DNA of 64,000 bases from an uncultured Oscillospiraceae bacterium. GTDB taxonomy: Bacteria; Bacillota; Clostridia; Oscillospirales; Oscillospiraceae. The DNA is taken from contig CAKTOB010000001.1 in NCBI GenBank assembly GCA_934589525.1, positions 1 to 64,000 of the forward strand. The letters run 5' to 3'. A program made the position numbers and the translations under genes. The notes under the pieces are model-generated. The model was not told the DNA's origin. It did not search any database and saw only the letters and a program-made list of their open reading frames with translations. Below are positions 1 through 64,000 of this stretch, in pieces. Positions within the stretch are counted from its first letter, which is position 1; the number at the start of each line of letters is the position of its first letter.

Positions 1-59
1 TTGAGTATATCAAATCTGTAAACCATGTGATTGCACAATCTGTAAAGTATGTTACTGCA

Positions 60-365
60 CTATACAAACCTGCCGCCCGCCACGTTCCGAATACAACCTG
101 TGTGGATGAACGGAACCACATATCGACATGTCATCCCGACCGAAATGAAATGGAGTGGAGGGATCTTCCCAAGCAGCAAACTTTACCATGCGTCGGTTAT
201 TTCTGCAACTTGGGTGGATTCCTCCACTCCGCTGACGCTGCGGTCGGAATGACATATCTGGGGGGTGGTTCCGTTTATCCACACAGGTTATTTTCGCGAC
301 GCTCCCGGAACGTAACGAATATACCCTGTGTGGTTGAATGGAACCACCCCGAGCACCTCATTCAA
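60..365. repeat. Composite palindromic repeat block 1
   Basis: This gene-free stretch contains a conserved linker (CAACCTGTGTGGATGAACGG, about 97-116), then a 126-bp hairpin, then the linker in inverted orientation (about 267-290), then another forward linker (about 323-350). The same linker and hairpin modules recur elsewhere in the window. The open frames crossing it are not credible genes because they run through both arms of the palindrome. Confidence 0.8.
129..254. repeat. 126-bp hairpin repeat, copy 1
   Basis: The ends are inverted (TGTCATCCCGACCG at the left, CGGTCGGAATGACA at the right), with a second inverted pair inside (GGAGTGGAGG and CCTCCACTCC). Near-identical copies lie at 1219-1344 and 52105-52230. 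It resembles a small non-autonomous MITE- or REP-like element. No transposase is encoded. Confidence 0.85.
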
Positions 366-386
366 ATTGTAAAAAGAAATCAAGCG

Positions 387-680
387 CTACATCGCCACAC
401 TCTCATAAGCATAGCTGTCACGGTAAACGGTTTCCGGTGCAATATCGATTTCTCCATTGTTCCATGTGATCACGCCATGAAACAAAACAGGGTTCATAAA
501 TATCTTTTCATCCGCAAGAGGCGCAAACGCAGCGCCTTCCAGAAGGGTCGTATCAAACAGCCTTTTTTCTCCTGTGGAGAATGTGACAAGCATCATGCCG
601 CCGCGCAAAGGGTTCACCTGTGTAACCTTGATACCGTCCTGCATTTCTCCGGCATAGCAAATATCGTTCAAAACATACAT
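387..680 (-). CDS. DUF2442 family protein
   Basis: A 97-residue protein with the layout of the DUF2442 family: a beta-rich small domain with a V-x-P-L-x-G-G turn near residues 22-28 and a D-I-A-P-E-T-V-Y segment near the C terminus. It follows the DUF4160 gene by 10 bp, and an RBS (GAGGTGAT) lies 4 to 5 bases before the ATG. DUF4160/DUF2442 pairs are commonly found together and have been proposed as toxin-antitoxin-like modules. That role is inferred from pairing only. The pair is bracketed on both sides by intergenic repeats, which fits an accessory locus. Confidence 0.75.
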   Translation of the reverse strand: MYVLNDICYAGEMQDGIKVTQVNPLRGGMMLVTFSTGEKRLFDTTLLEGAAFAPLADEKIFMNPVLFHGVITWNNGEIDIAPETVYRDSYAYESVAM

Positions 681-690
681 TCAAATCACC

Positions 691-957
691 TCAATTCATA
701 GGCGGAATCTTCTCAAAATGCTCACCCTGAACAGCGAGATTCCATGCCTTATAGGCTTCTTCCTCGTGGAACGCCAACCAGCCTGTTACGATTTTTAATT
801 GCTTTCGGGGAAGTGAACCTGCCAACAACTCCCCGTCTATTGCAATTGCGGCTTCATATTCTCCATAATAAACATGAACATGTGGTTTATTGTGCTGTCC
901 GATATCCCGAAACAGCATATAAATCACCATTCCTCCAAAACGGCTTAATTCAGGCAT
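691..957 (-). CDS. DUF4160 family protein
   Basis: An 88-residue protein with the DUF4160 hallmark near the N terminus: a hydrophobic M-V-I-Y-M-L-F-R-D segment, then the H-x-x-P-H-V-H-V-Y-Y-G histidine cluster (residues about 23-34), then E-A-A-I-A-I-D-G-E. The ATG is preceded by AAGGAG at good spacing. It is the first gene of a two-gene transcription unit with DUF2442. No biochemical role is established. The His cluster suggests metal or nucleic-acid chemistry, but that is speculation. Confidence 0.75.
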   Translation of the reverse strand: MPELSRFGGMVIYMLFRDIGQHNKPHVHVYYGEYEAAIAIDGELLAGSLPRKQLKIVTGWLAFHEEEAYKAWNLAVQGEHFEKIPPMN

Positions 958-1146
958 GGTAAAACACGCTCCTTTGTTGTGAGGTGAAGCTGGAAATAAT
1001 GAATTTCATTATTATGATACCAAAAATTCTTCTGATTCTCAATAGAAAATCTGTTAATTTTTCGGAGTCTCTTTTTAGCCGGACGCAGATGAAAGGACGT
1101 TCTTTGCACACCCTCGATTGAACAAATGCACTTATCAGCGAAACCG

Positions 1147-1540
1147 TAGGGGCGGCAATCTTGCCGCCCGCCACGTTGCAATGATAACCTGTACGGTTGA
1201 ACGGTACCACCCCCGATATGTCATCCCGACCGAAATGAAATGGAGTGGAGGTATCTTCCCAAGCAGCAAACTTTACCATGCGTCGGTTATTTCTGCAACT
1301 TGGGTGGATTCCTCCACTCCGCTGACGCTGCGGTCGGAATGACATATCAGGGAGACGCTTCTACGGATTCGCCCATTGTTTCCACAATGTTTCACGCTGT
1401 ACCGCATTTCCCTCATCAGTCTCGCCTGCGGGCGAGCCAGCTTCCCCCAGGGGAAGCTCTTGTACCGTGCTTTTGGGTGGTATCATTCAACCGCACAGGT
1501 TGTATTCGGAACGTGGTGGGGCGGGTTATCAATTTTTCAT
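1147..1540. repeat. Composite palindromic repeat block 2
   Basis: The stretch between the DUF4160 gene and trmB holds a GTAGGGGCGGCAATCTTGCC hairpin (about 1148-1170), a forward linker (about 1185-1210), the second 126-bp hairpin, a different GC-rich hairpin (about 1421-1460, CTCGCCTGCGGGCGAG core), and an inverted linker (about 1480-1506). No gene is visible. Confidence 0.75.
1219..1344. repeat. 126-bp hairpin repeat, copy 2
   Basis: Almost identical to 129-254 over its full length, differing at only a few positions (for example GAGGTATC here and GAGGGATC in copy 1). Such high identity between copies 1.1 kb apart suggests recent spread or gene conversion. Confidence 0.85.
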
Positions 1541-1547
1541 GATTTTC

Positions 1548-1576
1548 TTGACTTCTTTCCGGTTTCCTTCTATAAT
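1548..1576 (+). promoter_or_regulatory. Predicted sigma-A promoter for the trmB operon
   Basis: TTGACT (1548-1553), a 17-bp spacer and TATAAT (1571-1576), 46 bp upstream of the trmB start. Confidence 0.8.
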
Positions 1577-1622
1577 AAAGTGTTAAATTCTGCACAAAAC
1601 CCTTATTATGGAGGATCATCAT

Positions 1623-2303
1623 ATGCGAATGCGGAAAATGAAGAACCTGGAGCCGCGGATGGAGAAGTGCGCGGCCCTGCGTGTTCAGGAGCCGGCGGCC
1701 CGGTTGGGGCATTGGCGGGAGCTGATGCCGGAGTGCTCTGCCCTTTGGGTGGAGGTTGGCTGCGGCAAGGGCAAGTTCACCGCGGAAACCGCCCAAAATA
1801 ATCCTACGGTGCTGCTGATTGCCGTGGAGCGGTGCCGGGAGGCCATGGTGGTGGCCATGGAGAAGGCCCGGGACATGGGGCTTACCAATGTGTTTTTCAT
1901 CGATATGGACGTGGCGGAAATCGAATCCGTCTTCGGGACCGAGGAAATCGACCGGCTGTTTATCAACTTCCCCGACCCCTGGCCCCGGAAGAAGAACGCC
2001 AAGCGCCGCCTGACCCATCGGGGCTTCCTGGACAAATACTGCCGGGTGGTGCGTCAGGGGGGAGAGATCCACTTCAAGACCGACAATGCTCCCCTCTTTG
2101 CCTTCTCCTTGGAGGAGTTCGCCGCCTGCGGTCTGGAAACCAAGGCCGTCACCGATGACCTGCACAAGGACGGCGTGGTGGGCATCATGACCGGCTACGA
2201 GGAAAAATTCCGCGCCCTGGGAACCCCCATCCACCGCTGCGAAGTGGTTTGCAAGCCCTTTGTTCTCCCCAAGGAAGAAAAGGCGGAACCCCAGGAGGCT
2301 TGA
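1623..2303 (+). CDS. trmB: tRNA (guanine-N7-)-methyltransferase
   Basis: TrmB transfers a methyl group from SAM to N7 of G46 in the variable loop of tRNAs. The 226-residue product starts with the typical MRMRK, has the SAM-binding V-E-V-G-C-G-K-G loop (about 43-50), and carries the family signature F-P-D-P-W-P followed by a basic K-K-N-A-K-R-R-L stretch (116-130). An upstream in-frame ATG exists at 1608, but GGAGG at 1610-1614 sits at the right distance for 1623. The stop is 2 bp before the mnmG start, so two tRNA-modification genes are co-transcribed. Confidence 0.93.
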
Positions 2304-2305
2304 CC

Positions 2306-4171
2306 ATGGGCTATTCTTTGGGAAGCTGTGATGTGGCCGTCATCGGTGCGGGCCATGCGGGCATTGAGGCCGCTCTGGCTGCCGCCCGGTTGGGGCTGCA
2401 CACCATGCTCTTTACCATCAACCTGGATGCCGTGGGGAACCTGCCCTGCAATCCCGCCATCGGCGGCACCGGCAAGGGCCATCTGGTCCGGGAGCTGGAT
2501 GCCCTGGGCGGGGAAATGGGTCTGGCGGCGGATGCCAGCTGCATTCAGTACCGGATGCTGAACCGGGGCAAAGGCCCGGCGGTCCATTCCCTCCGGGCCC
2601 AGGCGGACCGGCGGCGGTACCAGGAATATATGAAACACGCCCTGGAGCGGCAGGAACACCTGGAGCTCAAACAGGCCCAGATCACCCGGGTGCTGACGGA
2701 AAAGGGCGCCGTCACCGGAGTCCAGACCGACCTGGGGGCGGAGTATGCCGCCAAGGCCGTTGTTGTGGCCACGGGGACCTACTTAGACTCCGACATCATC
2801 ATCGGCTCCAGCGTCATCCCCTCCGGCCCCGATGGGATGCACCCCAGCATCGGACTGGGGGATAGTCTGCGGGCCTTGGGACTGTCCCTCCGGCGATTCA
2901 AAACCGGCACGCCTCCCCGGGTGAACCGGCGGAGCATTGATTTTTCCAAAATGGAGCTCCAGCCGGGAGACGACACCGTAGAGCCCTTCTCCTTCCGCAC
3001 AAGCCACAAGGTGAACAATTCCGCCGTGTGCTACCTGACCTACACCACCCAGGAGACCCACCGGATCATCCGGGAGAACCTGGACAGAAGCCCCATTTAT
3101 GACGGCACCATTTCCGGGGTAGGCCCCAGGTACTGCCCCAGTATTGAAACAAAAATCGTCCGGTTCCCGGATAAAGAGCGACACCAGCTGTTCATTGAGC
3201 CCTGCGGCCTGAACACCGAGGAAATGTACATCCAGGGCTTTTCCTCCAGTCTGCCGGAGGATGTGCAGCTAAAAATGCTGCGCTCCGTGCCGGGCCTTGA
3301 ACAGGCGGAAATGATGCGGCCCGCCTACGCCATTGAATACGAATGCGTTGACCCAACCCAGTTAAAGCCCACCCTGGAATGCAAGCTGGTCTCCGGCCTG
3401 TACGGCGCAGGCCAGTTCAACGGCACCTCCGGCTATGAGGAGGCGGCGGTCCAGGGGTTGGTGGCGGGCATCAATGCGGCGCTCAAAATTCAGGGAAAAG
3501 CCCCCATGATTTTGACCCGGGACACCAGCTACATCGGCACCCTCATTGACGACCTGGTGACCAAGGGCACCCAGGAGCCTTACCGGATCATGACCAGCCG
3601 CTCGGAATATAGGCTTCTGCACCGGCAGGACAACGCCGACCAGCGGCTCACCGCCCTGGGGGCCGCCGTGGGGTTGGTACCCCAAAGCCGGTTGGAGGAA
3701 GTGGAGGAAAAATACCGGGCAGTGAAACGGGAGATTGCCCGGTTGGAGGGCAGCGGCGTTCCCGGAAGCCCGGCCCTCAATGCCATGCTTGCCGCCCGGG
3801 ATACGGCCCCGGTGGCAAACTCTGCCCGGTTGGCGGACCTTTTGCGCCGCCCCCAGGTGACCTATGAGGACCTGGCCCCCTTTGATGCCCAGCGGCCGGA
3901 GCTGCCCCAAAGCGTCACCAACGAGGTGGAAATCCAGCTCAAATACGCAGGGTATTTGGCACGGCAGGAAAAGCAGGTGGCGGAATTTAAAAAAGAGGAA
4001 GCCCGGCTGCTGCCGGAAAATCTGGATTATTCCGCCATTCAGGGTCTGCGGCTGGAAGCCCGGCAGAAGCTGCAAGAGATCCGCCCGGTGTCCCTGGGCC
4101 AGGCAGGCCGCATCTCCGGGGTCAGCCCTGCGGACATCGCCGTGCTGATGATTTATCTGGAACAAAAATAA
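2306..4171 (+). CDS. mnmG: tRNA uridine-5-carboxymethylaminomethyl modification enzyme, large subunit
   Basis: MnmG (GidA) works with the GTPase MnmE to install the cmnm5 group on U34 of tRNAs, using FAD, NADH and methylene-tetrahydrofolate. The 621-residue length is normal. The N-terminal G-A-G-H-A-G FAD motif (14-19), a [16 protein letters not shown] segment and the C-terminal helical MnmE-binding domain (I-S-G-V-S-P-A-D-I near the end) are all present. The ATG at 2306 is preceded by AGGAGG. An in-frame ATG at 2249 lies within trmB and lacks this support. mnmE is not in the window. Confidence 0.96.
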
Positions 4172-4225
4172 GGTCTACCGCATATCCTGTTAGGGAAAAA
4201 TTCCTTTTCCCTCAGGAGGTGCGCC

Positions 4226-5152
4226 ATGTCTATTGTACCAACCAACGTGCCCATGACCTATGGGCGCTATCGGGAGGCCATTCAAAAAATCACGGAAACC
4301 TACCCCGTGTGCCGCAGCCGCTGCATCGGCACCACCGCCTTTGGCCGGGAGATCCTGTCCCTGGCCATTGGCAGCGGAGACCGGACGGTGCTCTTTACCG
4401 CCGCCCACCATGCCAACGAATGGATCACCGCCACGGTGCTGCTGCAATTTGCGGAGGACCTGTCCCGGGCCATCATGGAGGGCGGCAGCCTCTACGGCAT
4501 TCCCGGCACCCTTTTTGAACAAAACTGCCAGATTTTCCTGGTGCCCATGGTGAACCCCGACGGGGTGGATCTGGTCACCGGGGGCATCCCCAAGGGAAGC
4601 CTGGAATGGGAAAAGGCCAAGTCCCTTTCGGAAAACTACCCGAGCATCCCCTTTCCTTCCGGCTGGAAAGCCAATCTTTTGGGGGTGGACCTGAACTTGC
4701 AATACCCCGCCGGGTGGCTCCAGGCCCGGGAGATCAAATTCACCCAGGGCTACACCCGGCCCGGCCCCCGGGACTATGTGGGGAGGGCCCCTCTGGCCCA
4801 GCGGGAATGCCGGGCTCTGGCGGCCTTTACCCAATACCTGGACCCGGCCCTGGTGCTGGCCTACCACACCCAGGGGCAGCTGATCTACTGGAGCTTCGAT
4901 GATATTGATGTCCCCGGTGCCCTGGCCCTGGGCCGGGAATTTGCAAGGCTTTCCGGCTACTCTTTGGAGAACACCCCCTACGCTTCCGGCTTTGCGGGGT
5001 ACAAGGACTGGTTCATCAAGGCCTTCCGCCGCCCGGGCTTTACCATTGAGGCAGGGCTGGGGGAAAATCCCCTGCCCCTGGAGCAATTTGACACCATTTA
5101 CGCAAACAACCTGGGAATCCTCACCACTGCGGCCCTGGGCCTGCCGGAGTAG
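4226..5152 (+). CDS. M14 family zinc carboxypeptidase (putative peptidoglycan peptide peptidase)
   Basis: A 308-residue M14 metallopeptidase. The zinc-binding H-x-x-E is in HHANEW (His62, Glu65), the third ligand is probably the His of L-A-Y-H-T-Q-G, and the general-base Glu is in F-T-I-E-A-G-L-G near residue 275. The size and the C-terminal E-A-G motif resemble the gamma-D-glutamyl-diamino-acid endopeptidase I subgroup, which trims muropeptides. There is no signal peptide, so a cytosolic recycling role is plausible. An RBS (AGGAGG) precedes the ATG. The gene follows mnmG by 54 bp. The substrate is inferred from the family only. Confidence 0.85.
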   Translation: MSIVPTNVPMTYGRYREAIQKITETYPVCRSRCIGTTAFGREILSLAIGSGDRTVLFTAAHHANEWITATVLLQFAEDLSRAIMEGGSLYGIPGTLFEQNCQIFLVPMVNPDGVDLVTGGIPKGSLEWEKAKSLSENYPSIPFPSGWKANLLGVDLNLQYPAGWLQAREIKFTQGYTRPGPRDYVGRAPLAQRECRALAAFTQYLDPALVLAYHTQGQLIYWSFDDIDVPGALALGREFARLSGYSLENTPYASGFAGYKDWFIKAFRRPGFTIEAGLGENPLPLEQFDTIYANNLGILTTAALGLPE

Positions 5153-5161
5153 GCTTCCCAT

Positions 5162-5239
5162 GGAAACTCTGAATAAATCGTCTGCGGCTGAGCGGCGAAT
5201 CTTTTGCCGTCAGCTCTTGCCGATTTAATCAAAACTTCC
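5162..5239. repeat. 78-bp inverted-repeat element, short form
   Basis: Imperfect terminal inverted repeats (GGAAACTCTGAATAAATCG at the left, CGATTTAATCAAAACTTCC at the right) with a second inverted pair inside (GGCTGAGCGGC and GCCGTCAGCTC). The same element with an extra internal segment of about 80 bp occurs at 9366-9528. Confidence 0.8.
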
Positions 5240-5266
5240 TAGAACTCATACAAAAGAGGACACATT

Positions 5267-6052
5267 ATGGTCATTTTTTTCGATATTGATGGGACCATCG
5301 TAGACGACGGCACCCAAATCATTCCCCGATCTACCATTGAATCCGTGGAAAAACTCCGGGCCTTGGGCCACATCCCCGTGATCAACACCGGAAGACCCTA
5401 TTCCCACATCGATCCCCGGGTGCGCTCCATGGCCTTTTCCGCCTTTGTCTGCGGCTGCGGCATGGAAATTTTCCTGGAAGGCCGCTGGCTGGTGCGGAAA
5501 AGCCCGGACCTTGCCCTTTGCGAGTTCGTCCGGCAGCAGGCAAAGCGCTTTGGCGTGCTGCCCCTGTACGAAACCGACGACGGCTGCATTCTCTACGAAC
5601 CGGAACTGGTGGCCAACCCGTTCCAAAAGCGGGAAATGCAGCGGATGGAGGCCAAGGGCTTCCGGGTCTGCCCGGCCCAGGAGCATCCCCAGTTTATGAA
5701 ATTCGTCATCTGGAGCCAGAATGCGGCGGCAGCCCAGGCCTTTTACCGGGAAATGGAGCCCTATTTTGAGATCATCTACCGGGGCGACGACAGCTTTGCG
5801 GAGTTCGTCCTCAAAGGCTGCTCCAAAGCCGCCGGCATGGAAACCCTGCTCTCGGCCCTGGGGGTATCGAAGGATGACACCCTGGCCATTGGCGACAGCA
5901 CCAACGACCTGCCCATGTTCTCCGTAGCCGCCCACACCGCCTGCCTGGGCGGCGGCATGGAGGAGCTGAAAGCCGTTTCGGAATACGTCACGGCCCCGGT
6001 GCTGGAGGACGGCATCCAGAAGGCGCTGGAACACTTTGGACTGCTGCATTAA
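5267..6052 (+). CDS. HAD superfamily (Cof-type, IIB) phosphatase
   Basis: A 261-residue haloacid-dehalogenase-family hydrolase. Motif I is F-D-I-D-G-T (Asp6 nucleophile, Asp8 acid/base) and motif IV is A-I-G-D-S-T-N-D near residues 205-212. The middle portion matches a type IIB cap. Relatives dephosphorylate sugar phosphates or phosphorylated cofactors such as pyridoxal phosphate or FMN, and the substrate cannot be read from sequence. An RBS (AGAGGA) precedes the ATG, and a terminator follows directly. Confidence 0.88.
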   Translation: MVIFFDIDGTIVDDGTQIIPRSTIESVEKLRALGHIPVINTGRPYSHIDPRVRSMAFSAFVCGCGMEIFLEGRWLVRKSPDLALCEFVRQQAKRFGVLPLYETDDGCILYEPELVANPFQKREMQRMEAKGFRVCPAQEHPQFMKFVIWSQNAAAAQAFYREMEPYFEIIYRGDDSFAEFVLKGCSKAAGMETLLSALGVSKDDTLAIGDSTNDLPMFSVAAHTACLGGGMEELKAVSEYVTAPVLEDGIQKALEHFGLLH

Positions 6053-6058
6053 AAAATC

Positions 6059-6100
6059 AGCGGGGCCTCTCCACGTTCGGGAGGCTCCGCTTAATTTTTA
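6059..6100 (+). terminator. Rho-independent terminator after the HAD gene
   Basis: A GC-rich hairpin (AGCGGGGCCTC paired with GAGGCTCCGCT) is followed by TTAATTTTT. Confidence 0.8.
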
Positions 6101-6121
6101 TGTATCTCCTCGCTGGGGGCG

Positions 6122-6140
6122 CAGTTGACAGTTGACAGTT
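6122..6140. repeat. Short tandem 8-mer repeat (TTGACAG type)
   Basis: CAGTTGACAGTTGACAGTT. It belongs to a family of short AT-rich tandem repeats found at 39088-39180, 55966-56022, 62618-62690 and 62955-63022. Here only one orientation is present. Confidence 0.7.
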
Positions 6141-6152
6141 ATTGGAGCAGAA

Positions 6153-6719
6153 CTATAGCTCCAGGATTTCTGCCCCCAGGGCGGCGGCGTCTTCGTGGTT
6201 ATGGGTGACCAGAAGAACCGTTGCGTTCCCTTGGGCGGTGCGGATGGCGGCCAGGCAGCGGGATTTGGTTTCCTCGTCCAGGCCGGTGAAGGGCTCGTCC
6301 AGCACCAGAAGGTCTCCGCCGTATAGTAAAGCTCTGGCCAGGGCCACCCGGCGCTGTTGGCCGCCAGAGAGGGCGGCGGCTTTGGTCTTGCCGCAGTCTG
6401 TCAAATCCAGGGCTTCCAGCATCCGGGTGATGGCCGTTTCTTGATGAGGGGGCAGCACCAGGGCGATATTTTGCCCGGCGGTCAGCTCCGGGCACAGGCG
6501 GCTTTCCTGGAATACGGCGGCGATTCGCCGGGGAACGCCGGTGATCTCTCCGGCGTCCGGCTTTTCAAGGCCCAGGATCAGCCGGAGCAATGTGGTCTTC
6601 CCCTTTCCGGAATAGCCCATAATGGCGTAGATCTTTCCAGGGGCAAAGGTGGCGCTGAATTGTTCCAAAACCTGTTTTCCGTCGTAGGCCTTGCAAATGT
6701 TCTTTAAAATCAGGTCCAT
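6153..6719 (-). CDS. ABC transporter ATP-binding protein (NitT/TauT type)
   Basis: The 188-residue ATPase of a three-gene importer. Walker A is G-Y-S-G-K-G-K-T (35-42), the Q-loop glutamine is at 71, the signature LSGGQ is at 117-121, Walker B is L-L-V-L-D-E-P (137-143), and a T-H-N-H-E switch lies near the C terminus. It is shorter than most SsuB/TauB proteins (about 250) and ends soon after the H-loop. The ATG at 6719 has GGGAGGGG just upstream; a GTG at 6734 is less likely. It overlaps the permease gene by 10 bp. Confidence 0.88.
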   Translation of the reverse strand: MDLILKNICKAYDGKQVLEQFSATFAPGKIYAIMGYSGKGKTTLLRLILGLEKPDAGEITGVPRRIAAVFQESRLCPELTAGQNIALVLPPHQETAITRMLEALDLTDCGKTKAAALSGGQQRRVALARALLYGGDLLVLDEPFTGLDEETKSRCLAAIRTAQGNATVLLVTHNHEDAAALGAEILEL

Positions 6720-7498
6720 TGCCGCCCCTCCCACTCAATAAGCCTGTCCATGACCCGGTCCAGAAGCCCCAGAAACAGCTTTTCAAAGCCCAGGCTCACC
6801 GCCACGATCAGCACCGTCCAGGAAAACAGATCCGGGATCTCCAGATACACCTTGGCATCATAGAGCATCCCCCCCACAGACCGTTCCGTCACCGCAATAA
6901 CCTCCGCCGCCACCCCCGCCTTCCAGCACAGGCCCAGGGCCACATGGCAGGCGGATCGAAGGTACGGGGCCAGGGCGGGCAGGAAAATGCACCGGACACG
7001 GCGAAAACGAGGCATCCGGAACACCTGGGCCATTTCCAGCAGCTGCCGGTCCGCTGCCCGGAAGCCCTGCAGGGCATTGGCATAGAGCACCGGCAGCACC
7101 ATGAGGAAGGAAATAAAAATGCTCAGATGCCGACCGGAGAGCCACAGCAAGGCGATGACAATAAAGGAGGCCACCGGCACGGTCTGAATGGCCAAAATGT
7201 AGGGCCGCAATAAGATTTCTACCAAAGGATACCGGGCGGACACCGCCGCCAATACCAGAGCCATGAAAAACGCCAGGAGGAACCCCAAGCTGATGCGGCC
7301 TAGGGTAGAGCCCAGGGCCTGCCAGGTGGTCTGCTCCCCGCAGAGCCCCCAGAGCCGCCCCGCCACCTGAAGGGGGCCTACCAGCAGCAATCGGTTGCCT
7401 ACCGCCGCCGCCGCCAGCTGCCACACACACAACGCCAAAAAGGCGGCAAGGAATTTTGCCGCCTTTTTGTTCTGAAAATCGGTTTTTTTACGCCCCAT
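6710..7498 (-). CDS. ABC transporter permease (NitT/TauT type)
   Basis: A BPD_transp_1 family membrane protein of about 262 residues with roughly six hydrophobic segments. The cytoplasmic coupling loop (E-M-A-Q-V-F-R-M-P followed by an F-L-P-A-L-A-P-Y-L segment) is the EAA-type motif. It is the partner of the adjacent ATPase and binding protein. The chosen ATG at 7498 overlaps the end of the upstream gene by 11 bp; an upstream ATG at 7525 is possible. Confidence 0.86.
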   Translation of the reverse strand: MGRKKTDFQNKKAAKFLAAFLALCVWQLAAAAVGNRLLLVGPLQVAGRLWGLCGEQTTWQALGSTLGRISLGFLLAFFMALVLAAVSARYPLVEILLRPYILAIQTVPVASFIVIALLWLSGRHLSIFISFLMVLPVLYANALQGFRAADRQLLEMAQVFRMPRFRRVRCIFLPALAPYLRSACHVALGLCWKAGVAAEVIAVTERSVGGMLYDAKVYLEIPDLFSWTVLIVAVSLGFEKLFLGLLDRVMDRLIEWEGRQWT

Positions 7499-8543
7499 AG
7501 TAGAAATCATCCCCGGGCAGGGCACCGCCTACCGCGGCCGGGTTCTGGCCCAGCAGCACCTCCAGGCAGCCTGCCAGGGCGGCCTTCATCTGTGCCCCCG
7601 TGATGCACACCAGGTTGCACTGGGGGATGGCCTTTTTGGCAATGGGGGCCTTGACGATGGAGAAGGTGCCGCAGAGGTCCCCCGCCTGGTCCGGGTTCTC
7701 GTTGACCCAGGTGACGCTCTCCTCAAAATTCTTCAGGAAGGTTTCCACCGCCTGGGGGTGGGCCTCCACAAATTCTGTTCTGGCCAGAATGCAGGCGGTG
7801 GTACACAGGCTTCCGCCTCCCAGCTTTTCCCATTCCTCGGAAATGGACAGGGCCACATGGAAGTCCTCCCCCAACTGGGCACCGGCGGCGGTGACATAGG
7901 GCTGGGGCAGCATGGCAATGCCCTGGCCCTGGGCGTTCAGGGTGGCCACCACCTCACTGGGCTCGCTCTTCCACTGAATATCCAGGTCCTTGTCCGCGTC
8001 CAGGCCATTTTCCCGGAGGACATACCGCAGGAAATACTCCGGAGTGGCCCCCTTGCCGGTGGCGTAGAGGGTCTTGCCCCGTAGGTCTTCCACGGTTTTC
8101 ACGGTTTCCCCGCCGTATTCCCCGATGTAGAGCACGCCCAGCACATTCACCGCCAGCGCCGTGACCTTGCCCTGGGTCTTGTTATACAGGACGGAGGCAA
8201 GGTTTGCAGGGACCGATACAATGTCCAGCTCCCCTTGCAGAAGCAGCGGGGTCAGCTCGTCCGCCGCACCCTTGACCGTATAGGTGTAGCCGGAATCAGG
8301 GTTTTCGTCGGCGGTTTCAAAGAGCTTCACCATGCCCATGCCGGTGGGGCCGGTCATGGCACCCAGGCGAACGGTGACAGCCTCCTGTGCAGGGGCCACA
8401 GTCTCGGGAGCGGCGGTGGTTTCTACCCTGGTCTCCGGGGCAGTCTCCGGGATGGTCTCCGGGGCAGGGGCCGTTCCGCAGCCTGCCAGCAGCCCCAGGG
8501 TCAGGGCCAACAAACAAATAAAAGCGATGCACTTTTTCATCAT
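7488..8543 (-). CDS. ABC transporter substrate-binding lipoprotein (NMT1/SsuA-like)
   Basis: A 351-residue lipoprotein. It has a short basic N terminus, a hydrophobic stretch and the lipobox L-L-A-G-C (Cys about 22), then a Thr/Pro/Glu-rich linker and a periplasmic-binding domain of the NMT1-like class (V-R-L-G-A-M-T-G-P-T-G start, residues about 57-350). Family members bind nitrate, sulfonates, pyrimidine precursors or similar small molecules, and the ligand here is unknown. It is the first gene of the importer operon and divergent from a Crp/Fnr-family regulator, which may control it. Confidence 0.86.
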   Translation of the reverse strand: MMKKCIAFICLLALTLGLLAGCGTAPAPETIPETAPETRVETTAAPETVAPAQEAVTVRLGAMTGPTGMGMVKLFETADENPDSGYTYTVKGAADELTPLLLQGELDIVSVPANLASVLYNKTQGKVTALAVNVLGVLYIGEYGGETVKTVEDLRGKTLYATGKGATPEYFLRYVLRENGLDADKDLDIQWKSEPSEVVATLNAQGQGIAMLPQPYVTAAGAQLGEDFHVALSISEEWEKLGGGSLCTTACILARTEFVEAHPQAVETFLKNFEESVTWVNENPDQAGDLCGTFSIVKAPIAKKAIPQCNLVCITGAQMKAALAGCLEVLLGQNPAAVGGALPGDDFYYGA

Positions 8544-8580
8544 GTTTCCTCTTTCCGGACAGGCGGAATAAGGCCCGTCC

Positions 8581-8640
8581 TTGACTTTCTAGTGGGATTG
8601 TACTATACTTGCTCCTGTAAAGTCCGTTGCAATTGCAACG
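8581..8640 (+). promoter_or_regulatory. Promoter and perfect palindromic operator of the Crp-family gene
   Basis: TTGACT (8581-8586), a 17-bp spacer and TATACT (8604-8609) form a promoter for the regulator. A perfect 16-bp palindrome CGTTGCAATTGCAACG lies at 8625-8640, just downstream of the expected start site, where a bound protein would repress. It also lies upstream of the divergent importer operon. A related site precedes the Rnf operon. Confidence 0.75.
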
Positions 8641-8658
8641 AAAAATCAGGAGTGTTAC

Positions 8659-9351
8659 ATGAATCAGCAGCAGCGCGGCATATTATATCACTGCGGCCTC
8701 TTTTCCGGCATTGCCCCGGAGCAGATCGACACCATGCTGGGGTGCCTGAAAGCCCGGCAGGAGCGATACGAAAAAAACACCGTGGTCTGGAACATTGGAG
8801 ACACCCTCCAGTCCTGCGCCCTGGTGCTCTCTGGCTCGCTGCGGGCAGAGTCCGTCAACGCCGCCGGGGAGCACCAGCTCATGGCCACCCACGGCCCCGG
8901 TGCCCTGGTGGGGGATGTGCTGATGGCCACCCCAGGGGGCCGGAGTCCTGTGTATGTGGTGGCCTCGGAGGAAACGGAGCTGCTGTTTCTTCCTTACCAC
9001 CGGATCATGCACAGCTGCGCCGACTGCTGTGCCTGGCACACCCGGCTTCGGGAAAACCTGGTGTCGGAGATCGCCGCTAAATTCTGGTTGCAGCGGCAGC
9101 GGGTATTGTATCTCTCGGCCAAGTCCCTGCGGCAGCGCATCGCCCTGCGGCTGTATGATGAATACCGCCGCACCGGCAGCCTGACCTTCTCCCTGGGGGG
9201 CACCCGGGAAGACCTGGCGGATTTCCTGGGGGCCAACCGCAGCGCCCTGTCCCGGGAGATTGGCCGGATGAAGGAGGCCGGGATTTTGGACTACTACAAA
9301 GACACCTTCCGGATTTTAGACCTGGACCGGCTTCGGCAGGACATCAACTGA
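8659..9351 (+). CDS. Crp/Fnr family transcriptional regulator
   Basis: A 230-residue regulator with an N-terminal cyclic-nucleotide-binding-type beta-roll (about 15-125), a long dimerisation helix, and a C-terminal winged helix (T-R-E-D-L-A-D-F-L-G-A-N-R-S-A-L-S-R-E-I, about 183-202). It lacks the N-terminal Cys cluster expected for an Fnr-type oxygen sensor; scattered cysteines (C-A-D-C-C near 118-122) could be redox active, which is speculative. It is divergent from the ABC importer. A perfect palindrome in its leader suggests autoregulation. Confidence 0.86.
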   Translation: MNQQQRGILYHCGLFSGIAPEQIDTMLGCLKARQERYEKNTVVWNIGDTLQSCALVLSGSLRAESVNAAGEHQLMATHGPGALVGDVLMATPGGRSPVYVVASEETELLFLPYHRIMHSCADCCAWHTRLRENLVSEIAAKFWLQRQRVLYLSAKSLRQRIALRLYDEYRRTGSLTFSLGGTREDLADFLGANRSALSREIGRMKEAGILDYYKDTFRILDLDRLRQDIN

Positions 9352-9365
9352 CAGATTTTCCCTTG

Positions 9366-9528
9366 GGAAACTCTGAATAAATCGTCTGCGGCTGAGCGGC
9401 GAATCTTTTGCCCCCAGTCTGCACTTCTAAAAGTGGGAAATACACAAAGTATTCCTCCACTTTTAGAATCTTGCCTGGAGCCAAAATCTTTCGCCGTCAG
9501 CTCTTGCCGATTTAATCAGAGCTTCCCT
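9366..9528. repeat. 163-bp inverted-repeat element, long form
   Basis: It has the same ends as the element at 5162-5239, plus an internal palindrome with 12-bp arms (TTCTAAAAGTGG and CCACTTTTAGAA, about 9426-9470). The nine bases TTCCCTTGG occur at both outer borders and could be a target-site duplication. Confidence 0.8.
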
Positions 9529-9605
9529 TGGTTTCTTTTCGGTTTAGAAAGAAATATTAAGATATTCCTAAGAAGAATAGAATGACCCTTGAAAGGATGG
9601 CTGCC

Positions 9606-10316
9606 ATGAAACAGAAAACTTGGTTCGGCAAATTTTTATACATTACCGTCACCCTGAGCTTCGCCTTCCCCATCGTCTATCTGATCCTCCGGATGATTTT
9701 CGGCTCCGGCAGTCAGAACGAGGCGGGGTTTCACTCGGAGTCGGATTACCTGCTGATGCTCATGCAGTGCGTCCTGGGTCTTGTGACCATTCATCTGCCC
9801 AGTATCCTGGAGCGGAAGCTGCGCTTTGAGCTGCCCAGCCTGCTCTACGGCTTTTATATCGTCTTTTTGTACTGCGCCATTTTCCTGGGAGAGGTCCGGA
9901 GCTTTTACTATCTGGTGCCCCAGTGGGATACGGTGTGCCATTTTTGCAGCAGCATGATGATGGGCTTCTTTGGACTCATGGTGGTGACCATCCTGAATCG
10001 GGACAATCACCTGTCCGTGAGCCTGTCCCCCTTCTTTGTGTGCCTGTTTGCCTTCTGCTTCTCCGTGACCCTGGGCTCCATCTGGGAGATCTATGAGTTT
10101 GCCGCCGACGGCCTCTTCGGCATGAACATGCAGAAATTCATGCTGGCCGACGGCACCCTCTTGGTGGGCCACGCCGCCCTGGGGGACACCATGAAGGATA
10201 TTATCGTGGACGTTCTGGGTTCCCTGCTGGCTTCCGTCATCGGCTACGATTCCATCAAAAAAGGCAAGGGCTGGTATATTCCCACCCTGACAGGCGGAGA
10301 GGAGGCAGCCCAATGA
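9606..10316 (+). CDS. DUF2238 (YjdF-like) membrane protein
   Basis: A multi-pass membrane protein of about 236 residues with roughly six hydrophobic segments and the conserved C-terminal W-E-I-Y-E-F, then G-D-T-M-K-D-I-I-V-D-V-L-G motifs of the DUF2238/YjdF family. The function is unknown. The start at 9606 is preferred because AAGGA at 9592-9596 is well spaced; ATGs at 9582 and 9597 are alternatives. Its stop overlaps the cdsA start (ATGA), so the two are translationally coupled. Confidence 0.78.
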   Translation: MKQKTWFGKFLYITVTLSFAFPIVYLILRMIFGSGSQNEAGFHSESDYLLMLMQCVLGLVTIHLPSILERKLRFELPSLLYGFYIVFLYCAIFLGEVRSFYYLVPQWDTVCHFCSSMMMGFFGLMVVTILNRDNHLSVSLSPFFVCLFAFCFSVTLGSIWEIYEFAADGLFGMNMQKFMLADGTLLVGHAALGDTMKDIIVDVLGSLLASVIGYDSIKKGKGWYIPTLTGGEEAAQ

Positions 10317-11101
10317 AGCAGCGGACACTGACCGGTATTGTTCTGGCCCTGGGTGCCATGGCCCTTTTGGGCAGCTTTCATCTGCCCTGGGTGCCCCAGC
10401 TCACCGCCATTGTTTTGAGCTGCGGGGCCGTCTGGGAGCTCTTGGACATCCATCATCTGACGAAGAACGGCTGCCTGATCCCGGGCTTTGCCCTGGCGGT
10501 AATGATTCCTCTGTTTTCCTTTACGGAAAACAAATGGTGGGTGCTGGCGGTGCTTCTGGGGGGCCTGGGCTTCTTTACATACCTCATGAGCCAAATCGGC
10601 AAAGAAGAGCCCAAGGCATGGATGATCGGAGCGGAGATTTTCTTCACCCTGAGCCTGTTCCGGGCCGTTGCCTCCTACGGAGACATCCCCTACGGGGCCT
10701 TTTACCTGTGCCTGACAGGCCTGGTCTGCGCCCTGACGGATATTTTCGCCTATCTGGTGGGCAGCCGCTTTGGCCGCCACAAGCTGGCCCCCAAGGTCAG
10801 CCCCGGCAAAAGCATCGAAGGGGCCATCGGCGGCCTCGTCGTGGCTGTGACCCTGCTGCTGCTGGTTTTCGGCCGGTTCTTTGCCGATAACTTTGGGCTT
10901 GCCTTGTATCTGGCGGTGGTGTCCCTGCTGGGGCAGTTCGGAGACCTTTCCATGTCCGCCGTCAAGCGGGTGGCAGGGGTCAAGGATTTTGGAAAGATCT
11001 TCCCGGGCCACGGCGGCATTCTGGATAGGTGCGACAGCCTTATTTACCCGCTGTCCTTTACCTGGCTGCTGTTCTGCTTTAAAATCTGGATTTTTGCCTG
11101 A
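10313..11101 (+). CDS. cdsA: Phosphatidate cytidylyltransferase
   Basis: CdsA condenses phosphatidic acid and CTP to CDP-diacylglycerol, the precursor of phosphatidylglycerol and other anionic phospholipids, in the cytoplasmic membrane. The 262-residue protein has about seven hydrophobic segments and the complete family signature near the C terminus: S-x-x-K-R, then K-D-F-G, then P-G-H-G-G-x-x-D-R-x-D-S. An unusual neighbour is the DUF2238 gene, in place of the more common uppS or dxr. Confidence 0.92.
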   Translation: MKQRTLTGIVLALGAMALLGSFHLPWVPQLTAIVLSCGAVWELLDIHHLTKNGCLIPGFALAVMIPLFSFTENKWWVLAVLLGGLGFFTYLMSQIGKEEPKAWMIGAEIFFTLSLFRAVASYGDIPYGAFYLCLTGLVCALTDIFAYLVGSRFGRHKLAPKVSPGKSIEGAIGGLVVAVTLLLLVFGRFFADNFGLALYLAVVSLLGQFGDLSMSAVKRVAGVKDFGKIFPGHGGILDRCDSLIYPLSFTWLLFCFKIWIFA

Positions 11102-11107
11102 CACATC

Positions 11108-11136
11108 TTGCTTTTTTCCACAGGATACTCTATAAT
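11108..11136 (+). promoter_or_regulatory. Predicted sigma-A promoter for the DUF1292 gene
   Basis: TTGCTT, a 17-bp spacer and TATAAT (11131-11136), 30 bp before the ATG. Confidence 0.75.
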
Positions 11137-11166
11137 CGAAGAAAACCTATTAAAGGAGTTCACACT

Positions 11167-11466
11167 ATGGACAACGAAATTTTGAACAACGAAGAAGAAG
11201 AGGAAGTCAGCATCCTGACCCTCACCGACGAAAACGGCGTGGAGACGGATTTTGAGTACCTGGACTGCATCCCCTATCAGGGCAAAGAATACCTGGTCCT
11301 CCTGCCCACCGACGAGGCCGAGACCAACGTGGTCATCCTGGAGGTGGAGCCCGTGGACGAGGAAAACGAAAACTACCTCTCCGTCCAGGACGAGGACCTG
11401 CTGAACGCCGTCTACGACATTTTCAAGGAAAAATATAAAGACGTTCTGACCTTCGAAGAGGAGTAA
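11167..11466 (+). CDS. DUF1292 family protein
   Basis: A 99-residue, very acidic protein of the DUF1292 (YrzB-like) family, common in Firmicutes and often next to mreB or yrzL/ruvX homologues elsewhere. The conserved core (L-T-D-E-N-G, then F-x-Y-L-D-x-I-x-Y-x-G-K-E-Y-L-V-L) spans residues about 18-60. The function is unknown. A strong RBS (AAAGGAG) precedes the ATG, and it has its own promoter. Confidence 0.85.
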   Translation: MDNEILNNEEEEEVSILTLTDENGVETDFEYLDCIPYQGKEYLVLLPTDEAETNVVILEVEPVDEENENYLSVQDEDLLNAVYDIFKEKYKDVLTFEEE

Positions 11467-11490
11467 TTCCGGGAGGAGGCCCCGATACGA

Positions 11491-11658
11491 TTGCAGCTGC
11501 TGCGGGTCTTTTGTCCTCTTAAAAAGTCCGACCTTTTTGCCCTGCTGGCTCCAATGGCCCTGCGCGCCGCAGTGTTCCTGATCAGCTGGCTTGTGCGCAT
11601 TCCGCTTTTCGCAAGACCGGACGAGAAAATACAGATGCAGCCAGCACAGAAAATGTAA
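11491..11658 (+). CDS. Possible small hydrophobic ORF after the DUF1292 gene
   Basis: After the DUF1292 stop the same frame remains open to a TAA at 11656-11658. From a TTG at 11491 it would encode about 55 residues with a central hydrophobic helix (A-L-L-A-P-M-A-L-R-A-A-V-F-L). GGAGGAGG lies about 13 bases upstream, which is too far for an ideal RBS. It may be a real small membrane peptide, a remnant of a longer C terminus, or chance. Confidence 0.2.
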   Translation: MQLLRVFCPLKKSDLFALLAPMALRAAVFLISWLVRIPLFARPDEKIQMQPAQKM

Positions 11659-11667
11659 AAATTTTTA

Positions 11668-11720
11668 CCCCTGACGTCCATAAGGAAGGATCCTTAAAGT
11701 ACGTCAGGGGTTCTCTTTTT
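11668..11720. terminator. Bidirectional terminator between convergent genes
   Basis: Ten-base arms CCCCTGACGT and ACGTCAGGGG enclose a loop with its own AAGGATCCTT palindrome. A T-rich tract follows on the plus strand and a shorter T run on the minus strand. Confidence 0.75.
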
Positions 11721-12846
11721 ATTCTTCCGCAATGACCAATTCCACGTCACCGGAGACCGTTGTAATCCGGCAATTGCCCATGGGGGTACCGTCCTCCACG
11801 TCGATGTCGCCGGAAACGGTGCCGGTGGTGAAATGCTTGCCGTGGAGAAGGGACCCGGAGATGTCCCCGCTGACGGTTTCCAAATACATGTCCTGTCCGT
11901 CCACCCGCTGCAAGTCCATGTCTCCGCTGACCGTCTTGCAGCGGAAAGTTCCTTTCGACAGGGTGTCCACCAGGTCCATATCCCCGCTCTTGCTCTCCAA
12001 TACCAGGCTTTTTCCACAAACCCTGTTCAGCTCCAGATCGCCGCTGGCACAGTGGATTTCCAGCGTGTCCGCCAGGACGTTATAGAGGTCCATATCTCCG
12101 CTGGCCGTCCGCAGATTGACGCTTCCAAACCCCGCCTCTTTCGCGGAGATCTCTCCGCTGCCGGTCTGGATCTGAACCCGCTGAGAAAACCGTCCGCTCA
12201 GTTCCACGTCACCGCTGGCGGTCTTCACGTGCAAGGCATCTCCGAAAACGCCGCCAAGCTCCACGTCGCCGCTGGCGGTCTGAATCTCCACCCTGCCGCC
12301 GAAGGTACCGGAAAGGGCAATATCGCTGCTGGCGCCGGAGACCCGGACGGAATCGAAGCTCTGGGCAATTTCCATTCCACCGCTGGCGGTGGTAATATCC
12401 AGGCTCTCGTAGCACCCCTGGGGCAGATACAGGGTCATTTCCCCGGAGCTGCCGGAGAACAGACGCCGGGGCAGGGGCTCCTTGTTCCGGAGGATCCGCA
12501 AGGTCCCGTCCTCCAGACGGACCTCGTGATACCGGTCCTGCCCCTCCAACCGATAGCGGGGTTCCTGAGTGGGGCAGATATGAATGTCAAATTCCCGCTC
12601 CTGAATCACCACCCGGCGGATTTCACCGGATTGCGCACCCTTCTCCCGGGGCACCACTGTGACACTCTGGACGCAGTTTGCCAGGATTTCCTCCACGGTC
12701 CCCACCTGGGCCACGGCCTCCTCCTCGGCCATGCCGTCCTCCATCCGGTCGGCAATCATCTCCCGGTAAAATTCCAGAACCGATTCCCCGTCCCCGGTGC
12801 CCGCAAGGCCCGCTTCCAGCCTGTCCAAAAATTCCTGCTTGGTCAT
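11719..12846 (-). CDS. DUF1700/DUF4097 fusion protein with SGD repeats
   Basis: A 375-residue protein. Residues about 1-60 match the DUF1700/HAAS helical domain (M-T-K-Q-E-F-L-D-R-L, then a V-A-Q-V-G-T-V-E-E-I-L motif). From about 120 to the end it has roughly ten degenerate repeats of about 19 residues with the core x-S-G-D-x-x-L, typical of the DUF4097 beta-helix. In Firmicutes these domains occur with PadR regulators and are thought to act in envelope stress; the role is unproven. The ATG at 12846 has AGGAGG upstream and overlaps the stop of a 48-residue ORF. No TM segment was seen, so it is probably cytosolic. Confidence 0.85.
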   Translation of the reverse strand: MTKQEFLDRLEAGLAGTGDGESVLEFYREMIADRMEDGMAEEEAVAQVGTVEEILANCVQSVTVVPREKGAQSGEIRRVVIQEREFDIHICPTQEPRYRLEGQDRYHEVRLEDGTLRILRNKEPLPRRLFSGSSGEMTLYLPQGCYESLDITTASGGMEIAQSFDSVRVSGASSDIALSGTFGGRVEIQTASGDVELGGVFGDALHVKTASGDVELSGRFSQRVQIQTGSGEISAKEAGFGSVNLRTASGDMDLYNVLADTLEIHCASGDLELNRVCGKSLVLESKSGDMDLVDTLSKGTFRCKTVSGDMDLQRVDGQDMYLETVSGDISGSLLHGKHFTTGTVSGDIDVEDGTPMGNCRITTVSGDVELVIAEE

Positions 12847-12989
12847 TTTCCGTTCCTCCTGAGCGTTTTCTTTTTCTTTTTCGTCTGCTGGGGCTCCCGA
12901 ATGGCTTCCTCCCGCCAAAGCTGCCCGCATGGAGGTTCCATGGAAAGCCGCAGCCACAAATCATAGTTCCGATACAGCCCCTCATTCAT
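12843..12989 (-). CDS. Small ORF (48 aa) coupled between padR and the DUF4097 gene
   Basis: It reads cleanly from an ATG at 12989, inside the last padR codons, to a TGA that overlaps the ATG of the next gene (ATGA). It has a GGGAGGG-type RBS inside padR. The product has an aromatic N-terminal half (G-L-Y-R-N-Y-D-L-W-L-R-L) and a strongly basic C terminus (T-K-K-K-K-K-T-L-R-R-N-G-K). No family was recognised. Overlaps at both ends argue that it is translated, either for coupling alone or as a functional peptide. Confidence 0.6.
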   Translation of the reverse strand: MNEGLYRNYDLWLRLSMEPPCGQLWREEAIREPQQTKKKKKTLRRNGK

Positions 12990-13302
12990 GGCTCGTTCCC
13001 TCCCGTGTCACAAAATTGTAAATCGCCATCATTTCCTGCCATTCCTGCCGGAAGGCCTCCAACCGGTCCAAGCCCGCCTGGGTGATATGGTAGTATTTTC
13101 GCAAACGGCCGCTGTGTTCGGCGGTGCGCACCGTCAGAAGGCCGGCATTTTCCATCCGCCGCAGAATGGGATAGAGGGTGGACTCCGCAATCTCCACATA
13201 GGGGTGGATATCCTTGATGATCTGGTATCCATAGCCGTCTTCCTCCTTGATGGCCGCCAGCACACACACGTCCAGCAGCCCCCGCTTTAACTGAATGTCC
13301 AT
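12982..13302 (-). CDS. PadR family transcriptional regulator
   Basis: A 106-residue PadR-type winged-helix repressor: L-K-R-G-L-L-D-V-C-V-L start, G-Y-G-Y-Q-I-I in helix 2, a recognition helix around E-S-T-L-Y-P-I-L-R-R-M-E, a wing with G-R-L-R-K-Y-Y-H-I-T, and a C-terminal dimerisation helix. The ATG at 13302 has GGAGG upstream. It heads the operon with the 48-aa ORF and the DUF1700/DUF4097 gene. A palindrome covering its own -10 box suggests autorepression. Confidence 0.9.
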   Translation of the reverse strand: MDIQLKRGLLDVCVLAAIKEEDGYGYQIIKDIHPYVEIAESTLYPILRRMENAGLLTVRTAEHSGRLRKYYHITQAGLDRLEAFRQEWQEMMAIYNFVTREGTSHE

Positions 13303-13323
13303 GGAATACCTCCTTTCGAGTAT

Positions 13324-13353
13324 TACTATACAACGCATAGTATTATTTGTCAA
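13324..13353 (-). promoter_or_regulatory. padR promoter with overlapping palindromic operator
   Basis: On the minus strand, TTGACA (13348-13353), a 17-bp spacer and TATAGT (13325-13330). The inverted repeat TACTAT-N7-ATAGTA (13324-13342) overlaps the -10 box and spacer and is a good candidate operator for PadR itself. Confidence 0.75.
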
Positions 13354-13383
13354 GAGATATTTTGGGAATCATCGGGAGGGACG

Positions 13384-13420
13384 TTCACCCTTTGAAACAT
13401 GCGCCCGCTGGGCGCACAAA
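13384..13420. repeat. 37-bp direct repeat, left copy
   Basis: It contains the hairpin GCGCCCGCTGGGCGC and is identical over 37 bp to 14517-14553. The two copies bracket the XRE regulator gene. The sequence between this repeat and the regulator stop (13421-13550) shows no gene. Confidence 0.8.
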
Positions 13421-13550
13421 AAACGCCCACACAGCATGACGCTATGCGGACGCAAACAAATAGAGTTCGTGTTACATGATGTTTAATTTCACTTTCAAAG
13501 CCGGACGGCTCCGACGGAGGAGCAATGCTTTATTACAGGTTATAGTTAAT

Positions 13551-14309
13551 TTATTCATACTTCTTTCCAACTACATATATTGGCAACAGCACACCGCAAA
13601 GGAACATAGCCAAGAAAACATATTTCCCTATGTTTTCCCATACATCTGCTACAATGCTGCCCGCCACGATGTTAATAATCGGGAACAGTATCATACACAG
13701 GCACAAACTCAAGCGGAGAGTTCTCACAATATGTGGCCAGTTGCGATTATTGAATTTTACTCCCGGCACATTCATGCGGAATGGGCCATCGTAAAAAATG
13801 TTTACACTGTTTTCATCATAAAAGCTTGATAACTTAGTGCGGACGAAGCAGCAAAAGTACGCGCCGAATACCGCACTTAGAAGCGCAAGCGTTTTCAAGG
13901 ACTCCATGCAGGGCTGCGCCGTTGTATAGTTCAGAAATGTACCGATACAACAAATCAAAAGGGAAAACCCGTAAAAGACAATCCACTTGCTCTTTACATG
14001 ATATTCCCTTTCAGTGCTTTCGTCCGCATAAGTGATTGCTGTCTTGACGATCTCTTCGACTTTATCAGGGTTTAGCGTATCATCTTGAGGTGTTCTCTCA
14101 CACATCAGAAGTTCCGTTACGGAAACCTCCAGCAGATTCGCCAGCGGGATCAGCAATGCTGTATCAGGCAAACTGGCTCCGGTTTCCCATTTGCTGACTG
14201 CCTTATCAGATATACAGAGCTGTTCGGACAGCTCTTTTTGGGTGATCCCTTTTTCTTTACGAAGTACGGCGACAAATGCGCCGAATTTCTTTTTATCAAT
14301 ATTGAACAT
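13551..14309 (-). CDS. XRE family regulator with membrane-associated C-terminal region
   Basis: About 252 residues. The N-terminal HTH_3 domain (residues about 8-62, Q-K-E-L-S-E-Q-L-C-I-S-D-K-A-V-S-K-W-E) is followed by a linker and four probable TM helices. The architecture matches membrane-anchored XRE regulators of Firmicutes whose signals are mostly unknown. The start at 14309 is preferred over 14315 because the AGGAGG would be only 2 nt from the latter. Base composition is more AT-rich than the flanking core genes, and 37-bp direct repeats flank the locus, so it may be acquired. Confidence 0.82.
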   Translation of the reverse strand: MFNIDKKKFGAFVAVLRKEKGITQKELSEQLCISDKAVSKWETGASLPDTALLIPLANLLEVSVTELLMCERTPQDDTLNPDKVEEIVKTAITYADESTEREYHVKSKWIVFYGFSLLICCIGTFLNYTTAQPCMESLKTLALLSAVFGAYFCCFVRTKLSSFYDENSVNIFYDGPFRMNVPGVKFNNRNWPHIVRTLRLSLCLCMILFPIINIVAGSIVADVWENIGKYVFLAMFLCGVLLPIYVVGKKYE

Positions 14310-14516
14310 AAGCATTTCCTCCTGTAATTGCTAAACATATTATCACGCTTACCTGGCTGTAAATCAACCGAACAGTAAGAGAGTTCACCGTTTTGGAAGT
14401 TGAATGGTAGTAGAATTGCCGCATTTCAGCCGCCAAAGGCATTTTGCCTTCCACAAAATCGGTCTTGCAATCAAAAAAGCCCGGGAGCGGGAGGGTTTAA
14501 CGGCGGATCAGGGACT

Positions 14517-14553
14517 TTCACCCTTTGAAACATGCGCCCGCTGGGCGCACAAA
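14517..14553. repeat. 37-bp direct repeat, right copy
   Basis: Identical to 13384-13420, and both copies are preceded by GGGAC. The stretch between the XRE gene and this repeat (14310-14516) has no visible gene. Confidence 0.8.
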
Positions 14554-14558
14554 GATTT

Positions 14559-14588
14559 CCCCCAGCCAAATTGACTGGGGGTTTCTCG
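14559..14588. terminator. Hairpin terminator near the end of the MFS gene
   Basis: CCCCCAG and CTGGGGG arms around a 9-nt loop. The following T tract is modest, so efficiency is uncertain. Confidence 0.5.
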
Positions 14589-14619
14589 TTTATGAACCTG
14601 GCGGGTGTCCCTTCTTTGT

Positions 14620-15771
14620 TCAGGCGGTCTTCCGTTCCAGCATTTCGTGCATGGTGGCCATCAGCCCCAGGAGAATCAGCAGATACAGCGGCAAAATCCC
14701 AATGGAGCTATGGTTGGCAAGAAAGCCAAACAGCGGCGGCATCAGGCAGTTTCCAACATAGGCACTGGCCATCTGCACCCCGATCATGGCCTGGGAACGT
14801 TCCGCTCCAAAATGCGCCGGTGTGGAATGAATTACACAAGGATAGATGGGCGCGCAGCCCAGGCCGACGAGGGAAAAACCGATCAATGAAACCACAGGCC
14901 CAAAGGGCAGGAACATTGCGGCAACACCCAGCAGAATAATGGCCTGCCCCATGCGGATCATCTGGCTGTCTTTCAGCTTCATGGCAATAAATCCGTTGAT
15001 GCCCCGGCCAATTGTAATGCCGATGCAGAACATCCCGGCAAAGGACGCCGCCGTTTTTGGATCTACGCCCTTTGCAAGATTTAAGTAACTGCTGGCCCAC
15101 AGCATGGCCGTCTGCTCAATGGCGCAATAGCAAAAGAAGCAGACCATGATCTCCTTTGCCCCGGGAATCCTCAGAATTTCATGAAGCGAAAGTGCCTTTG
15201 CGCTTGCGGCATCTTCCTGTGGGGCAGCTTGCTTTTTCCATTTGGGCAGACTCCATACCAGCACCGCCGTCAGGACGATCTGCAATAGGGAGATCAGGCG
15301 GTATCCGTCATTCCACGGGGCCCCGCCGGTCAGCACCGCCCCCATGATATAGGGCCCAAGGGTGGCGCCGATGCCCCACATACAGTGCAGCCAGCTCATA
15401 TGCTTGCTGGCATAATGCAGGGCCACATAATTATTCAAAGAAGCATCCACGCTCCCGGCCCCCAGGCCGTAGGGGATCGCCCACAGGCACAGAAAAAGGA
15501 ACCGATGGCTGACGGAAAAGCCCCACAGGGCCAAGGCCGTAAGCCCCACGCTTGCCGCCGTGACCATGCCGGTTCCGAATTTCCTTGTAAGCCGGTCACT
15601 TTGCAGACTGGAAACAATGGTTCCACAGGCAATGATCATAGAAATTGCCCCGGCATAAGACACCGGCACCCCAAATTCCGGATACATATTGGGCCACGCC
15701 GCCCCCAGCACCGCATCCGGAAGCCCTAGGCTGATAAATGACAGATAAATGATTCCCAATAAAAAGCTCAT
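14620..15771 (-). CDS. MFS family transporter
   Basis: A 383-residue major facilitator protein with about twelve hydrophobic segments. The start M-S-F-L-L-G-I-I-Y-L-S-F-I-S-L-G-L-P-D and the central basic loop resemble the FucP/NarK-like and sugar/nucleoside subgroups in Firmicutes. The substrate is not determinable. The start at 15771 has AGGAG at good spacing; the longer upstream frame overlaps the preceding gene and is not used. A nucleoside phosphorylase gene lies upstream, so a nucleoside substrate is possible. Confidence 0.82.
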   Translation of the reverse strand: MSFLLGIIYLSFISLGLPDAVLGAAWPNMYPEFGVPVSYAGAISMIIACGTIVSSLQSDRLTRKFGTGMVTAASVGLTALALWGFSVSHRFLFLCLWAIPYGLGAGSVDASLNNYVALHYASKHMSWLHCMWGIGATLGPYIMGAVLTGGAPWNDGYRLISLLQIVLTAVLVWSLPKWKKQAAPQEDAASAKALSLHEILRIPGAKEIMVCFFCYCAIEQTAMLWASSYLNLAKGVDPKTAASFAGMFCIGITIGRGINGFIAMKLKDSQMIRMGQAIILLGVAAMFLPFGPVVSLIGFSLVGLGCAPIYPCVIHSTPAHFGAERSQAMIGVQMASAYVGNCLMPPLFGFLANHSSIGILPLYLLILLGLMATMHEMLERKTA

Positions 15772-15804
15772 GTGTATACTCCTGGTTTTCAAGTCTCGCC
15801 GCCC

Positions 15805-15833
15805 ATTATATCCTACCTGCAATAAAATTGCAA
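15805..15833 (-). promoter_or_regulatory. Predicted sigma-A promoter for the MFS gene
   Basis: On the minus strand, TTGCAA (15828-15833), a 17-bp spacer and TATAAT (15805-15810). Confidence 0.75.
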
Positions 15834-15871
15834 CGGTGACCCTCTCCGACCTCGCTGCGCTCGGCCATTCT

Positions 15872-16630
15872 TCATCCAACGAGTTTCTTTGCCAATGCGA
15901 TTCCCTGCTCAGCTAGATGATATCTCATATCCTTTGTCATGTGCCACTCCCATTTCGGCGCATCTGGCTTTATAGGGTGTATGTCAGAAACCATCAATAA
16001 GGCAACCGCTTTTAGCCCAAGATATTGGGCAACACTGAAAACAGCGGATGTTTCCATATCTACACCGACAGCACCTTTGTCTCGCCACATCTGTTCTTTG
16101 GCAAAAGTCTGGCGGTATACCCCATCGGATGACACAATGGGATCGTTACGAATACGAAGTAAGGCTGTAGCCATTTCCAACAAATCGCCATTAGGATAAG
16201 AAGCTTCGATGGATTCGTAGTAATGAAGAGATGTACCCTCCTCAACAAAAGCCTTTTTGGGAGCGATGATTTCGCCAACACGGACATTCTCATCATAAGC
16301 GCCACACATTCCAACGGCAATGATGTTCTTCACGCCCAAGGCGGCAAGTGTTTCAACAGTGTCTACAGCCTGTGGCGCACCACGGCCACCATCCAGAAAA
16401 CACAGGTTCAAATCCTTTATCTCCCAAATAGGACAGCGATTGAGAAATCGGGGGAAAGGCTCTGCCATTTCCTCCGCATTATAATGCGCTATGAGATAGT
16501 CTGTTCCCTTGCTCATAAAAAACAAAACTGCTGTTTCGGGCAAACGCAAATGGCACTCATGATGTGCGCTATTGATTTGCTCATCCGCTGTGATAATAGC
16601 CTTCGAGCGATCATTAGGTAAACACCACAT
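15872..16630 (-). CDS. Nucleoside phosphorylase (uridine/purine phosphorylase family)
   Basis: A 252-residue PNP_UDP_1 protein that cleaves nucleosides with phosphate to base and ribose-1-phosphate. Recognisable parts are G-V-K-N-I-I-A-V-G-M-C-G-A (about 98-110), G-E-I-I-A-P-K-K-A-F-V-E-E-G-T-S-L-H-Y-Y (about 118-137), and the ribose-binding G-V-D-M-E-T-S-A-V-F (about 189-198). Uridine versus purine preference is unclear. An RBS (GGAGG) precedes the ATG. Codon usage and lower GC differ from the core genes. Confidence 0.85.
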   Translation of the reverse strand: MWCLPNDRSKAIITADEQINSAHHECHLRLPETAVLFFMSKGTDYLIAHYNAEEMAEPFPRFLNRCPIWEIKDLNLCFLDGGRGAPQAVDTVETLAALGVKNIIAVGMCGAYDENVRVGEIIAPKKAFVEEGTSLHYYESIEASYPNGDLLEMATALLRIRNDPIVSSDGVYRQTFAKEQMWRDKGAVGVDMETSAVFSVAQYLGLKAVALLMVSDIHPIKPDAPKWEWHMTKDMRYHLAEQGIALAKKLVG

Positions 16631-16716
16631 GACAAATTTCCTCCATCGAATTTGTATTTATCAATCTGTTTTATTGTATCATACGGCTTCAATATATGTA
16701 GCGGCAGAAAAGAACC

Positions 16717-17184
16717 TCACACGACCCATCCCCGCACATAACCGATGCCCAATATTGCCGCAAGGAGAAGCGCAAGAACACCCAGAATTTTTAGAGCCAA
16801 CACATCTCCATTGGTCATTGGAAGTGTTGCCTTTCCAATTTTCGCTTTCTTCTCCAAGTTTTTCTTCTTTTGAAGCCCTTTTCTAAAATCCCGCTCAGCC
16901 CATTTTTGAAACCTTTTGGATTTTTTACTCAAAATCAGGGCTGCCGTTCCGGCAAAGATTTGGATTGCCGCCACAACGACCATCCACACCCATTCTACGA
17001 TGGGCGTTCCACAGAAGATCGGAATGAGGGACAACAGCCCCCACCCGATACCGCATCCAATAATAATCTTTCCGCCCAGGCGATAGGCAGCGGTTCCGTT
17101 GCCTGTAGCCCAAACCGCATCCGTTGCCGCTTTGCTTCCTTTGTAGGACAGTGATTGTCCCAGAAAACTTGAAAATCTGCCCAT
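16717..17184 (-). CDS. Unknown small membrane protein
   Basis: A 155-residue protein I do not recognise. It has probable TM helices near residues 37-58, 63-85 and 127-150, and between the second and third a very basic cytoplasmic stretch (K-K-S-K-R-F through K-K-K-N-L-E-K-K-A-K). The ATG has AAAGGA upstream. It lies between the phosphorylase gene and the type I toxin-antitoxin element in an AT-richer, accessory-looking region. Confidence 0.65.
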   Translation of the reverse strand: MGRFSSFLGQSLSYKGSKAATDAVWATGNGTAAYRLGGKIIIGCGIGWGLLSLIPIFCGTPIVEWVWMVVVAAIQIFAGTAALILSKKSKRFQKWAERDFRKGLQKKKNLEKKAKIGKATLPMTNGDVLALKILGVLALLLAAILGIGYVRGWVV

Positions 17185-17241
17185 GGATATATATCCTTTC
17201 TTTTGGGTGCTTTACGCCGTTCAAACGCAAAAGCCAGACAG

Positions 17242-17270
17242 TTGACAAAAAATCAGAATTGGGGTATAGT
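17242..17270 (+). promoter_or_regulatory. Promoter of antitoxin RNA 1
   Basis: TTGACA (17242-17247), a 17-bp spacer and TATAGT (17265-17270): a near-consensus, presumably strong promoter. The same arrangement is at 52404-52432. Confidence 0.85.
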
Positions 17271-17276
17271 ATAGAT

Positions 17277-17370
17277 ACAAGAGGGGTGCTACCAGTAGGA
17301 CGGTTCCCCAACTTGCGCTAAAAGAAGTAACTGTAGGCTGGGGAGCTTAGGCAGTTACTTCTTTTTGTTG
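17277..17370 (+). ncRNA. Candidate antisense antitoxin RNA 1
   Basis: A predicted transcript of about 90 nt starting just before GGTGCTACCAGTA and ending in a terminator hairpin (AAGAAGTAACTG and CAGTTACTTCTT, 17323-17363, then TTTTTG). Its 3 prime half is complementary to the end of the toxin mRNA on the minus strand, the geometry of RatA/TxpA-type type I systems. Confidence 0.75.
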
Positions 17371-17447
17371 TTCGCCTGGAGGACCAGGTTAATGACAGTA
17401 ACAATGAGCGTACAAAACTGGAAGATTTCTTCCCATGTAATATTCAT
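17355..17447 (-). CDS. Type I toxin peptide 1 (holin-like toxin family)
   Basis: A 30-residue ORF with a polar start (M-N-I-T-W-E-E), one hydrophobic helix (F-C-T-L-I-V-T-V-I-N-L-V-L) and a basic tail (N-N-K-K-K). This is the layout of putative holin-like/TxpA-type membrane toxins. GGGGGTGG lies upstream of the ATG. A paralogue at 52512-52604 keeps the same length, W, F-C-x-L-I-V and L-V-L-Q-A residues, which supports coding. It is too short for usual gene finders. Confidence 0.8.
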   Translation of the reverse strand: MNITWEEIFQFCTLIVTVINLVLQANNKKK

Positions 17448-17550
17448 GTCTGCCACCCCCTCTCTTTACGATCAGGGGCAAAAGAAGTATATCACCCCCG
17501 AAAAGGATCGAGGGGAAACCGCCTACCGGGGTACTGGTAGCACCAAGGAA

Positions 17551-17579
17551 AGCATAGCATAAAATCCGACAGATTGCAA
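17551..17579 (-). promoter_or_regulatory. Promoter of toxin mRNA 1
   Basis: On the minus strand, TTGCAA (17574-17579), a 17-bp spacer and TATGCT (17551-17556). The predicted start falls at the inverted copy of GGTGCTACCAGTA (17532-17544), so both convergent RNAs begin with nearly the same sequence. Confidence 0.7.
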
Positions 17580-17639
17580 GCAGAAAGCGCATTGTTCTGT
17601 TTAATTGGGAATCGACCGCCTGTTCATACCGCCTAGGTC

Positions 17640-17673
17640 AATTTGCAAAGCCCCTGGCCTTTCGGCCAGGGGC
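17640..17673 (-). terminator. Terminator of the Rnf operon
   Basis: A perfect ten-base stem GCCCCTGGCC/GGCCAGGGGC with a four-base loop, followed on the minus strand by TTTGCAAATT. Confidence 0.8.
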
Positions 17674-17691
17674 TTGTGTATGTGTCGAATC

Positions 17692-18483
17692 TTACAGGAA
17701 GTGAATCGCCTTGGTGGGGCACTTTTCCACGCACTTGCCGCAGGCCACGCATTTTTCCGGGTCTACCACGGCCAGGTTGTTCTGGAGGGTCACGGCGCCC
17801 TGCTCACACTGCTTGACGCAGATGCCGCAGCCGATACAGCCTGCGGTGCAGACCTTCTTCACCGCGGGGCCACGGTCGTGGTTGGAGCAGCTGACGGCCA
17901 CCTTGCTCACCCGGTCGTGCATTTCAATGACATGCTTGGGGCAGGTCTTGGCGCACATGCCGCAGCCGACACACTTGGACTGGTCCACATGGGCAATGCC
18001 GTTGCGGATGGAGATACCGCCCTCGGGGCAGACCTTGACGCAACTGCCCAGGCCGATGCAGCCATAGTCGCAGGACATGAAGCCCAGACCGCCGGAGAGC
18101 ACCGCGGCCCGGCAGTCCTGAAGGCCCACATAGTTGGCCTTGGCCTTGGTGGTCTCACAGGTACCGGCGCAGCGGACATAGGCCACCTGGGGGTCCTGGT
18201 CCACGCTCTCCTTGCCCAGGATGGCGGCGATTTTAGCGATGTTTTCCGAGCCGTTGCCGGGGCAGGCATCGATTCTAGCCTCGCCCTTTACAATGGCCTC
18301 TGCCACCGCGTCACAGCCGGCGTAGCCGCAGGCGCCGCAGTTGGCGCCCCGCAGGCACTCCCGGACACGGGTGACCCGGTCGTCTACTTCCACATAGAAT
18401 TTCTTACTGGCGGTGACCAGTGCCAGGCCCAGAACCAGGCCCACCACACCGATCACCAGCGTTGCCACAATAATTCCCTGCAT
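17692..18483 (-). CDS. rnfB: Rnf complex subunit B, multi-cluster ferredoxin
   Basis: The 263-residue electron-input subunit of the Rnf ferredoxin:NAD oxidoreductase. It has an N-terminal membrane helix (1-25), a 4Fe-4S domain of the form C-x2-C-x4-C-x16-C around residues 45-75, and in the C-terminal half ferredoxin-like motifs C-V-G-C-G-M-C, C-I-G-C-G-I-C and C-V-A-C-G-K-C, plus an additional C-D-Y-G-C/C-V-K-V-C arrangement near 138-152. The high cluster number is typical of clostridial RnfB. It is the last gene of the operon and is followed by a terminator. Confidence 0.95.
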   Translation of the reverse strand: MQGIIVATLVIGVVGLVLGLALVTASKKFYVEVDDRVTRVRECLRGANCGACGYAGCDAVAEAIVKGEARIDACPGNGSENIAKIAAILGKESVDQDPQVAYVRCAGTCETTKAKANYVGLQDCRAAVLSGGLGFMSCDYGCIGLGSCVKVCPEGGISIRNGIAHVDQSKCVGCGMCAKTCPKHVIEMHDRVSKVAVSCSNHDRGPAVKKVCTAGCIGCGICVKQCEQGAVTLQNNLAVVDPEKCVACGKCVEKCPTKAIHFL

Positions 18484-18495
18484 ATTCTCTCCTCC

Positions 18496-19071
18496 TTACG
18501 CCAGGCCGCTGAAGCCCATGAAGGCCATGGCCATCAGCGTCGCGCACAGCAGCACAATGGGTGCGCCCCGGAAGGGGGCGGGAATGGCCTCCTCGTCCAG
18601 GTGCTCCCGGACGGCGGCCAGCAAGACAATTGCCACGGTGTAGCCGATGGCAGTGCCCAGGCCCGCAAAGACGCTCTCCAGCAGCGTATAGCCATTTTGC
18701 ACGTTGGTCAGGGCCACGCCCAGAACGGCGCAGTTGGTGGTGATCAGCGGCAGGTAGATGCCCAGGGACTGATAAACGGCGTGGGCGTTCTTCTTGAGGT
18801 ACATTTCCACCATCTGGACCAGGGCGGCAATGACCAGAATGAAGACGATGGTCTTCAGGTAATCCAGGCCCAGAGGCAGCAGCACATGGTCATAGAGAAT
18901 GCTGGCAACCGCGGAAGAAACCGTCAGAACGGCGGTAACGGCCAGGCCTAAGGACAAAGAGGCCTTTTTCTGGGAAGATACGCCCAGGAAGGAGCAGATG
19001 CCCAAAAACTGGCTCAAAACCACGTTGTTGACCAGGGCTGTGGTGACGATGATGAGAATTAAACTGGACAT
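18496..19071 (-). CDS. rnfA: Rnf complex subunit A
   Basis: A 191-residue integral membrane subunit with six hydrophobic helices, the start V-T-T-A-L-V-N-N-V-V-L-S-Q-F-L-G-I-C and a P-L-I-T-T-N-C-A-V-L-G motif. RnfA and RnfE form a pseudo-symmetric pair, each giving conserved Cys residues to an intramembrane iron-sulfur cluster; the Cys in G-I-C (about 26) and T-N-C (about 111) are the candidates. It lies 3 bp after rnfE. Confidence 0.95.
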   Translation of the reverse strand: MSSLILIIVTTALVNNVVLSQFLGICSFLGVSSQKKASLSLGLAVTAVLTVSSAVASILYDHVLLPLGLDYLKTIVFILVIAALVQMVEMYLKKNAHAVYQSLGIYLPLITTNCAVLGVALTNVQNGYTLLESVFAGLGTAIGYTVAIVLLAAVREHLDEEAIPAPFRGAPIVLLCATLMAMAFMGFSGLA

Positions 19072-19074
19072 CCC

Positions 19075-19737
19075 TTAGCCCTCCTTTTTTTCGCACCCCG
19101 TAGAGCAGCTGGCGCAGCAGCCGTCGCAGCCCTCGGTGATCTTGTTGGCACGGTTTTTGATGCCTACGGCGTTCATAATGGCCACCAGCACCGCCAGCAC
19201 CAGGAAGGCACCGGGAGCGCGGATGAAGAAGGCCATGGGCTCGTAGCCCGGAATGGAGATGCCGAAAATGCTGCCGCTGCCGAGAATTTCCCGGATGGCG
19301 CCGATGATGGTCAGGCCCACGGTGAAGCCCAGGCCCATGCCGATGCCGTCAAAGAGGCTGAGCAGAGGGGGATTCTTGGAGGCGTAGGCCTCGGCCCGGC
19401 CCAGGATGATGCAGTTGACCACGATCAAGGGAATGTAAATGCCCAGGGCGGCGTAGAGAGACTGCAAGTAAGCTTCCATCAGCAGCTCCACCACGGTGAC
19501 GAAGGAGGCCACCACCACGATGAAGGCCGGCAGCCGGACTTCATCGGGAATGATCTTGCGGAGCATGGAAATGACCAGGTTGGAAACCGCCAGGACGACC
19601 AAAGAGGACATGCCCATGCCGAAGCCGTTGATGGCGGAGGTGGTAACGGCCAGGGTGGGACACATGCCCAGCATCAGCACGAATACCGGGTTCTCTTTTA
19701 CCAGGCCGTTGTAAAGACGTTCTACACAGGGTTTCAT
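19075..19737 (-). CDS. rnfE: Rnf complex subunit E
   Basis: A 220-residue membrane subunit with six helices, an N-terminal G-M-C-P-T-L-A-V-T-T motif and a central P-L-I-V-V-N-C-I-I-L-G motif equivalent to that of RnfA. The C-terminal extension is Cys-rich (C-D-G-C-C-A-S-C-S-T-G-C, near 203-214), a tail seen in some Firmicutes RnfE proteins that may bind metal. It is part of rnfC-DG-E-A-B with short spacers throughout. Confidence 0.94.
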   Translation of the reverse strand: MKPCVERLYNGLVKENPVFVLMLGMCPTLAVTTSAINGFGMGMSSLVVLAVSNLVISMLRKIIPDEVRLPAFIVVVASFVTVVELLMEAYLQSLYAALGIYIPLIVVNCIILGRAEAYASKNPPLLSLFDGIGMGLGFTVGLTIIGAIREILGSGSIFGISIPGYEPMAFFIRAPGAFLVLAVLVAIMNAVGIKNRANKITEGCDGCCASCSTGCEKKEG

Positions 19738-19748
19738 GGTATCCCTCC

Positions 19749-21281
19749 TTAACCGATCCGGCCGGATACGAAGTCCAGCGCGGCATTGACGGCATTGACC
19801 ACGGCACGAGAGGACACGGTGGCGCCGGAGACGGAGTCAATGGTGTCGTCAGCGGTGGAGCCGCCGCTCTTGTTCAGGGTAAACTTGGAGACCTTCACGC
19901 CGGAGAACTGGTCCATAAACTCCGGATCGCCGCAGCGCATACCCATGCCCGGGGTCTCGTGGAGCTCCGTGAAGGAAATGCCGTTGACGGTGCCGTCGGC
20001 GGCAACGCCCACTACCAGGCTCACACCGCCGTCATAGCTGTCGGCGTTGGAGACGATGATGGCGTAGCCCACCACATTGCCGGAGGCATCGGTGCCCACC
20101 ACGGCGGAGTCGATGGTGACCTTGCCGTAAGCAGAGGCATCAAAGGAGGCCAGGGCCTGCTGGAAGGTTTCATCCTCGGTAAAGTCTGCCGCATCGGGAA
20201 CCACTTCCAGGAAGGCGGCCTTCTGGGCGGCGGCCTTGTTTTCCGCAATGGTGTCCTTGGTGTTCACATACACACCGCTGAGGGCCAGGCCCGCAATGAT
20301 GGTAATGACCAGCAGGATGATCACCGGCTTGGGAATGGCCTTCTTCCGCTCCTTGGGGATGCGGTAGCCGAAGGGAGTGGGGATGATCAGGTCATCGATG
20401 ACGGGGCCCACCAGGTCCGCAATCAGGATGGCGTAGGTGGTGGAGTCCGGGGACACGCTCTTTACCCGGAACAGGCCGATGAGCAGACCGGCAAAGGCAC
20501 CGAAGACCAGCTGGCCGTCTCTTGTAGAGGGGCAGGACACGGGGTCCGTTGCCATGAAGAAGGCTGCCATCATCAGGCCACCGCCAAAGAGCTGGGGTAG
20601 GATGTAGTTGGGGTTAAAGCCGTGGCCGCCGAAAATCACCAGGAACAGCCAGGTCACACCGATCATGGACACGGGGATCTCCCAGGTGATGCCCCGTCTG
20701 GCCAGGAGGTACAGGCCGCCCAGGATCAGGGCAATGGCGGAGGAGCCGATAACGCCGCTGGCGCTGCCCATGAGGATGGGGAACAGGCTGGGGATCTGGC
20801 CTTCAGCCAGTAGGGCCAGAGGGGTGGCAGAGGTAACACCGTCTACGCCGGCGGAGTAAACGGTCATCATGTTGCCAAAGGAGATCAGCAGGAAGCTCCG
20901 GCCCGTCAGGGCGGGGTTCATAATGTTGTGGCCCAGGCCGCCAAAGAGGCACTTGACCACGAGAATGGCAAACACCGCGCCCAGAACCGGCAGATACAGG
21001 GGCACTCTGGCAGGCAGGGTCAGGGCCAGCAGCAGACCCGTTACCATGGCGCTGCGGTCATAGACGGTCTGCTTCCGGTGGGTCACCAGGTTGAATAGAT
21101 ACTCCGTTGCCACGGCAGAGGCCATGGACAGGAGGATCACCAGCAGGGCCCGGTAGCCGTGGAACACCACGCCCAGAACTGCCGTGGGCAGCAGGGCAAT
21201 GAGCACATCGGTCATGACCGCCTGGGTGGTGAGTTTGCTTCTTACATGGGGGCAAGAAGATACATTGTAAAGGTTATCCAT
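19749..21281 (-). CDS. rnfDG: Fused Rnf subunit D-G protein
   Basis: One 510-residue frame covers both subunits. Residues about 1-305 are RnfD: multiple TM helices, with a flavinylation candidate Thr in D-G-V-T-S-A-T-P-L-A. Residues about 315-510 are RnfG: one TM helix, then an extracytoplasmic FMN-binding domain with the covalent attachment motif S-G-A-T-V-S-S. The stop codon that normally separates rnfD and rnfG is absent, and the two parts are joined by a short basic linker (P-K-E-R-K-K-A-I-P-K-P). Both flavin sites depend on ApbE, which is not in the window. Confidence 0.93.
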   Translation of the reverse strand: MDNLYNVSSCPHVRSKLTTQAVMTDVLIALLPTAVLGVVFHGYRALLVILLSMASAVATEYLFNLVTHRKQTVYDRSAMVTGLLLALTLPARVPLYLPVLGAVFAILVVKCLFGGLGHNIMNPALTGRSFLLISFGNMMTVYSAGVDGVTSATPLALLAEGQIPSLFPILMGSASGVIGSSAIALILGGLYLLARRGITWEIPVSMIGVTWLFLVIFGGHGFNPNYILPQLFGGGLMMAAFFMATDPVSCPSTRDGQLVFGAFAGLLIGLFRVKSVSPDSTTYAILIADLVGPVIDDLIIPTPFGYRIPKERKKAIPKPVIILLVITIIAGLALSGVYVNTKDTIAENKAAAQKAAFLEVVPDAADFTEDETFQQALASFDASAYGKVTIDSAVVGTDASGNVVGYAIIVSNADSYDGGVSLVVGVAADGTVNGISFTELHETPGMGMRCGDPEFMDQFSGVKVSKFTLNKSGGSTADDTIDSVSGATVSSRAVVNAVNAALDFVSGRIG

Positions 21282-21297
21282 ATGTCCGTCCCCCTCC

Positions 21298-22626
21298 TTA
21301 TCGTTTCTTCATGGCCATGATTTCGGCCTTGGTGGTTTTGAACAGCTGCATGAGGGGTCGCTTGGCAGGACAGCCGTAGGTGCAGCAGCCGCAGCCGATG
21401 CAGTCCAGGCCGTAGAGCTTGTGCTCATAGCGGTCGTAGTCCTTCCGGATGGCGGCCACCTGCATCAGCTGGGGAGACAGACCCAGAGGACAGGCCCGGC
21501 TGCACCGTCCGCAGCGCAGACAGGCGGTCATTTCTTCCTCGGCAACTTCCACCTCGTCTGTCACCAGGGCGGTCAGGGCGTTGTTGTTCTTGCAGATGGG
21601 GGCTTCCAGCCCGGTCATGGCAAAGCCCATCATGGGGCCGCCGCTGAGGACCTTCTTGGGGGCCTCCCGGAAGCCGCCGCAGGCATCTACCAATTCCTGG
21701 TGGCTGGTGCCGATCTTGACCCAGAAGTTGCCGGGCTTTTCCACGGCATCGCCGGACACCGTAAAGCCACGCTCCATCAAAGGCTCATTGAAGCACACCG
21801 CCCGGTAAATGGCGTAAATGGTGCCCACGTTATCTACCACGCAGCCTGCGTCCGCCGGGAGCATGCCCAGCTTCAGGTGCTTCTGGGTGATGACGGTGAT
21901 GAGGGACCGCTCGCCGCCCTGGGGGTACTTGGTAAGCACCGGCTGCACATACACCCGGTCATGGCCCTTGACTGCCTCTTCCATGGCGGCAATGGCCTGG
22001 GGCTTGTTGTTTTCAATGACCACCACGCCCTTGGCGTTAGGGAACAGCCGCAGGATCAGCTCCAGGCCCGTGACGATTTCCCGGGACTTGGAGCGCATCA
22101 GCTGGTCGTCACAGGTGATGTAGGGCTCGCACTCGGCACCGTTGGCAATGATGTAGTCGATTTTCTCCGGCTCCTTCACGGTGAGCTTGACGTGGGTGGG
22201 GAACCCCGCGCCGCCCATACCGACGATACCGGCCTTCTGGATACGGGACAGAATGTCCTGATTGGTAAGACTGCTGGGGTCTGTCTCCTGCCCGATGCCC
22301 TCGGCCAGGGTGTATTCCCCGTCATTTTCCACCACAATGGCCATGGCAGAGCCGCCGGAAGCGTTCTTTCTGGGCTCCACCGCCTTTACGGTGCCGGATA
22401 CGGAAGCGTAAATATTGGCGGAGACAAAGCCTCCCGCTTCCGCAATCAGCTGACCGGCCAGCACATGGTCGCCCTTTTTGACCACGGGAGTTGCCGGTTT
22501 GCCAATATGCTGGTTGGTCATATAAACCAGCTCACCCTTGGGAAGCAGGGCCGTCAGGGGGCAGTCCTGGGAAAGCGCCTTGTTTCCCGCCGGATGGACA
22601 CCGCCATGGAACGTTTTGATGTCCAT
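21298..22626 (-). CDS. rnfC: Rnf complex subunit C, NADH-binding
   Basis: A 442-residue peripheral subunit that carries FMN and binds NAD(H), like the Nqo1/NuoF fold. A Gly-rich G-M-G-G-A-G-F-P-T-H nucleotide loop lies near residues 133-142, and two 4Fe-4S motifs (C-L-R-C-G-R-C and C-I-G-C-G-C-C) lie at about 364-412. It is the first gene of the operon. The start at 22626 has AGGAGA upstream and fits the family better than the ATG at 22647. Confidence 0.95.
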   Translation of the reverse strand: MDIKTFHGGVHPAGNKALSQDCPLTALLPKGELVYMTNQHIGKPATPVVKKGDHVLAGQLIAEAGGFVSANIYASVSGTVKAVEPRKNASGGSAMAIVVENDGEYTLAEGIGQETDPSSLTNQDILSRIQKAGIVGMGGAGFPTHVKLTVKEPEKIDYIIANGAECEPYITCDDQLMRSKSREIVTGLELILRLFPNAKGVVVIENNKPQAIAAMEEAVKGHDRVYVQPVLTKYPQGGERSLITVITQKHLKLGMLPADAGCVVDNVGTIYAIYRAVCFNEPLMERGFTVSGDAVEKPGNFWVKIGTSHQELVDACGGFREAPKKVLSGGPMMGFAMTGLEAPICKNNNALTALVTDEVEVAEEEMTACLRCGRCSRACPLGLSPQLMQVAAIRKDYDRYEHKLYGLDCIGCGCCTYGCPAKRPLMQLFKTTKAEIMAMKKR

Positions 22627-22697
22627 GTGTATCTCTCCTATCTTCATTCAAATTTTCTGCCGGGGGGAATTTCCCCTCTGTGGCATACTACCTGATT

Positions 22698-22758
22698 ATT
22701 GTAGTTTATTCGCCGCCAAGAATCAACCTCTATTTCGCATTTTCGTTGCCATAGCAAC
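22698..22758 (-). promoter_or_regulatory. Rnf operon promoter and upstream palindromic operator
   Basis: On the minus strand, TTGATT (22721-22726), a 17-bp spacer and TACAAT (22698-22703). Further upstream CGTTGCTATGGCAACG-like symmetry (GTTGC-N4-GCAAC, 22745-22758) is centred about 61 bases before the expected start site. That is the usual activating position for Crp-family proteins, and the half-sites equal those in the Crp-family gene leader at 8625-8640. Confidence 0.65.
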
Positions 22759-22894
22759 AAACTTTTTCGTGGATTTTGCACATTTCCACTAAATCGGTCA
22801 TTTTATATTGATACATTTTGCACGAAAAAAGGCCATTTTCGCCTTCGATGAGCCAGAAATGCCGAAATCCAGTAAATCACGAACTTTTTGCCCC

Positions 22895-23060
22895 GCCCGG
22901 GTAAAACATGGCCACCCTACGGTTTCGCTGATAGGTTAATTTTTTCAACCACACGGGTTGTATTTGCAACGTTTTGTGGCGATGGATCATCGCCGCTACA
23001 TTGTGTAATACCATTCAACCATACAGGCTATAGTTGCAACGTGGCAGGCCCGCCGGGACC
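22895..23060. repeat. Composite palindromic repeat block 3
   Basis: It contains a GTGGCGATGGATCATCGCCGC hairpin (about 22976-22996, the inverse of modules at 52027-52060 and 62803-62840) and inverted linkers of the CAACCACACGGGTTGTATTTGC type at about 22945-22970 and 23014-23042. No gene is visible between rnfC and the PII-like gene apart from these repeats and the promoter. Confidence 0.7.
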
Positions 23061-23086
23061 AAAAAAGCACCCAAACGGGTGCTTTT
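23061..23086. terminator. Terminator of the PII-like/DUF1538 operon
   Basis: AAAAAGCACCC and GGGTGCTTTTT arms around AAAC, symmetric so active in both directions. Confidence 0.85.
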
Positions 23087-23090
23087 TGTG

Positions 23091-23426
23091 TTATTCCTTA
23101 TTTTCCGGTTCCGGCATGGCAAGACCCGCTACGTCGGAGACGGGGAGGGAGAAGGCAATGCCTTTGGCTTTTTTGGCCATGCCCATTTCCTTGTAGATGG
23201 CGTTCAGTACCCGGTCACGGATGGTTTTTTCCACCACCATCATGAGGATCTCCTTGTCCGCATGGACGGTGATGCCGAAGAAGTGGGCGGCATCCTCCTT
23301 GACGACCCCTCGGGCGTTCAAAATCGTACCGCCCCGGGCGCCGTTTTCCCGGGCCACGTCCATGACATCCTCGGCAAAGCCGGCGTTGACAATGGCAAAA
23401 ATGACTTCATGGTTTTCCGTTTTCAT
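23091..23426 (-). CDS. PII-like nitrogen-regulatory-family protein (distal)
   Basis: A 111-residue protein with the ferredoxin-like fold of PII/GlnB relatives: I-F-A-I-V-N-A-G-F-A-E-D-V-M-D-V-A-R-E-N-G-A-R-G-G-T-I start, an alternating beta-alpha pattern and a G-I-A-F-S-L-P-V strand at the end. The T-loop Tyr of GlnB is not recognisable, so it is PII-like, not a canonical GlnB. It lies one base after another PII-like gene and downstream of a DUF1538 membrane protein, so it probably gates or senses for that transporter. Confidence 0.75.
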   Translation of the reverse strand: MKTENHEVIFAIVNAGFAEDVMDVARENGARGGTILNARGVVKEDAAHFFGITVHADKEILMMVVEKTIRDRVLNAIYKEMGMAKKAKGIAFSLPVSDVAGLAMPEPENKE

Positions 23427-23427
23427 C

Positions 23428-23796
23428 TTATCCCTCCCTGCCCATGCGGTTGTCGCTTAAAAACTGATACAGATTGACCCCGATCACACTGGATAGGGGC
23501 ACTGCAAAGCAAATGCCCTTGCCCCCACGGACCGTGTGGAATTTGTCCTCCAGGCAGTTCATGATCTCCTCCACCAGGTCCTCCCGGACCACGCTGAGGA
23601 TCACTGCCTTGTGGGGCTCCAGGCCCAAAAGCTCTAAAAGCTGGGAATTGGCCGTGCCCTGGCCGTTGGTCACCATCTGAAAATTCACATCATACTGCCC
23701 CAGCACATCCAGGTAAAACTCGCCCTTGGGTCGGTCCACCACGGTGATCAGGAGCTTTAATTTTTTGATCGCGGAATCCTTTACCGTATTGTTCAT
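23428..23796 (-). CDS. PII-like nitrogen-regulatory-family protein (proximal)
   Basis: A 122-residue PII-like protein, clearly divergent from its neighbour: K-L-K-L-L-I-T-V-V-D-R-P-K-G-E start, then a V-T-N-G-Q-G-T-A-N loop and a G-G-K-G-I-C-F-A-V-P-L strand. Both PII-like proteins share the G-x-G-I-x-F-x-x-P-x-S-x-V-x-G C-terminal pattern, which suggests they form hetero- or parallel homotrimers. They sit 11 bp after the DUF1538 gene. The ligand is unknown. Confidence 0.75.
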   Translation of the reverse strand: MNNTVKDSAIKKLKLLITVVDRPKGEFYLDVLGQYDVNFQMVTNGQGTANSQLLELLGLEPHKAVILSVVREDLVEEIMNCLEDKFHTVRGGKGICFAVPLSSVIGVNLYQFLSDNRMGREG

Positions 23797-23807
23797 AGGG
23801 GGCTCCT

Positions 23808-25331
23808 TTACATGAAGTTGATGATCTGCTGATCGTCCGCATCCAGGATCCTCTTCATGGCCCGGCGCTCGTTGACCCGCTCGGCAACGATGCCCCGGAA
23901 GCCCAGGAGCTGAATGGCGATCAAGGGAGTCATGGCCACCATGGCCACCACGCCGAAGCCGTCCCGCAGCACCGCCTCACTCCCCTGGAGGCTGACACAG
24001 GCCCCCACCGCCAGAGGCAGGATGAAGCCGGAGGTCATGGGGCCGCTGGCCACACCGCCGGAGTCAAAGGCAATGGCCGTATACACCGGCGGCACAAAAA
24101 GGGACAGCGCAAGGGACAGGAAATAGCCGGGGATCAGATAATACACCAGAGAAAAATCATAGACGATGCGCACCATGCTCAGGGCAATGGAGGCTCCCAC
24201 ACCCAGGCACAGGGCCACCATCATGGATTTTCTGCCCACCAGTCCTCCGGTCACTTCTTCTACCTGGGTATTGAGCACATGGACCGCCGGTTCTGCCAGC
24301 ACCGTCAGCACGCCGGCCCCAAAGCCGAAGGACACCAAAATCGCCGGATGGGCCTGGGAAAGGCTGCTGCCCATTTTGTAGCCCAGGGGCATGAAGCCCA
24401 CGTTGACCCCGGTGAGAAACAGCACCAGCCCTAAGTAAGTAAACACCACGCCTACGGCAATGCGGTTCAGCTGCTTCCGGGAAAGCTTCAAAAACAGCAC
24501 CTGACACACGCCGAAGAACACCACGATCATGCCCAGGGCCAGTCCCACCTCCCGGCAGGTGTGAAGCAACGTATGGCCGAAGGCCCCCAGAATATCGGCG
24601 CTCATTGCAAAATCCGGCACGTCATATACAAGCTCTTTCCGGGACAAAATGCCCAGGATCAGCACCGCCAGCACCGGGCCGATGGAGCACAGGGCCACAA
24701 TACCGAAGCTGTTTTCCTTGCTCCGCCGGTCCCCTAAGACATGGGACACGCCCACGCCCAGGGCCATGAGGAAGGGCACCGTAATGGGCCCCGTGGTCAC
24801 GCCGCCGGAATCAAAGGCCACCGGTAGCATGGAGAGCTTGCCCCCCACAGCCAGCAGCAGGGACAGGGCAAAGAGCAGCATATAAAACAGCATTAAAATC
24901 TGGGACAAAGACTTCTGGAACACGATTTTGAGGATGGCCACCAGCAAAAACGCACCCACACCCACACCCACGGTATAGGTCAGCACCGTGCCGTTGATGA
25001 CGGACTGGACCTGCCCCGCCAGGACCTGTAAATCCGGCTCGGCAATGGTGATCAGCACCCCCAGCACGAAGCAGACACCCAGCAGCAGTTCCAGGCGTTT
25101 CTGTTTAGAAAGTCCGGAGCCCACATGGGCGCCCATGGGGGTCATGGCCAGGTCCGCACCCATGCTGAACAGGCCGATGCCCAGAATCAGCAGGACCGCT
25201 CCAAGGGTGAAGGTGATGAGCTCCGTCCGTGTCAGGGAAAGCACAGGCGTTGCCGCCAACAGATACACCAGCGCCGTAATGGGCAGCACGGACATGAGGG
25301 CCTCTTTGATTTTCGCTTGCAGTTCTTTCAA
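23808..25331 (-). CDS. DUF1538 polytopic membrane protein
   Basis: A 507-residue protein with two tandem DUF1538 halves (about 10-235 and 265-490). Each half has several TM helices and repeats the motifs S-M-G-A-D-L-A-M-T-P-M-G or G-F-M-P-L-G-Y-K-M-G, an E-P-D/E-P-A turn, and an F-D-S-G-G-V segment followed by G-P. The inverted-duplicate look with a conserved F-D-S-G-G-V in both halves resembles an ion-coupled transporter with two substrate loops, which is inference. It starts at TTG (25331) with GGAGG nine bases upstream. Confidence 0.8.
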   Translation of the reverse strand: MKELQAKIKEALMSVLPITALVYLLAATPVLSLTRTELITFTLGAVLLILGIGLFSMGADLAMTPMGAHVGSGLSKQKRLELLLGVCFVLGVLITIAEPDLQVLAGQVQSVINGTVLTYTVGVGVGAFLLVAILKIVFQKSLSQILMLFYMLLFALSLLLAVGGKLSMLPVAFDSGGVTTGPITVPFLMALGVGVSHVLGDRRSKENSFGIVALCSIGPVLAVLILGILSRKELVYDVPDFAMSADILGAFGHTLLHTCREVGLALGMIVVFFGVCQVLFLKLSRKQLNRIAVGVVFTYLGLVLFLTGVNVGFMPLGYKMGSSLSQAHPAILVSFGFGAGVLTVLAEPAVHVLNTQVEEVTGGLVGRKSMMVALCLGVGASIALSMVRIVYDFSLVYYLIPGYFLSLALSLFVPPVYTAIAFDSGGVASGPMTSGFILPLAVGACVSLQGSEAVLRDGFGVVAMVAMTPLIAIQLLGFRGIVAERVNERRAMKRILDADDQQIINFM

Positions 25332-25387
25332 GGGGGCGTTCCTCCTTCGGGTTTTTTCTCGGAGACCGGAACGGTCTTCCCTTCAAA

Positions 25388-25416
25388 ATTATACCAGAAA
25401 AGAAGATTCTTGCCAA
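25388..25416 (-). promoter_or_regulatory. Predicted promoter of the DUF1538 operon
   Basis: On the minus strand, TTGGCA (25411-25416), a 17-bp spacer and TATAAT (25388-25393). Confidence 0.75.
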
Positions 25417-25504
25417 CCCGCCAAATCGCAACTTTTTGTAAACAAATCTCCGACATATTTGAGAATTTGACTGGATTTCGCCAGAAGCTGCCGCAGTTTC
25501 ACCA

Positions 25505-25741
25505 TCAGGCTCCGCAGACAAAGCCCTCCCGTAATTGCCACGCCCCCGGGGCCCTGCGTTCCGTCCCCGGCTCAAAGAAGGCCAGATCCACGCACACCAG
25601 GCCCTTTTCGTAATTTTTAGCCGCCTGTTTGGCATACTCCACCGCCGCCTCTTTGCACTCCTGGGAGAACACCTTCAACACTTCCGACCGATCCCCCGCC
25701 ACATAAACCACCGCAAACTTCCGTTCATTACCGCTATGCAT
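25505..25741 (-). CDS. Unknown 78-residue protein behind a SAM riboswitch
   Basis: I do not recognise this small protein of 77 to 78 residues. It starts M-H-S-G-N-E-R-K-F-A-V-V-Y-V-A-G-D, has a helix E-A-A-V-E-Y-A-K-Q-A-A-K-N-Y, and a C-terminal V-C-V-D-L-A-F-F-E-P-G strand. It looks like a soluble alpha/beta protein. The ATG at 25741 has GGAGGAACAGG upstream. A terminator and a SAM riboswitch lie immediately upstream, so expression should rise when SAM is low. It is separated from the DUF1538 operon by its own promoter. Confidence 0.65.
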   Translation of the reverse strand: MHSGNERKFAVVYVAGDRSEVLKVFSQECKEAAVEYAKQAAKNYEKGLVCVDLAFFEPGTERRAPGAWQLREGFVCGA

Positions 25742-25780
25742 ATCCTGTTCCTCCGATTTAAGATTTCCCACAGAGCGGCA

Positions 25781-25808
25781 AAAAAATCACCCATCGGTTC
25801 GATGGGTG
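25781..25808 (-). terminator. Expression-platform terminator of the SAM riboswitch
   Basis: On the minus strand, a nine-base stem CACCCATCG/CGATGGGTG followed by ATTTTTTTG, 38 bases before the downstream ATG. Confidence 0.85.
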
Positions 25809-25912
25809 AAACATGTTCTACATTCCCCATCGTACAGACATTAGCACCTTGCCCCCGGGCAGGTTGCTGGGCGATCATCGGGTCTGTCCCTCACGCCACT
25901 CTATATGGTGGT
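25809..25912 (-). promoter_or_regulatory. SAM riboswitch (S-box / SAM-I clan)
   Basis: On the minus strand the core reads AGAGTGGCG, GAGGGACAGACCCGATGA, CGCCCAGCAACC, a TGCCCGGGGGCA hairpin, and AAGGTGCTAATGTC. These match the conserved S-box core (the GAGGGA...CCCGATGA, GCAACC and GGTGCTAA blocks), and the GGCG/CGCC P2 pairing is present. A terminator follows, so control is by transcription termination. The exact subclass (SAM-I or SAM-I/IV) cannot be settled by eye. Confidence 0.85.
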
Positions 25913-25915
25913 TTC

Positions 25916-25944
25916 AGGGTAACATATTTGAAGCGGATTGTCAA
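25916..25944 (-). promoter_or_regulatory. Predicted promoter of the SAM riboswitch transcript
   Basis: On the minus strand, TTGACA (25939-25944), a 17-bp spacer and TACCCT (25916-25921). It lies just after the end of the NifB-like gene. Confidence 0.65.
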
Positions 25945-25998
25945 TCCAAAAATAGCCGTCCCTCCCGAAGCCGGGAAAGACGGCATCATGTGTAACGT

Positions 25999-26805
25999 TC
26001 AGACGAGCCCCACCGCGTCCGCCCGGCATTGGCGGCAATGACGCAAAACCGGCAGCCGCTTCGCGGCAAGCTCCCGGGCCTCGCACAGCTGCCGGGCCGT
26101 AAGGGCAGGGGCACAGGCCATACTGCCGCAGGGGATCAGGGGCATGACATTCATGACTGCTGCCCCCACCTGCCGCGCCATGTCCGCGATTTTGGAAACC
26201 TCCCGCGCATTGACGCCGGGAACCAGGACCGTATTGATTTTCAATATGCCTCCGGCCTCTCGCCAGGCCCGTATGCCCGCCGCCTGCCGCTCCACCAAAT
26301 ACTCCCCGGCTTCCAGGCCTGTGAGCCTTCCCTCCGGCCCCGTCACATAAGTGTAAAGCCGGGCGGCGTTTTCCGGCCGCAGGGTATTGACCGTGACCGT
26401 CAGCGTATCCACGCCGCAGGCCAGCAGCTCTTCCAGACGTTCCTCCAGCCACAGCCCGTTGGTGGACAGGCACAGCAGCACCTCCGGCAAAAAAACTTTG
26501 ACCAGACGCAGCGTCTCAAAGGTTTCCCCGTTGGCCAAAGGGTCTCCGGGACCGGCAATGCCCACCACCCGGATCTTGGGCTCCTCACGCAGCGCCTCCA
26601 CTGCCCGCTGCGCGGCCTGCTCCGGGGTCAGGATCCGGGAGGTCACCCCGGGCCGTGACTCATTGGCGCAGTCATAGCGCCGGTCGCAGAAGGCGCACTG
26701 CACATTGCACTTTGGCGCCACCGGCAAATGCACTCTTCCGTAGCGTCCCGGGCCGCAGCCCCCAAAGCAGGGGTGCTCCTTCCATTTCTCGCTTAGTACC
26801 GGCAT
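25999..26805 (-). CDS. NifB-like radical SAM protein
   Basis: A 268-residue radical SAM protein with the NifB core: H-P-C near residue 11, the cluster motif C33-N-V-Q-C37-A-F-C40, the NifB-typical Y-D-C-A-N-E-S-R-P-G-V (44-54), and the C-terminal C-R-Q-C-R-A-D-A-V-G (257-266). NifB builds the carbide-containing 8Fe precursor (NifB-co) for nitrogenase cofactors. There is no C-terminal NifX domain. It overlaps the NifH-like gene by 13 bp and is the last gene of the cobalamin-riboswitch operon. Its presence suggests that the adjacent component-1-like complex carries a complex FeS cofactor. Confidence 0.88.
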   Translation of the reverse strand: MPVLSEKWKEHPCFGGCGPGRYGRVHLPVAPKCNVQCAFCDRRYDCANESRPGVTSRILTPEQAAQRAVEALREEPKIRVVGIAGPGDPLANGETFETLRLVKVFLPEVLLCLSTNGLWLEERLEELLACGVDTLTVTVNTLRPENAARLYTYVTGPEGRLTGLEAGEYLVERQAAGIRAWREAGGILKINTVLVPGVNAREVSKIADMARQVGAAVMNVMPLIPCGSMACAPALTARQLCEARELAAKRLPVLRHCRQCRADAVGLV

Positions 26806-27578
26806 AGCTCCTCCAAAGCGTCCTCCTCCATGGGCACAGGGACCACACCGGGGCCGTGGAGCAGCATTTTTTCTGCCAGGGCCCGGAATCCCGCCGCGGC
26901 AGGGCTGTCCGGAAACAGCTCAACGACCGTTTTTCTTCGGGTCTCCGCCTGGGTGATTTCCCGGCTCATGGGAATGGAGCCGGTCAGCTCCGCACCCAGG
27001 TTCCGGGCAAAGGTCTCCACCATTTTTGCGTCGTCCCGGCCGCTGCGGCCGTTATAAATGAGCCCCGCCAAACGGGCCTCCCCCTCCCGGGCATAGCGAG
27101 CAATGCCCTTGCAGATGTTGTTTGCCGCATACATGGCCATAAAATCCGCAGTGGTCACCAGATAAACATCCCGGGCAATGTTCTCCCGCAGAGGCATGGA
27201 AAATCCCCCGCACACCACATCGCCCAAAACATCATAGATCACCACATCCCGGTCCGCCAGCAGGTCCTGCTCCCGAAGCTCCCGAAGAGCCCCGGCAATG
27301 CCCCGTCCGGCACAGCCGGTTCCCGGTTCCGGCCCTCCGGACTCCACACAGAGGATGCCCCCGTAGCCCAGAACGCCAAAGGGCTCCTGGGTATTGCTCC
27401 GCAGCCGGTCCAGAACCGTCGGGATCCGCCGCCCCGTCAGGCAGCGGGTGGTATCCGCCTTGGGATCACAGCCCACCACCGCCACCTTCCGGCCCATGTC
27501 CGCCATGGCCGCCGCCACATTGGTGACCGTGGTGGATTTTCCGATGCCGCCTTTTCCATACACACAGATTTTTTTCAC
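26793..27578 (-). CDS. NifH-like nitrogenase reductase homologue
   Basis: A 261-residue P-loop ATPase of the NifH/BchL/CfbC family, slightly shorter than NifH. The Walker A is G-K-G-G-I-G-K-S-T-T (8-17), with G-C-D-P-K-A-D-T-T at 36-44. The two Cys that bridge the 4Fe-4S cluster of the dimer are in C-A-G-R-G-I (Cys89) and D-V-V-C-G-G-F (Cys123). It would deliver electrons with ATP hydrolysis to the adjacent D/K-like complex. It overlaps the previous gene by 4 bp. No draT/draG site context is visible. Confidence 0.92.
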   Translation of the reverse strand: MKKICVYGKGGIGKSTTVTNVAAAMADMGRKVAVVGCDPKADTTRCLTGRRIPTVLDRLRSNTQEPFGVLGYGGILCVESGGPEPGTGCAGRGIAGALRELREQDLLADRDVVIYDVLGDVVCGGFSMPLRENIARDVYLVTTADFMAMYAANNICKGIARYAREGEARLAGLIYNGRSGRDDAKMVETFARNLGAELTGSIPMSREITQAETRRKTVVELFPDSPAAAGFRALAEKMLLHGPGVVPVPMEEDALEELCRY

Positions 27579-28771
27579 TGATACAGCCCGCCTTTCAAGG
27601 TCCTTCCATGGAATATTTCATTGAGGATGTCCTCCACCAGACACAGTGTGCCCTTGACCCCCACATAGGGCCGGTCGCTGAGGACCACCCGGTCAAATAC
27701 CGGATAGTCTATCCGAAGCACCGGGATCCCCAGCTCATCCCCCAGCTCCTGCTCAAAGGAGCTGGCAAAGAGCATGGCGCTCTCCCCCTGCCGCACCCGG
27801 TCGTAAAAATCCTCCAGCTCCCGGGTATCCTCCCGGGCCGCCGCCACCTCTACCCGGAAGCCCAACTCCCGGCCCAGGAACGCAGCCATGCCGCCGGAAC
27901 GGCTGCCGCAGGCAAGAACGCTGACGGGCACATTCAAAAAGTCCTCCAAGTAGCTATAGACCCGCTTCAGCTCCCGGCCGGTATCCTCCCGGAAGGCCCG
28001 GGCCTCCCGGCTGTAGTCCAGGCCCAACCGTTCCTCCAGCACCTTCCACAGCCTCTTTGCCCCGGTCAGCCCATAGGGGTAGTCCAGCACCGCATAGGGA
28101 ATGCCATACACCCTGCACATCTTCTTTGCCAGCGCCGTTCCTCTGCCGAAGCACAGATTCAGAGCAGCCTCCGGGGCCCGTTCCAGCTCCGCCAAGGTGC
28201 ATTTTCCAAGAACGCAGCCCAGCTCCGCCTTTCCGGCCAGAAGCCCCTCTATTGCGTCAATATCCGCTTTGAGGCGGTAGTCATCCGCCCCAAGGCCCAG
28301 CAGATTGATTTTGGGCACCGGGCCCGACGCTTCCCCGGCAGGCTTCATGAGCCCCGCCAACGCCAGGGCCGCGGCCTCGTAGCCGTCCTGAAAGCTTCCC
28401 CTGTAACCCGCGGCCTCCAGGACCAGGACCGGAATCCCCGTCTCCCGGGTAAATTCCCCGGCCACAGCAGCCAGATCATCCTGGATCATATCGCTGACAC
28501 AGCCCTGCAAAACAAAAATCTGCCGGGGTCTGTAAAGCTCCTTCATATTCTCCAGCGCCAGGCGGAAGGAATCCTCTCCGGAAAATACAATGTCGCTGTC
28601 ACTGAGCACCGTACAGCTCTGACGCACGTCTGACATGTCGCAGGCAGTAAAATGATAGCCCATGGAGCCAAAATTGCAGCCTACCACGGAATGCAGCAGC
28701 GTCACCCCGTCACTGATCCCGGTAAATACCTGCTGCGCTCCAAACAATTTGCATCCGTATCCGGCTTTCAC
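27575..28771 (-). CDS. Nitrogenase component-1-like subunit with three conserved Cys
   Basis: A 398-residue protein of the oxidoreductase/nitrogenase component 1 family. The three P-cluster-type cysteines are all present: Cys7 (G-C-K-L-F-G-A), Cys32 (V-V-G-C-N-F-G) and Cys91 (L-Q-G-C-V-S-D-M-I-Q-D-D), plus Cys44 and Cys53. Cys207 (N-L-C-F-G-R) lies 14 residues before Y-G-I-P, the same spacing as the FeMo-co ligand Cys275 in NifD, but no equivalent of NifD His442 was found; the C terminus is NifK/N-like (P-V-F-D-R). It starts at GTG 28771 with GGAGG upstream and a 4-bp overlap with the upstream gene. Confidence 0.85.
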   Translation of the reverse strand: MKAGYGCKLFGAQQVFTGISDGVTLLHSVVGCNFGSMGYHFTACDMSDVRQSCTVLSDSDIVFSGEDSFRLALENMKELYRPRQIFVLQGCVSDMIQDDLAAVAGEFTRETGIPVLVLEAAGYRGSFQDGYEAAALALAGLMKPAGEASGPVPKINLLGLGADDYRLKADIDAIEGLLAGKAELGCVLGKCTLAELERAPEAALNLCFGRGTALAKKMCRVYGIPYAVLDYPYGLTGAKRLWKVLEERLGLDYSREARAFREDTGRELKRVYSYLEDFLNVPVSVLACGSRSGGMAAFLGRELGFRVEVAAAREDTRELEDFYDRVRQGESAMLFASSFEQELGDELGIPVLRIDYPVFDRVVLSDRPYVGVKGTLCLVEDILNEIFHGRTLKGGLYQ

Positions 28772-30276
28772 GGCTGTGCCTCCTTTCTTCTGTCCAGCCA
28801 CATCCGCTCCCACATCTGCCGGGCGGCGGAGGTGGAGGCGTTTGAGCAGCGGGGATAATCATCGGTATCAAAGGGCATCCGCCCCAGCACCAGCTCCTCC
28901 CGGGGCTCCGCCGTCTCCAGGCAGGCCGCAAACCGCTTTACCATCCGGATATAGGAATCAAAGCTGGGCCCCGTCAGCCGGTTCACCGCCCCGATCAGCG
29001 GTGCGCCCAGCCCTTCCAGAGTCAGATCCTCGGTGCCGACCACCGCATCTGCCTGGCCAAAAAGCCGCCCCAGGCACGCCCGGTCCGGATTGACCAGCAC
29101 CTTCGTCCCCGGAGAGAACAATTCCACCGCCTGGTCGATACGGTCCATTAGATTGGCTTCTATTTCCGGGGTGATGCCGGAGGTCACCTTCATCCGCTGG
29201 GTCTGGAATACGCAGACCGCCTGAATGGGCATTTCCAGCTCCTTGGCATAGGTCTTCAGGGTGAAGGGCACGCTTTGCAGCCCCCGGCACACCAGTACCC
29301 CCCGGTGCTGCCGGATATAGGCCTTGGCCTGGGCGGTCTGCTGCCGTACCCGGTCCGTCTCCCGGGCTACAGCCTGCGCCATGGCCTCCTGCCGCCCAAG
29401 CTTTTCTCCGATATCCGTATAAAACCGGGCGATCCCGTCCAGTCCCACATACCGGCCGCTGTCATTCAGGTGCAGGTAGTCCGTACCGTAGAGCGCCTTC
29501 ATACGCCGGGCCCAACGGATACGTTTTACCAGATTCAGCTGTGCCGCCGGTGCCTTTTTCAGCTGCTCCACGGAGGTACTGGGTATCCAGGTATTGACCG
29601 TAATGCCCGCAAGGCCCAGAGTCTTCTCAATTTCCCGCAGCACCAGCTTTCCCTCGCTGCCCCAGCCCACGGTTTCTATATTCACGCTGCCGGGGATCAC
29701 CGGCTGCTTTTCCATGACCTGCCCCACAATGGCGTAGAGGGCTTCCGTAAAACCGCAGCCCTTCAGCTCCATTTCAAGGGTCTCATTTCCCGTAAGCTTC
29801 TGCTTGGACAGCTCCTTCAGCCTGTTTTTTGAGTAGTTTTTGTCCCGATGGGAAAACAGCTCCGACTGGACGCCCACCACCGGAATCCCCTCCCGCCGCA
29901 GCCGTTCCGCTGTTTCCAGAACGGCCTCGTTGAGGATGTCGCTGACCGGTGTGGGCACCACAAAAATCAGCTCCGGCTGATAGCGGCTCCAGGCCTCCCG
30001 GAGGGTCCGCTCCAGCTTTTCCCCACCGCCGAAAACGATTTCCTCCTCTCCCAGGTCCGTTGTCAGTACCCGGTAAAAGGGCTGATGCCGCCGCCGGGCG
30101 CTGAATCGGTAATGAAAGCCGCAGCCCAGAGGACCGTGGAGCACAACCAGCACGTTGCCCTGGATCTCCCCGATGGCCCCCACGCTGCCGGAAACCTTTC
30201 CGTTGACCCCAAAGGAATGCAGCAACCGGGAGGGGTACACCGCCGTTGCCAACTCGTCAAAATAAATTCGATCCAT
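28768..30276 (-). CDS. Divergent nitrogenase component-1-like subunit with one conserved Cys
   Basis: A 502-residue partner subunit of the same family. H-G-P-L-G-C-G (Cys52) and D-L-G-E-E-E-I-V-F-G-G (74-84) are clear component-1 hallmarks. The positions of the other two P-cluster Cys are Ser/Gly (G-S-V-G-A-I-G-E, about 30-37) and Pro/Val (V-P-T-P-V-S-D-I, 107-114), so it can supply only one ligand. Together with the three-Cys subunit this gives a 3+1 arrangement, comparable in number to BchN/BchB. The ATG at 30276 overlaps the ATPase stop (TGATG) and has GGAGG upstream. Confidence 0.85.
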   Translation of the reverse strand: MDRIYFDELATAVYPSRLLHSFGVNGKVSGSVGAIGEIQGNVLVVLHGPLGCGFHYRFSARRRHQPFYRVLTTDLGEEEIVFGGGEKLERTLREAWSRYQPELIFVVPTPVSDILNEAVLETAERLRREGIPVVGVQSELFSHRDKNYSKNRLKELSKQKLTGNETLEMELKGCGFTEALYAIVGQVMEKQPVIPGSVNIETVGWGSEGKLVLREIEKTLGLAGITVNTWIPSTSVEQLKKAPAAQLNLVKRIRWARRMKALYGTDYLHLNDSGRYVGLDGIARFYTDIGEKLGRQEAMAQAVARETDRVRQQTAQAKAYIRQHRGVLVCRGLQSVPFTLKTYAKELEMPIQAVCVFQTQRMKVTSGITPEIEANLMDRIDQAVELFSPGTKVLVNPDRACLGRLFGQADAVVGTEDLTLEGLGAPLIGAVNRLTGPSFDSYIRMVKRFAACLETAEPREELVLGRMPFDTDDYPRCSNASTSAARQMWERMWLDRRKEAQP

Positions 30277-30947
30277 CAGTCGTCCTCCAAAGGTGTAAAT
30301 ACGCCCCGCTCCACGGTATAGATCCGGTCGCAGACCTGATCGCACAGGGCCCGGTTGTGGGAGACCATCAAAAAGGCAGCGTTGCTTTCCTTTTGATAGT
30401 CCTTCAGAATGTGGATGACCTGGACCTGGGTGATCACATCCAGCATACTGGTTGGCTCATCCAGCACGATGATTTCCGGCTCCAGCAGCAGTATTCTTGC
30501 CAGCGAGGCCCGCTGCAGCTCTCCCCCGGAGAGCTCCGCCGGCCGGCGCATCAGATGCTCCTCATAAATGCCAAACCGCTTCAGATATTCCAGCATCCCC
30601 TGGTAGGTATAGGGCAGCCGGTATTTTCGGTAGGGTTCCGTCATGCTCCGCAGCAGGATCAGCTCCGGGTTGAAGGAGGTCTCCGGATGCTGAAAGAGGA
30701 TCTGGATTTTCCGCCGGACCTCCCCGGTGTAATTCATAGAAACAGGCTTGCCATGGAACCGGATCTCCCCGGAGGTCGGCCGCAGCAGCCCCGCCACCAT
30801 CATGCCCAGAGTGGTTTTTCCGCTTCCGCTCTGGCCGAAAAGCCCCAGCGTCTCCCCCGGCTCCAGACAAATATGGGCCCGGTCCACGGCAGTCACACCG
30901 CCGTTGTCAGCGTAACGCTTCGTCAGCGCAACGGTTTCCATCAGCAT
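30276..30947 (-). CDS. ABC transporter ATPase (Dpp/Opp/Nik F-type)
   Basis: A 223-residue ATPase: Walker A G-Q-S-G-S-G-K-T near residues 38-45, signature L-S-G-G-E near 140, Walker B I-I-V-L-D-E-P-T near 158-165. It lacks the C-terminal oligopeptide-family extension, like NikE. It is the second ATPase of the importer. It overlaps the upstream ATPase by 41 bp and the downstream nitrogenase-like gene by one to three bases, which places transport and reductase genes in one transcript. An ATG at 30941 is an alternative start. Confidence 0.87.
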   Translation of the reverse strand: MLMETVALTKRYADNGGVTAVDRAHICLEPGETLGLFGQSGSGKTTLGMMVAGLLRPTSGEIRFHGKPVSMNYTGEVRRKIQILFQHPETSFNPELILLRSMTEPYRKYRLPYTYQGMLEYLKRFGIYEEHLMRRPAELSGGELQRASLARILLLEPEIIVLDEPTSMLDVITQVQVIHILKDYQKESNAAFLMVSHNRALCDQVCDRIYTVERGVFTPLEDD

Positions 30948-31866
30948 AGAGCCAACACCTCACTTTCTGTCCGTCTACATCAAAGAGCGGCGGATTTTCC
31001 TTGCAGCGATCCCAGCAGCGGCGGCAGCGGTCATAGTACCGGCAGCCCTTCGCCTCCTCCAGATAATCCTCGTGGGGCGGCGCAAAGCCATGGTCCTCAT
31101 AGCGCATACCGTTTTCCGGCATGGCGGCGATCAGGTCCTGGGTGTAGGGATGCAGGGGATGCTCCAATACGCGACGGGTCTCTCCGCACTCCAGCTGACA
31201 GGCGGCATACATGACGCTGACCTGGTCACTGACGGCCTTGGCAAACAGCACGTCATGGGTCACGCACAGCAGCGTCTCCCCCTGCAGCTGCCGGAAGGCC
31301 TGGGTCACCGTCTGCACCCGGGCCTCATCCAGGCCCTTGGTGGGCTCATCCGCCAGCAGCAGTCCTGCCCCGGCGGCGATACCCATGGCCACCATGGCCC
31401 GCTGCCGCATGCCTCCGCTGAACATATGGGGATAGGCCCGGGAGCGCTCTTTGCCCGGTGTCAACCCGAACCGTTCCAGCAGCTTTTCCGCCGCGGCCAG
31501 CGCCGATTTTTTGGATTCCTTTCCGTGAATGATCCGGGGCTCTCCCACCTGGTAGCCAACGGTCATCAGAGGGTTCATGCTGCCGCCGCCACCCTGGGGC
31601 ACATAGGCCAGCTTGCTGCCCCGCAGCCTCTGCATTTGCTTTTCCGGCAGGGATAACAGGTCCTGACCGTCCAGAAGGATCTCTCCGGAAATTTTTGCAT
31701 TGGGCGGCAGCAGACGGATCAGCGCCACAAGCAGGACGCTTTTCCCGCTGCCAGTTTCCCCGATAATGGCGGTGCGGCTGCCCTCCGGCAGGCTCAGGCA
31801 CATATCATCCACAGCCTTTACACCGGCTCCCTCAAATTCTACGGATACATGGTTGATCTCCAACAT
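30907..31866 (-). CDS. ABC transporter ATPase (Dpp/Opp/Nik D-type)
   Basis: A 319-residue ATPase with Walker A G-E-T-G-S-G-K-S near 37-44, signature F-S-G-G-M-R-Q-R near 150, and the C-terminal oligopeptide-transporter domain (H-P-L-H-P-Y-T-Q-D-L) followed by a Cys-rich segment (C-R-Y-Y-D-R-C-R-R-C-W-D-R-C, about 276-289). Such Cys segments in DppD/OppD proteins can bind a 4Fe-4S cluster. An RBS (AAGGAGGG) precedes the ATG. It lies 3 bp after the second permease gene. Confidence 0.88.
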   Translation of the reverse strand: MLEINHVSVEFEGAGVKAVDDMCLSLPEGSRTAIIGETGSGKSVLLVALIRLLPPNAKISGEILLDGQDLLSLPEKQMQRLRGSKLAYVPQGGGGSMNPLMTVGYQVGEPRIIHGKESKKSALAAAEKLLERFGLTPGKERSRAYPHMFSGGMRQRAMVAMGIAAGAGLLLADEPTKGLDEARVQTVTQAFRQLQGETLLCVTHDVLFAKAVSDQVSVMYAACQLECGETRRVLEHPLHPYTQDLIAAMPENGMRYEDHGFAPPHEDYLEEAKGCRYYDRCRRCWDRCKENPPLFDVDGQKVRCWLYADGNRCADEALR

Positions 31867-31869
31867 GGG

Positions 31870-32700
31870 TCATCCCTCCTTTCGCTGGAAGCCGTAATAG
31901 CCCAGCAGCATGAAGCCCAGGGTCGCCAGAGCGGTACAGATAATAGGGGGCAGATACCACCAATAATAGCCCCGAATGACCCCGTTCTGATAAAATGCGT
32001 AGTGCAGAATATTTCCCCAGCTTTTTTCCCCGAAATCTCCCAATCCCAGAAAGCTCAAAGAGGCCTCAGACATCATGGCCGTGGAGACCGCCAGGGCCGC
32101 CCGGGACAGGATCATGTCCTTGAGATTGGGAACAATGTGCTTGAACAGGATCACCGGCGTAGAAATGCCCAGGGCCTTCTCCATTTTTACAAAGGGCATC
32201 TCGCACAGCTGCAATACCCGGGCGCGCAGCACTCGGGCCGTTCCGGTCCAGGCGGTGACGCTGATGGCAATGACGATGGAGGTTTTGCCCGGGTTCATGT
32301 AGGCAATAAGCAGCATGGTCAGGGCCAGACTGGGCAGGGCCATGGTCACATTGGTCAGCCCCGTTACCAGCTTGTCCAGAGTACCGCCGTAGTAGCCCCC
32401 CAGCAGCGCCAGCAGCGTTCCCAGCACCGTTACAAGCAGCGCCGTAAAAATGCCGATGGACAGGGAGATCCGGGTGCCGTAGATCAGCTCACTGAGAATA
32501 TCCTGCCCCACGTCATTGGTGCCCAGCAGATGCTCGGCGCTGGGCTTTAAGTAGGGCACCCCCAGCTGATGGGGGTCATAGGGCGCCAGCTGCGGAGCGA
32601 AAATGGCGATCAGCAGGAAAGCACCCACGATCACGGCTCCCCAGATCATGGCGGCGTTGGGTGCAAAGGCCCGCTTGGGCGGTGTTTTCCGTTCCTTCAT
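31870..32700 (-). CDS. ABC transporter permease (DppC/NikC type)
   Basis: A 276-residue permease with an N-terminal TM helix, the L-G-T-N-D-V-G-Q-D-I-L-S motif of the DppC/NikC N-terminal domain (about 59-71), and five further TM helices with the coupling motif L-G-I-S-T-P-V-I-L-F-K-H-I-V-P-N. It overlaps the upstream permease gene by 4 bp. Confidence 0.88.
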   Translation of the reverse strand: MKERKTPPKRAFAPNAAMIWGAVIVGAFLLIAIFAPQLAPYDPHQLGVPYLKPSAEHLLGTNDVGQDILSELIYGTRISLSIGIFTALLVTVLGTLLALLGGYYGGTLDKLVTGLTNVTMALPSLALTMLLIAYMNPGKTSIVIAISVTAWTGTARVLRARVLQLCEMPFVKMEKALGISTPVILFKHIVPNLKDMILSRAALAVSTAMMSEASLSFLGLGDFGEKSWGNILHYAFYQNGVIRGYYWWYLPPIICTALATLGFMLLGYYGFQRKEG

Positions 32701-33680
32701 TGCAGGCCCTCCCGAATTCTGGGATCAAGCCACCCCAGCAGCACATCTCCCAGTAAATTTCCGCCTACCGTACACACGGCGGAGATCAAAAAGCACAGCT
32801 GCGCCGTTGGATAATCCGAGCTGAGCACCGCCGTATAAAACAGCTCGCCCATGCCCTTCCAGCCAAAAATGACCTCCAGGATCATGGAGCCGGACAGCAG
32901 CCCTCCCAGCTGGATGCACAGCGTCGCCGTATAAGGCAGCATCGCATTGCGCAGCACATGAACCAGCAGCACGCCCCTGCCCGTCCGGCCCTTGGCGTAG
33001 GCCGTGGTGATGTATTCCTCCCGACGGATCTGAGAAACGTTGCTCTTCATGTTCAGAAAATTCGCCGCCGTCCGGAAGAGAACCAGCAGAATCACCGGCA
33101 GCGTGGCGTGATAGGCAATATCGGCAATTTTCTTCATACCGCTCAGGCCCCCCACGGTCATACCGTTGACCGGGAACCACCCCGCCTTAAAGGCGAAGGC
33201 CACCAAAAACAGGATGCCGATGCAGTTGGTGGGCACCGTATGCAAAAACAGCATCACAGGGGTCAGCAGCTTGTCCGTCCACCCTCCGGGCTTCCATCCT
33301 GCGGCAATGCCCAGCAGGGCTCCCAGCAGCCCCCCCAGCAGAAAGGTGGGAATACTCAGCACCAGCGTCCACCCCGCCCGGTTCAGTACGTTGTCCAGCA
33401 CCGGCTTTTTGTTGGAATAGGCGATGCCGAAATCCAGGGTCACCGCACTTTTCATATAGTCCAGATACTGCTGGCCCAGGGATTCATTCAGCCCATATTT
33501 TTCCGCGATTTTTTCCAATTCCTCCGGGGCCTCATACAGCAGCTCATAGTACCGTTCCTGCCCCACCAGGTGCTCCAAGGGGTCACCCGGCATAAAATGC
33601 GCCATGGCAAAGCTGATGGTGATCACGATCCACACCGTCAGCAGAGCTCCGGCCAGCTTTTTCAAAACCCGCACACGCAT
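32697..33680 (-). CDS. ABC transporter permease (DppB/NikB type)
   Basis: A 327-residue permease of the DppB/NikB type: M-P-G-D-P-L near residue 28, about six TM helices, and an A-Y-A-K-G-R-T-G-R-G-V coupling loop. An upstream extension of 43 residues to 33809 is not hydrophobic and is unlikely. ATG 33680 is annotated, but AGGAG lies only one base away, so GTG 33674 may be the true start. The gene follows the binding-protein gene after a hairpin. Confidence 0.85.
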   Translation of the reverse strand: MRVRVLKKLAGALLTVWIVITISFAMAHFMPGDPLEHLVGQERYYELLYEAPEELEKIAEKYGLNESLGQQYLDYMKSAVTLDFGIAYSNKKPVLDNVLNRAGWTLVLSIPTFLLGGLLGALLGIAAGWKPGGWTDKLLTPVMLFLHTVPTNCIGILFLVAFAFKAGWFPVNGMTVGGLSGMKKIADIAYHATLPVILLVLFRTAANFLNMKSNVSQIRREEYITTAYAKGRTGRGVLLVHVLRNAMLPYTATLCIQLGGLLSGSMILEVIFGWKGMGELFYTAVLSSDYPTAQLCFLISAVCTVGGNLLGDVLLGWLDPRIREGLQ

Positions 33681-33734
33681 GCTCCTCTCTTCGGGGACAG
33701 CTTTTCGCTGTCTCCCGGGAAAACAACAAAACAA

Positions 33735-33765
33735 AATAGCGGGACGGCAGTACCGTCCCGCGTTG
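33735..33765 (-). terminator. Hairpin between binding-protein and permease genes
   Basis: GCGGGACGG and CCGTCCCGC arms with a 5-nt loop, followed on the minus strand by TATTTTGTTTTG. A partial terminator or mRNA-stabilising hairpin here would favour high binding-protein levels over the rest of the operon. Confidence 0.6.
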
Positions 33766-33850
33766 CAAGGGATCTGTTTCGGTCGGCAAGGGCCAGTCAG
33801 GGGCATCACCGACGCCCGGCCCCGGCCAACGATTCACAGGTTCCTTCGGA

Positions 33851-35563
33851 TCATTTTACCGCAATGTTGTAGAACAGGACCGGAGTCACAACACCGATGG
33901 CGGGGTAGTACAGCAGGTTGTCAAACTCGTCGGTCCGATAGGGGAAGAAGCAATCCTCCCAGGTTAGAGCGAAGCCATAGAGATTTTCGGAAACGATCTT
34001 CTGCAGCTCCTTGACCGCCGCCACATATTCCTCGTCGGAATTGGCATCCTGCAGGGCCTCATAGGCCTTGTTCAGCGCCGGGTCGTCCAGGGTGTCGCCC
34101 CAATTGTAGCCGCCGGAGCCTGCCACAGCCCGGTTCAGGAAATACCAGATGGCGGTGCGGTAGGAGGCGATGCCGCTGGTGGTATAGCCGATGAACAGGT
34201 CATAGGCGCCCTCCGTGACCATGGCCTTGTTGGCCTCGCTGCTGGTCAGCGCATCCGTATCGTAATAGGCGTTGACACCGATCTTCTTCAGGCCGTCCAC
34301 CATGATCTCACCGATGCGGTTGAACAGCTCCTGCTTGGCCTTGGTCATCTGAGAGGAGACCTTGTAGGTAAAGGGGGTGCCGTCCGGCAGCTCCCGGAAG
34401 CCGTCGCCATCCGCATCCGCAAAGCCCGCTTTATCCAGGATGCTGTTGGCCTCATCCACGTCGGTATAGAATTTCCACAGGCTGTCGTCATAGCCCACGT
34501 TCACAGGCGGGATCACGCCGGAGCCGGGGGTCTGGCCGTAGTCGCCGCAGGAGAGCTGACGGATCAGATCCCAATCCAGACACTTGACCACCGCCTCCCG
34601 GAATTCATAGACCTGGTTGGCGGCGTTGAGCATACCGAAGGTGGCCTGGTTGCAGCCGCTGTATTCGCTGCGGCCCTCGTCGATAAAGTCCTTTCCGGCG
34701 ATCACGTCCAGCAGGGTGTAGCTGGTGGGGGAGGCGTAGTCATAGATCAGGTCGATCTCTTTGTTGGCCAGCGCCATGAGCTCGGAATCCTTGGAGGAAT
34801 AGGACTTGAGGGTGATCCGGTCTACCTTGATCTCGCCCAGATAGCCGTTGCCGGGGTAAGCGTCAAAGACCACGATGCCCGCGTCGGTATCCACGCTGGT
34901 CAGGCTGTAGGGGCCGCAGCCGATGGCGGCATCGGGCTCCGCGTAGTTGCTGGGGTCATCCACCTTTTCCCAGATGTGCTTCGGCAGAACGCCCTGGGTA
35001 ATGGGGTTGGAGCGGACCCAGTAGTAGGCGTCGGGCTGGCTGAAAACGCAGGTGACCTGGCCTTCATTGTCCACCCGGACCTCGGTCAAGTTCTTGAGAG
35101 CCGGGGACTTGATCACATCCCGGCGGTACTCCATGGTAAATACCACGTCGTCGGCGGTCACAGGCTCTCCGTCGTGCCAATGCTTGTCCGTGGGGAAGGT
35201 CATGACCAACTCACAGCCGTCCTCGGAAATTTCGTAGCTCTTCGCAAAGTAGCCCTGCACCTCGTTGTTCTCGTTCGGGAAGAAGAAGGTGGGATTTGTG
35301 ACGCAGTTGTACTGAAATTTGCCGATGGCGCCGGACTGGGAGTAAATGCTGGTGGCATCCGGCTGGGCGATGGTGCCGATCACCAGGTTTTCCACATGGG
35401 CATTGGGGTCGGCGGTGGCCTGGGTGGCGGTGGTCTGGGCCGTCCCGTTGTCCTGGGTCTCCGGGGCAGCGGTGGCCGTGGTGGTCCCGGCACCGGCAGA
35501 GCCGCAGGCGGCCAGAGACAGCAGCATGGCCACGGCCAGCAGCACGGCAATCATTTTTTTCAT
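33851..35563 (-). CDS. ABC substrate-binding lipoprotein (SBP family 5; peptide/nickel type)
   Basis: A 570-residue lipoprotein. It has the signal peptide M-K-K-M-I-A-V-L-L-A-V-A-M and lipobox L-S-L-A-A-C (Cys about 20), a Thr/Ala-rich linker, then a family-5 binding domain (D-G-E-P-V-T-A-D-D-V-V-F-T at about 131-143). Family-5 proteins bind peptides, nickel or cobalt chelates, opines or glycans, and the ligand here is unknown. It is the first gene after the cobalamin riboswitch. A long open frame upstream of 35563 is not used because AAGGAA supports this ATG and the signal peptide starts here. Confidence 0.88.
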   Translation of the reverse strand: MKKMIAVLLAVAMLLSLAACGSAGAGTTTATAAPETQDNGTAQTTATQATADPNAHVENLVIGTIAQPDATSIYSQSGAIGKFQYNCVTNPTFFFPNENNEVQGYFAKSYEISEDGCELVMTFPTDKHWHDGEPVTADDVVFTMEYRRDVIKSPALKNLTEVRVDNEGQVTCVFSQPDAYYWVRSNPITQGVLPKHIWEKVDDPSNYAEPDAAIGCGPYSLTSVDTDAGIVVFDAYPGNGYLGEIKVDRITLKSYSSKDSELMALANKEIDLIYDYASPTSYTLLDVIAGKDFIDEGRSEYSGCNQATFGMLNAANQVYEFREAVVKCLDWDLIRQLSCGDYGQTPGSGVIPPVNVGYDDSLWKFYTDVDEANSILDKAGFADADGDGFRELPDGTPFTYKVSSQMTKAKQELFNRIGEIMVDGLKKIGVNAYYDTDALTSSEANKAMVTEGAYDLFIGYTTSGIASYRTAIWYFLNRAVAGSGGYNWGDTLDDPALNKAYEALQDANSDEEYVAAVKELQKIVSENLYGFALTWEDCFFPYRTDEFDNLLYYPAIGVVTPVLFYNIAVK

Positions 35564-35621
35564 TAGGGTTCCTTCTTTCCAAAAATATCTATCCAATTGC
35601 GGCTCGACCCGCATCCAGATA

Positions 35622-35653
35622 CAAAAAACAGCAGCCGTATCCCGGCTGCTGTT
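35622..35653 (-). terminator. Expression-platform terminator of the cobalamin riboswitch
   Basis: On the minus strand, AACAGCAGCCG and CGGCTGCTGTT arms, a six-base loop and a following TTTTTTG. It lies between the aptamer and the first gene, so B12 probably causes premature termination. Confidence 0.85.
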
Positions 35654-35744
35654 CTCACTCCGTGTACACTCCGCCTGTCCGGAAGAAACCGGCAGGCCAG
35701 AAACAGGAAGGAAATCCGTAGACCGCAGATTTCAGCTCCAAACC

Positions 35745-35905
35745 CTGCGGCAGGTCTCCTGACTCGAGGCCATGGCAGCGGTCCCCTTCACGGTTTCCCA
35801 TTGGTTTCGGACAGCTGCGGCCTTCTCACAGTGACGGCATCGTTCCGGACTTACACCGGATTCCCTTTTCACCCGCATCTTCGCGGGCACCTGCAAGGCG
35901 TTATC
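35745..35905 (-). promoter_or_regulatory. Cobalamin riboswitch
   Basis: On the minus strand the RNA has the 5 prime arm with CAGGTGCCC, the GAAAAGGGAATCCGGTG box followed by TAAGTCCGGA, the GCCGTCACTGTGA block, and the 3 prime B12 box AGTCAGGAGACCTGCC (35749-35764). These are the conserved blocks of AdoCbl-type cobalamin riboswitches. The next gene is the binding protein of the importer/nitrogenase-like operon. Confidence 0.93.
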
Positions 35906-35916
35906 TTTACACATGG

Positions 35917-35945
35917 ATTCTACAATCGCGCTGTGCGCTTGTCAA
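35917..35945 (-). promoter_or_regulatory. Promoter of the cobalamin-riboswitch operon
   Basis: On the minus strand, TTGACA (35940-35945), a 17-bp spacer and TAGAAT (35917-35922). The AT-rich stretch 35946-36116 upstream holds no visible gene. Confidence 0.85.
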
Positions 35946-36115
35946 CACTTTTCTGGCATCATTTACAAAATACAGCAATATCAATAAATTTATCCCGATT
36001 TCCCTTGTTCTATTTTACACATTTCCGCTTTGCGATTTTCTATGTTTTTGGTGTATTTCTAACATATTTTTCGCTTATTCCGGAAGTCCTCTTCGTTGTG
36101 CGACAAAATCCGTTC

Positions 36116-36165
36116 TCTCAAAAAAGAACCGCCGCCATGCTCTTTTAAGGCACGGCGGCGGAAAA
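36116..36165 (-). terminator. Terminator of ileS
   Basis: On the minus strand, CCGCCGCCGTG and CATGGCGGCGG arms with an 11-nt loop, followed by TTCTTTTTTG. Confidence 0.85.
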
Positions 36166-36230
36166 TGCTTTAATGATTCGGCAAAAATCGCTAATGTCCG
36201 CAGACGCTTTTTGCCCGGTGTTTGCCTTTG

Positions 36231-39020
36231 TTACAGCTCCACGTCCATCTTGGCGATGACGGCGGCGCAGCGGGGGCACAGGCCCTCGGCGTTGGCGTTC
36301 AGGGAGTGCATCCAGCAGCGGGGGCACTTGGTGCCCTTGGCTTCGGAGACACCGATGGTCAGCTGGGGGAAGTTCACACCGGCGGCCACCTCGGCACCCT
36401 CTTCAGGGGCGGACCAGGTGCAATCGGAGACGATGCAGATTTCCGCCAGGTTCAGGCCTTCGCAGGCATTTTTCAGCGCTTCGTCGGCGGTTTCCAGGGT
36501 CACATGGGCTTCCAGAGCCTTGCCGATGCGCTTGTCGGCCCGGGCCTTTTCCAGGACGCCGTTGACATCCTGACGGAGCTTCATGACGGTGTCCCAGCGG
36601 GCCATGGCGGCCTCGTCCAGCTTATAGCTTTCAAAGGACTGGGGCATCTGGTTCAGCAGGACGTTCCGGCTGTCGTCACCGGAGCGGTGGGGCATGGACT
36701 GCCAAATCTCGTCACAGGTAAAGGCCAGAATGGGGGCAAAAAGCTTGGCCATGGCATCCAGGATCAGGAACAGAGCGGTCTGGGCGGAGCGGCGGCGCAG
36801 GCCGTTCTTCTCCTCGCAGTACAGCCGGTCCTTCAGAATGTCCAGATAGAAGCTGGACAGCTCTACCACGCAGAAGTCGTTGATGGCATGGGAGACCATG
36901 TGGAACTCATACACATTGTAGGCCCGCTTGCATTCCTGCACCAGGGCATCCAGCTTGGTGAGCGCCCACTTGTCCAGCTCCTCCAGGTCCTGGGGGGCTA
37001 CCAGATCGTCGGGGTCAAACTCGTTGAGGTTTCCCAGGCAGTACCGGGCGGTGTTGCGGAACTTCAGGTAGTTCTGGGCGATCTGCTTGAAAATCTCCTT
37101 GGAGCAGCGGACATCCGCATGGTAGTCGGAGGAAGCGGCCCACAGACGAACGATGTCCGCGCCGAATTCTTTAATCAGGTCCGCGGGGTCCACGCCGTTG
37201 CCCAGGGACTTGTGCATGGCACGGCCCTGGCCGTCCACGGTCCAGCCGTGGGTCAGCACCTGCTTAAAGGGTGCGCCCCGGTCCAATGCGCCTACGGAGG
37301 TCAGGAGGCTGGACTGGAACCAGCCACGGTACTGGTCCGCACCCTCCAGATACACGTCTGCGGGCCACAGCTCCGGGGTCCGGTGCATCAGGGAGGCAAA
37401 ATGGGTAGAGCCGGAGTCAAACCAGCAGTCCAGGGTGTCCTTCTCCTTGGTGAAGTCCTTGCCGCCGCAGTGGGGGCAGGTAAAGCCCTCGGGAACCAGC
37501 TCCATGGCTTCCTTCTCAAACCAGATGTTGGAGCCGTGCTCGTCAAAGAGCCGGGACAGCTTCTCAATGGACTCCTGGGTGGAGACGGGCTTGCCGCAGT
37601 CCTTGCAGTAGAACACGGGGATGGGCAGGCCCCAGCGGCGCTGACGGGAAATGCACCAGTCCGCCCGCTCCCGGATCATGCTGGTCATCCGATCCTGGCC
37701 CCAGGCGGGGTACCACTGGACGTTTTCAATGGCCTGGATGGCCTGGTCCTTAAAGGACTCCACGGAGCAGAACCACTGGGGAGTGGCCCGGAAAATCACA
37801 GGCTTCTTGCAGCGGTCATGGTGGGGATAGGAGTGGACGATCTCCTCGGAGGCAAAGAGGGCCCCGGACTGGCGCATATCCTCCAGGATCACGGGATTGC
37901 TCTCCTCGGTCTTCATCCCGGCGTACTTGCCCGCATAGTCCGTGTGACGGCCATAGTCATCCACGGGCACCACCAGCTCCATGCCGTAGCGCATGCAGGT
38001 CTGGTAGTCATCGGCACCGAAGCCGGGGGCAGTGTGGACACAGCCGGTACCGGAATCCATGGTGACGTACTCGGCGTTGACCAGCCGGGAGGTCTTGTCC
38101 ATAAAGGGATGCTGGGCCAGCATGTTTTCAAAGAAGGAGCCGGGGTATCTTGCCAGAACCTCGTAGTTTTCAAAGCCGCCCACATGCATCACCTTGTCCA
38201 TCAGAGCCTCGGCCATGATGTAGGTCTCGCCGTTTTCGGCCTTTACCAGCACATAGCTGTCCCGGGGGTGGAGGCAGATGGCGAGGTTGCCGGGCAGGGT
38301 CCAGATGGTGGTGGTCCAGATGACGAAGAATGTACGGCTCAGGTCAAAGCCCGCGAGCTTGCCCAGGTCGTCCTTCATGGGGAACTTTACATAGACGGTG
38401 GTGCAGGCATCGTCTTTATACTCGATGTCCGCCTCGGCCACGGCGGTGACGCAGTAGGGGCACCAGGTCACGGGCTTCAGGCCCTTGTAGATGTAGCCCT
38501 TGTCGAACATCCGGCCAAAAATCTTGACCTCCTGGGCCTCAAAATGCTTGTCCATGGTCCGGTAGGGGTGCTCCCAGTCGCCTACCACGCCCAGGCGCTT
38601 GAAGCCGCCCATCTGCTTCTGGATAAAGTCCTCGGCAAACTCGGCGCAGGCCTTCCGGAACTCGGGGACCGTCAGATCCTTGTTGAGCTTCTTCTTGGAG
38701 GTCTCAATGGCCCGCTCAATGGGCAGACCGTGGTTGTCCCAGCCGGGGACGTAAGGGGTGTAATAACCCATCATGGCGTGGCTGCGGACGATAAAGTCCT
38801 TCAGGGTCTTATTGAGGGCGTGGCCCATGTGGATATAGCCGTTGGAGAAGGGAGGGCCGTCATGCAGCACAAAGGGGGGCAGATCCTTGTTCTTCTTCAG
38901 CATTTCGTTGTACAGGTCCAGGTTCTGCCAGTGCTCCAGCATACCGGGCTCCCGGGCCGGCAGACCGGCCTTCATGGGGAAGTCGGTCTTGGGGGTGATG
39001 ATGGTATTTTTGTAATCCAT
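36231..39020 (-). CDS. ileS: Isoleucyl-tRNA synthetase
   Basis: A 929-residue class I synthetase. The HIGH motif appears as H-M-G-H (about 64-67) after D-G-P-P-F-S-N-G. The KMSKS loop appears as A-M-H-K-S-L-G-N, slightly degenerate. A large CP1 editing domain sits between them, and the C terminus carries a zinc ribbon with two C-P-R-C pairs (near 901 and 917). A T-box leader lies upstream but is separated by a repeat cluster. It is the last gene of the divIVA-side block and has its own terminator. Confidence 0.96.
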   Translation of the reverse strand: MDYKNTIITPKTDFPMKAGLPAREPGMLEHWQNLDLYNEMLKKNKDLPPFVLHDGPPFSNGYIHMGHALNKTLKDFIVRSHAMMGYYTPYVPGWDNHGLPIERAIETSKKKLNKDLTVPEFRKACAEFAEDFIQKQMGGFKRLGVVGDWEHPYRTMDKHFEAQEVKIFGRMFDKGYIYKGLKPVTWCPYCVTAVAEADIEYKDDACTTVYVKFPMKDDLGKLAGFDLSRTFFVIWTTTIWTLPGNLAICLHPRDSYVLVKAENGETYIMAEALMDKVMHVGGFENYEVLARYPGSFFENMLAQHPFMDKTSRLVNAEYVTMDSGTGCVHTAPGFGADDYQTCMRYGMELVVPVDDYGRHTDYAGKYAGMKTEESNPVILEDMRQSGALFASEEIVHSYPHHDRCKKPVIFRATPQWFCSVESFKDQAIQAIENVQWYPAWGQDRMTSMIRERADWCISRQRRWGLPIPVFYCKDCGKPVSTQESIEKLSRLFDEHGSNIWFEKEAMELVPEGFTCPHCGGKDFTKEKDTLDCWFDSGSTHFASLMHRTPELWPADVYLEGADQYRGWFQSSLLTSVGALDRGAPFKQVLTHGWTVDGQGRAMHKSLGNGVDPADLIKEFGADIVRLWAASSDYHADVRCSKEIFKQIAQNYLKFRNTARYCLGNLNEFDPDDLVAPQDLEELDKWALTKLDALVQECKRAYNVYEFHMVSHAINDFCVVELSSFYLDILKDRLYCEEKNGLRRRSAQTALFLILDAMAKLFAPILAFTCDEIWQSMPHRSGDDSRNVLLNQMPQSFESYKLDEAAMARWDTVMKLRQDVNGVLEKARADKRIGKALEAHVTLETADEALKNACEGLNLAEICIVSDCTWSAPEEGAEVAAGVNFPQLTIGVSEAKGTKCPRCWMHSLNANAEGLCPRCAAVIAKMDVEL

Positions 39021-39087
39021 GGGAAAAACCTCCGTCTGATTGTTCTATTGAACGTTTGTTGAATTGGACATCGTAGTACGATGTACG

Positions 39088-39180
39088 ATTGGAATTGACA
39101 ATTGACAGTTGACAATTTTTAAATCTATTTTCGAAGAAAAAACCACAATTGCCAATTGTTCATTGTCAATTGTCAATTTA
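39088..39180. repeat. Inverted pair of short tandem repeats between T-box and ileS
   Basis: TTGACAATTGACAGTTGACA-type repeats (about 39094-39117) and the inverted GTTCATTGTCAATTGTCAAT-type array (about 39157-39178) flank a spacer of about 35 bp. Together they could form a hairpin in the leader RNA. Confidence 0.75.
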
Positions 39181-39440
39181 AAAAAGCCTTTGTCTCTCAC
39201 TGTAAGAGACAAAGGCTTGATTTCCTCTGCGGTACCACTCTTGTTCCGTTTTTATAACGGCACTTGTGTGCGCTGTATCGGGCGGACCCGGTGGGGTCTA
39301 CTGCCCCAAAATGGGGGTTCGGCTCACTGCTCTGAGGGGATAAGTCCCGGGGCTTCTTACCGTCTCGCACCGACCGACGGCTCTCTGAAAAGGGGGGGCA
39401 CCCGGACTCCTGTCCTCGTCCTGGCATTGCATATGGAATA
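39179..39440 (-). promoter_or_regulatory. T-box riboswitch for ileS
   Basis: On the minus strand, a long structured leader ends with the T-box sequence AGAGTGGTACCGC (39229-39241) and a terminator (AAGCCTTTGTCTC arms, 39179-39218, then TTTTTT). A GGTGCGAG stem I element lies upstream, and an ATC at 39339-39341 is a candidate isoleucine specifier. Uncharged tRNA-Ile should stabilise the antiterminator and allow ileS transcription. Confidence 0.88.
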
Positions 39441-39453
39441 GGCTTTGAAAAGC

Positions 39454-40218
39454 TTACTTGTGGGTGGGGTCGTAGTTCCGGCCAAACTGCAGATTCAGGT
39501 TGGCAAACCGGCTGGTGGTGGTATCGTTCACGGGGTGCCGGGGCTCTGCCTTGGGGGCGGGCTCCTCGGCGGTGCCAACCAATGCCTCCACATTGTGGGC
39601 GATCTCGTCGGCCACGGAGCCGCTGTCATAGCGCAGCTCGCTGGCAGCGGGGGCTGCGGGTGCTGCGGGAGCCACAGGGGCAGCCTTGGGGGCGGCGGCG
39701 GGAGCAGCCTTGGGGGCGGCACCCTTGATGCGCTCCAAAGCCTGGATGCAGGCACGCATCTGCTCCTGGATCTCCGCGATCTTGGCGTTGGCAGCCTTCC
39801 GGGCCTCTTCCACCCGGGCGTTCTCTGCGGCGATCAGGGCCTCGGCGTTGCCGCTGGGGGCAGCCGCAGGGGCCACGGGGGCGGGAACGGCAGCAGCGGC
39901 GCTGGCGGTGATGCTCTGGGCCTTCACGGTGGCCTCCTTCAGCATCCGCTCGCACTTCTGCTTGGTTTCCAGAAGCATCTGGTCTGCGGCGGCCTTGGCA
40001 TCACTGTCAGAGGCTCTGGGTGCGGCCTCCCCCTTGCGGTACTCCTCCAGCTTGCTGGCCAGCACCCGCATCTTGCTTTTCAGCAGGGCATTTTCCTTAT
40101 AAAGGGTCACATAGTCCTCGGTCAGGGGCTCCAGAAATTCATCGACCTGCTGCATATTGTAGCCGCCGAAGGAAGCCTTGCTAAAGGACACCTGTTCGAT
40201 TTGCTGCGGAGTGATCAT
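39454..40218 (-). CDS. divIVA: DivIVA domain-containing protein
   Basis: A 254-residue protein. The N-terminal DivIVA domain (residues 1-62) includes F-S-K-A-S-F-G-G-Y-N, the curved-membrane-binding loop, then D-E-F-L-E-P-L-T-E-D-Y and a coiled coil. An Ala/Pro-rich linker, a second coiled coil (about 125-165) and a low-complexity tail follow. DivIVA marks poles and division sites. SepF and YggS-like neighbours form a ylm-like cell-division cluster. Confidence 0.88.
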   Translation of the reverse strand: MITPQQIEQVSFSKASFGGYNMQQVDEFLEPLTEDYVTLYKENALLKSKMRVLASKLEEYRKGEAAPRASDSDAKAAADQMLLETKQKCERMLKEATVKAQSITASAAAAVPAPVAPAAAPSGNAEALIAAENARVEEARKAANAKIAEIQEQMRACIQALERIKGAAPKAAPAAAPKAAPVAPAAPAAPAASELRYDSGSVADEIAHNVEALVGTAEEPAPKAEPRHPVNDTTTSRFANLNLQFGRNYDPTHK

Positions 40219-40277
40219 ATCTGTTTCTCCTTCCTGGTTGGATCTTTTTCTGATTCGCTTTTATTCTTCAGCGTTTT

Positions 40278-40853
40278 TTATACATAGCTTTCGACCTCTG
40301 CCTGTAGGGTCTCCAGATCCCCGGAGATCTCCATGTTGTGGGGGCAGAACAGGAAAGCGGACTGGGCGATTTTCTTGACATCCCCGTCCAGAGCGTAAAC
40401 ACAGCCGGACAGAAAGTCCACCACCCGGCGGGCCATGGCCTTGTCCACGTTCTCCATATTGACGATGACCGCCTTGCGGTTGCGCAGGTCATCGGCAGCC
40501 TTGGACGTATCGCTGAAGCTGCCGGGCCGGAACAGGACCACTTCCTGGCGGTTGGAGGGGGAGCTAGCGTGCAGCACGGAGCCTGTAAAGCCGCTGCTGA
40601 TATTGGAGCTGCTGCTGGGGGCCGCCACGGTGCCGAAGCCAAAGTCGGTGCTTCCCTCGTCCTCATCCTCTTCCGGCTCCTCTACCTCCTTGGCCGCGGG
40701 GCGGCGGCTGCGGGCCGGGGCGCTGCGGCGGGCGGGACGCTCGGCAGGTTCTTCGTAATCATCCTCAGCGTAGTCTTCGTCTTCGTCATAATCGTCATAG
40801 TCGTCATCACCGTAGGGCGCGGCAAACTTCTTTACGTTATCCCAAAGGCTCAT
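40278..40853 (-). CDS. sepF: Cell division protein SepF
   Basis: A 191-residue FtsZ-anchoring protein. It starts with the membrane-binding amphipathic helix (M-S-L-W-D-N-V-K-K-F), followed by a long acidic/basic disordered linker (about 15-75, D-Y-D-D-Y-D-E-D-E-D), and the SepF core (about 102-191) with the pattern R-N-R-K-A-V-I-V-N-M-E-N-V-D. The linker is longer than in Bacillus subtilis SepF (about 150 residues in total). Confidence 0.92.
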   Translation of the reverse strand: MSLWDNVKKFAAPYGDDDYDDYDEDEDYAEDDYEEPAERPARRSAPARSRRPAAKEVEEPEEDEDEGSTDFGFGTVAAPSSSSNISSGFTGSVLHASSPSNRQEVVLFRPGSFSDTSKAADDLRNRKAVIVNMENVDKAMARRVVDFLSGCVYALDGDVKKIAQSAFLFCPHNMEISGDLETLQAEVESYV

Positions 40854-40875
40854 TTCTATATATCCTCCTGTATGT

Positions 40876-41589
40876 TTACATCTTCTGATGAACGGTGTCG
40901 TACACTCTGGCGCCGAAAATAGCGGTGCCTATCCGGACCATGGTGCTGCCCGCGGCGATGGCGTCGCCAAAGTCTCCGGACATGCCCATAGATAAACAGT
41001 CTACCGGAACATTATCGTTCTTTTTCGCCCTAATGTCAACATAAATTTGCCTCATTTTCTGAAAAAATTTTAAATTATCCCCAGGAAACCGGGCAATTGG
41101 GGGAATTGCCATAAGTCCTTTGACCCGAACATTGGAAAAACTGTCAATTTTGTCCACCAGAGGAAGAACCTCCTCCGGGGAAAATCCGGTCTTGGCGGAC
41201 TCTTTGCCGATGTTGACCTCCAGAAGAATGTCCTGTCGGATGCCCTGACGCTGGGCTTCCCTGGAAATGGCCTCCAAAAGCCGCAGGGAATCCACGCTTT
41301 GAATCAGGTCCACTTTTCCCACCACCAGCCTTACCTTGTTGGTCTGCAAGTGGCCGATAAAATGGATTTGGGCGCCCTCGTAGGCGTTCTCTTCCAGCTT
41401 CCGGGTCAGCTCCTGGACCCGGTTTTCTCCGCAGACCCGCACCCCGGCGGCAATGGCCCGGCGAACAGCCGCACTGTCATTCATTTTGGTGGCGGCGCAG
41501 AGCACCACCTCCTCCGGCTTCCGGCCGGCGGCCAGCGCCGCCTGGGAGATCTCCCTTTGGACCTTCTCTACATTTTCTTCAATGGACAT
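40876..41589 (-). CDS. YggS family pyridoxal phosphate homeostasis protein
   Basis: A 237-residue PLP-binding protein of the YggS/PLPBP family, a TIM-barrel that buffers PLP with no known enzyme activity. The PLP lysine is in C-A-A-T-K-M-N (Lys about 35), with the H-F-I-G-H-L-Q-T-N-K motif near 77-86 and the phosphate-binding S-M-G-M-S-G-D-F near 201-208. It is adjacent to sepF, the classical ylmE-ylmF arrangement. Confidence 0.92.
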   Translation of the reverse strand: MSIEENVEKVQREISQAALAAGRKPEEVVLCAATKMNDSAAVRRAIAAGVRVCGENRVQELTRKLEENAYEGAQIHFIGHLQTNKVRLVVGKVDLIQSVDSLRLLEAISREAQRQGIRQDILLEVNIGKESAKTGFSPEEVLPLVDKIDSFSNVRVKGLMAIPPIARFPGDNLKFFQKMRQIYVDIRAKKNDNVPVDCLSMGMSGDFGDAIAAGSTMVRIGTAIFGARVYDTVHQKM

Positions 41590-41607
41590 ATTTTTCCCTT
41601 TCTGTCA

Positions 41608-41640
41608 CAGCAAAAGGCGGCGGATCGCTCCGCCGCCTGG
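41608..41640 (-). terminator. Terminator after hfq
   Basis: On the minus strand, GGCGGCGGA and TCCGCCGCC arms with a 4-nt loop, followed by TTTTGCTG. Confidence 0.75.
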
Positions 41641-41669
41641 GTTTCCCGGAGCCGAAAGGCCGTCTGCCG

Positions 41670-41900
41670 TTACACGGTGGAAGACGCTGCCTTCAGAGGC
41701 CGGATAGGCGCAAGGGTAGAAATGGCATGCTTGTAGATCATCTGCTGCTTGCCGTCAGACAAGAGCACCACCACAAAGCTGTCAAATCCGGTAATGATCC
41801 CCCGGAGCTGGAAGCCGTTCATCAAAAACAGGGTGACGGGCACTTTCTCCCGGCGGACCTCCTTGAGAATGGCATCCTGTAAATTCATGGTTTCGTTCAT
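41670..41900 (-). CDS. hfq: RNA chaperone Hfq
   Basis: A 76-residue Hfq: [11 protein letters not shown] near the start, the Sm1 motif with [16 protein letters not shown], and the Sm2 signature Y-K-H-A-I-S (about 58-63). The C-terminal tail is short. It forms a hexameric ring that binds small RNAs and mRNAs. It lies after miaA, as in many bacteria. The start is set at 41900 from family alignment; ATGs at 41888 and 41924 are alternatives. Confidence 0.93.
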
Positions 41901-41951
41901 ATGTATACCCGCTTTCTTGTTCATTTTGGAGTACGCATATGCTAGCACGAT

Positions 41952-42881
41952 TCACTTGTCGATTTCCCGAAGAATTTGTCGGGCGGCCCGGAAAATTTCA
42001 TCCGGCCCCTGTCCCTCCTGCCGAATAAGCCAATGGACTGCTTGATTCCGGCGGAACCAGGTCAGCTGCCGCTTGGCGTACCTTCTGGAAGACTGCCGCA
42101 CCTGGTCGGCGGCCTCCTCAACGGTACACTTCCCCTCCAGGGCCCCTACAAATTCCTTATAGCCAATGGCCTGCATGGCCGTGGCGCTCTCCGGCACCCC
42201 GGAGGAAAGCAGCCCCTGAATTTCTTCCAGTAGGCCCATTTGAAGCATATTGCTCACTCGCTGATCAATGCGGTCATAGAGGGTCTGCCGCTCCGCAAAG
42301 TCCAGAGCCAGCCACACAGGGGTAAACCTGGGGGGCTGTTCCTGGGTGCGGCGGTTGTGCTCCGTAATGGTTTCCCCGGTCTCCAAGTACACTTCCAGGG
42401 CCCGCAGCAGCCGCTTCCGGTCCTGGATGCGCTCCGCCGCCTCCGGGTCCACCCGGGAAAGCCAGGCTTTCATCGCCTCCATGCCCTCTTGATCGGCCTG
42501 CTGCTCCAAACGCTGCCGGACGCCGGTGGAGGGGAAGGGGGCAAAGTCGTTGCCCCGGATCAGGGAATCCATATATAGCCCCGTGCCGCCGGCGATGATG
42601 GCCACCTTCCCCCGGGCCACAATGTCCTCCACAATGGGGGTGGCCTCCCGGCAGTAGCGGCTGACGGAGTAATCCTCCTCCGGCTGTGCCACGTCGATCA
42701 TATGGTGAGGGATGCCCTGCCGCTCTTCCTTACATGGCTTGGCGGTGCCGATGTCCATGCGCTTGTACACCTGCATGGAGTCGCAGGACACCACTTCCCC
42801 ATCCAGGGCCTGGGCAAGCTCCACCGCCAGGGCGGTTTTTCCGGAGGCGGTGGGCCCCGCCAGGCACACGATTGGATTCAT
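41952..42881 (-). CDS. miaA: tRNA dimethylallyltransferase
   Basis: MiaA transfers the dimethylallyl group to N6 of A37 in tRNAs reading UNN codons; MiaB, encoded 7 kb upstream in the same block, then thiomethylates it. The 309-residue protein has a P-loop G-P-T-A-S-G-K-T (9-16), the catalytic D-S-M-Q-V-Y-K motif (34-40), and D-I-G-T-A-K-P. It overlaps the upstream gene by 4 bp. Confidence 0.95.
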   Translation of the reverse strand: MNPIVCLAGPTASGKTALAVELAQALDGEVVSCDSMQVYKRMDIGTAKPCKEERQGIPHHMIDVAQPEEDYSVSRYCREATPIVEDIVARGKVAIIAGGTGLYMDSLIRGNDFAPFPSTGVRQRLEQQADQEGMEAMKAWLSRVDPEAAERIQDRKRLLRALEVYLETGETITEHNRRTQEQPPRFTPVWLALDFAERQTLYDRIDQRVSNMLQMGLLEEIQGLLSSGVPESATAMQAIGYKEFVGALEGKCTVEEAADQVRQSSRRYAKRQLTWFRRNQAVHWLIRQEGQGPDEIFRAARQILREIDK

Positions 42882-43420
42882 AGGCGACGACGCTCCTTTT
42901 GAAGGATTTTTAAAATTCTGGGGCGGTTGAACCGCTGCAAGATCACAAAGCTGCCGTCCACCGCCGCTGCGGCCACGGAGGTTCCCCAGAACACCCCTGC
43001 CGCTCCAAACACCGGCACCGTCAGCACGGGAAGAAAGCTCAACAGCACCATGAGCCCATGGCCCGCCTCGGCAACGCAGCCGGATTGGAGGATCTCCTCC
43101 CAGCTGTGCTTTCTGGGGTCAAAATCATCGGGGTTATAGGTGGGCATCCGGCCTTTCCATCGCTTGACTTTGAGGGCCTTGTATAGCCCCGGCTCCAAGG
43201 GACGCTGGCGGAAATAGGGCCGCTCCGCCGCCCCGGGCTTTAAGATGCGGGGCATCAGGGCTCCTACCGCCAGACGCATGGCGAAATGATAAAAGCAAGT
43301 CCCGGCGGTAATGGCCAGGGTTTCCGCTATCTCCGAACCCTTAAGGGCCGGAGGCAGCAGCAAGAGCAGCGCAAGGCCTAAGGCGGCGGTCACCCGCCTC
43401 ATCACTTTTGGAAGCTTCAT
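42878..43420 (-). CDS. CrtO-like (glycosyl-diaponeurosporenoate acyltransferase family) membrane protein
   Basis: A 180-residue membrane protein with three to four hydrophobic segments, a central W-K-G-R-M-P motif (about 88-93), and a C-terminal F-N-R-P-R-I/L segment. These features resemble the CrtO-type acyltransferase family, members of which occur in non-carotenoid Firmicutes, so the true reaction is unclear. It is inserted between mutL and miaA with 4-bp contacts on both sides, so it is co-transcribed with them. Confidence 0.6.
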   Translation of the reverse strand: MKLPKVMRRVTAALGLALLLLLPPALKGSEIAETLAITAGTCFYHFAMRLAVGALMPRILKPGAAERPYFRQRPLEPGLYKALKVKRWKGRMPTYNPDDFDPRKHSWEEILQSGCVAEAGHGLMVLLSFLPVLTVPVFGAAGVFWGTSVAAAAVDGSFVILQRFNRPRILKILQKERRRL

Positions 43421-43424
43421 CGTC

Positions 43425-45386
43425 TCACGTCCTTCTGAACTGCCGTTCCAGATTCTTTTTGCTTAAAGAAACGCAAATAGGCCGACCGTGGGGGCAGTAT
43501 TTGAGTTCTTCGTGTTCCATAACCTCTTTGGCCACCGCCAGAAGCTCTTGCTCGTCACTGACCCATCCGGCCTTGATGGCGGCCTTACAGGCAACGGTAT
43601 GGAGCATTTCATCCCGGACGGTATCGGCAGATGTGATCTTTCCCCGGAGCAGGTCCTGGGCCAGGGTCTCCACGGTCTCCGCCGCGGCCTCGGGCTGTAG
43701 GTCCATGGGGATCTGCCGCAAAAGCAGGGTGTTCTCCCCGAACTCCTCCAAAGAAAATCCCAGCTCCTCCATCATGTCCGGATGGCTGAGGATCTCCGAG
43801 GCCCCCTTGGGGTCTAAACGGACGGGGATGGGGGTCAGCAGGGTTTGGGGCACAATGGCCTCCTGCCGGGCCTTCAGCTTGTTGAAGAGGATGCGCTCGT
43901 GGGCCGCATGCTTGTCAATGAGGAAGGCCTCCTCCCCCTGCTCCACCAGGATATAGGTTCTGTAGAGCTCCCCCACCATCCGCCAGGGCTGAATCTGGGG
44001 CAGCTCCAGGGCGGTCTGCTCCAATAGAGGCTCTTCTTTTTTGGGCGGAAGGGGCTGCTCTTCCATAGGCGGCAGCACCGGGGGCGGCGCTTTTTCCACA
44101 GGGACTGTGGAATTTTTTGCAGGAAGCGTCGGGAAGACCTCTGCCCCGGCGTTTCCGGGAACAAAAACCGGGGAGCGAAGCCCAGGCTGTTCCGTCAGCT
44201 TTTCCGCCGCGGCCCGGGCCTTTTCCGGCTCCGGCCTGGGGGCCGTCTTCATGGCCCCGGCAAAGGCTTTGTAATCCTGGGGGGGCATGGTTCTGAAAAA
44301 GTCCTTTTTAGGTGCCGCCACCGGCTGCTTTTCCGGCTCCTTGGGGGATTCCGGGAAGAATTGGGTGTTCTTTTGAGAAAACTGTATCTGGGGCCGGTCC
44401 GGGGTCTTGTTCAGTGCCCCCAGCACCCCATAGTGGACGCAGTCAAAGGCCGCCTTTTCGTTGAGGAATTTCACCTCGGTCTTGGCCGGATGAACGTTCA
44501 CATCCACCGCCGCGGGGGGCAGCTCCAGGCACAGCACACAGGCGGGAAATTTTCCCACCATCAGCTGATTCCGGTAGGCCTCTTCCAGGGCCGTGACCAG
44601 GAGCTTGGATTTGACAGGCCGGTGATTGACGAAAAAGGTCTGCAAATTCCGGCTGGGCCGGGCCTGGGAGGGCTTGGAGACAAAGCCTGTGAGCTTGTAT
44701 TTTTCCCACTGGCTGCCAACCTCCGTCATGCCGGCAAAATCCCGGCCGTATACGCAGTACACGGCCCCCTGCAAGCCCCCGTTTCCCGGGGTGGTCAGCA
44801 CGGTTTTCCCGTCCCGGATCAACGTAATGGCCACCTCCGGATGGGCCAGGGCCTGGAGCTGCACCGCCCCCGTGACCCGGGAGCCCTCCACGGTATCGGC
44901 CTTCATGAATTTCATCCGGGCAGGGGTGTTGTAAAACAGGTCCCGGATGATGATGGTGGTGCCCTCCGGGCACCCGGCCTCCGTCTCCTCCGTTACATTT
45001 CCGGCCTCCAAATGGAGGCTCAGCCCCATCAGGGCCTCCGGGGTCTTGGTCAGCAGATCAATGCGGCTGACGGAAGCAATGGCCGCCAGAGCCTCTCCCC
45101 GGAAGCCCATGGTGCCGATGGCGCTTAAATCCTCGGCGCAGCGCAGCTTGGAGGTGGCATGGCGCAGGAAGGCCGTCCGGGCATCCTGAGGGGTCATGCC
45201 GCAGCCGTTGTCCGTCACCCGGAGAAAGGTCATGCCGCCGTCCCGGATCTCAATGGTCACCTTGGTGGCCCCGGCATCCACGGCGTTTTCAAGGAGCTCC
45301 TTGGCAACACTGGCCGGACGCTCCACCACCTCACCGGCGGCGATCAGATTGGCGATATGGGGGGATAACTGAATGATTTTTCCCAT
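43425..45386 (-). CDS. mutL: DNA mismatch repair protein MutL
   Basis: A 653-residue MutL. The N-terminal GHKL ATPase is clear (E-L-L-E-N-A-V-D-A-G-A, D-N-G-C-G-M, G-T-M-G-F-R-G-E-A-L). A proline-rich linker (about 370-460) follows, and the C-terminal domain has the endonuclease-type motif D-K-H-A-A-H-E-R-I-L-F-N, in which the last Glu of the usual DQHA-x2-E-x4-E is Asn. It lies downstream of mutS with a CPBP protease gene between them. Confidence 0.95.
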   Translation of the reverse strand: MGKIIQLSPHIANLIAAGEVVERPASVAKELLENAVDAGATKVTIEIRDGGMTFLRVTDNGCGMTPQDARTAFLRHATSKLRCAEDLSAIGTMGFRGEALAAIASVSRIDLLTKTPEALMGLSLHLEAGNVTEETEAGCPEGTTIIIRDLFYNTPARMKFMKADTVEGSRVTGAVQLQALAHPEVAITLIRDGKTVLTTPGNGGLQGAVYCVYGRDFAGMTEVGSQWEKYKLTGFVSKPSQARPSRNLQTFFVNHRPVKSKLLVTALEEAYRNQLMVGKFPACVLCLELPPAAVDVNVHPAKTEVKFLNEKAAFDCVHYGVLGALNKTPDRPQIQFSQKNTQFFPESPKEPEKQPVAAPKKDFFRTMPPQDYKAFAGAMKTAPRPEPEKARAAAEKLTEQPGLRSPVFVPGNAGAEVFPTLPAKNSTVPVEKAPPPVLPPMEEQPLPPKKEEPLLEQTALELPQIQPWRMVGELYRTYILVEQGEEAFLIDKHAAHERILFNKLKARQEAIVPQTLLTPIPVRLDPKGASEILSHPDMMEELGFSLEEFGENTLLLRQIPMDLQPEAAAETVETLAQDLLRGKITSADTVRDEMLHTVACKAAIKAGWVSDEQELLAVAKEVMEHEELKYCPHGRPICVSLSKKNLERQFRRT

Positions 45387-45390
45387 GTTC

Positions 45391-46089
45391 TCACCTCAAA
45401 AGCCCAAAGCTATAGGCATTGATCAGCATGTGCATAGCCAGGGGTCCGTAGATAGACCCGCTTTTGGTATAGCACCAGGCCAGCCACAGCCCTGCGGGCA
45501 GATACTGCAAAAAGGCCAGCACCAGCTGCAAGGGGGTGTAGAGGCCCAGAAAGGAAACGATGTGGACGGCGGAAAAGGCCGCCATGGAAACCAGATACGC
45601 CGCCACCTTGGAAATGGGGTACAGATTCCGGAACACCAGCCCCCGATAGACGCATTCCTCCGCCACAGGTGCTAAAAGCACCGTGCCCAGCATGGTGAGA
45701 TAGTAGCTTCCATGGCGAAGGCCGGAGATGGAAGCATCATTCCGGTTGATAAACCCCGGGTCTAAGTGCCGGATGGCCCAGCTCAAAGCCCAGAAGCTCA
45801 GCCAATAGGCCACCAGCCCCAGCACCACCGCCTGGGAAAAGAGAATGGGGTGGGTTTTGACAGTTTTCCAGTTGCTTTCCAGATATTTATGAAAGATCCA
45901 GACGGTGGCCAGGAAATTCAGCAGGAAGTAGGTGAAATTCACCTCTGCCTGACTCATGGGCACCTGGAGCATTCCGTTGAGCCCGGTGAGAAGGCTCCCC
46001 AGCACCACCATCTGAAATCCGTACCAGCACCACCCCACGATGGTCTCATCCCGCCGGGGGGCCGGTGCCATGATATTTGATTTTGCCAT
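45391..46089 (-). CDS. CPBP family intramembrane metalloprotease
   Basis: A 232-residue polytopic protein (about six TM helices) with the glutamic-protease motif E-E-C-V-Y-R-G-L-V-F (near residues 150-160) and a later conserved H in F-S-A-V-H-I-V-S-F and N in M-H-M-L-I-N-A. CPBP/Abi proteins process prenylated or bacteriocin-type substrates, and the target here is unknown. It lies between mutS and mutL with 18 and 4 bp spacers. Confidence 0.85.
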   Translation of the reverse strand: MAKSNIMAPAPRRDETIVGWCWYGFQMVVLGSLLTGLNGMLQVPMSQAEVNFTYFLLNFLATVWIFHKYLESNWKTVKTHPILFSQAVVLGLVAYWLSFWALSWAIRHLDPGFINRNDASISGLRHGSYYLTMLGTVLLAPVAEECVYRGLVFRNLYPISKVAAYLVSMAAFSAVHIVSFLGLYTPLQLVLAFLQYLPAGLWLAWCYTKSGSIYGPLAMHMLINAYSFGLLR

Positions 46090-46107
46090 TACATTCTTCC
46101 AATCAGT

Positions 46108-48705
46108 CTAGTTCCCTAACATTTTCCGCAGCTTATACAGCTGGTTCATGGCCTCGATGGGGGTCAGGGTCTCCACCTGGATGGCCTTTAGGGCTTCACA
46201 GACCCGGCCCGCCGACAGGTCCAGCAGACTCACCTGCTCTTCCTGTGGTGCCACAGGGGCGGGACGCTGAGGGGCCTGGGTCTCCAGTTCCTCCAGAATT
46301 TCCCGGGCCCGGGCGATGACGCTGTTGGGCAGTCCCGCCAGCTTGGCCACCTCGATGCCGTAGCTGTCATCCGTGGCACCGGGGACGATTTTCCGCAGGA
46401 AAATCATTTGATCCCCCCGTTTTTTCACGGCGATGTTGTAGTTTTTCACATTGGGCAGCTTGCTTTCCATGGTGGAAAGCTCATGATAATGGGTGGCAAA
46501 CAAGGTTTTTGCCCCCAGGCGCTTGGGGTTCGCCGCAAATTCCAGCACCGCCCGGGCAATGCTCATGCCGTCATAGGTAGAGGTGCCCCGGCCGATCTCG
46601 TCCAGAATCAGCAGGCTTCTGGAGGTGGCGTATTTGAGGATGGAGGCCACCTCCGCCATTTCCACCATAAAGGTGGATTGGCCGGAAGCCAGGTCGTCAC
46701 TGGCACCAATCCTTGTAAACACCCGGTCCACCAGGCCGATTTTCGCCGCCCGGGCCGGTACAAAGGAGCCCATCTGGGCCATGAGCACGATCAGGGCCAC
46801 CTGGCGCATATAGGTGGATTTGCCCGCCATGTTGGGACCGGTGAGAATGGCCACCTGGTTGTCTTTTCCCCCCAGGCAGGTGTCGTTGGGCACAAAGAGG
46901 CTGTCTTTTAACATGGCCTCCACCACCGGATGCCGGCCGTCGGTAATGGAAATTTCCGGCCCCAGGCTGATTTCCGGGCGGCAGTAGCCCCGCTGCACCG
47001 CCACACAGGCCAGAGAGCACAGGGTATCCGCCGCCGCCACCGCCGCCGCGGACTCCTGCACCCGGCAGGCTGCCCGGGCCAGCTCCTCCCGCAGGGCCGT
47101 GAAAATCCCATATTCCAGGGCCGTCAGCCGGTCCTTGGCGGTCAGCACCTGGGTTTCCAGGTCTTTTAGCTCCTGGGTGATGTAGCGCTCGCAGTTGGCC
47201 AGGGTCTGCTTGCGGATATAGCTTGGGGGCACCTGGTCCATGAAGGACTTGGAAACCTCGATATAATAGCCGAATACCCGGTTGAATCCAACTTTTAAGG
47301 TGCGGATGCCTGTTTTCTCCCGCTCGCTGGACTCAATGGCCGCAATGGTGCCGGAGCCCCCCTCCATAATGTCCCGGAGCCGGTCCGCATCGGCGTTGGC
47401 TCCCCGGCGGATGATGCCTCCCTCCCGGACGGTGAGGGGCGGCTCTTCCACGATGGTGTTTTCGATTTTATCCGCACAGTCCGTCAAGGGGTCGATGGCT
47501 GCGGCAAGCTTTTGAAGCTTTGGGCTTTGAAGCCCGGAAAGCAATGCTTTCACCTGGGGCAGGGCCCGCAGGCCCCGGGCCAGACCCAGCAGGTCCCGGC
47601 AGTTCACGGTGCCCGTAACGATTCTCGTCATGACCCGCTCCAGATCCGTGACGTCCTTCAGCGCCTCTTCCAGCTCCCCCCGGGCAATGGGGTTTTCCAC
47701 CAGGGCTTCCACAGCCCCCTGCCGCCGGGTGATTTCGCCGGGGTCTAACAGGGGCTTTTCCAGCCAGGAGCGCAGCATCCGGCCCCCCATGGCGGTATGG
47801 GTCTTGTCCAGCACCCACAAAAGCGTCCCTTTTTTCTCCTTGGCCCGCATGGTCTCCGTCAGCTCCAGATTCCGGCGGGCATCCAGGTCCAGCTCCATGA
47901 ATTTTCCGGAGGTGTAGTATTGCAGCTCCCGGATATGGGCCAGATCGTTTTTTTGCAGGGTCAGCAGGGTTTGCAGCAACGTTCCGCTGGCGGTCACGGC
48001 CTCCGGGAAGGAGCTCAAGCCCAGGGCCTCCAGGTCTTTCCCAAAATGCCGCTCCAAAAGGGCGGCGGCAGCTTCCAATTCAAACTGCTCCGGCTTCCCC
48101 TCGTCTACGCAGCAGGAAAGTCTGCGGAACAGGGCATCGGAGATTTCTTCCTCCTCTACCCCCTCGCCCCAGCGCAGGACTTCACTGGGACTGAACCGCC
48201 CCAGTTCGGAAGCCACATTCCGGGCATCCCGGCAGGTGGTAGCGTAAAAGGCTCCGGTGGACAGGTCGCAGAAGGCCACGCCGAACTTGCCCCCTGCCCC
48301 GTACAAACAGGCCATGTAGTTGTTTTTCCGCTCCTCCAGCATGCAGCTTTCCGTCACCGTGCCGGGGGTCACGATTCTGGTAATGTCCCGCTCCACCAGG
48401 CCCTTGGCGGTGGCCGGGTCTTCCATCTGCTCGCAGACCGCCACCTTGTAGCCCTTTTGCACCAGGCGGGCGATATAGGAATCCACGCTGTGGTAGGGCA
48501 CCCCGCACATGGGGGTCTGCTCCTCCTTGGGCTTGCTCCGGTCCCGGCTGGTGAGGGTCAGGTCCAATTCCCGGGCGGCCAGCACCGCGTCGTCATTGAA
48601 CATCTCGTAGAAATCCCCCAGGCGGAACATGAGGATGCAGTCATCGTTCCGGGCTTTTATTTCCTGATACTGCCGCTGCATAGGCGTCAGTTCTGTTTTT
48701 GCCAT
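46108..48705 (-). CDS. mutS: DNA mismatch repair protein MutS
   Basis: An 865-residue MutS1: the mismatch-binding domain I with G-D-F-Y-E-M-F (about 31-37), connector and lever domains, the ATPase Walker A G-P-N-M-A-G-K-S-T (near 620), D-E-I-G-R-G-T-S-T-Y-D-G (near 700), and a C-terminal HTH/tetramer region. It is co-directional with miaB (15 bp gap) and mutL, a conserved clostridial order. Confidence 0.96.
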   Translation of the reverse strand: MAKTELTPMQRQYQEIKARNDDCILMFRLGDFYEMFNDDAVLAARELDLTLTSRDRSKPKEEQTPMCGVPYHSVDSYIARLVQKGYKVAVCEQMEDPATAKGLVERDITRIVTPGTVTESCMLEERKNNYMACLYGAGGKFGVAFCDLSTGAFYATTCRDARNVASELGRFSPSEVLRWGEGVEEEEISDALFRRLSCCVDEGKPEQFELEAAAALLERHFGKDLEALGLSSFPEAVTASGTLLQTLLTLQKNDLAHIRELQYYTSGKFMELDLDARRNLELTETMRAKEKKGTLLWVLDKTHTAMGGRMLRSWLEKPLLDPGEITRRQGAVEALVENPIARGELEEALKDVTDLERVMTRIVTGTVNCRDLLGLARGLRALPQVKALLSGLQSPKLQKLAAAIDPLTDCADKIENTIVEEPPLTVREGGIIRRGANADADRLRDIMEGGSGTIAAIESSEREKTGIRTLKVGFNRVFGYYIEVSKSFMDQVPPSYIRKQTLANCERYITQELKDLETQVLTAKDRLTALEYGIFTALREELARAACRVQESAAAVAAADTLCSLACVAVQRGYCRPEISLGPEISITDGRHPVVEAMLKDSLFVPNDTCLGGKDNQVAILTGPNMAGKSTYMRQVALIVLMAQMGSFVPARAAKIGLVDRVFTRIGASDDLASGQSTFMVEMAEVASILKYATSRSLLILDEIGRGTSTYDGMSIARAVLEFAANPKRLGAKTLFATHYHELSTMESKLPNVKNYNIAVKKRGDQMIFLRKIVPGATDDSYGIEVAKLAGLPNSVIARAREILEELETQAPQRPAPVAPQEEQVSLLDLSAGRVCEALKAIQVETLTPIEAMNQLYKLRKMLGN

Positions 48706-48720
48706 GGTTTTTATCCTTTC

Positions 48721-50127
48721 TTATTCCGCCAGTTCGCCCGTCAGGCTCCAGGTGGTGGAGCCGGTGATGCGAAGAGCGTGGTAATCCCCCACCAGGCACT
48801 CCGGCCCTTCGAAGCGCACCAGGCGGCCTCCCTCGGTCCGGGCGGTCAGCAGTTCTCCCTCCCGTCCGTCTACCAGGCAGCGGAAGGTTTTCCCCACATA
48901 GCCCTGGTGAATTTCCTCGGAAATGGCATTCTGTCGGGCACAAAGCCTATCAAATCGGGCGTTTTTCTCCTCCTTGGGGGTGGGGTCCTCCATTCCGGCG
49001 GCAGGGGTGCCGGTGCGGGGGGAGAAAATAAAGGTAAAGAGGCTGTCGTAGCGCACTTCCTCAATGAGGGACAGGGTCTCCTCAAACTCTTCCTCCGTCT
49101 CTCCGGGAAAGCCCACGATCACGTCGCTGGTCAGCACCAGCTCTGGCATGACGCTTTTGGCGTAGCGCACCTTCCGCAGATAGGTCTCCCGGTCATAATG
49201 CCGGTTCATGGCCTTCAGCACCCGGGAAGAACCGGATTGGAAGGGCAGATGAAGCTGCTTGGCGATTTTGGGGTACTTGGCCATGGTATCAAAGAGCTTT
49301 TCGGAAGCGTCTCTGGGATGGCTGGTCATAAAGCGAATGAGGAAATCCCCGGGAATCTGAGCAATTTGCTCCAAAAGGTCCGCAAAATCCACGCCGCAGT
49401 CCAGATCTTTTCCGTAGGAATTGACGTTCTGACCCAGAAGGGTGATTTCCCGGCAGCCCTTTTCCGCCAATTGGCGGCACTCCTCCAGAATGTCCTCCGG
49501 CTTCCGGCTCCGCTCCCGGCCCCGGACGTAGGGCACGATGCAGTAGGTGCAGAAATTGTTGCAGCCGTACATAATGGACACCCAGGCTTTTAAAGAGGAA
49601 TCCCGGACCTGGGGGATGCCCTCAGCAATAGAGCCCGCCTCGTCTTCCACATAGAACTGCCGCTTCTTGCCGGTGAGCACCCGGTAAAGGATCTCCGGGA
49701 ACTGCCACAGATGATGGGTGGAGAACACCCCGTCTACAAAGGGATAGCTCTTTTTAATGCGCTCCGACACCTTGGGTTCTCCCGCCATGCAGCCGCAGAG
49801 GAAAATCTTCTGCTCCGGATGACGGCGCTTGGTGTGGGTCAGGGCCCCCAGGTTGCCGAAGACCCGCTGCTCGGCGTGTTCCCGGATGGAGCAGGTGTTC
49901 ATCACCACCACGTCGGCCCCCTCCGCTTCCTTGCCGATGGCATAGCCGCTTTGGGCTAAGTACCCCCGGAGCTTTTCCGAATCCGCCTCGTTCTGCTGGC
50001 AGCCGTAGGTTTCCACATAGGCAACCGGTGTCCGCCCCCGCTGGGCCCACAGGGCGGCGATTTTATCGCAATAGCCAAACTGTTCGTCCAGCCGGGCCTT
50101 CTCAATCACAGTGGTTTTTGTATTCAT
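48721..50127 (-). CDS. miaB: tRNA-2-methylthio-N6-dimethylallyladenosine synthase
   Basis: A 468-residue methylthiotransferase with the N-terminal UPF0004 domain (E-T-Y-G-C-Q-Q-N-E-A-D-S-E, with further Cys binding the auxiliary cluster), the radical SAM motif C-N-N-F-C-T-Y-C (near 189-196), and a C-terminal TRAM domain. It completes ms2i6A37 with MiaA. It is the first gene of the miaB-mutS-CPBP-mutL-CrtO-like-miaA-hfq block. The N terminus has about 30 extra residues before the core. Confidence 0.95.
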   Translation of the reverse strand: MNTKTTVIEKARLDEQFGYCDKIAALWAQRGRTPVAYVETYGCQQNEADSEKLRGYLAQSGYAIGKEAEGADVVVMNTCSIREHAEQRVFGNLGALTHTKRRHPEQKIFLCGCMAGEPKVSERIKKSYPFVDGVFSTHHLWQFPEILYRVLTGKKRQFYVEDEAGSIAEGIPQVRDSSLKAWVSIMYGCNNFCTYCIVPYVRGRERSRKPEDILEECRQLAEKGCREITLLGQNVNSYGKDLDCGVDFADLLEQIAQIPGDFLIRFMTSHPRDASEKLFDTMAKYPKIAKQLHLPFQSGSSRVLKAMNRHYDRETYLRKVRYAKSVMPELVLTSDVIVGFPGETEEEFEETLSLIEEVRYDSLFTFIFSPRTGTPAAGMEDPTPKEEKNARFDRLCARQNAISEEIHQGYVGKTFRCLVDGREGELLTARTEGGRLVRFEGPECLVGDYHALRITGSTTWSLTGELAE

Positions 50128-50278
50128 AGGATTCTTCCTTTGTATATGGATTCTTTTTCAACTTAAATCATACCATGAACCACCGATTTTTTCAAGGGCG
50201 GATGGTTCCAAGTTTTTCCTTTCTGTCCAGGAAAAGCCCCAACTCGCCGGGGAGAATTGTAAACAATCTGCTTTTCGC

Positions 50279-50307
50279 TTGCATTTACGGCCAAACCGTG
50301 GTAAACT
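50279..50307 (+). promoter_or_regulatory. Predicted promoter of the parvulin gene
   Basis: TTGCAT (50279-50284), a 17-bp spacer and TAAACT (50302-50307), about 40 bp before the ATG. Confidence 0.65.
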
Positions 50308-50348
50308 TTCCGGGATCATATTCCGAATATCGGAGAAAAGAGGATTCC

Positions 50349-51860
50349 ATGAAAAACTGTAAATTCTGCGGTCAGAAGATGGACGACGAACTGACCGTCT
50401 GCCCCGCATGTAACAAGCCCCAGGAGGAACCCCAGGAGGAGATTCCGGAAGAAACCGCCCCGGAAGCCCCCCAGACCCAGGAGGTAGACGAAGCACCCGC
50501 AGTAGAGCCTACCGAAGAACAGGCAGAAAATGCCCAGGCCGAAGAACCCCAGCCGGAAGTACCCATGAAAAAGGGCATCACCGGTGCCTCCGCCGTGGCC
50601 CTGATGGTGGCCGCGGTGGTGCTGCTGGCGGCCATTCTGGCAGTGCTGATTTTAAACGACCGGAAGCCCAAGAGCGAACAGCTGCCTACGGAAAGCTCCT
50701 CCGCATCGGAGGAAGTCACTGAGCCCACCCAGGCCCCCACCATTCCCGCCGACGGCAACCCCGATGACGTGACCTGCAAGGGCAGCTACACCGTCACGGA
50801 CCAGGAGGCAAAGGATGCCGCCGCCCAGGTGGTAGCCACCTCCGGCGACCACAGCCTGACCAACAGCCAGCTGCAAGTCCACTACTGGTTCGCTGTGCGG
50901 GATTTCTGCAACCGTGCTGGTATCTATGTCCAGTATATGGGGCTAGACCTCACCCAGGGGCTGGATACCCAAACCTGCGCCATGGTCGAAGGTCAGACGT
51001 GGCAGCAGTTTTTCCTTGACCAAGCTCTAAGTTCCTGGGAGCTTCATGAGGCCATCTACCAGCAGGCTCAAGAGGCCGGTTTCCAGATGTCTGAGGACAG
51101 TCAGAAAACGATAGATTCTATTTTGGAGAGTTTTGCGGATACCGCCAAGGATAAGAACATTGAAAGTGCTGAGGCCTTGTGTGAACGGCTCTTTGGGCCT
51201 GGTACCACCTTGCAGGACTACCGGGACTTCCTAGAGCTGATAATGCTTAGCAGCGACTACTATGACCAGGTGACTTCCAGCTTTGCCCCTACCGATGCCG
51301 AGGTTGAAGCCTTCTTCAATGCCCGTGAGGCCCAATATGCCGAAGACGGCCTGGACAAGACCACCAAGGCCGTGGATGTCCGCCACATTCTAATTCTGCC
51401 AGAGGGTGCAACCTCCGCTGAAAACGTCATCTCTGGAACCTTTTCCGAGGAAGCCTGGGCCGCGGGAGAAAAGCAGGCCCAGGAGATCCTGGACGGTTGG
51501 CTTGCCGGTGACAAAACCGAGGACAGCTTCGCCGCCCTTGCCAACGAACACTCCGCCGATGCCGGCTCCAACACCAACGGCGGCCTGTACTCCGGTGTCA
51601 CCCAGGGCCAGATGGTAGAAGCCTTCGACGCCTGGTGCTTTGACGACAGCCGCCAGCCCGGAGACTACGGCATTGTCAAAACCAACTTTGGCTACCACAT
51701 CATGTACTTTGTAAATTCCCAGACCCTCTGGCAGTCCCAGGCCAAATCCGACCTGCTGACCCAGATGTCCAACGACTTCGTAGACGAAGCCCGCGCCGCC
51801 ACCAAAGCAAGCGTTGACTACAGCGCCATCCGCTTGGGGCTGGTGGATATGTCCGAATAA
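50349..51860 (+). CDS. Zinc-ribbon, membrane-anchored PpiC-type peptidylprolyl isomerase
   Basis: A 503-residue protein. It has an N-terminal zinc ribbon (C-K-F-C-G and C-P-A-C, residues 4-20), an acidic Glu/Pro linker, one TM helix (about 80-105), and a long extracellular part with a SurA/PrsA-like helical region (about 160-330) and a PpiC parvulin domain (about 345-470; V-D-V-R-H-I-L-I-L-P, then G-G-L-Y-S-G and F-G-Y-H-I-M-Y). It probably folds exported proteins. The start at 50349 has AGAGGA upstream. The cytosolic zinc ribbon is unusual for a foldase. A terminator follows. Confidence 0.85.
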   Translation: MKNCKFCGQKMDDELTVCPACNKPQEEPQEEIPEETAPEAPQTQEVDEAPAVEPTEEQAENAQAEEPQPEVPMKKGITGASAVALMVAAVVLLAAILAVLILNDRKPKSEQLPTESSSASEEVTEPTQAPTIPADGNPDDVTCKGSYTVTDQEAKDAAAQVVATSGDHSLTNSQLQVHYWFAVRDFCNRAGIYVQYMGLDLTQGLDTQTCAMVEGQTWQQFFLDQALSSWELHEAIYQQAQEAGFQMSEDSQKTIDSILESFADTAKDKNIESAEALCERLFGPGTTLQDYRDFLELIMLSSDYYDQVTSSFAPTDAEVEAFFNAREAQYAEDGLDKTTKAVDVRHILILPEGATSAENVISGTFSEEAWAAGEKQAQEILDGWLAGDKTEDSFAALANEHSADAGSNTNGGLYSGVTQGQMVEAFDAWCFDDSRQPGDYGIVKTNFGYHIMYFVNSQTLWQSQAKSDLLTQMSNDFVDEARAATKASVDYSAIRLGLVDMSE

Positions 51861-51871
51861 ACGACAAAAAG

Positions 51872-51912
51872 AGGCATGGCCCACAAACGACTGATGGCCA
51901 TGCCTTTTTTCT
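51872..51912 (+). terminator. Terminator after the parvulin gene
   Basis: AGGCATGGCC and GGCCATGCCT arms with a 14-nt loop, followed by TTTTTT. Confidence 0.85.
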
Positions 51913-51954
51913 ATTGAGAAAGCGCTGCGGTTAAAAAATGACCGTATCAGCAAA

Positions 51955-52360
51955 ACCGTAGGGAACGGCCTGCGTGCCGTTCCGGGGGCGTTGCGAATAC
52001 GACCCGTGTAGATGAACGGAACCACGCAATGTAGCGGCGATGATTCATCGCCAAGCAACGTAACGAATACAACCCGTGCGGATGAATAAAACCACCCACC
52101 GACATGTCATCCCGACCGAAATGAAATGGAGTGGAGGGATCTTCCCAAGTGGCAAGTTTTATCTTGCGTAGGTTATTATTGCAACTTGAGTGGATTCCTC
52201 CACTCCGCTGACGCTGCGGTCGGAATGACATATGGGGAACGCTTTTTCCTTTTTGGGAAACAGTTCCATCCTTTCGGGCCAGAACGGCACACAGGCCGTT
52301 CCCTACGGTTTCACTGGTGGGTAATTCCATTCATCCGCACAGGTTCTATTCGCCACGGAG
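51955..52360. repeat. Composite palindromic repeat block 4
   Basis: In order: a GTAGGGAACGGCC/GGAACGG-type hairpin (about 51958-51985), a linker, the GCAATGTAGCGGCGATGATT hairpin module (52027-52060), a linker, the 126-bp hairpin copy 3 (52105-52230), another ACGGCACACAGGCCGTTCCC hairpin in inverse orientation (about 52284-52305), and an inverted linker. No gene is visible in this 400-bp stretch. Confidence 0.8.
52105..52230. repeat. 126-bp hairpin repeat, copy 3
   Basis: The same ends and length as 129-254 and 1219-1344. Its centre differs more (AAGTGGCAAGTTTTATCTTGC in place of AAGCAGCAAACTTTACCATGC), so it is an older or separate copy. Confidence 0.82.
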
Positions 52361-52403
52361 ACCGCATTTTTTGTAAAAACGACCCCAACAAATCCCGGGG
52401 CCG

Positions 52404-52432
52404 TTGACAATAAATCGATTTTGAGGTATAGT
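52404..52432 (+). promoter_or_regulatory. Promoter of antitoxin RNA 2
   Basis: TTGACA (52404-52409), a 17-bp spacer and TATAGT (52427-52432), matching the first copy including the TATAGATAC extension. Confidence 0.85.
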
Positions 52433-52438
52433 ATAGAT

Positions 52439-52530
52439 ACAAAGGGTGCTACCAGTAGGTCGGTTCCCCCAGCGTTATGTTAAGAAGTAACCGTCAGCGT
52501 GGAGGCAGCGGTTACTTCTTCTTATTATCG
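52439..52530 (+). ncRNA. Candidate antisense antitoxin RNA 2
   Basis: The predicted RNA starts before GGTGCTACCAGTA (52445-52457) and ends in a hairpin (AAGAAGTAACCG and CGGTTACTTCTT, 52482-52521). It overlaps the 3 prime end of the toxin 2 gene in antisense. The changed base pair in the terminator stem (CG in place of TG/CA in copy 1) is compensated on the other arm. Confidence 0.75.
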
Positions 52531-52604
52531 ACGGCCTGGAGAACCAGGGAGATAATCGCGACGATCAGGATACAGAAGGCAATGAGATCCTGCCATGTAA
52601 CCAT
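52512..52604 (-). CDS. Type I toxin peptide 2 (holin-like toxin family)
   Basis: A 30-residue ORF, M-V-T-W-Q-D-L-I-A-F-C-I-L-I-V-A-I-I-S then L-V-L-Q-A and a basic tail. It keeps the Trp, F-C-x-L-I-V, L-V-L-Q-A and N-K-K-K features of copy 1 with substitutions throughout, so selection at the protein level is likely. GAGGGGGTG lies upstream. Confidence 0.8.
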   Translation of the reverse strand: MVTWQDLIAFCILIVAIISLVLQAVDNKKK

Positions 52605-52702
52605 ATTCGCACCCCCTCTCTCTTTCAATTGGGGGCAAAGAAGCATCACCCCCGAAAAAATCCGGGGGAACCGCCTACCGGGGTACTGGTAGCACCGTAG
52701 AC

Positions 52703-52731
52703 AGCGTAACACGCATTTCGGTAAATTGCAA
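52703..52731 (-). promoter_or_regulatory. Promoter of toxin mRNA 2
   Basis: On the minus strand, TTGCAA (52726-52731), a 17-bp spacer and TACGCT (52703-52708). The start would fall at the inverted GGTGCTACCAGTACCCC (about 52680-52696). Confidence 0.65.
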
Positions 52732-52754
52732 GTAAAACCAAGAGAAGCTCTAAT

Positions 52755-52800
52755 GAAATCCGGCCCGCTCCAAAAGCAGGAGCGGGCCGGTGGTTTTTAT
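52755..52800. terminator. Terminator downstream of the rubredoxin gene
   Basis: CCGGCCCGCTCC and GGAGCGGGCCGG arms with a 7-nt loop. A T tract follows on the plus strand and a weaker one on the minus strand. Confidence 0.7.
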
Positions 52801-52952
52801 TCCGCAGGATAGAACTCGTCTTTACCCAGGCCGCAGGTGGGGCACACCCAGTCTTCGGGGACGTCTTCCCAGGCCGTGCCGGGGGCTACACCGTTGTCGG
52901 GGTCGCCCAGGGCGGGGTCATAGACATAGCCGCAGGGGCACTCGTATTTCAT
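52797..52952 (-). CDS. Rubredoxin
   Basis: A 51-residue rubredoxin, too short for a 60-codon cut-off. It has the typical [10 protein letters not shown] core and the second knuckle C-P-T-C-G-L-G-K-D. The first knuckle reads E-C-P-C-G-Y-V-Y-D, that is C-x-C-G with one residue fewer than the standard C-x2-C-G. It sits 14 bp after the reverse rubrerythrin gene and is probably its electron donor. Confidence 0.88.
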
Positions 52953-52966
52953 AGAGAAGTCTCCTC

Positions 52967-53557
52967 TTACTTGAAGTACCGCTCCAGCAGGCCCTTCAGA
53001 GCCTTGCCGTGGCGGGCCTCGTCCTTGGCCATTTCATGGACGGTGTCGTGGATGGCATCCAGGCCGTTCTTCTTGGCGCAGGCGGCCAGGTCAAACTTGC
53101 CCTGGGTGGCGCCGAACTCGCAGTCTACCCGCCATGCCAGGTTCTTCTTGGTGGAGGCGGTCATGTTGGGCTCCAGAGTGGTGCCCAGCATCTCGGCGAA
53201 CTTGGCGGCGTGCTCGGCTTCCTCATAGGCGGCCTTCTCCCAGTACAGGCCGATCTCGGGGTAGCCCTCCCGATGGGCCACACGGGCCATGCACAGGTAC
53301 ATGCCGACCTCGCTGCACTCACCGTTAAAGTTGGCCTTCAGCTGCTCCAGGATATAAGCCTTGTCTTCGTCGGAAATGTCAGGGTTGTTGGCAACGGTCT
53401 TCTCGTAGATGCCCAGCTCGTGCTCGGCAGCCAGCTTGCCTTCTTCCATGACCTTAAACTTAAAGCCGGGAACCTTGCAGACAGGGCAGACAAAGCCCTC
53501 GGGCATTACTTCAGCTTCCAGAACATAACCACAAACGGGGCAAACAAACTTCTTCAT
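52967..53557 (-). CDS. Reverse rubrerythrin
   Basis: 196 residues with the domain order rubredoxin-like (C-P-V-C-G-Y and C-P-V-C-K, residues 6-30) then ferritin-like diiron domain (about 45-195, with E-x2-H-type ligands in E-E-A-E-H-A and K-D-E-A-R-H-G). This order is opposite to classical rubrerythrin and matches the oxygen- and peroxide-reducing reverse rubrerythrins of clostridia. The ATG at 53557 has GGAGG upstream. It is adjacent to rubredoxin and a PerR-like regulator. Confidence 0.92.
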
Positions 53558-53605
53558 AAGGTTTTCCTCCATAAAATAAAGATTTTGATTTCTGATTTCG
53601 GCTTT

Positions 53606-54022
53606 TTAAGCGGTAATATTACTTTCCGTAAGTCCGTCCGCCCTCTGAAGGCACTCCCTACAGACTCCGGTGAAAGTCAATTGGGTGGTATCAATGCGGC
53701 AGCCCAGGTGCCGGGCGAATCCGCCGTAATCCGGCTGCTCCACCTGGGATACATCCAGCACCGCGCCGCAGTCGGTGCAGATAAAGTGGACATGGGGAAC
53801 GGTATTGCCGTCGAAGCGTTCAACGCCGTTGACGTTGCCCACGCTGATGATCAGCCCCTGGCTTTTAAAGAGGGCCAAATTCCGGTAGACCGTGGCCAGA
53901 GAAATATCCGGATTCTCCTGCTGGAGCATCTGGTATAAGGTCTCGGCGCTGGGGTGGGCCGTGGTACCCCGAAGGCAGGCGAGAATGGCATTGCGCTTGC
54001 GAAACTGTTTTGTGGGCTCCAT
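53606..54022 (-). CDS. perR: Fur-family peroxide-responsive regulator (PerR-like)
   Basis: A 138-residue Fur-family repressor: winged helix with P-S-A-E-T-L-Y-Q-M-L and D-I-S-L-A-T-V-Y-R-N-L (recognition helix about 45-58), metal ligands in H-V-H-F-I-C and C-x2-C pairs (C-T-D-C and C-R-E-C) that bind structural zinc. PerR versus Fur assignment rests on the neighbours (rubrerythrin, rubredoxin). The start at 54022 has AGGAGG upstream. A GATAATCA-type half-palindrome lies at about 54040-54056 in its own promoter. Confidence 0.85.
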   Translation of the reverse strand: MEPTKQFRKRNAILACLRGTTAHPSAETLYQMLQQENPDISLATVYRNLALFKSQGLIISVGNVNGVERFDGNTVPHVHFICTDCGAVLDVSQVEQPDYGGFARHLGCRIDTTQLTFTGVCRECLQRADGLTESNITA

Positions 54023-54121
54023 CGTCACCCCTCCTTTATTTGCGACTGATTATCATTTACATCCATACTATACCACGGTCGTCCTCTATTGTCAACAGGT
54101 AATTTTGAAAAATTTTTTGAC

Positions 54122-54160
54122 GCAAAACCCGCCCCAGGAGCTTTCGTCCCGGGGCGGGCT
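54122..54160 (-). terminator. Terminator of the SGNH hydrolase gene
   Basis: CCCGCCCC and GGGGCGGG arms around a 15-nt loop, followed on the minus strand by TTTTGCG. Confidence 0.75.
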
Positions 54161-54175
54161 TCAAAAATCAAAAGG

Positions 54176-54838
54176 TCACTCCGCCAGAATCTCCGGCACC
54201 AGTTGGGAAAGCTTTTCCGCCAGCTGGGCGTGGCCATGGCGGGTCAGGTGCATGTAGTCCACCTCATTGAACTGGCAGAAGGCGGCATCCAGGAAGTGGA
54301 CACCCAAGAGCTCCGCGGCAGCCTTGTAGTATTCCGCGATGCCCCGGGAGATGGCGGGGGCGTTTTTGCCCATATCCGCCGCGATGGGGCCGTTGGTCAG
54401 CATGCCCTCGCCAATGGGGGGCGGGGCGATGATCAGCACCTTGGGCTGTTTCCCGGGCTGCCAGCAGTCCACGGTCATGGCCTTCCGGACCAGCCGCTCC
54501 ATGCCCTTGCCGATGACGAAGGGATTGGTGCCCAGCCGCTCCTTGGTGTCGTTGGTGCCCAGCATGATCACCAGCAAGTCAATATATTCGTGGCTTTTAA
54601 GCAGGGCGTACACATAGGACAGCACGTCCATGTTTTCATTGATGGGGTCCGGGAACACGGTGGTCCGGCCGGAAAGGCCCTCTTCCGTCACCAGGTATTC
54701 CTGGCCCAGAGCCTTTTGCAGGCGGCAGGTCCAACGCTCGTCCTCATTAAAGCGGATGCCGTGGTCCGCGCAGTCCATGGGGTCGGCGCAGTAGCCATGG
54801 GTATTGGAGTCGCCAATGCAGAGAATGTGCTTCTTCAT
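54176..54838 (-). CDS. SGNH/GDSL-family hydrolase
   Basis: A 220-residue SGNH esterase. Block I is I-G-D-S-N-T (Ser11), block III is G-T-N-D-T-K, and block V is D-Y-M-H-L-T-R-H-G-H-A (catalytic Asp-x-x-His). There is no signal peptide. It resembles arylesterase/acyl-CoA thioesterase-like members; the substrate is unknown. The start at 54838 has GGAGG upstream, and the ORF extension beyond it is not supported. Confidence 0.85.
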   Translation of the reverse strand: MKKHILCIGDSNTHGYCADPMDCADHGIRFNEDERWTCRLQKALGQEYLVTEEGLSGRTTVFPDPINENMDVLSYVYALLKSHEYIDLLVIMLGTNDTKERLGTNPFVIGKGMERLVRKAMTVDCWQPGKQPKVLIIAPPPIGEGMLTNGPIAADMGKNAPAISRGIAEYYKAAAELLGVHFLDAAFCQFNEVDYMHLTRHGHAQLAEKLSQLVPEILAE

Positions 54839-54905
54839 AGAAAAAACCTCCGTATTTTTTCTACCAGTATAACAATCCCCTTCCCCAATTGCAAGAGAAA
54901 GCCCA

Positions 54906-54934
54906 TTGCCTTTTGGAGAAAGATTTGATATAGT
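54906..54934 (+). promoter_or_regulatory. Predicted promoter of the NusG-II-domain gene
   Basis: TTGCCT, a 17-bp spacer and TATAGT (54929-54934). Confidence 0.7.
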
Positions 54935-54957
54935 GGGAAAAAACAAAGGAGCGGACC

Positions 54958-55317
54958 ATGAAGACATCATATTGGATAGGGCTCATTGCCATTGCCCTGG
55001 TTCTGAGCCTGGGTCTCGGCCTCTGGCTCCTCCGGCCCCAGGCCCCAAAGCAGCAGGTAACAGTCATCCAGGAGGGCCGGGTGGTCACGGTTTTGGACCT
55101 TTCCCGGGACCAAACGCTCACTTTTACCGGCAGTAACGGCGGCACCAACACCGTCGAAATCAAAAACGGCAAAGTCGCCGTGACCCAAGCCAGCTGCCCG
55201 GACCACATCTGCATGTCCATGGGCCCGAAAAACAGCGGTGCCCCCATCGCCTGTCTGCCCAACGGGCTGATATTGCGTTTTGACACGGAGGATGCCCTGG
55301 ACGGGGTGGCCGGGTGA
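54958..55317 (+). CDS. NusG domain II-containing exported protein
   Basis: A 119-residue protein with an N-terminal TM anchor (5-27) and a C-terminal NusG domain II-like beta domain (about 38-119). That domain has the conserved A-S-C-P-D-H-I-C and P-I-A-C-L-P-N pattern, so two to three Cys may form a disulfide or bind a flavin or metal. Such genes often neighbour apbE, Gx-transporter or rnf genes in clostridia; here the Rnf operon is 32 kb away. The role is unknown. Confidence 0.8.
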   Translation: MKTSYWIGLIAIALVLSLGLGLWLLRPQAPKQQVTVIQEGRVVTVLDLSRDQTLTFTGSNGGTNTVEIKNGKVAVTQASCPDHICMSMGPKNSGAPIACLPNGLILRFDTEDALDGVAG

Positions 55318-55407
55318 TTACAAATGGTTACATTTTTTGGAGCGCAGAAACAAGAGCGGCGCTTGTTTGCTTCGATAACATCATGAATTACCATATATTT
55401 ATTCCTT

Positions 55408-55440
55408 TCAGCCCCATAATACGGGGCTGATTTTTATTTC
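55408..55440 (+). terminator. Terminator after the NusG-II-domain gene
   Basis: CAGCCCC and GGGGCTG arms with a 7-nt loop, followed by ATTTTTATTT. Confidence 0.8.
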
Positions 55441-55594
55441 TTGAATCGTAAACCGTTCAAAATTAAAGGTTGACAAACAAAGGTTTACATGGTAGCTTCT
55501 CAAAGGATAGCGCCGTAGAAACGCCCCCTGTGTTTCCGAACGCAAAAAGCACACATCCTTAGAATCCGCCGGTTGAAAAATTGCACCTATCAGC

Positions 55595-55925
55595 GAAACC
55601 GTAGGGAACGGCCTATGTGCCGTTCCGGGCGTGAAAGGACGGAACCGTTCCCGATAAGAACCAGACACGTCCCCCCCATCCTGGCAGCCCCCCTTGCCTC
55701 TCCCTATGGGAGAGGTGGCCGAGCGTAGCAAGGACGGAGAGGGTCTACGCCCACGATACCAATACGTTATCATAAAAGACACCGTAAGGCCCTCTCAGTC
55801 TCGGCTGCGCCGAGCCAGCTCTCCCAGAGGGAGAGCCAAGGGGCGGTGAGTGGTTCCGTTTTGTCCGCACAGGTTATCATCACAGCGCCCCCGGAACGGC
55901 ACATAGGTCGTTCCCTACAGACTTT
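55595..55925. repeat. Large nested palindromic repeat
   Basis: Outer arms GTAGGGAACGGCCTATGTGC (55602 onward) and its inverse (ending about 55918) enclose a second inverted pair of about 50 bp: CCCCTTGCCTCTCCCTATGG at about 55690 and the inverse of CCCCTTGGCTCTCCCTCTGG ending at about 55843. The whole 330-bp unit could fold into one long hairpin. The inner arms carry their own 8-bp palindromes. No gene lies in 55441-55965. Confidence 0.8.
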
Positions 55926-55965
55926 AACGAACGAACACAAATAAACAACGTTGGTCTCCCCAAAT

Positions 55966-56022
55966 AATTGTCAATTGTCCATTGAAACGCAACTGTCCAC
56001 TGTCAACTGTCAACTTTTTCCC
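55966..56022. repeat. Short tandem repeats (TTGTCAA/CTGTCAA type)
   Basis: About six degenerate units of 7 to 8 bp, first TTGTC type then CTGTC type, just upstream of birA. The orientation is inverse to that at 6122-6140. Confidence 0.75.
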
Positions 56023-56059
56023 CTCTTTCTCCAACCCATTCACGTTAGGAGGTGCCCCC

Positions 56060-57034
56060 ATGGCTACCAAAGATCGGATACTGGATTTGCTGCTGTCCTG
56101 TCGTGGGAGCTATCTGTCCGGGGAGGAACTGGCCATGAGTCTGGGGGTTTCCCGGGCGGCGGTCTGGAAAGGGGTCAAGGCCCTGCGGGAGGGGGGATTT
56201 CCCATTGTGGGGCAGCCCAACCGGGGGTATTGTCTGGAAAGGGGGGCAGATATTCTGTCCGTCCAGGGGATTCTGGGGCTGCTGGAGCCCGGCGGGCCCT
56301 GGAAGCTGGAATTGCGGGACCTAGTGCCCTCCACCAACGCCCTGCTGCGGGAGCAGGCCTTTAACGGCGCTCCGGAGGGCACGGTGCTGCTGGCCGCTGC
56401 CCAAAGCCAGGGCCGGGGGCGCATGGGCAGGCCCTTTTTCTCCCCGGCGGACACCGGGGTTTATCTGAGCCTGCTGCTGCGGCCCAAAACCGGGGCGGCG
56501 GCGGGGCGGGTCACCACCATGGCGGCGCTGGCGGCCTGTCAGGCGGTGTCTGCCCTCAGCGGTGCGGACGCCGGGATCAAATGGGTCAATGACGTGTTTT
56601 TAAACGGCAAAAAGGTCAGCGGCATTTTAACCGAAGCCTCCTTCTCCTTGGAGGACGGCACCCCGGACTATGTGGTGCTGGGTGCCGGATTCAACCTCTA
56701 TCCTCCCCAGGAGGGTTTTCCGGAGGAGCTGACGGGGATTGCCGGGGCCATTCTGCCCCAGACCGTGGACAACGGCAAAAATAAGCTGGCGGCCCTGTTC
56801 CTGCAATCCTTCTGGGATTTATACCGGAGCCCAAAGGATCATCTTCCCGCCTATAAAGAAAAAAGCATGGTACTGGGGAAGGACATCTGGGTCCAGACAC
56901 CCCAGGGGCAGCAGTCCGCCAAGGCCCTGGATCTGGATGAACGCTGCGGACTCATTGTAGAATATCCGGACGGCACCCGGGCGGTTTTAAAGGCCGGGGA
57001 AGTTCGTATTCGAGAAAAGAAAGGATCGATATAA
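56060..57034 (+). CDS. birA: Bifunctional biotin-[acetyl-CoA-carboxylase] ligase / biotin repressor
   Basis: A 324-residue BirA. An N-terminal winged helix (residues about 1-60, L-S-G-E-E-L-A-M-S-L-G-V-S-R-A-A-V-W-K) indicates a repressor function. The ligase core has G-R-G-R-M-G-R (near 116-122) and K-W-V-N-D-V-F-L-N-G-K-K-V-S-G-I-L-T-E (near 174-192). The start at 56060 has AGGAGGTG upstream. It is followed by bioY one base later, so biotin attachment and uptake are co-regulated. Confidence 0.94.
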   Translation: MATKDRILDLLLSCRGSYLSGEELAMSLGVSRAAVWKGVKALREGGFPIVGQPNRGYCLERGADILSVQGILGLLEPGGPWKLELRDLVPSTNALLREQAFNGAPEGTVLLAAAQSQGRGRMGRPFFSPADTGVYLSLLLRPKTGAAAGRVTTMAALAACQAVSALSGADAGIKWVNDVFLNGKKVSGILTEASFSLEDGTPDYVVLGAGFNLYPPQEGFPEELTGIAGAILPQTVDNGKNKLAALFLQSFWDLYRSPKDHLPAYKEKSMVLGKDIWVQTPQGQQSAKALDLDERCGLIVEYPDGTRAVLKAGEVRIREKKGSI

Positions 57035-57035
57035 A

Positions 57036-57578
57036 ATGAATACTACCAAAATGAAGACCCTGGACATGGTGTATATTGCCCTGTTTGCCTGCCTGATGGC
57101 CATTTGCGCCTGGATCTCCGTCCCCGCCCAGATCCCCTTCACCCTGCAAACCATGGGTGTATTCCTGGCGGTGGGCCTGCTAGGGGGCAAGCGAGGCACC
57201 CTGGCGGTGCTGGTTTACATCCTCATGGGCGCGGTGGGCCTGCCGGTGTTCTCCGGCATGGCCGGAGGGCTGGGAAAGCTTCTGGGCATGACCGGCGGCT
57301 ACATCGTGGGCTTCCTGGCCTCCGCCCTGGTCATGTGGTTCCTGGAGCGGCTGCTGGGGAAGAAGCTGTGGGTGCTGGCCCTTTCCATGGTGCTGGGCCT
57401 CATCGCCTGCTACGCCTTTGGCAGCGCCTGGTTCCTGGTGGTCTACACCGGCTCCAAGGGCCCCATCACCATGGGCGCGGTGCTGGGCATGTGCGTCATC
57501 CCCTACATCCTGCCGGACCTGCTGAAAATCGCTCTTGCCCTGACCCTGACCAAGGTCTTGAAGCGCTACGTCAAATAA
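57036..57578 (+). CDS. bioY: Biotin transporter BioY
   Basis: A 180-residue S-component of an ECF transporter with about six TM helices and family motifs A-Q-I-P-F-T-L-Q-T (near 29-37) and G-G-K-R-G-T-L-A-V-L-V-Y. No bioMN genes are nearby, so it probably uses the shared ECF energising module. An RBS (GAAAGGA) lies inside birA. The birA-bioY pair is likely repressed by BirA with biotinyl-AMP. Confidence 0.93.
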   Translation: MNTTKMKTLDMVYIALFACLMAICAWISVPAQIPFTLQTMGVFLAVGLLGGKRGTLAVLVYILMGAVGLPVFSGMAGGLGKLLGMTGGYIVGFLASALVMWFLERLLGKKLWVLALSMVLGLIACYAFGSAWFLVVYTGSKGPITMGAVLGMCVIPYILPDLLKIALALTLTKVLKRYVK

Positions 57579-57589
57579 TACTCCGTGAC

Positions 57590-57623
57590 AAAATCCCCCG
57601 CCGAGACCGGCGGGGGATTTTTG
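57590..57623. terminator. Bidirectional terminator between bioY and the UroD-like gene
   Basis: CCCCCGCCG and CGGCGGGGG arms with an AGAC loop, T-rich on both strands. Confidence 0.85.
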
Positions 57624-57640
57624 GAGGGATGAACGAAATC

Positions 57641-58630
57641 TTAGAAATACTTCTTGGAAGCCAGGTCGATCTGGCGGCTGGTTTCCTCGTAGACACCGGG
57701 GAAGGTGGACATGGCCAGACCCTGGGAGGCACCGGGGATGAAGTAGAGCTTGCCGCACTCCCGGCAGGCCCGGTCCACTTCGCGGGCCACGTCCTCGGGC
57801 TTCCAGCCGGGGTAGTCGATGGTGGCGCTGTCAACGCCGCCCATGAAGGAGATCTTGCCGCCGTACTGGCGGATCAGCTCCGGGATATTGTTGGAGGTCA
57901 TGACACCCTGCCAGATGTCAATGCCCATGTCGATCATATCCGGCACCAGAGTGGCGGCGTAGGAATCGGAGTGGTGGACAATGAGCTCCACGCCGTGGTC
58001 CTTATAATACTTGTAGATCTTCATGTAGCAGGGCTTGATGAACTCCCGGAACATCTCGGGGGACAGGAAGGTGGACTGCTGGCTGCCCCAGTCGTCGTGG
58101 TGGAAGAGGGCATCGGGCTTAATGTAGGTGCAGATCTCCTTGGCAAGGTCCAACTCAAACTGGGTGATCCGCTCCAGAATTTCATGCATTTCATCGGGGT
58201 ACTCATAGAACGCCATGAGGCAGTTCTGGATCTCCATCAGGTAGTGGCTCTGCTCAAACACGCCGGGGGCAATGAAGGTGGTGCAGAACTGCTCTGTACG
58301 GTCTACCTTTTCCGCAGCCTCAATGAAGGGCTCCCATTCCTGGGCACTGTAGACCACGTTGGGCACCTTCAGATACTTCTGCCACTCCTCCACGTCCTTG
58401 ATGACGATCTTATCCGGGGTGTGGACCGGGAAGGGACCGGGAGTACCGGCAGGGAAGGAGCGGGTCACGCCCCAGGCATTGACCACATTCAGCTCGCCGG
58501 GCTTGGGGGCAGGGTTGTGGGCGGAAAAGGCGTTGCCCACCTGCATGGCGAAGGCTTCATACTGGTTGACAAAGCGGTCCGGATGGCCGCCGTGAATGGT
58601 TTCCAACAGGTTTTGACGTTTGGTTAACAT
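57641..58630 (-). CDS. Uroporphyrinogen decarboxylase/MtaA-like protein
   Basis: A 329-residue TIM-barrel protein of the UroD superfamily, closer to the MtaA/CmuA-like methyltransferases than to heme-pathway UroD (no R-Q-A-G-R N-terminal motif). The zinc-binding H-x-C of methyltransferases is replaced by H220-S-D222, and no third Cys ligand is seen, so a Zn-thiolate methyl transfer is doubtful. No corrinoid protein gene is nearby. It is the last gene of an operon with an N-acetyltransferase and a GPH symporter. The start at 58630 has AGGAGG upstream. Substrate unknown. Confidence 0.8.
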   Translation of the reverse strand: MLTKRQNLLETIHGGHPDRFVNQYEAFAMQVGNAFSAHNPAPKPGELNVVNAWGVTRSFPAGTPGPFPVHTPDKIVIKDVEEWQKYLKVPNVVYSAQEWEPFIEAAEKVDRTEQFCTTFIAPGVFEQSHYLMEIQNCLMAFYEYPDEMHEILERITQFELDLAKEICTYIKPDALFHHDDWGSQQSTFLSPEMFREFIKPCYMKIYKYYKDHGVELIVHHSDSYAATLVPDMIDMGIDIWQGVMTSNNIPELIRQYGGKISFMGGVDSATIDYPGWKPEDVAREVDRACRECGKLYFIPGASQGLAMSTFPGVYEETSRQIDLASKKYF

Positions 58631-58661
58631 AATATATTCCTCCTGATTTGATAAAATCTCT

Positions 58662-59438
58662 TTACTGGCAAAGGGGAACCTGGAGTCCAAATTGGGTTTC
58701 CAGCAATTCCTTGATGTTCTCCCGGGGAACTTCCTGTTCCAGGTATACGCCCCGCTGGAAGGTCAGATAGGTGTCTCCCCGGAGACCCAGCCAGCCCTCC
58801 GCCGTACAGCGGTACACCGCCCGCTTGCGCCGGAAGGGGGAATCCGGGTTCAGGGAATAATAGCCGTTGAGCATCTCAAAATCCACATCCAGGTAGGGTT
58901 CATCCCGGAATTTCAGCATCCGCACCGGATTTTCCCCTTCCAGATAGACGATGACATACTGCCCGTCCTCCAAAAGGACCTGAAAGCGCTCATAGCAGAT
59001 TTCCTGGATACCGGCGTGATCCAGGTTCAGGATGCCCTTGGGGCCCCGGCCACCGAAGCCCACGTCACAGTACCACCGTTCTTCTCCAAACCGGACCACA
59101 ATGCCCCGGTGAGAAATGGGCCGTGGCTCAGGCCTTCCCTGAATGCACCGGACTCCCACACAGTGGCAATCATAGCCCAGAGCTTGCAGCAGCAGATAAA
59201 ACAGCTTGTTGAGCTCAAAGCAGTAGCCGCCCCGGCGGTGGGTCACGATTTTCTGAAACAGGGCCTCGGGCTCCAGGGAGGGCTGGGCCTTCTCCTCCGT
59301 CAGCTCTAAGTCCTCAAAAGGGATGTGCTCCAAATGGGCCCGGACCAGCCCTTGCAGGCTCTCCGGGCTCAAGTCCCGGGGCCGCTCCGCCCCCATGCGG
59401 GCAAGATAGGCATTGATGTCTAAAGCAAAGTCTTCCAT
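58662..59438 (-). CDS. nat: Arylamine N-acetyltransferase
   Basis: A 258-residue NAT with the full catalytic triad at canonical spacing: Cys73 (R-G-G-Y-C-F-E-L-N), His110 (S-H-R-G-I-V-V) and Asp125 (C-D-V-G-F-G). NATs transfer acetyl from acetyl-CoA to arylamines and hydrazines, and in gut bacteria can act on drugs such as 5-aminosalicylate. The natural substrate here is unknown. The start at 59438 has AGGAA upstream. It is 2 bp after the symporter gene. Confidence 0.92.
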   Translation of the reverse strand: MEDFALDINAYLARMGAERPRDLSPESLQGLVRAHLEHIPFEDLELTEEKAQPSLEPEALFQKIVTHRRGGYCFELNKLFYLLLQALGYDCHCVGVRCIQGRPEPRPISHRGIVVRFGEERWYCDVGFGGRGPKGILNLDHAGIQEICYERFQVLLEDGQYVIVYLEGENPVRMLKFRDEPYLDVDFEMLNGYYSLNPDSPFRRKRAVYRCTAEGWLGLRGDTYLTFQRGVYLEQEVPRENIKELLETQFGLQVPLCQ

Positions 59439-59440
59439 GG

Positions 59441-60823
59441 TTATTTCCTGTCGATCTCCGCCTGGCACTGGGCGATCTTCTCCCGGGTCAGCTTGTAGCC
59501 GAAAATCAGCAGCACCGCGCCCACGGCGCAGAGAATGGCAGGGATCAGGCCCAGGGCTACGGTCATGCTCCGGCGGGCAGCCCCCTCCAGAACGATGCCG
59601 GAGTGCCAGCCCACGCTGGCAAGACAGGCAGTAACAATGGTGCCCCGGAGGAACACGCCCACTTTCAGAGGCAGGTTTTGCAGTCCCATGATCCAGCCCG
59701 CGGCGTTCTTGCCGGTTTTCCAGGTGGTATACACCACGGTGTCGGCGTAAAGGGCGGGAGAGGTGGAATAGGCAATGCCGTAGAAGAACTGGGCCACGGT
59801 CATCAGGGCAATGACCGCCACGGCGCTGTTATAGAACACATAGATGAGCCCCAGGGCAACGGCCATGCCCAGGAAGGACACAATGGTGGTGGTCCGGTTG
59901 GACAGGGCGGTGGCAATATACCGGGTGGCAAAGGAACCGGCAATGGCACCCAGGGCAATGGCCAGGGCGTAGGGGACCATGAGACCGGGGTTGCCCATGG
60001 CATCCCGGAAGTAGTAGATGGCCGCGGCGGCGGTAACGAACTTCACGCACCACTTGGCCAGGTCTGCCGCCATGAGGATCATCAGCTGAGGATTCTGGAA
60101 CAAAGACCTAAACATATCGGGAATGGAAACCTTGGAGCCAGCCTTGGACGCGGACTGGGTTTCGATCTCCTCGTAGCCTTCCGTCATCTTAAAGTGGGCA
60201 TAATAGCCCAGAACCATCAGGATCCCCAGGCAGAAGGCCGCAGCGGCGAACTTGTTCCGTTCTCCCACAAAGTTTGCAAGCAGGGTGGCAAAGGGCAGAC
60301 CCAGGTAGGTAAAGAGCAGGGAGCCAATGTTATTCCAGGTGCCCCGGGAGGAAGCCAGGGTGGCCCGGTCCTCAGGAGTCTTCCCCACCACGGATACCAG
60401 GGTGGCGTTGGCCACATAGGCAATGTTCCACACCACATGGGAGGCAATGGCGGCGACGATGATCAGCACCGCGGAGAGGATCTCGTTATCGCCGATGCGG
60501 ATGAACTGGAAGGCGTACAGGAAGGGCACCACCCAGGGCACCAGAATCAGCCAGGACCGGTAGCGGCCCCACTTTTTCGCCTTGGTGCCGTTGAGGATGC
60601 CGCCGTAGATCCAGGACAGGCAGGCATCCACAATGGAGAAAACGGAGTTGATGAGGGCGGCAATGGCCGTGCCGAAGCCCGCCAGATCCGTCAGGAAGGT
60701 CATAAAATAGAAGGTTTCGATATTGCTCATCAGGCTGAAGCCCGCGTCCCCCACACCGAACAGGTATTTGAGGGATTTGCTCAGGCCTTTTGGTTTTTGG
60801 TTCTGCTGCGCTGTTTCTTTCAT
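59441..60823 (-). CDS. GPH-family (MFS_2) sodium/cation symporter
   Basis: A 460-residue transporter with twelve TM helices of the glycoside-pentoside-hexuronide family: G-V-G-D-A-G near residues 23-28, then D-A-C-L-S-W-I-Y-G-G and K-W-G-R-Y-R-S-W in the first intracellular loop. Members import melibiose, glucuronides and similar compounds with Na+ or H+. It heads the operon GPH-nat-UroD-like under a good promoter and is divergent from a PucR-type regulator. Confidence 0.87.
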   Translation of the reverse strand: MKETAQQNQKPKGLSKSLKYLFGVGDAGFSLMSNIETFYFMTFLTDLAGFGTAIAALINSVFSIVDACLSWIYGGILNGTKAKKWGRYRSWLILVPWVVPFLYAFQFIRIGDNEILSAVLIIVAAIASHVVWNIAYVANATLVSVVGKTPEDRATLASSRGTWNNIGSLLFTYLGLPFATLLANFVGERNKFAAAAFCLGILMVLGYYAHFKMTEGYEEIETQSASKAGSKVSIPDMFRSLFQNPQLMILMAADLAKWCVKFVTAAAAIYYFRDAMGNPGLMVPYALAIALGAIAGSFATRYIATALSNRTTTIVSFLGMAVALGLIYVFYNSAVAVIALMTVAQFFYGIAYSTSPALYADTVVYTTWKTGKNAAGWIMGLQNLPLKVGVFLRGTIVTACLASVGWHSGIVLEGAARRSMTVALGLIPAILCAVGAVLLIFGYKLTREKIAQCQAEIDRK

Positions 60824-60950
60824 GGACGATTACCTCCAAACAGTTTCTCGGTGTTTCCCGAAATCCGCAGGGCCCTTGCGCATTCCAGAGGAACAAATTT
60901 GCCAGCGGTTGGAACGAACGTAGAATGCTTTGTACATTCTGTATGTATTT

Positions 60951-60979
60951 ATCCTACATTTTTCGCTTCGTCTTGTCAA
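60951..60979 (-). promoter_or_regulatory. Promoter of the GPH operon
   Basis: On the minus strand, TTGACA (60974-60979), a 17-bp spacer and TAGGAT (60951-60956). Confidence 0.8.
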
Positions 60980-61029
60980 TTGAAACATGACAGCGAAAAG
61001 AAAGTTCCTAAATTTGTTGAGAACGGCCA

Positions 61030-61058
61030 TTGCGTTTCCTAATTTTCTAGGATACAAT
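61030..61058 (+). promoter_or_regulatory. Promoter of the PucR-type regulator gene
   Basis: TTGCGT (61030-61035), a 17-bp spacer and TACAAT (61053-61058). Confidence 0.7.
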
Positions 61059-61093
61059 AAGCACAAATTGTCAGCCACTTAGGAGGGAGCTTC

Positions 61094-62620
61094 ATGGAAG
61101 AGAGCATGGTGCTGAATTTGCAGATGATCGCGGACCATTTAGACGAACTATTGTGGGAGCACCGCATGGAGGCCCGGGAGGATGTCCCCCGGTTTCGCTG
61201 CTGTCAGGTCTATTGGGGCCAGGAGCAGCTGGAGGAAAGCGCGGTGTATCTGGTGCCGGAGGAGCTGGGCAGCACCTTCCCGGTGGATGCCTACAGCTAT
61301 ATCGCATGCGGAGACCTGCATGGGGCGGCCCCCCACATTGAGGGGCTCCATCGGCCTGTGTATCAGGTGATGAACCTTCTGGTTTCCGTCTTCCAGAAAT
61401 ACCACGATTTTGAAAACCAGCTGAACCAGATCGTCACCGGCGGCGGCTCCTTGGTGGACCTGTGCCGGGCAGGCAGTACCTTTTTTGAAAACCCCATTTA
61501 TATTCACGACAATCTGTTTTCCGTCATTGCCCTGTCCTCCCGGGTGGAAGGAATGCTGAAATTCGAGTACAACGAAAAAACCGGTAAGCTCTATATTCCC
61601 TTGTGGCTCATCAACGAATTTAAATACGACGAGGACTACCAGCACACCCTGACCCAGTCCGGGGCAGGGATCTGGGACAATGAGCAGTACCCCTACACCA
61701 TGCGCAGTCTTTATGTAAACCTGCGCAGCGGCCAGACCTACTATGGGCGGCTGCTCATTAACGAACTGGGCACGAGACTTCTGCCAGGGCAATTCCGGGC
61801 GGCGGAATATCTGGCCCAATATGCCGTCAAACTCATCCAGCGGGACCAGGCGGATTCCAGCCACCGGTATTGGGGTTTGGAAGATACCTTCATCGGCCTC
61901 ATGCAGGGCCAAAACGTAGACAACCGGGACCTGCAAACCACCCTGAATATTTTAGGCTGGAGCCCCATGGGAAAATACCTGTGCATCAAGCTGTGCAACC
62001 AGGATGAATCTCTGTCCGTAAAGCCCGACAAGGTGCTCAACAGCACCCTGTCCTTAAAAATCAACGGCAGCTTCACTTTCCGCTGTGAGGGGAAACTCTG
62101 CATCGTGGTGGACCAGACCCAGCCGGGCACGGACATCGGCAGCCTCCGGCACGTTCTCTCCCCCATGATCCGGGACAGCTGCATGTACGCAGGCCTCTCC
62201 AGCACCATCGACGGCATCCGGGACCTGAAACTGGGCTTCCGCCAGGCGGACATCGCCCTGGAGCACATTCTCCGGGAGGACAACAGCCACTGGGTCATGG
62301 CCTTTGAAGACTGCGCCCTGGCCTATATCCGCGGCTGCGCCCTGAAAGAGCTCCCCACCTCCATGCTCTGCGACAGCACCCTGGAAACCCTCCGCCGCCA
62401 CGACCGCCAGTTCGGCACCGAATACTACAAAACCCTGCGGCAGTACCTTTTGCAGGAACGCAACATCCCCCGCACCGCCGAGGCCCTCATCATCCACCGC
62501 ACCACATTGACCTACCGCCTGCAAAAAATCGCCCAACTGGTCCACATGGACCTGGAAGACCCGGAAAAACGGCTGTATTTGCTGCTGTCGTTCTATTTGC
62601 AGGAACACGAGGGAAGTTGA
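61094..62620 (+). CDS. PucR-family transcriptional regulator
   Basis: A 508-residue regulator. It has a long N-terminal sensory region (about 1-330) without a recognisable ligand domain, a GGDEF-like/PucR central domain, and the C-terminal HTH_30 helix-turn-helix (R-T-A-E-A-L-I-I-H-R-T-T-L-T-Y-R-L, about 465-481). PucR-type proteins usually activate adjacent catabolic genes. It is transcribed away from the GPH-nat-UroD-like operon, which is its likely target. An RBS (AGGAGG) precedes the ATG. Confidence 0.87.
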   Translation: MEESMVLNLQMIADHLDELLWEHRMEAREDVPRFRCCQVYWGQEQLEESAVYLVPEELGSTFPVDAYSYIACGDLHGAAPHIEGLHRPVYQVMNLLVSVFQKYHDFENQLNQIVTGGGSLVDLCRAGSTFFENPIYIHDNLFSVIALSSRVEGMLKFEYNEKTGKLYIPLWLINEFKYDEDYQHTLTQSGAGIWDNEQYPYTMRSLYVNLRSGQTYYGRLLINELGTRLLPGQFRAAEYLAQYAVKLIQRDQADSSHRYWGLEDTFIGLMQGQNVDNRDLQTTLNILGWSPMGKYLCIKLCNQDESLSVKPDKVLNSTLSLKINGSFTFRCEGKLCIVVDQTQPGTDIGSLRHVLSPMIRDSCMYAGLSSTIDGIRDLKLGFRQADIALEHILREDNSHWVMAFEDCALAYIRGCALKELPTSMLCDSTLETLRRHDRQFGTEYYKTLRQYLLQERNIPRTAEALIIHRTTLTYRLQKIAQLVHMDLEDPEKRLYLLLSFYLQEHEGS

Positions 62621-63022
62621 CAGTGGACAGTTGACAGTTGACAGTTATGTCCCAATTGACAATGGACAATGGACAATTGACAATTATTGGGGCGACCTGC
62701 GTTGTTCATTTCGACCCTTCCGTTAAAGGATGTAGGGAACGGCCTGTGTACCGTTCCGGGAACGCTGCGAATATATAACGTGCGGTTGAATGGAATCACG
62801 CAATGTAGCGGCGATGATTCATCGCCAAGCAACGTTTCGAATACAACCTGTGCGGTTTCACTGGAGGGTGGTTCCATTCAACCGCACAAGTTATACATGC
62901 AACGTGGTATATTCTTTAACCAACGCAATTCCAAAACGGACACGTCCGTCCACAATAACTGTCAACTGTCAACTGTCAACTTAGAACCAATTGTCAATTG
63001 TCCATTGTCAATTGTCAATTTT
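62621..63022. repeat. Symmetric repeat block with inverted tandem 8-mers at both ends
   Basis: The left end holds GTTGACAGTTGACAGT-type then CAATTGACAATGGACAATGG-type arrays (62624-62690). The right end has their inverse (62955-63020). Between them lie a GTAGGGAACGGCC hairpin (62733-62760), linkers, and the GCAATGTAGCGGCGATGATT hairpin module (62803-62838). No gene is visible. Confidence 0.8.
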
Positions 63023-63076
63023 TTAAAAAGCCGCCCCCAACCACCTGACACTTTGTCCGGACGGTTGGGGGCGCGG
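63021..63076 (-). terminator. Terminator of the GH3 gene
   Basis: On the minus strand, CGCCCCCAACC and GGTTGGGGGCGG arms with a loop of about 20 nt, followed by CTTTTTAAAAAA. Confidence 0.8.
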
Positions 63077-64000
63077 TTATTCTTCTTTGGTCAGCTGCTC
63101 TACCAGGGTCAGGACCCGGGCGGCGGAGCGTTCCAGGAGGGGGCGGGGGAGGGTGCCGGAGCGGAGGGCTCGGAGGCAGCGCTCAAATTCTTCCCGGGTG
63201 CCGGGGAGGAACAGGTCGCCGCCGGCCAGGACGGTCATGGCGCCGTTGGACAGAGAGCGGCGCTTTCCCTGGGGCTTTAAGCGGGCTTCCCTGCCCCAGT
63301 CCGCAATGACCACTCCCCGGAAGCCCAGCTCCCGGCGGAGGACGTTTTCTACCAGGTCCCGGCGCAGGGCCGTGGGGAAGCCGTTGGACAGGGCCGGGGC
63401 GGTGAGAACACCCAAGGGGCCGCCCTCCCGGATGCACAGACCGAAGGCCCGGAAGGGGCCCTCCCGCAAAGCCCGCTGGGAATAGCGGCTGTCGGCCCCC
63501 TTGGTTGCGCCGGGCCAGGGCCGGGGGGCGAAGGAGCCGATGACCACGCCCCGGCCCTTGTGCCGCTGCACGCCCCGGGTAAGGGCCGCCGCCATGAGGC
63601 CGCTGACCAGGGGGTCTTCGGAGCAGCGCTCATAATTCTCTCCGCACAGAATGCTTCTGTGCAGGTCCAGCACCGGGGCCAGCCACAGGTGGACACCCAG
63701 GTTCTCCATTTCTTCCCCGATCACATCCCCAAAGAGCTCCGCCGCGGCCACATCAAAGCTCTGGGCCATGGAGGCCGCCACGGGGACGGCGGTGGAAAAC
63801 AGGACCTTTTCCTTACTTTTTGGGCTTGTTCTTCCCTGGACTTTTCCGAATCTCCGGGGCTTTTCCGGCTTCGCTTCCTGCTCCTTCCGACGCAGCAGCA
63901 GGCCCTGAGGGCCCCGGGCCATTACAAGAGAGGGAATGCCTTTAAGGGCAGCGGTGGTTTCCCCGGCGGCACCTTGCCTGGGCTCCTTCCCTCTGCCGAA
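63077..64000 (-). CDS. Glycoside hydrolase family 3 protein (partial, 5 prime end outside window)
   Basis: The frame stays open to the window edge, so the true start lies beyond 64000; the in-frame ATG at 63922 lies inside the domain. The visible 307 residues cover a GH3 (alpha/beta)8 domain: G-I-P-S-L-V-M-A-R-G-P-Q-G-L, then G-E-N-Y-E-R-C-S-E-D-P, and the nucleophile Asp in G-V-V-I-A-D-W-G. The protein ends about 70 residues after the nucleophile, so no C-terminal sandwich domain follows; it is either a single-domain or a domain-permuted GH3. The substrate is probably a beta-glycoside. Confidence 0.8.
   Translation of the reverse strand, partial: FGRGKEPRQGAAGETTAALKGIPSLVMARGPQGLLLRRKEQEAKPEKPRRFGKVQGRTSPKSKEKVLFSTAVPVAASMAQSFDVAAAELFGDVIGEEMENLGVHLWLAPVLDLHRSILCGENYERCSEDPLVSGLMAAALTRGVQRHKGRGVVIGSFAPRPWPGATKGADSRYSQRALREGPFRAFGLCIREGGPLGVLTAPALSNGFPTALRRDLVENVLRRELGFRGVVIADWGREARLKPQGKRRSLSNGAMTVLAGGDLFLPGTREEFERCLRALRSGTLPRPLLERSAARVLTLVEQLTKEE

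Follow-up and report, generated by a model that had tools for sequence, protein, structure and literature searches.

Why would a bacterium place an ABC importer and a nitrogenase-like reductase together behind a cobalamin riboswitch? The question is raised by an operon in a 64,000-nucleotide stretch of DNA from an uncultured, gut-type Oscillospiraceae bacterium (GCA_934589525.1, contig CAKTOB010000001.1), hereafter the window.

Anatomy and recurrence of the operon

The original prediction described a promoter, a cobalamin riboswitch with a terminator, and nine genes, and Rfam, Pfam and ORF analysis confirmed this layout, the promoter being recognized by its consensus (Table 1). The aptamer belongs to RF00174 by covariance model, its score standing against a gathering cut-off of 31.5 bits and its match covering the full model (1-189). 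Folding of positions 35740-35560 gave a z of -4.09, a value for the whole stretch and not for the terminator stem alone. The nine ORFs that follow the riboswitch carry, in order, the Pfam domains SBP_bac_5, BPD_transp_1 (twice), ABC_tran (twice), Oxidored_nitro (twice), Fer4_NifH and Radical_SAM, bearing out the predicted identities, i.e., a family-5 solute-binding protein (SBP5), two permeases, two ATPases, two component-1-like subunits (D and K), a NifH-like protein (H) and a NifB-like protein. From the first permease gene through NifB, neighbouring genes overlap or lie a few bases apart, and a gap of ~170 bp separates the SBP and first permease genes.

Table 1. Features of the operon, listed from the promoter-like site downstream (window coordinates)
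Feature	Positions	Strand	Evidence or remarks
Promoter-like site TTGACA-17-TAGAAT	35917..35945	-	11/12 consensus matches; consensus evidence only
Cobalamin riboswitch aptamer RF00174	35733..35909	-	Rfam 92.4 bits, E 1.3e-21
Putative intrinsic terminator of the riboswitch, 14-bp stem and U-tract	about 35623..35653	-	sequence and fold
Family-5 solute-binding lipoprotein (SBP5), 570 aa	33851..35563	-	PF00496, 149.9 bits
Terminator-like 10-bp hairpin, SBP-permease gap	33739..33761	-	sequence
OppB/NikB-type permease	32697..33680	-	PF00528, PF19300; predicted start about 33680
OppC/NikC-type permease	31870..32700	-	PF00528, PF12911
OppD-type ATPase, oligo_HPY tail	30907..31866	-	PF00005, PF08352
OppF/NikE-type ATPase	30276..30947	-	PF00005
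Component-1 subunit D, 502 aa	28768..30276	-	invariant Cys52, Cys174
Component-1 subunit K, 398 aa	27575..28771	-	PF00148, 201 bits; predicted GTG start at 28771
NifH-like Fe protein, P-loop GKGGIGKST, Cys89 and Cys123	26793..27578	-	PF00142, 315.6 bits
NifB core, radical SAM, no NifX domain	25999..26805	-	258 bits to 6y1x, 232 to 7bi7
Terminator-like 13-bp stem directly after the NifB gene	25955..25984	-	sequence

Above the nine genes, the minus strand has a single promoter-like site, at 35945-35917; its one other such site, at 25416, is downstream of the operon. Counting both strands, three promoter-like sites were found versus 3.6 expected in shuffles. A SAM riboswitch (25911-25824, 52.9 bits) sits just beyond the terminator-like stem that closes the operon; neither this element nor the hairpin at 33761-33739 was mentioned in the earlier reading. 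We rejected the SAM riboswitch as a control element of the operon, as it lies past that stem and is not found in other D loci (none in 25 of them at the gathering score, and none in L018 or L019 at E 0.1).

We compared 28 D-bearing loci, namely the window and 27 fetched ones. A cobalamin riboswitch lies upstream of D on the same strand in 14/28 (the window, L001-L009, L011, L018, L019 and L069), and none was found within the fetched stretch at the other 14, which counts against the explanation favoured below. D, K, H and B are adjacent in nine loci (the window, L003-L006, L008, L009, L018 and L069), all nine with the riboswitch, and one of them, L008, comes from Flavonifractor plautii ATCC 29863, a strain available in a type collection. 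Four fetched loci (L003-L006) repeat the synteny for which the original prediction proposed a search, i.e., a single run of the riboswitch, an SBP5-type importer and D-K-H-B; this recurrence and the anatomy support the view that importer and reductase form one B12-riboswitch unit. At seven riboswitch-less loci (L068, L075-L080), D-K stands beside BtuCD, with H and B not adjacent except in L076.

Importers and B12 genes near the reductase

By sequence, the window SBP5 appears nearest to sugar and oligopeptide binders, a counterpoint to the import of a metal compound: such proteins are its closest solved structures (78 bits), and it scores below every NCBIfam equivalog cut-off for binding-protein models (e.g., 89 bits against 650 for Opp4A and 51 against 600 for NikA). 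Importer genes occur in 25 of the 28 D stretches, eight being of SBP5/Opp type (the window, L003-L006, L008, L014 and L016) and 17 of BtuFCD/FecCD type, the latter confirmed by Pfam (FecCD or Peripla_BP_2) at some loci and assigned by tblastn or blastp at the remainder. The label BtuFCD denotes a type of transporter rather than a substrate, the binding-protein matches all lying below NCBIfam cut-offs. In a tree of D, the SBP5-type loci fall into two separate groups, and the SBP5 of L005 shares 41% with that of L014 and only 23% with that of the window, indicating two kinds of SBP5; the importer has thus been exchanged while D was retained. A story of a single importer swap was dropped, as SBP5-type importers adjoin D in L014 and L016 too. 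Among the D stretches, six from Negativicutes encode TonB receptors (L011, L012, L014, L016, L017 and, partially, L010).

These transporters would also suit an alternative without any macrocycle, in which a Co, Ni or Fe chelate is imported and its metal freed by reduction, cobalt demand explaining the B12 control. Metal chelates are among the possible cargoes of importers of the SBP5 and FecCD types and of siderophore-type TonB receptors; the L014 receptor reaches 202 bits to a TonB-siderophore model (cut-off 223.5), and D-K in L076 directly follows a nitrogenase cluster with AnfG. Nevertheless, we regard this alternative as unlikely, since metal release from chelates is accomplished by simple reductases, making a NifB-equipped, ATP-driven enzyme seem excessive, and since genes of the CobN/ChlID and CbiZ types point to rings.

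CobN lies immediately before D in L017, and the stretch L070, around the same D locus, holds two CobN (912 and 908 against a curated cut-off of 822). This is the only one of the 28 D loci that CobN adjoins, and CobN occurs in only 7/19 host genomes. Because CbiK is present in 19/21 host genomes and CbiG in 17/19, CobN is, judging by gene content, probably not needed in these hosts for de novo cobalt insertion. CobN/ChlD genes preceded by a cobalamin riboswitch occur in three D-bearing genomes, one of them that of F. plautii, where an SBP in the set is 51% identical to the SBP next to the L009 reductase. In L001, the reductase genes and BtuFCD flank a gene for the corrinoid-salvage enzyme CbiZ, an adenosylcobinamide amidohydrolase (164 bits against a cut-off of 27), again the only such case among the 28 loci; this operon has decayed, and its CbiZ gene runs on the opposite strand. 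CbiZ also follows CobN in L090 (204 bits); L085 and the edge of L084 gave additional matches. Genome counts given here and below for CobN, CbiZ, NifB and Met genes refer only to the host genomes of relatives.

The CbiZ finds somewhat strengthen the explanation proposed below and its sharper version, and slightly weaken both the chelate alternative and the methylthio one considered below. Of the two hypotheses in the original prediction, these neighbourhoods (CobN, CbiZ, BtuFCD) favour the one in which the operon acts on a tetrapyrrole, corrinoid or metal chelate tied to B12, such a compound being the putative substrate. Taken together, the relatives suggest that an imported metal compound, e.g., a B12-like ring, is handled rather than nitrogen.

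Ligands and partners of the reductase subunits

D and K appear to fall in no characterised clade among those tested. As far as scores go, D, K and H stand outside the characterised families: D reaches 48 bits to the nifD equivalog against 653, D and K are far below the NCBIfam equivalog cut-offs of DPOR, COR and CfbCD, and H falls short of CfbC (317 vs 402), BchL (213 vs 345), BchX (157 vs 331) and NifH. The VIA-align list contained no CfbD chain, which has no bearing either way.

D does not have the three P-cluster cysteines of NifDK. It keeps one (Cys52, equivalent to NifD Cys88) and has Pro at the NifD Cys154 position; the NifD Cys62 region is outside the alignment, and D has no other conserved Cys column there. 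K has three P-cluster-type cysteines, Cys7, Cys32 and Cys91 (columns 11, 36 and 95 of alignment A2), invariant in 26/26 rows. The FeMoco ligands Cys275 and His442 are likewise missing from D, with a gap at the Cys275 position after LN(L/I)V and no His column at 90% beyond residue 143. Thus, nitrogen fixation was rejected on the D ligands and the lack of NifE/N in the operon. The invariant D-Cys174, near the NifD Gln191/His195 region by element order, is a candidate cluster ligand.

The other hypothesis of the original prediction was a system like methylthio-alkane reductase (Mar), which would import reduced organic sulfur and free methanethiol for B12-independent methionine synthesis when MetH lacks its cofactor. 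The B-H-D-K set without NifE/N is indeed shared, a SAM riboswitch lies just beyond the window operon, and full-length MetE (PF01717) is present in only 3/19 host genomes, none of the ten riboswitch-type genomes among those 19 matching PF01717 at all. The MetH marker PF02965, which tells for neither side, has a strong match in 2/19 and a weak one in 8/19. Yet the ligands speak against the hypothesis: MarD has the P-cluster cysteines and also Cys270 and Arg428-His429 (PMC12552129), whereas the P-cluster and [Fe8S9C] Cys/His ligands are not conserved in the window D, nor are these MarD residues matched (the MarD C-terminal loop being compared by conserved-column counts and not residue by residue). 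Moreover, the BtuFCD importers and TonB receptors of relatives make poor sense for small methylthio compounds, and the position of the SAM riboswitch and its absence from the other D loci searched count against it as well. We therefore consider this hypothesis quite improbable.

Alternatively, D-K could be a NifEN-like scaffold or maturase rather than a substrate reductase, as the best-scoring models of K are NifEN/NifE and its best PDB match is to a NifEN chain. We deem this very unlikely, since five of nine riboswitch-type genomes searched for component 1 (G001-G004, G007) show no other component-1 gene and hence nothing to mature, component-1 genes outside the operon being present in the other four (G005, G006, G008, G013). 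We give hardly any credence to cleavage of a sulfonate C-S bond as by isethionate reductase (Isr), which according to PMC11423573 has the same one-plus-three cysteines in IsrD/IsrK, the same Pro at the NifD Cys154 position and an occurrence in intestinal bacteria, but a BciD-like IsrB with little likeness to NifB, whereas the window B is a true NifB core, its importer is of SBP5/Opp type and B12 control would have no obvious sense. When IsrD of Rhodobacter was sought in plasmid records, NifH and BchL were among the matches listed (60 spread over 268), and NifE relatives were among the best 30 of 233.

The window NifB retains the motifs HPC, CxxxCxxC, ESRPG, GPG and CxxCRxDA, and scores 284 bits to TIGR01290, below the cut-off, matching positions 5-275 of 441 in the model. 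The operon NifB is the sole NifB in 9 of the 10 riboswitch-type genomes searched; NifB and NifH are each found in 20/21 host genomes. A role in anti-phage defence was rejected, as PADLOC gave only weak generic matches, e.g., 31 bits between the radical SAM core and viperin models.

Proposed role and comparison with known systems

We lean towards the explanation that an imported metal macrocycle or chelate is reduced under B12 control to feed the B12 pool. When B12 is low, the riboswitch would, going by its sequence, permit read-through, so that the ABC importer and the four-gene nitrogenase-like reductase are made. The compound taken up by the importer would be a metal-containing macrocycle or a chelate, with a corrinoid, another tetrapyrrole or a cobalt chelate as the likeliest candidates. 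Because its motifs are kept and it is the sole NifB in most such genomes, NifB would build an [Fe8S9C]-type cluster for D/K; a counterpoint is that D and K have none of the known ligands for holding this cluster. Hydrolysing ATP, H would supply D/K with low-potential electrons; these would pass through a [4Fe-4S] cluster between D and K that D-Cys52 and the three K cysteines, given their conservation, probably hold. D/K would then reduce the imported compound, and its ring or cobalt would enter the B12 pool, a CobN/ChlID-type chelatase and CbiZ perhaps finishing the salvage in some relatives or hosts. A sharper version, that of a B12-supply enzyme of the nitrogenase family which carries a NifB-made [Fe8S9C] cluster on non-Nif, non-Mar ligands and, directly controlled by the B12 riboswitch, reduces a corrinoid or cobalt macrocycle taken up by the cell, we put forward tentatively, as a possibility that may well fail.

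With this analysis, a branch of the nitrogenase superfamily that is still uncharacterised acquires a regulated setting tied to an importer, a class of substrates that can be tested, and a NifB of its own. Should the explanation hold, gut anaerobes would be turning nitrogenase chemistry to competition for B12 or cobalt, and we know of no earlier member of the superfamily in vitamin B12 or cobalt salvage.

MarBHDK differs from the window system also in that the latter is importer-linked and has a B12 riboswitch. Light-independent protochlorophyllide reductase and CfbCD share its fold and, in concept, the reduction of a ring, but the window H, D and K lie below the cut-offs of those families, which to our knowledge have no NifB partner. 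The family may be that of the group VI nitrogenase-like proteins, reportedly treated by Meheust et al. in 2020; if so, our findings bear on the open question of an [Fe8S9C] cluster in such proteins. Group VI proteins are called putative tetrapyrrole cofactor genes in PMC9391474 and PMC11257099, and the presence of an active-site cluster in them is described as debated in PMC12176620. Likened by description only, they too are nitrogenase-like with a proposed action on tetrapyrroles, while the window operon has its own NifB, an attached importer and a cobalamin riboswitch. The original prediction knew of no described system with this layout: our literature search found no paper describing the operon, but the same run exists in L003-L006, and group VI was already linked, in those sources, to putative tetrapyrrole cofactor genes. 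A protein search for Elusimicrobia group VI sequences returned 12 proteins, none so named.

Beyond its different IsrB, IsrBHDK has another importer type and another genomic setting. One precedent is the MCR activation complex, where a Ni tetrapyrrole receives electrons from [8Fe-9S-C]-like clusters (PMC12176620); it resembles our proposal in how it works only, i.e., in ATP-linked electron transfer from cluster to metal tetrapyrrole, its proteins being different and archaeal. A second precedent is HmuS, a chelatase relative that removes the iron of heme in bacteria of the gut (PMC12583661). While the window operon has no chelatase gene of its own, the HmuS/CobN superfamily, with CobN homologues close to one D locus and in 7/19 hosts, shares with the role proposed here the anaerobic handling of imported metal rings.

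An operon behind a cobalamin riboswitch

As originally predicted, the window carries a promoter-like site, a cobalamin riboswitch with a terminator and nine packed genes. A terminator-like stem closes the run. The genes encode an importer (SBP5 and OppB-, OppC-, OppD- and OppF-type parts) and a reductase, consisting of the nitrogenase component-1 subunits D (502 aa) and K (398 aa), a NifH-like protein (H) and a NifB core (B). After a gap of ~170 bp with a hairpin between the SBP and permease genes, all genes overlap or nearly touch. The whole reads as a single transcription unit, and a consensus scan (3 sites on both strands together vs 3.6 expected) found no further minus-strand promoter-like site between 35917 and 25416.

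Directly behind the operon lies a SAM riboswitch, accompanied by a terminator-like stem; for the small ORF that follows, neither Pfam nor NCBIfam gave a match (E 0.001). A DUF1538 membrane protein is followed by two small proteins, which may be PII-like. Another protein presumably resembles RnfC of the Rnf complex, and could be a ferredoxin source for the reductase.

Coordinates of features in the window and in stretches fetched from relatives' genomes (L numbers)
Stretch	Feature	Positions	Strand
Window	Promoter-like site to terminator-like stem of the operon	35945-25955	-
Window	SAM riboswitch	25911-25824	-
Window	Terminator-like stem	25809-25787	
Window	Small ORF	25741-25505	-
Window	DUF1538 protein and two small proteins	23808-25331	-
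Window	RnfC-like protein (presumed)	21298-22647	-
L001	D, partial H and B (Flavonifractor sp. An306)	2091-6841	
L008	SBP5-type array (Flavonifractor plautii)	1-8177	-
L011	Split K (Phascolarctobacterium)	11479-12699	
L017	D with in-frame stop (another Phascolarctobacterium copy)	9959-11389	
L076	D-K-BtuCD	3107-11682	-

Riboswitches and importers across the D family

Protein database searches (E 0.001) returned 128 relatives of K and 125 of D, mostly metagenomic among the 120 of each listed, in which the named hosts included Lachnospiraceae, Oscillospiraceae, Flavonifractor plautii, Peptococcaceae, Desulfobacter and Propioniciclava; a scan of genome contigs yielded 19 loci. At E 1e-40, with the query genome included among the positives each time, the D family was rare in the genomes sampled: 2/394 in the order of F. 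plautii, 2/392 in the Parablautia order, 6/63 in the Phascolarctobacterium order and 7/225 in the order of the L009 Clostridium.

We compared 28 D-bearing loci (the window, L001-L019, L068, L069 and L075-L080), excluding repeats of the same place. In 14/28 loci, D is preceded on its own strand by a cobalamin riboswitch, and the importer type is not constant. The L002 riboswitch is truncated by the contig end, and those of L018 and L019 (126 and 116 bits) come from scanning by E-value threshold, the other loci having been scanned by gathering score. No cobalamin riboswitch was found in the fetched stretch of the other 14 (L010, L012-L017, L068, L075-L080), some of which have short upstream sequence (2.6 kb in L010, 1.1 kb in L013).

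SBP5/Opp-type importers accompany D in 8/28 loci (window, L003, L004, L005, L006, L008, L014, L016; SBP_bac_5 Pfam-confirmed in L005, L008 and L014), and BtuFCD/FecCD-type genes in 17/28 (L001, L007, L009-L012, L017-L019, L068, L069, L075-L080; Peripla_BP_2 or FecCD Pfam-confirmed in L001, L007, L009, L011, L018, L019, L069 and L075); at tblastn E 1e-8 no importer was found in L015 or on the short contigs L002 and L013. Importers tied to the D-K family thus belong either to the Opp class or to that of vitamin B12, heme and siderophores. Six of the D stretches carry TonB receptors, and each of these six is from Negativicutes. The five tandem SBP5-type genes of L008, the last truncated by the stretch end, stand behind their own cobalamin riboswitch, divergent from the D-K-H-B operon.

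In a midpoint-rooted drawing of the D tree (35 rows), the window's group comprises 13 rows (98/96). Besides the SBP5-type L003-L006 and L008, it includes L001 and L002, along with five rows lacking neighbourhood information; L015 forms a long branch. Since SBP5-type loci fall both in this group and in a separate Negativicutes group (L014, L016), the tree indicates that importers have been exchanged more than once in the D family. One Phascolarctobacterium copy has an in-frame stop in D and another a split K.

Genomic company of the D-K family

At the limits set, NifB matches were found in 20/21 host genomes (all except G011), as were NifH matches (all except G009). In the ten genomes searched that have the riboswitch upstream of D (G001-G008, G013, G756), there is a single NifB match apiece, which is the operon's own in 9/10 and lies in a separate nitrogenase cluster in G005. 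The D-K pairs of L068, L075 and L077-L080 have neither adjacent H/B nor a riboswitch, with NifH and NifB elsewhere in the genome, and in L076 the pair, with BtuCD, immediately follows a nitrogenase cluster that includes an AnfG/VnfG subunit.

In Phascolarctobacterium (L017/L070), D-K-B adjoins two CobN genes, both above the curated cut-off (912 and 908 vs 822), BtuF/BtuC-like genes and a further H-D-K set. L084, some 10 kb away from D of L014, carries ChlI/ChlD-like genes, another NFL set and a TonB receptor, which we did not assign as a B12 receptor because its match to that best model reached 229 bits, below the cut-off of 600. Second H-D-K nitrogenase-like sets with BtuFCD-type genes, some also with TonB receptors, CobN or ChlI/ChlD, were seen in the Negativicutes stretches L070, L072, L073 and L084.

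The L001 operon, in which K was not found, looks decayed; five cobalamin riboswitches lie within 13 kb there, and CbiZ (PF01955, 164 bits, cut-off 27) stands between the reductase genes and BtuFCD, on the opposite strand. CbiZ also lies between CobN and ChlI in L090 (204 bits), with further tblastn matches among 43 stretches in L085 (49% over 359 aa) and at the edge of L084. F. plautii has a separate cobalamin-riboswitch set, ChlI-ChlD-CobN-radical SAM-SBP, whose SBP is 51% identical to that adjoining the L009 reductase. Three of six fetched CobN stretches (L085-L090) carry the riboswitch (L086, L087, L089). Among host genomes, CobN was found in 7/19, CbiG in 17/19, CbiK in 19/21 and PF01717 (MetE) matches in 4/19, full-length in three (G046, G999, G1000).

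A reading of the D-K enzyme and its precedents

Genes, riboswitch, conservation and neighbourhoods of the D-K family were observed directly. Given the company of NifB and NifH, the changing importers, the frequent B12 switch and the corrinoid-salvage and chelatase neighbours, the enzyme's likeliest role is to reduce a metal macrocycle or chelate brought in by the importer, and so to supply B12 or cobalt; substrate, cluster type and direction of chemistry are what we infer.

Full-text literature searches, covering few subscription papers and hence weak evidence of absence, gave no description of a window-type operon among the matches listed, and no match joining 'nitrogenase-like' with 'cobalamin riboswitch'. 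The paper on the 'group VI' nitrogenase-like proteins may itself mention B12-linked neighbourhoods. Passages of other papers term 'group VI' proteins putative tetrapyrrole cofactor genes (PMC9391474), give them a potential role in tetrapyrrole modification (PMC11257099) and call the presence of an active-site cluster in them debated (PMC12176620). MCR activation (PMC12176620) and HmuS (PMC12583661) serve as precedents that work like the proposed D-K enzyme.
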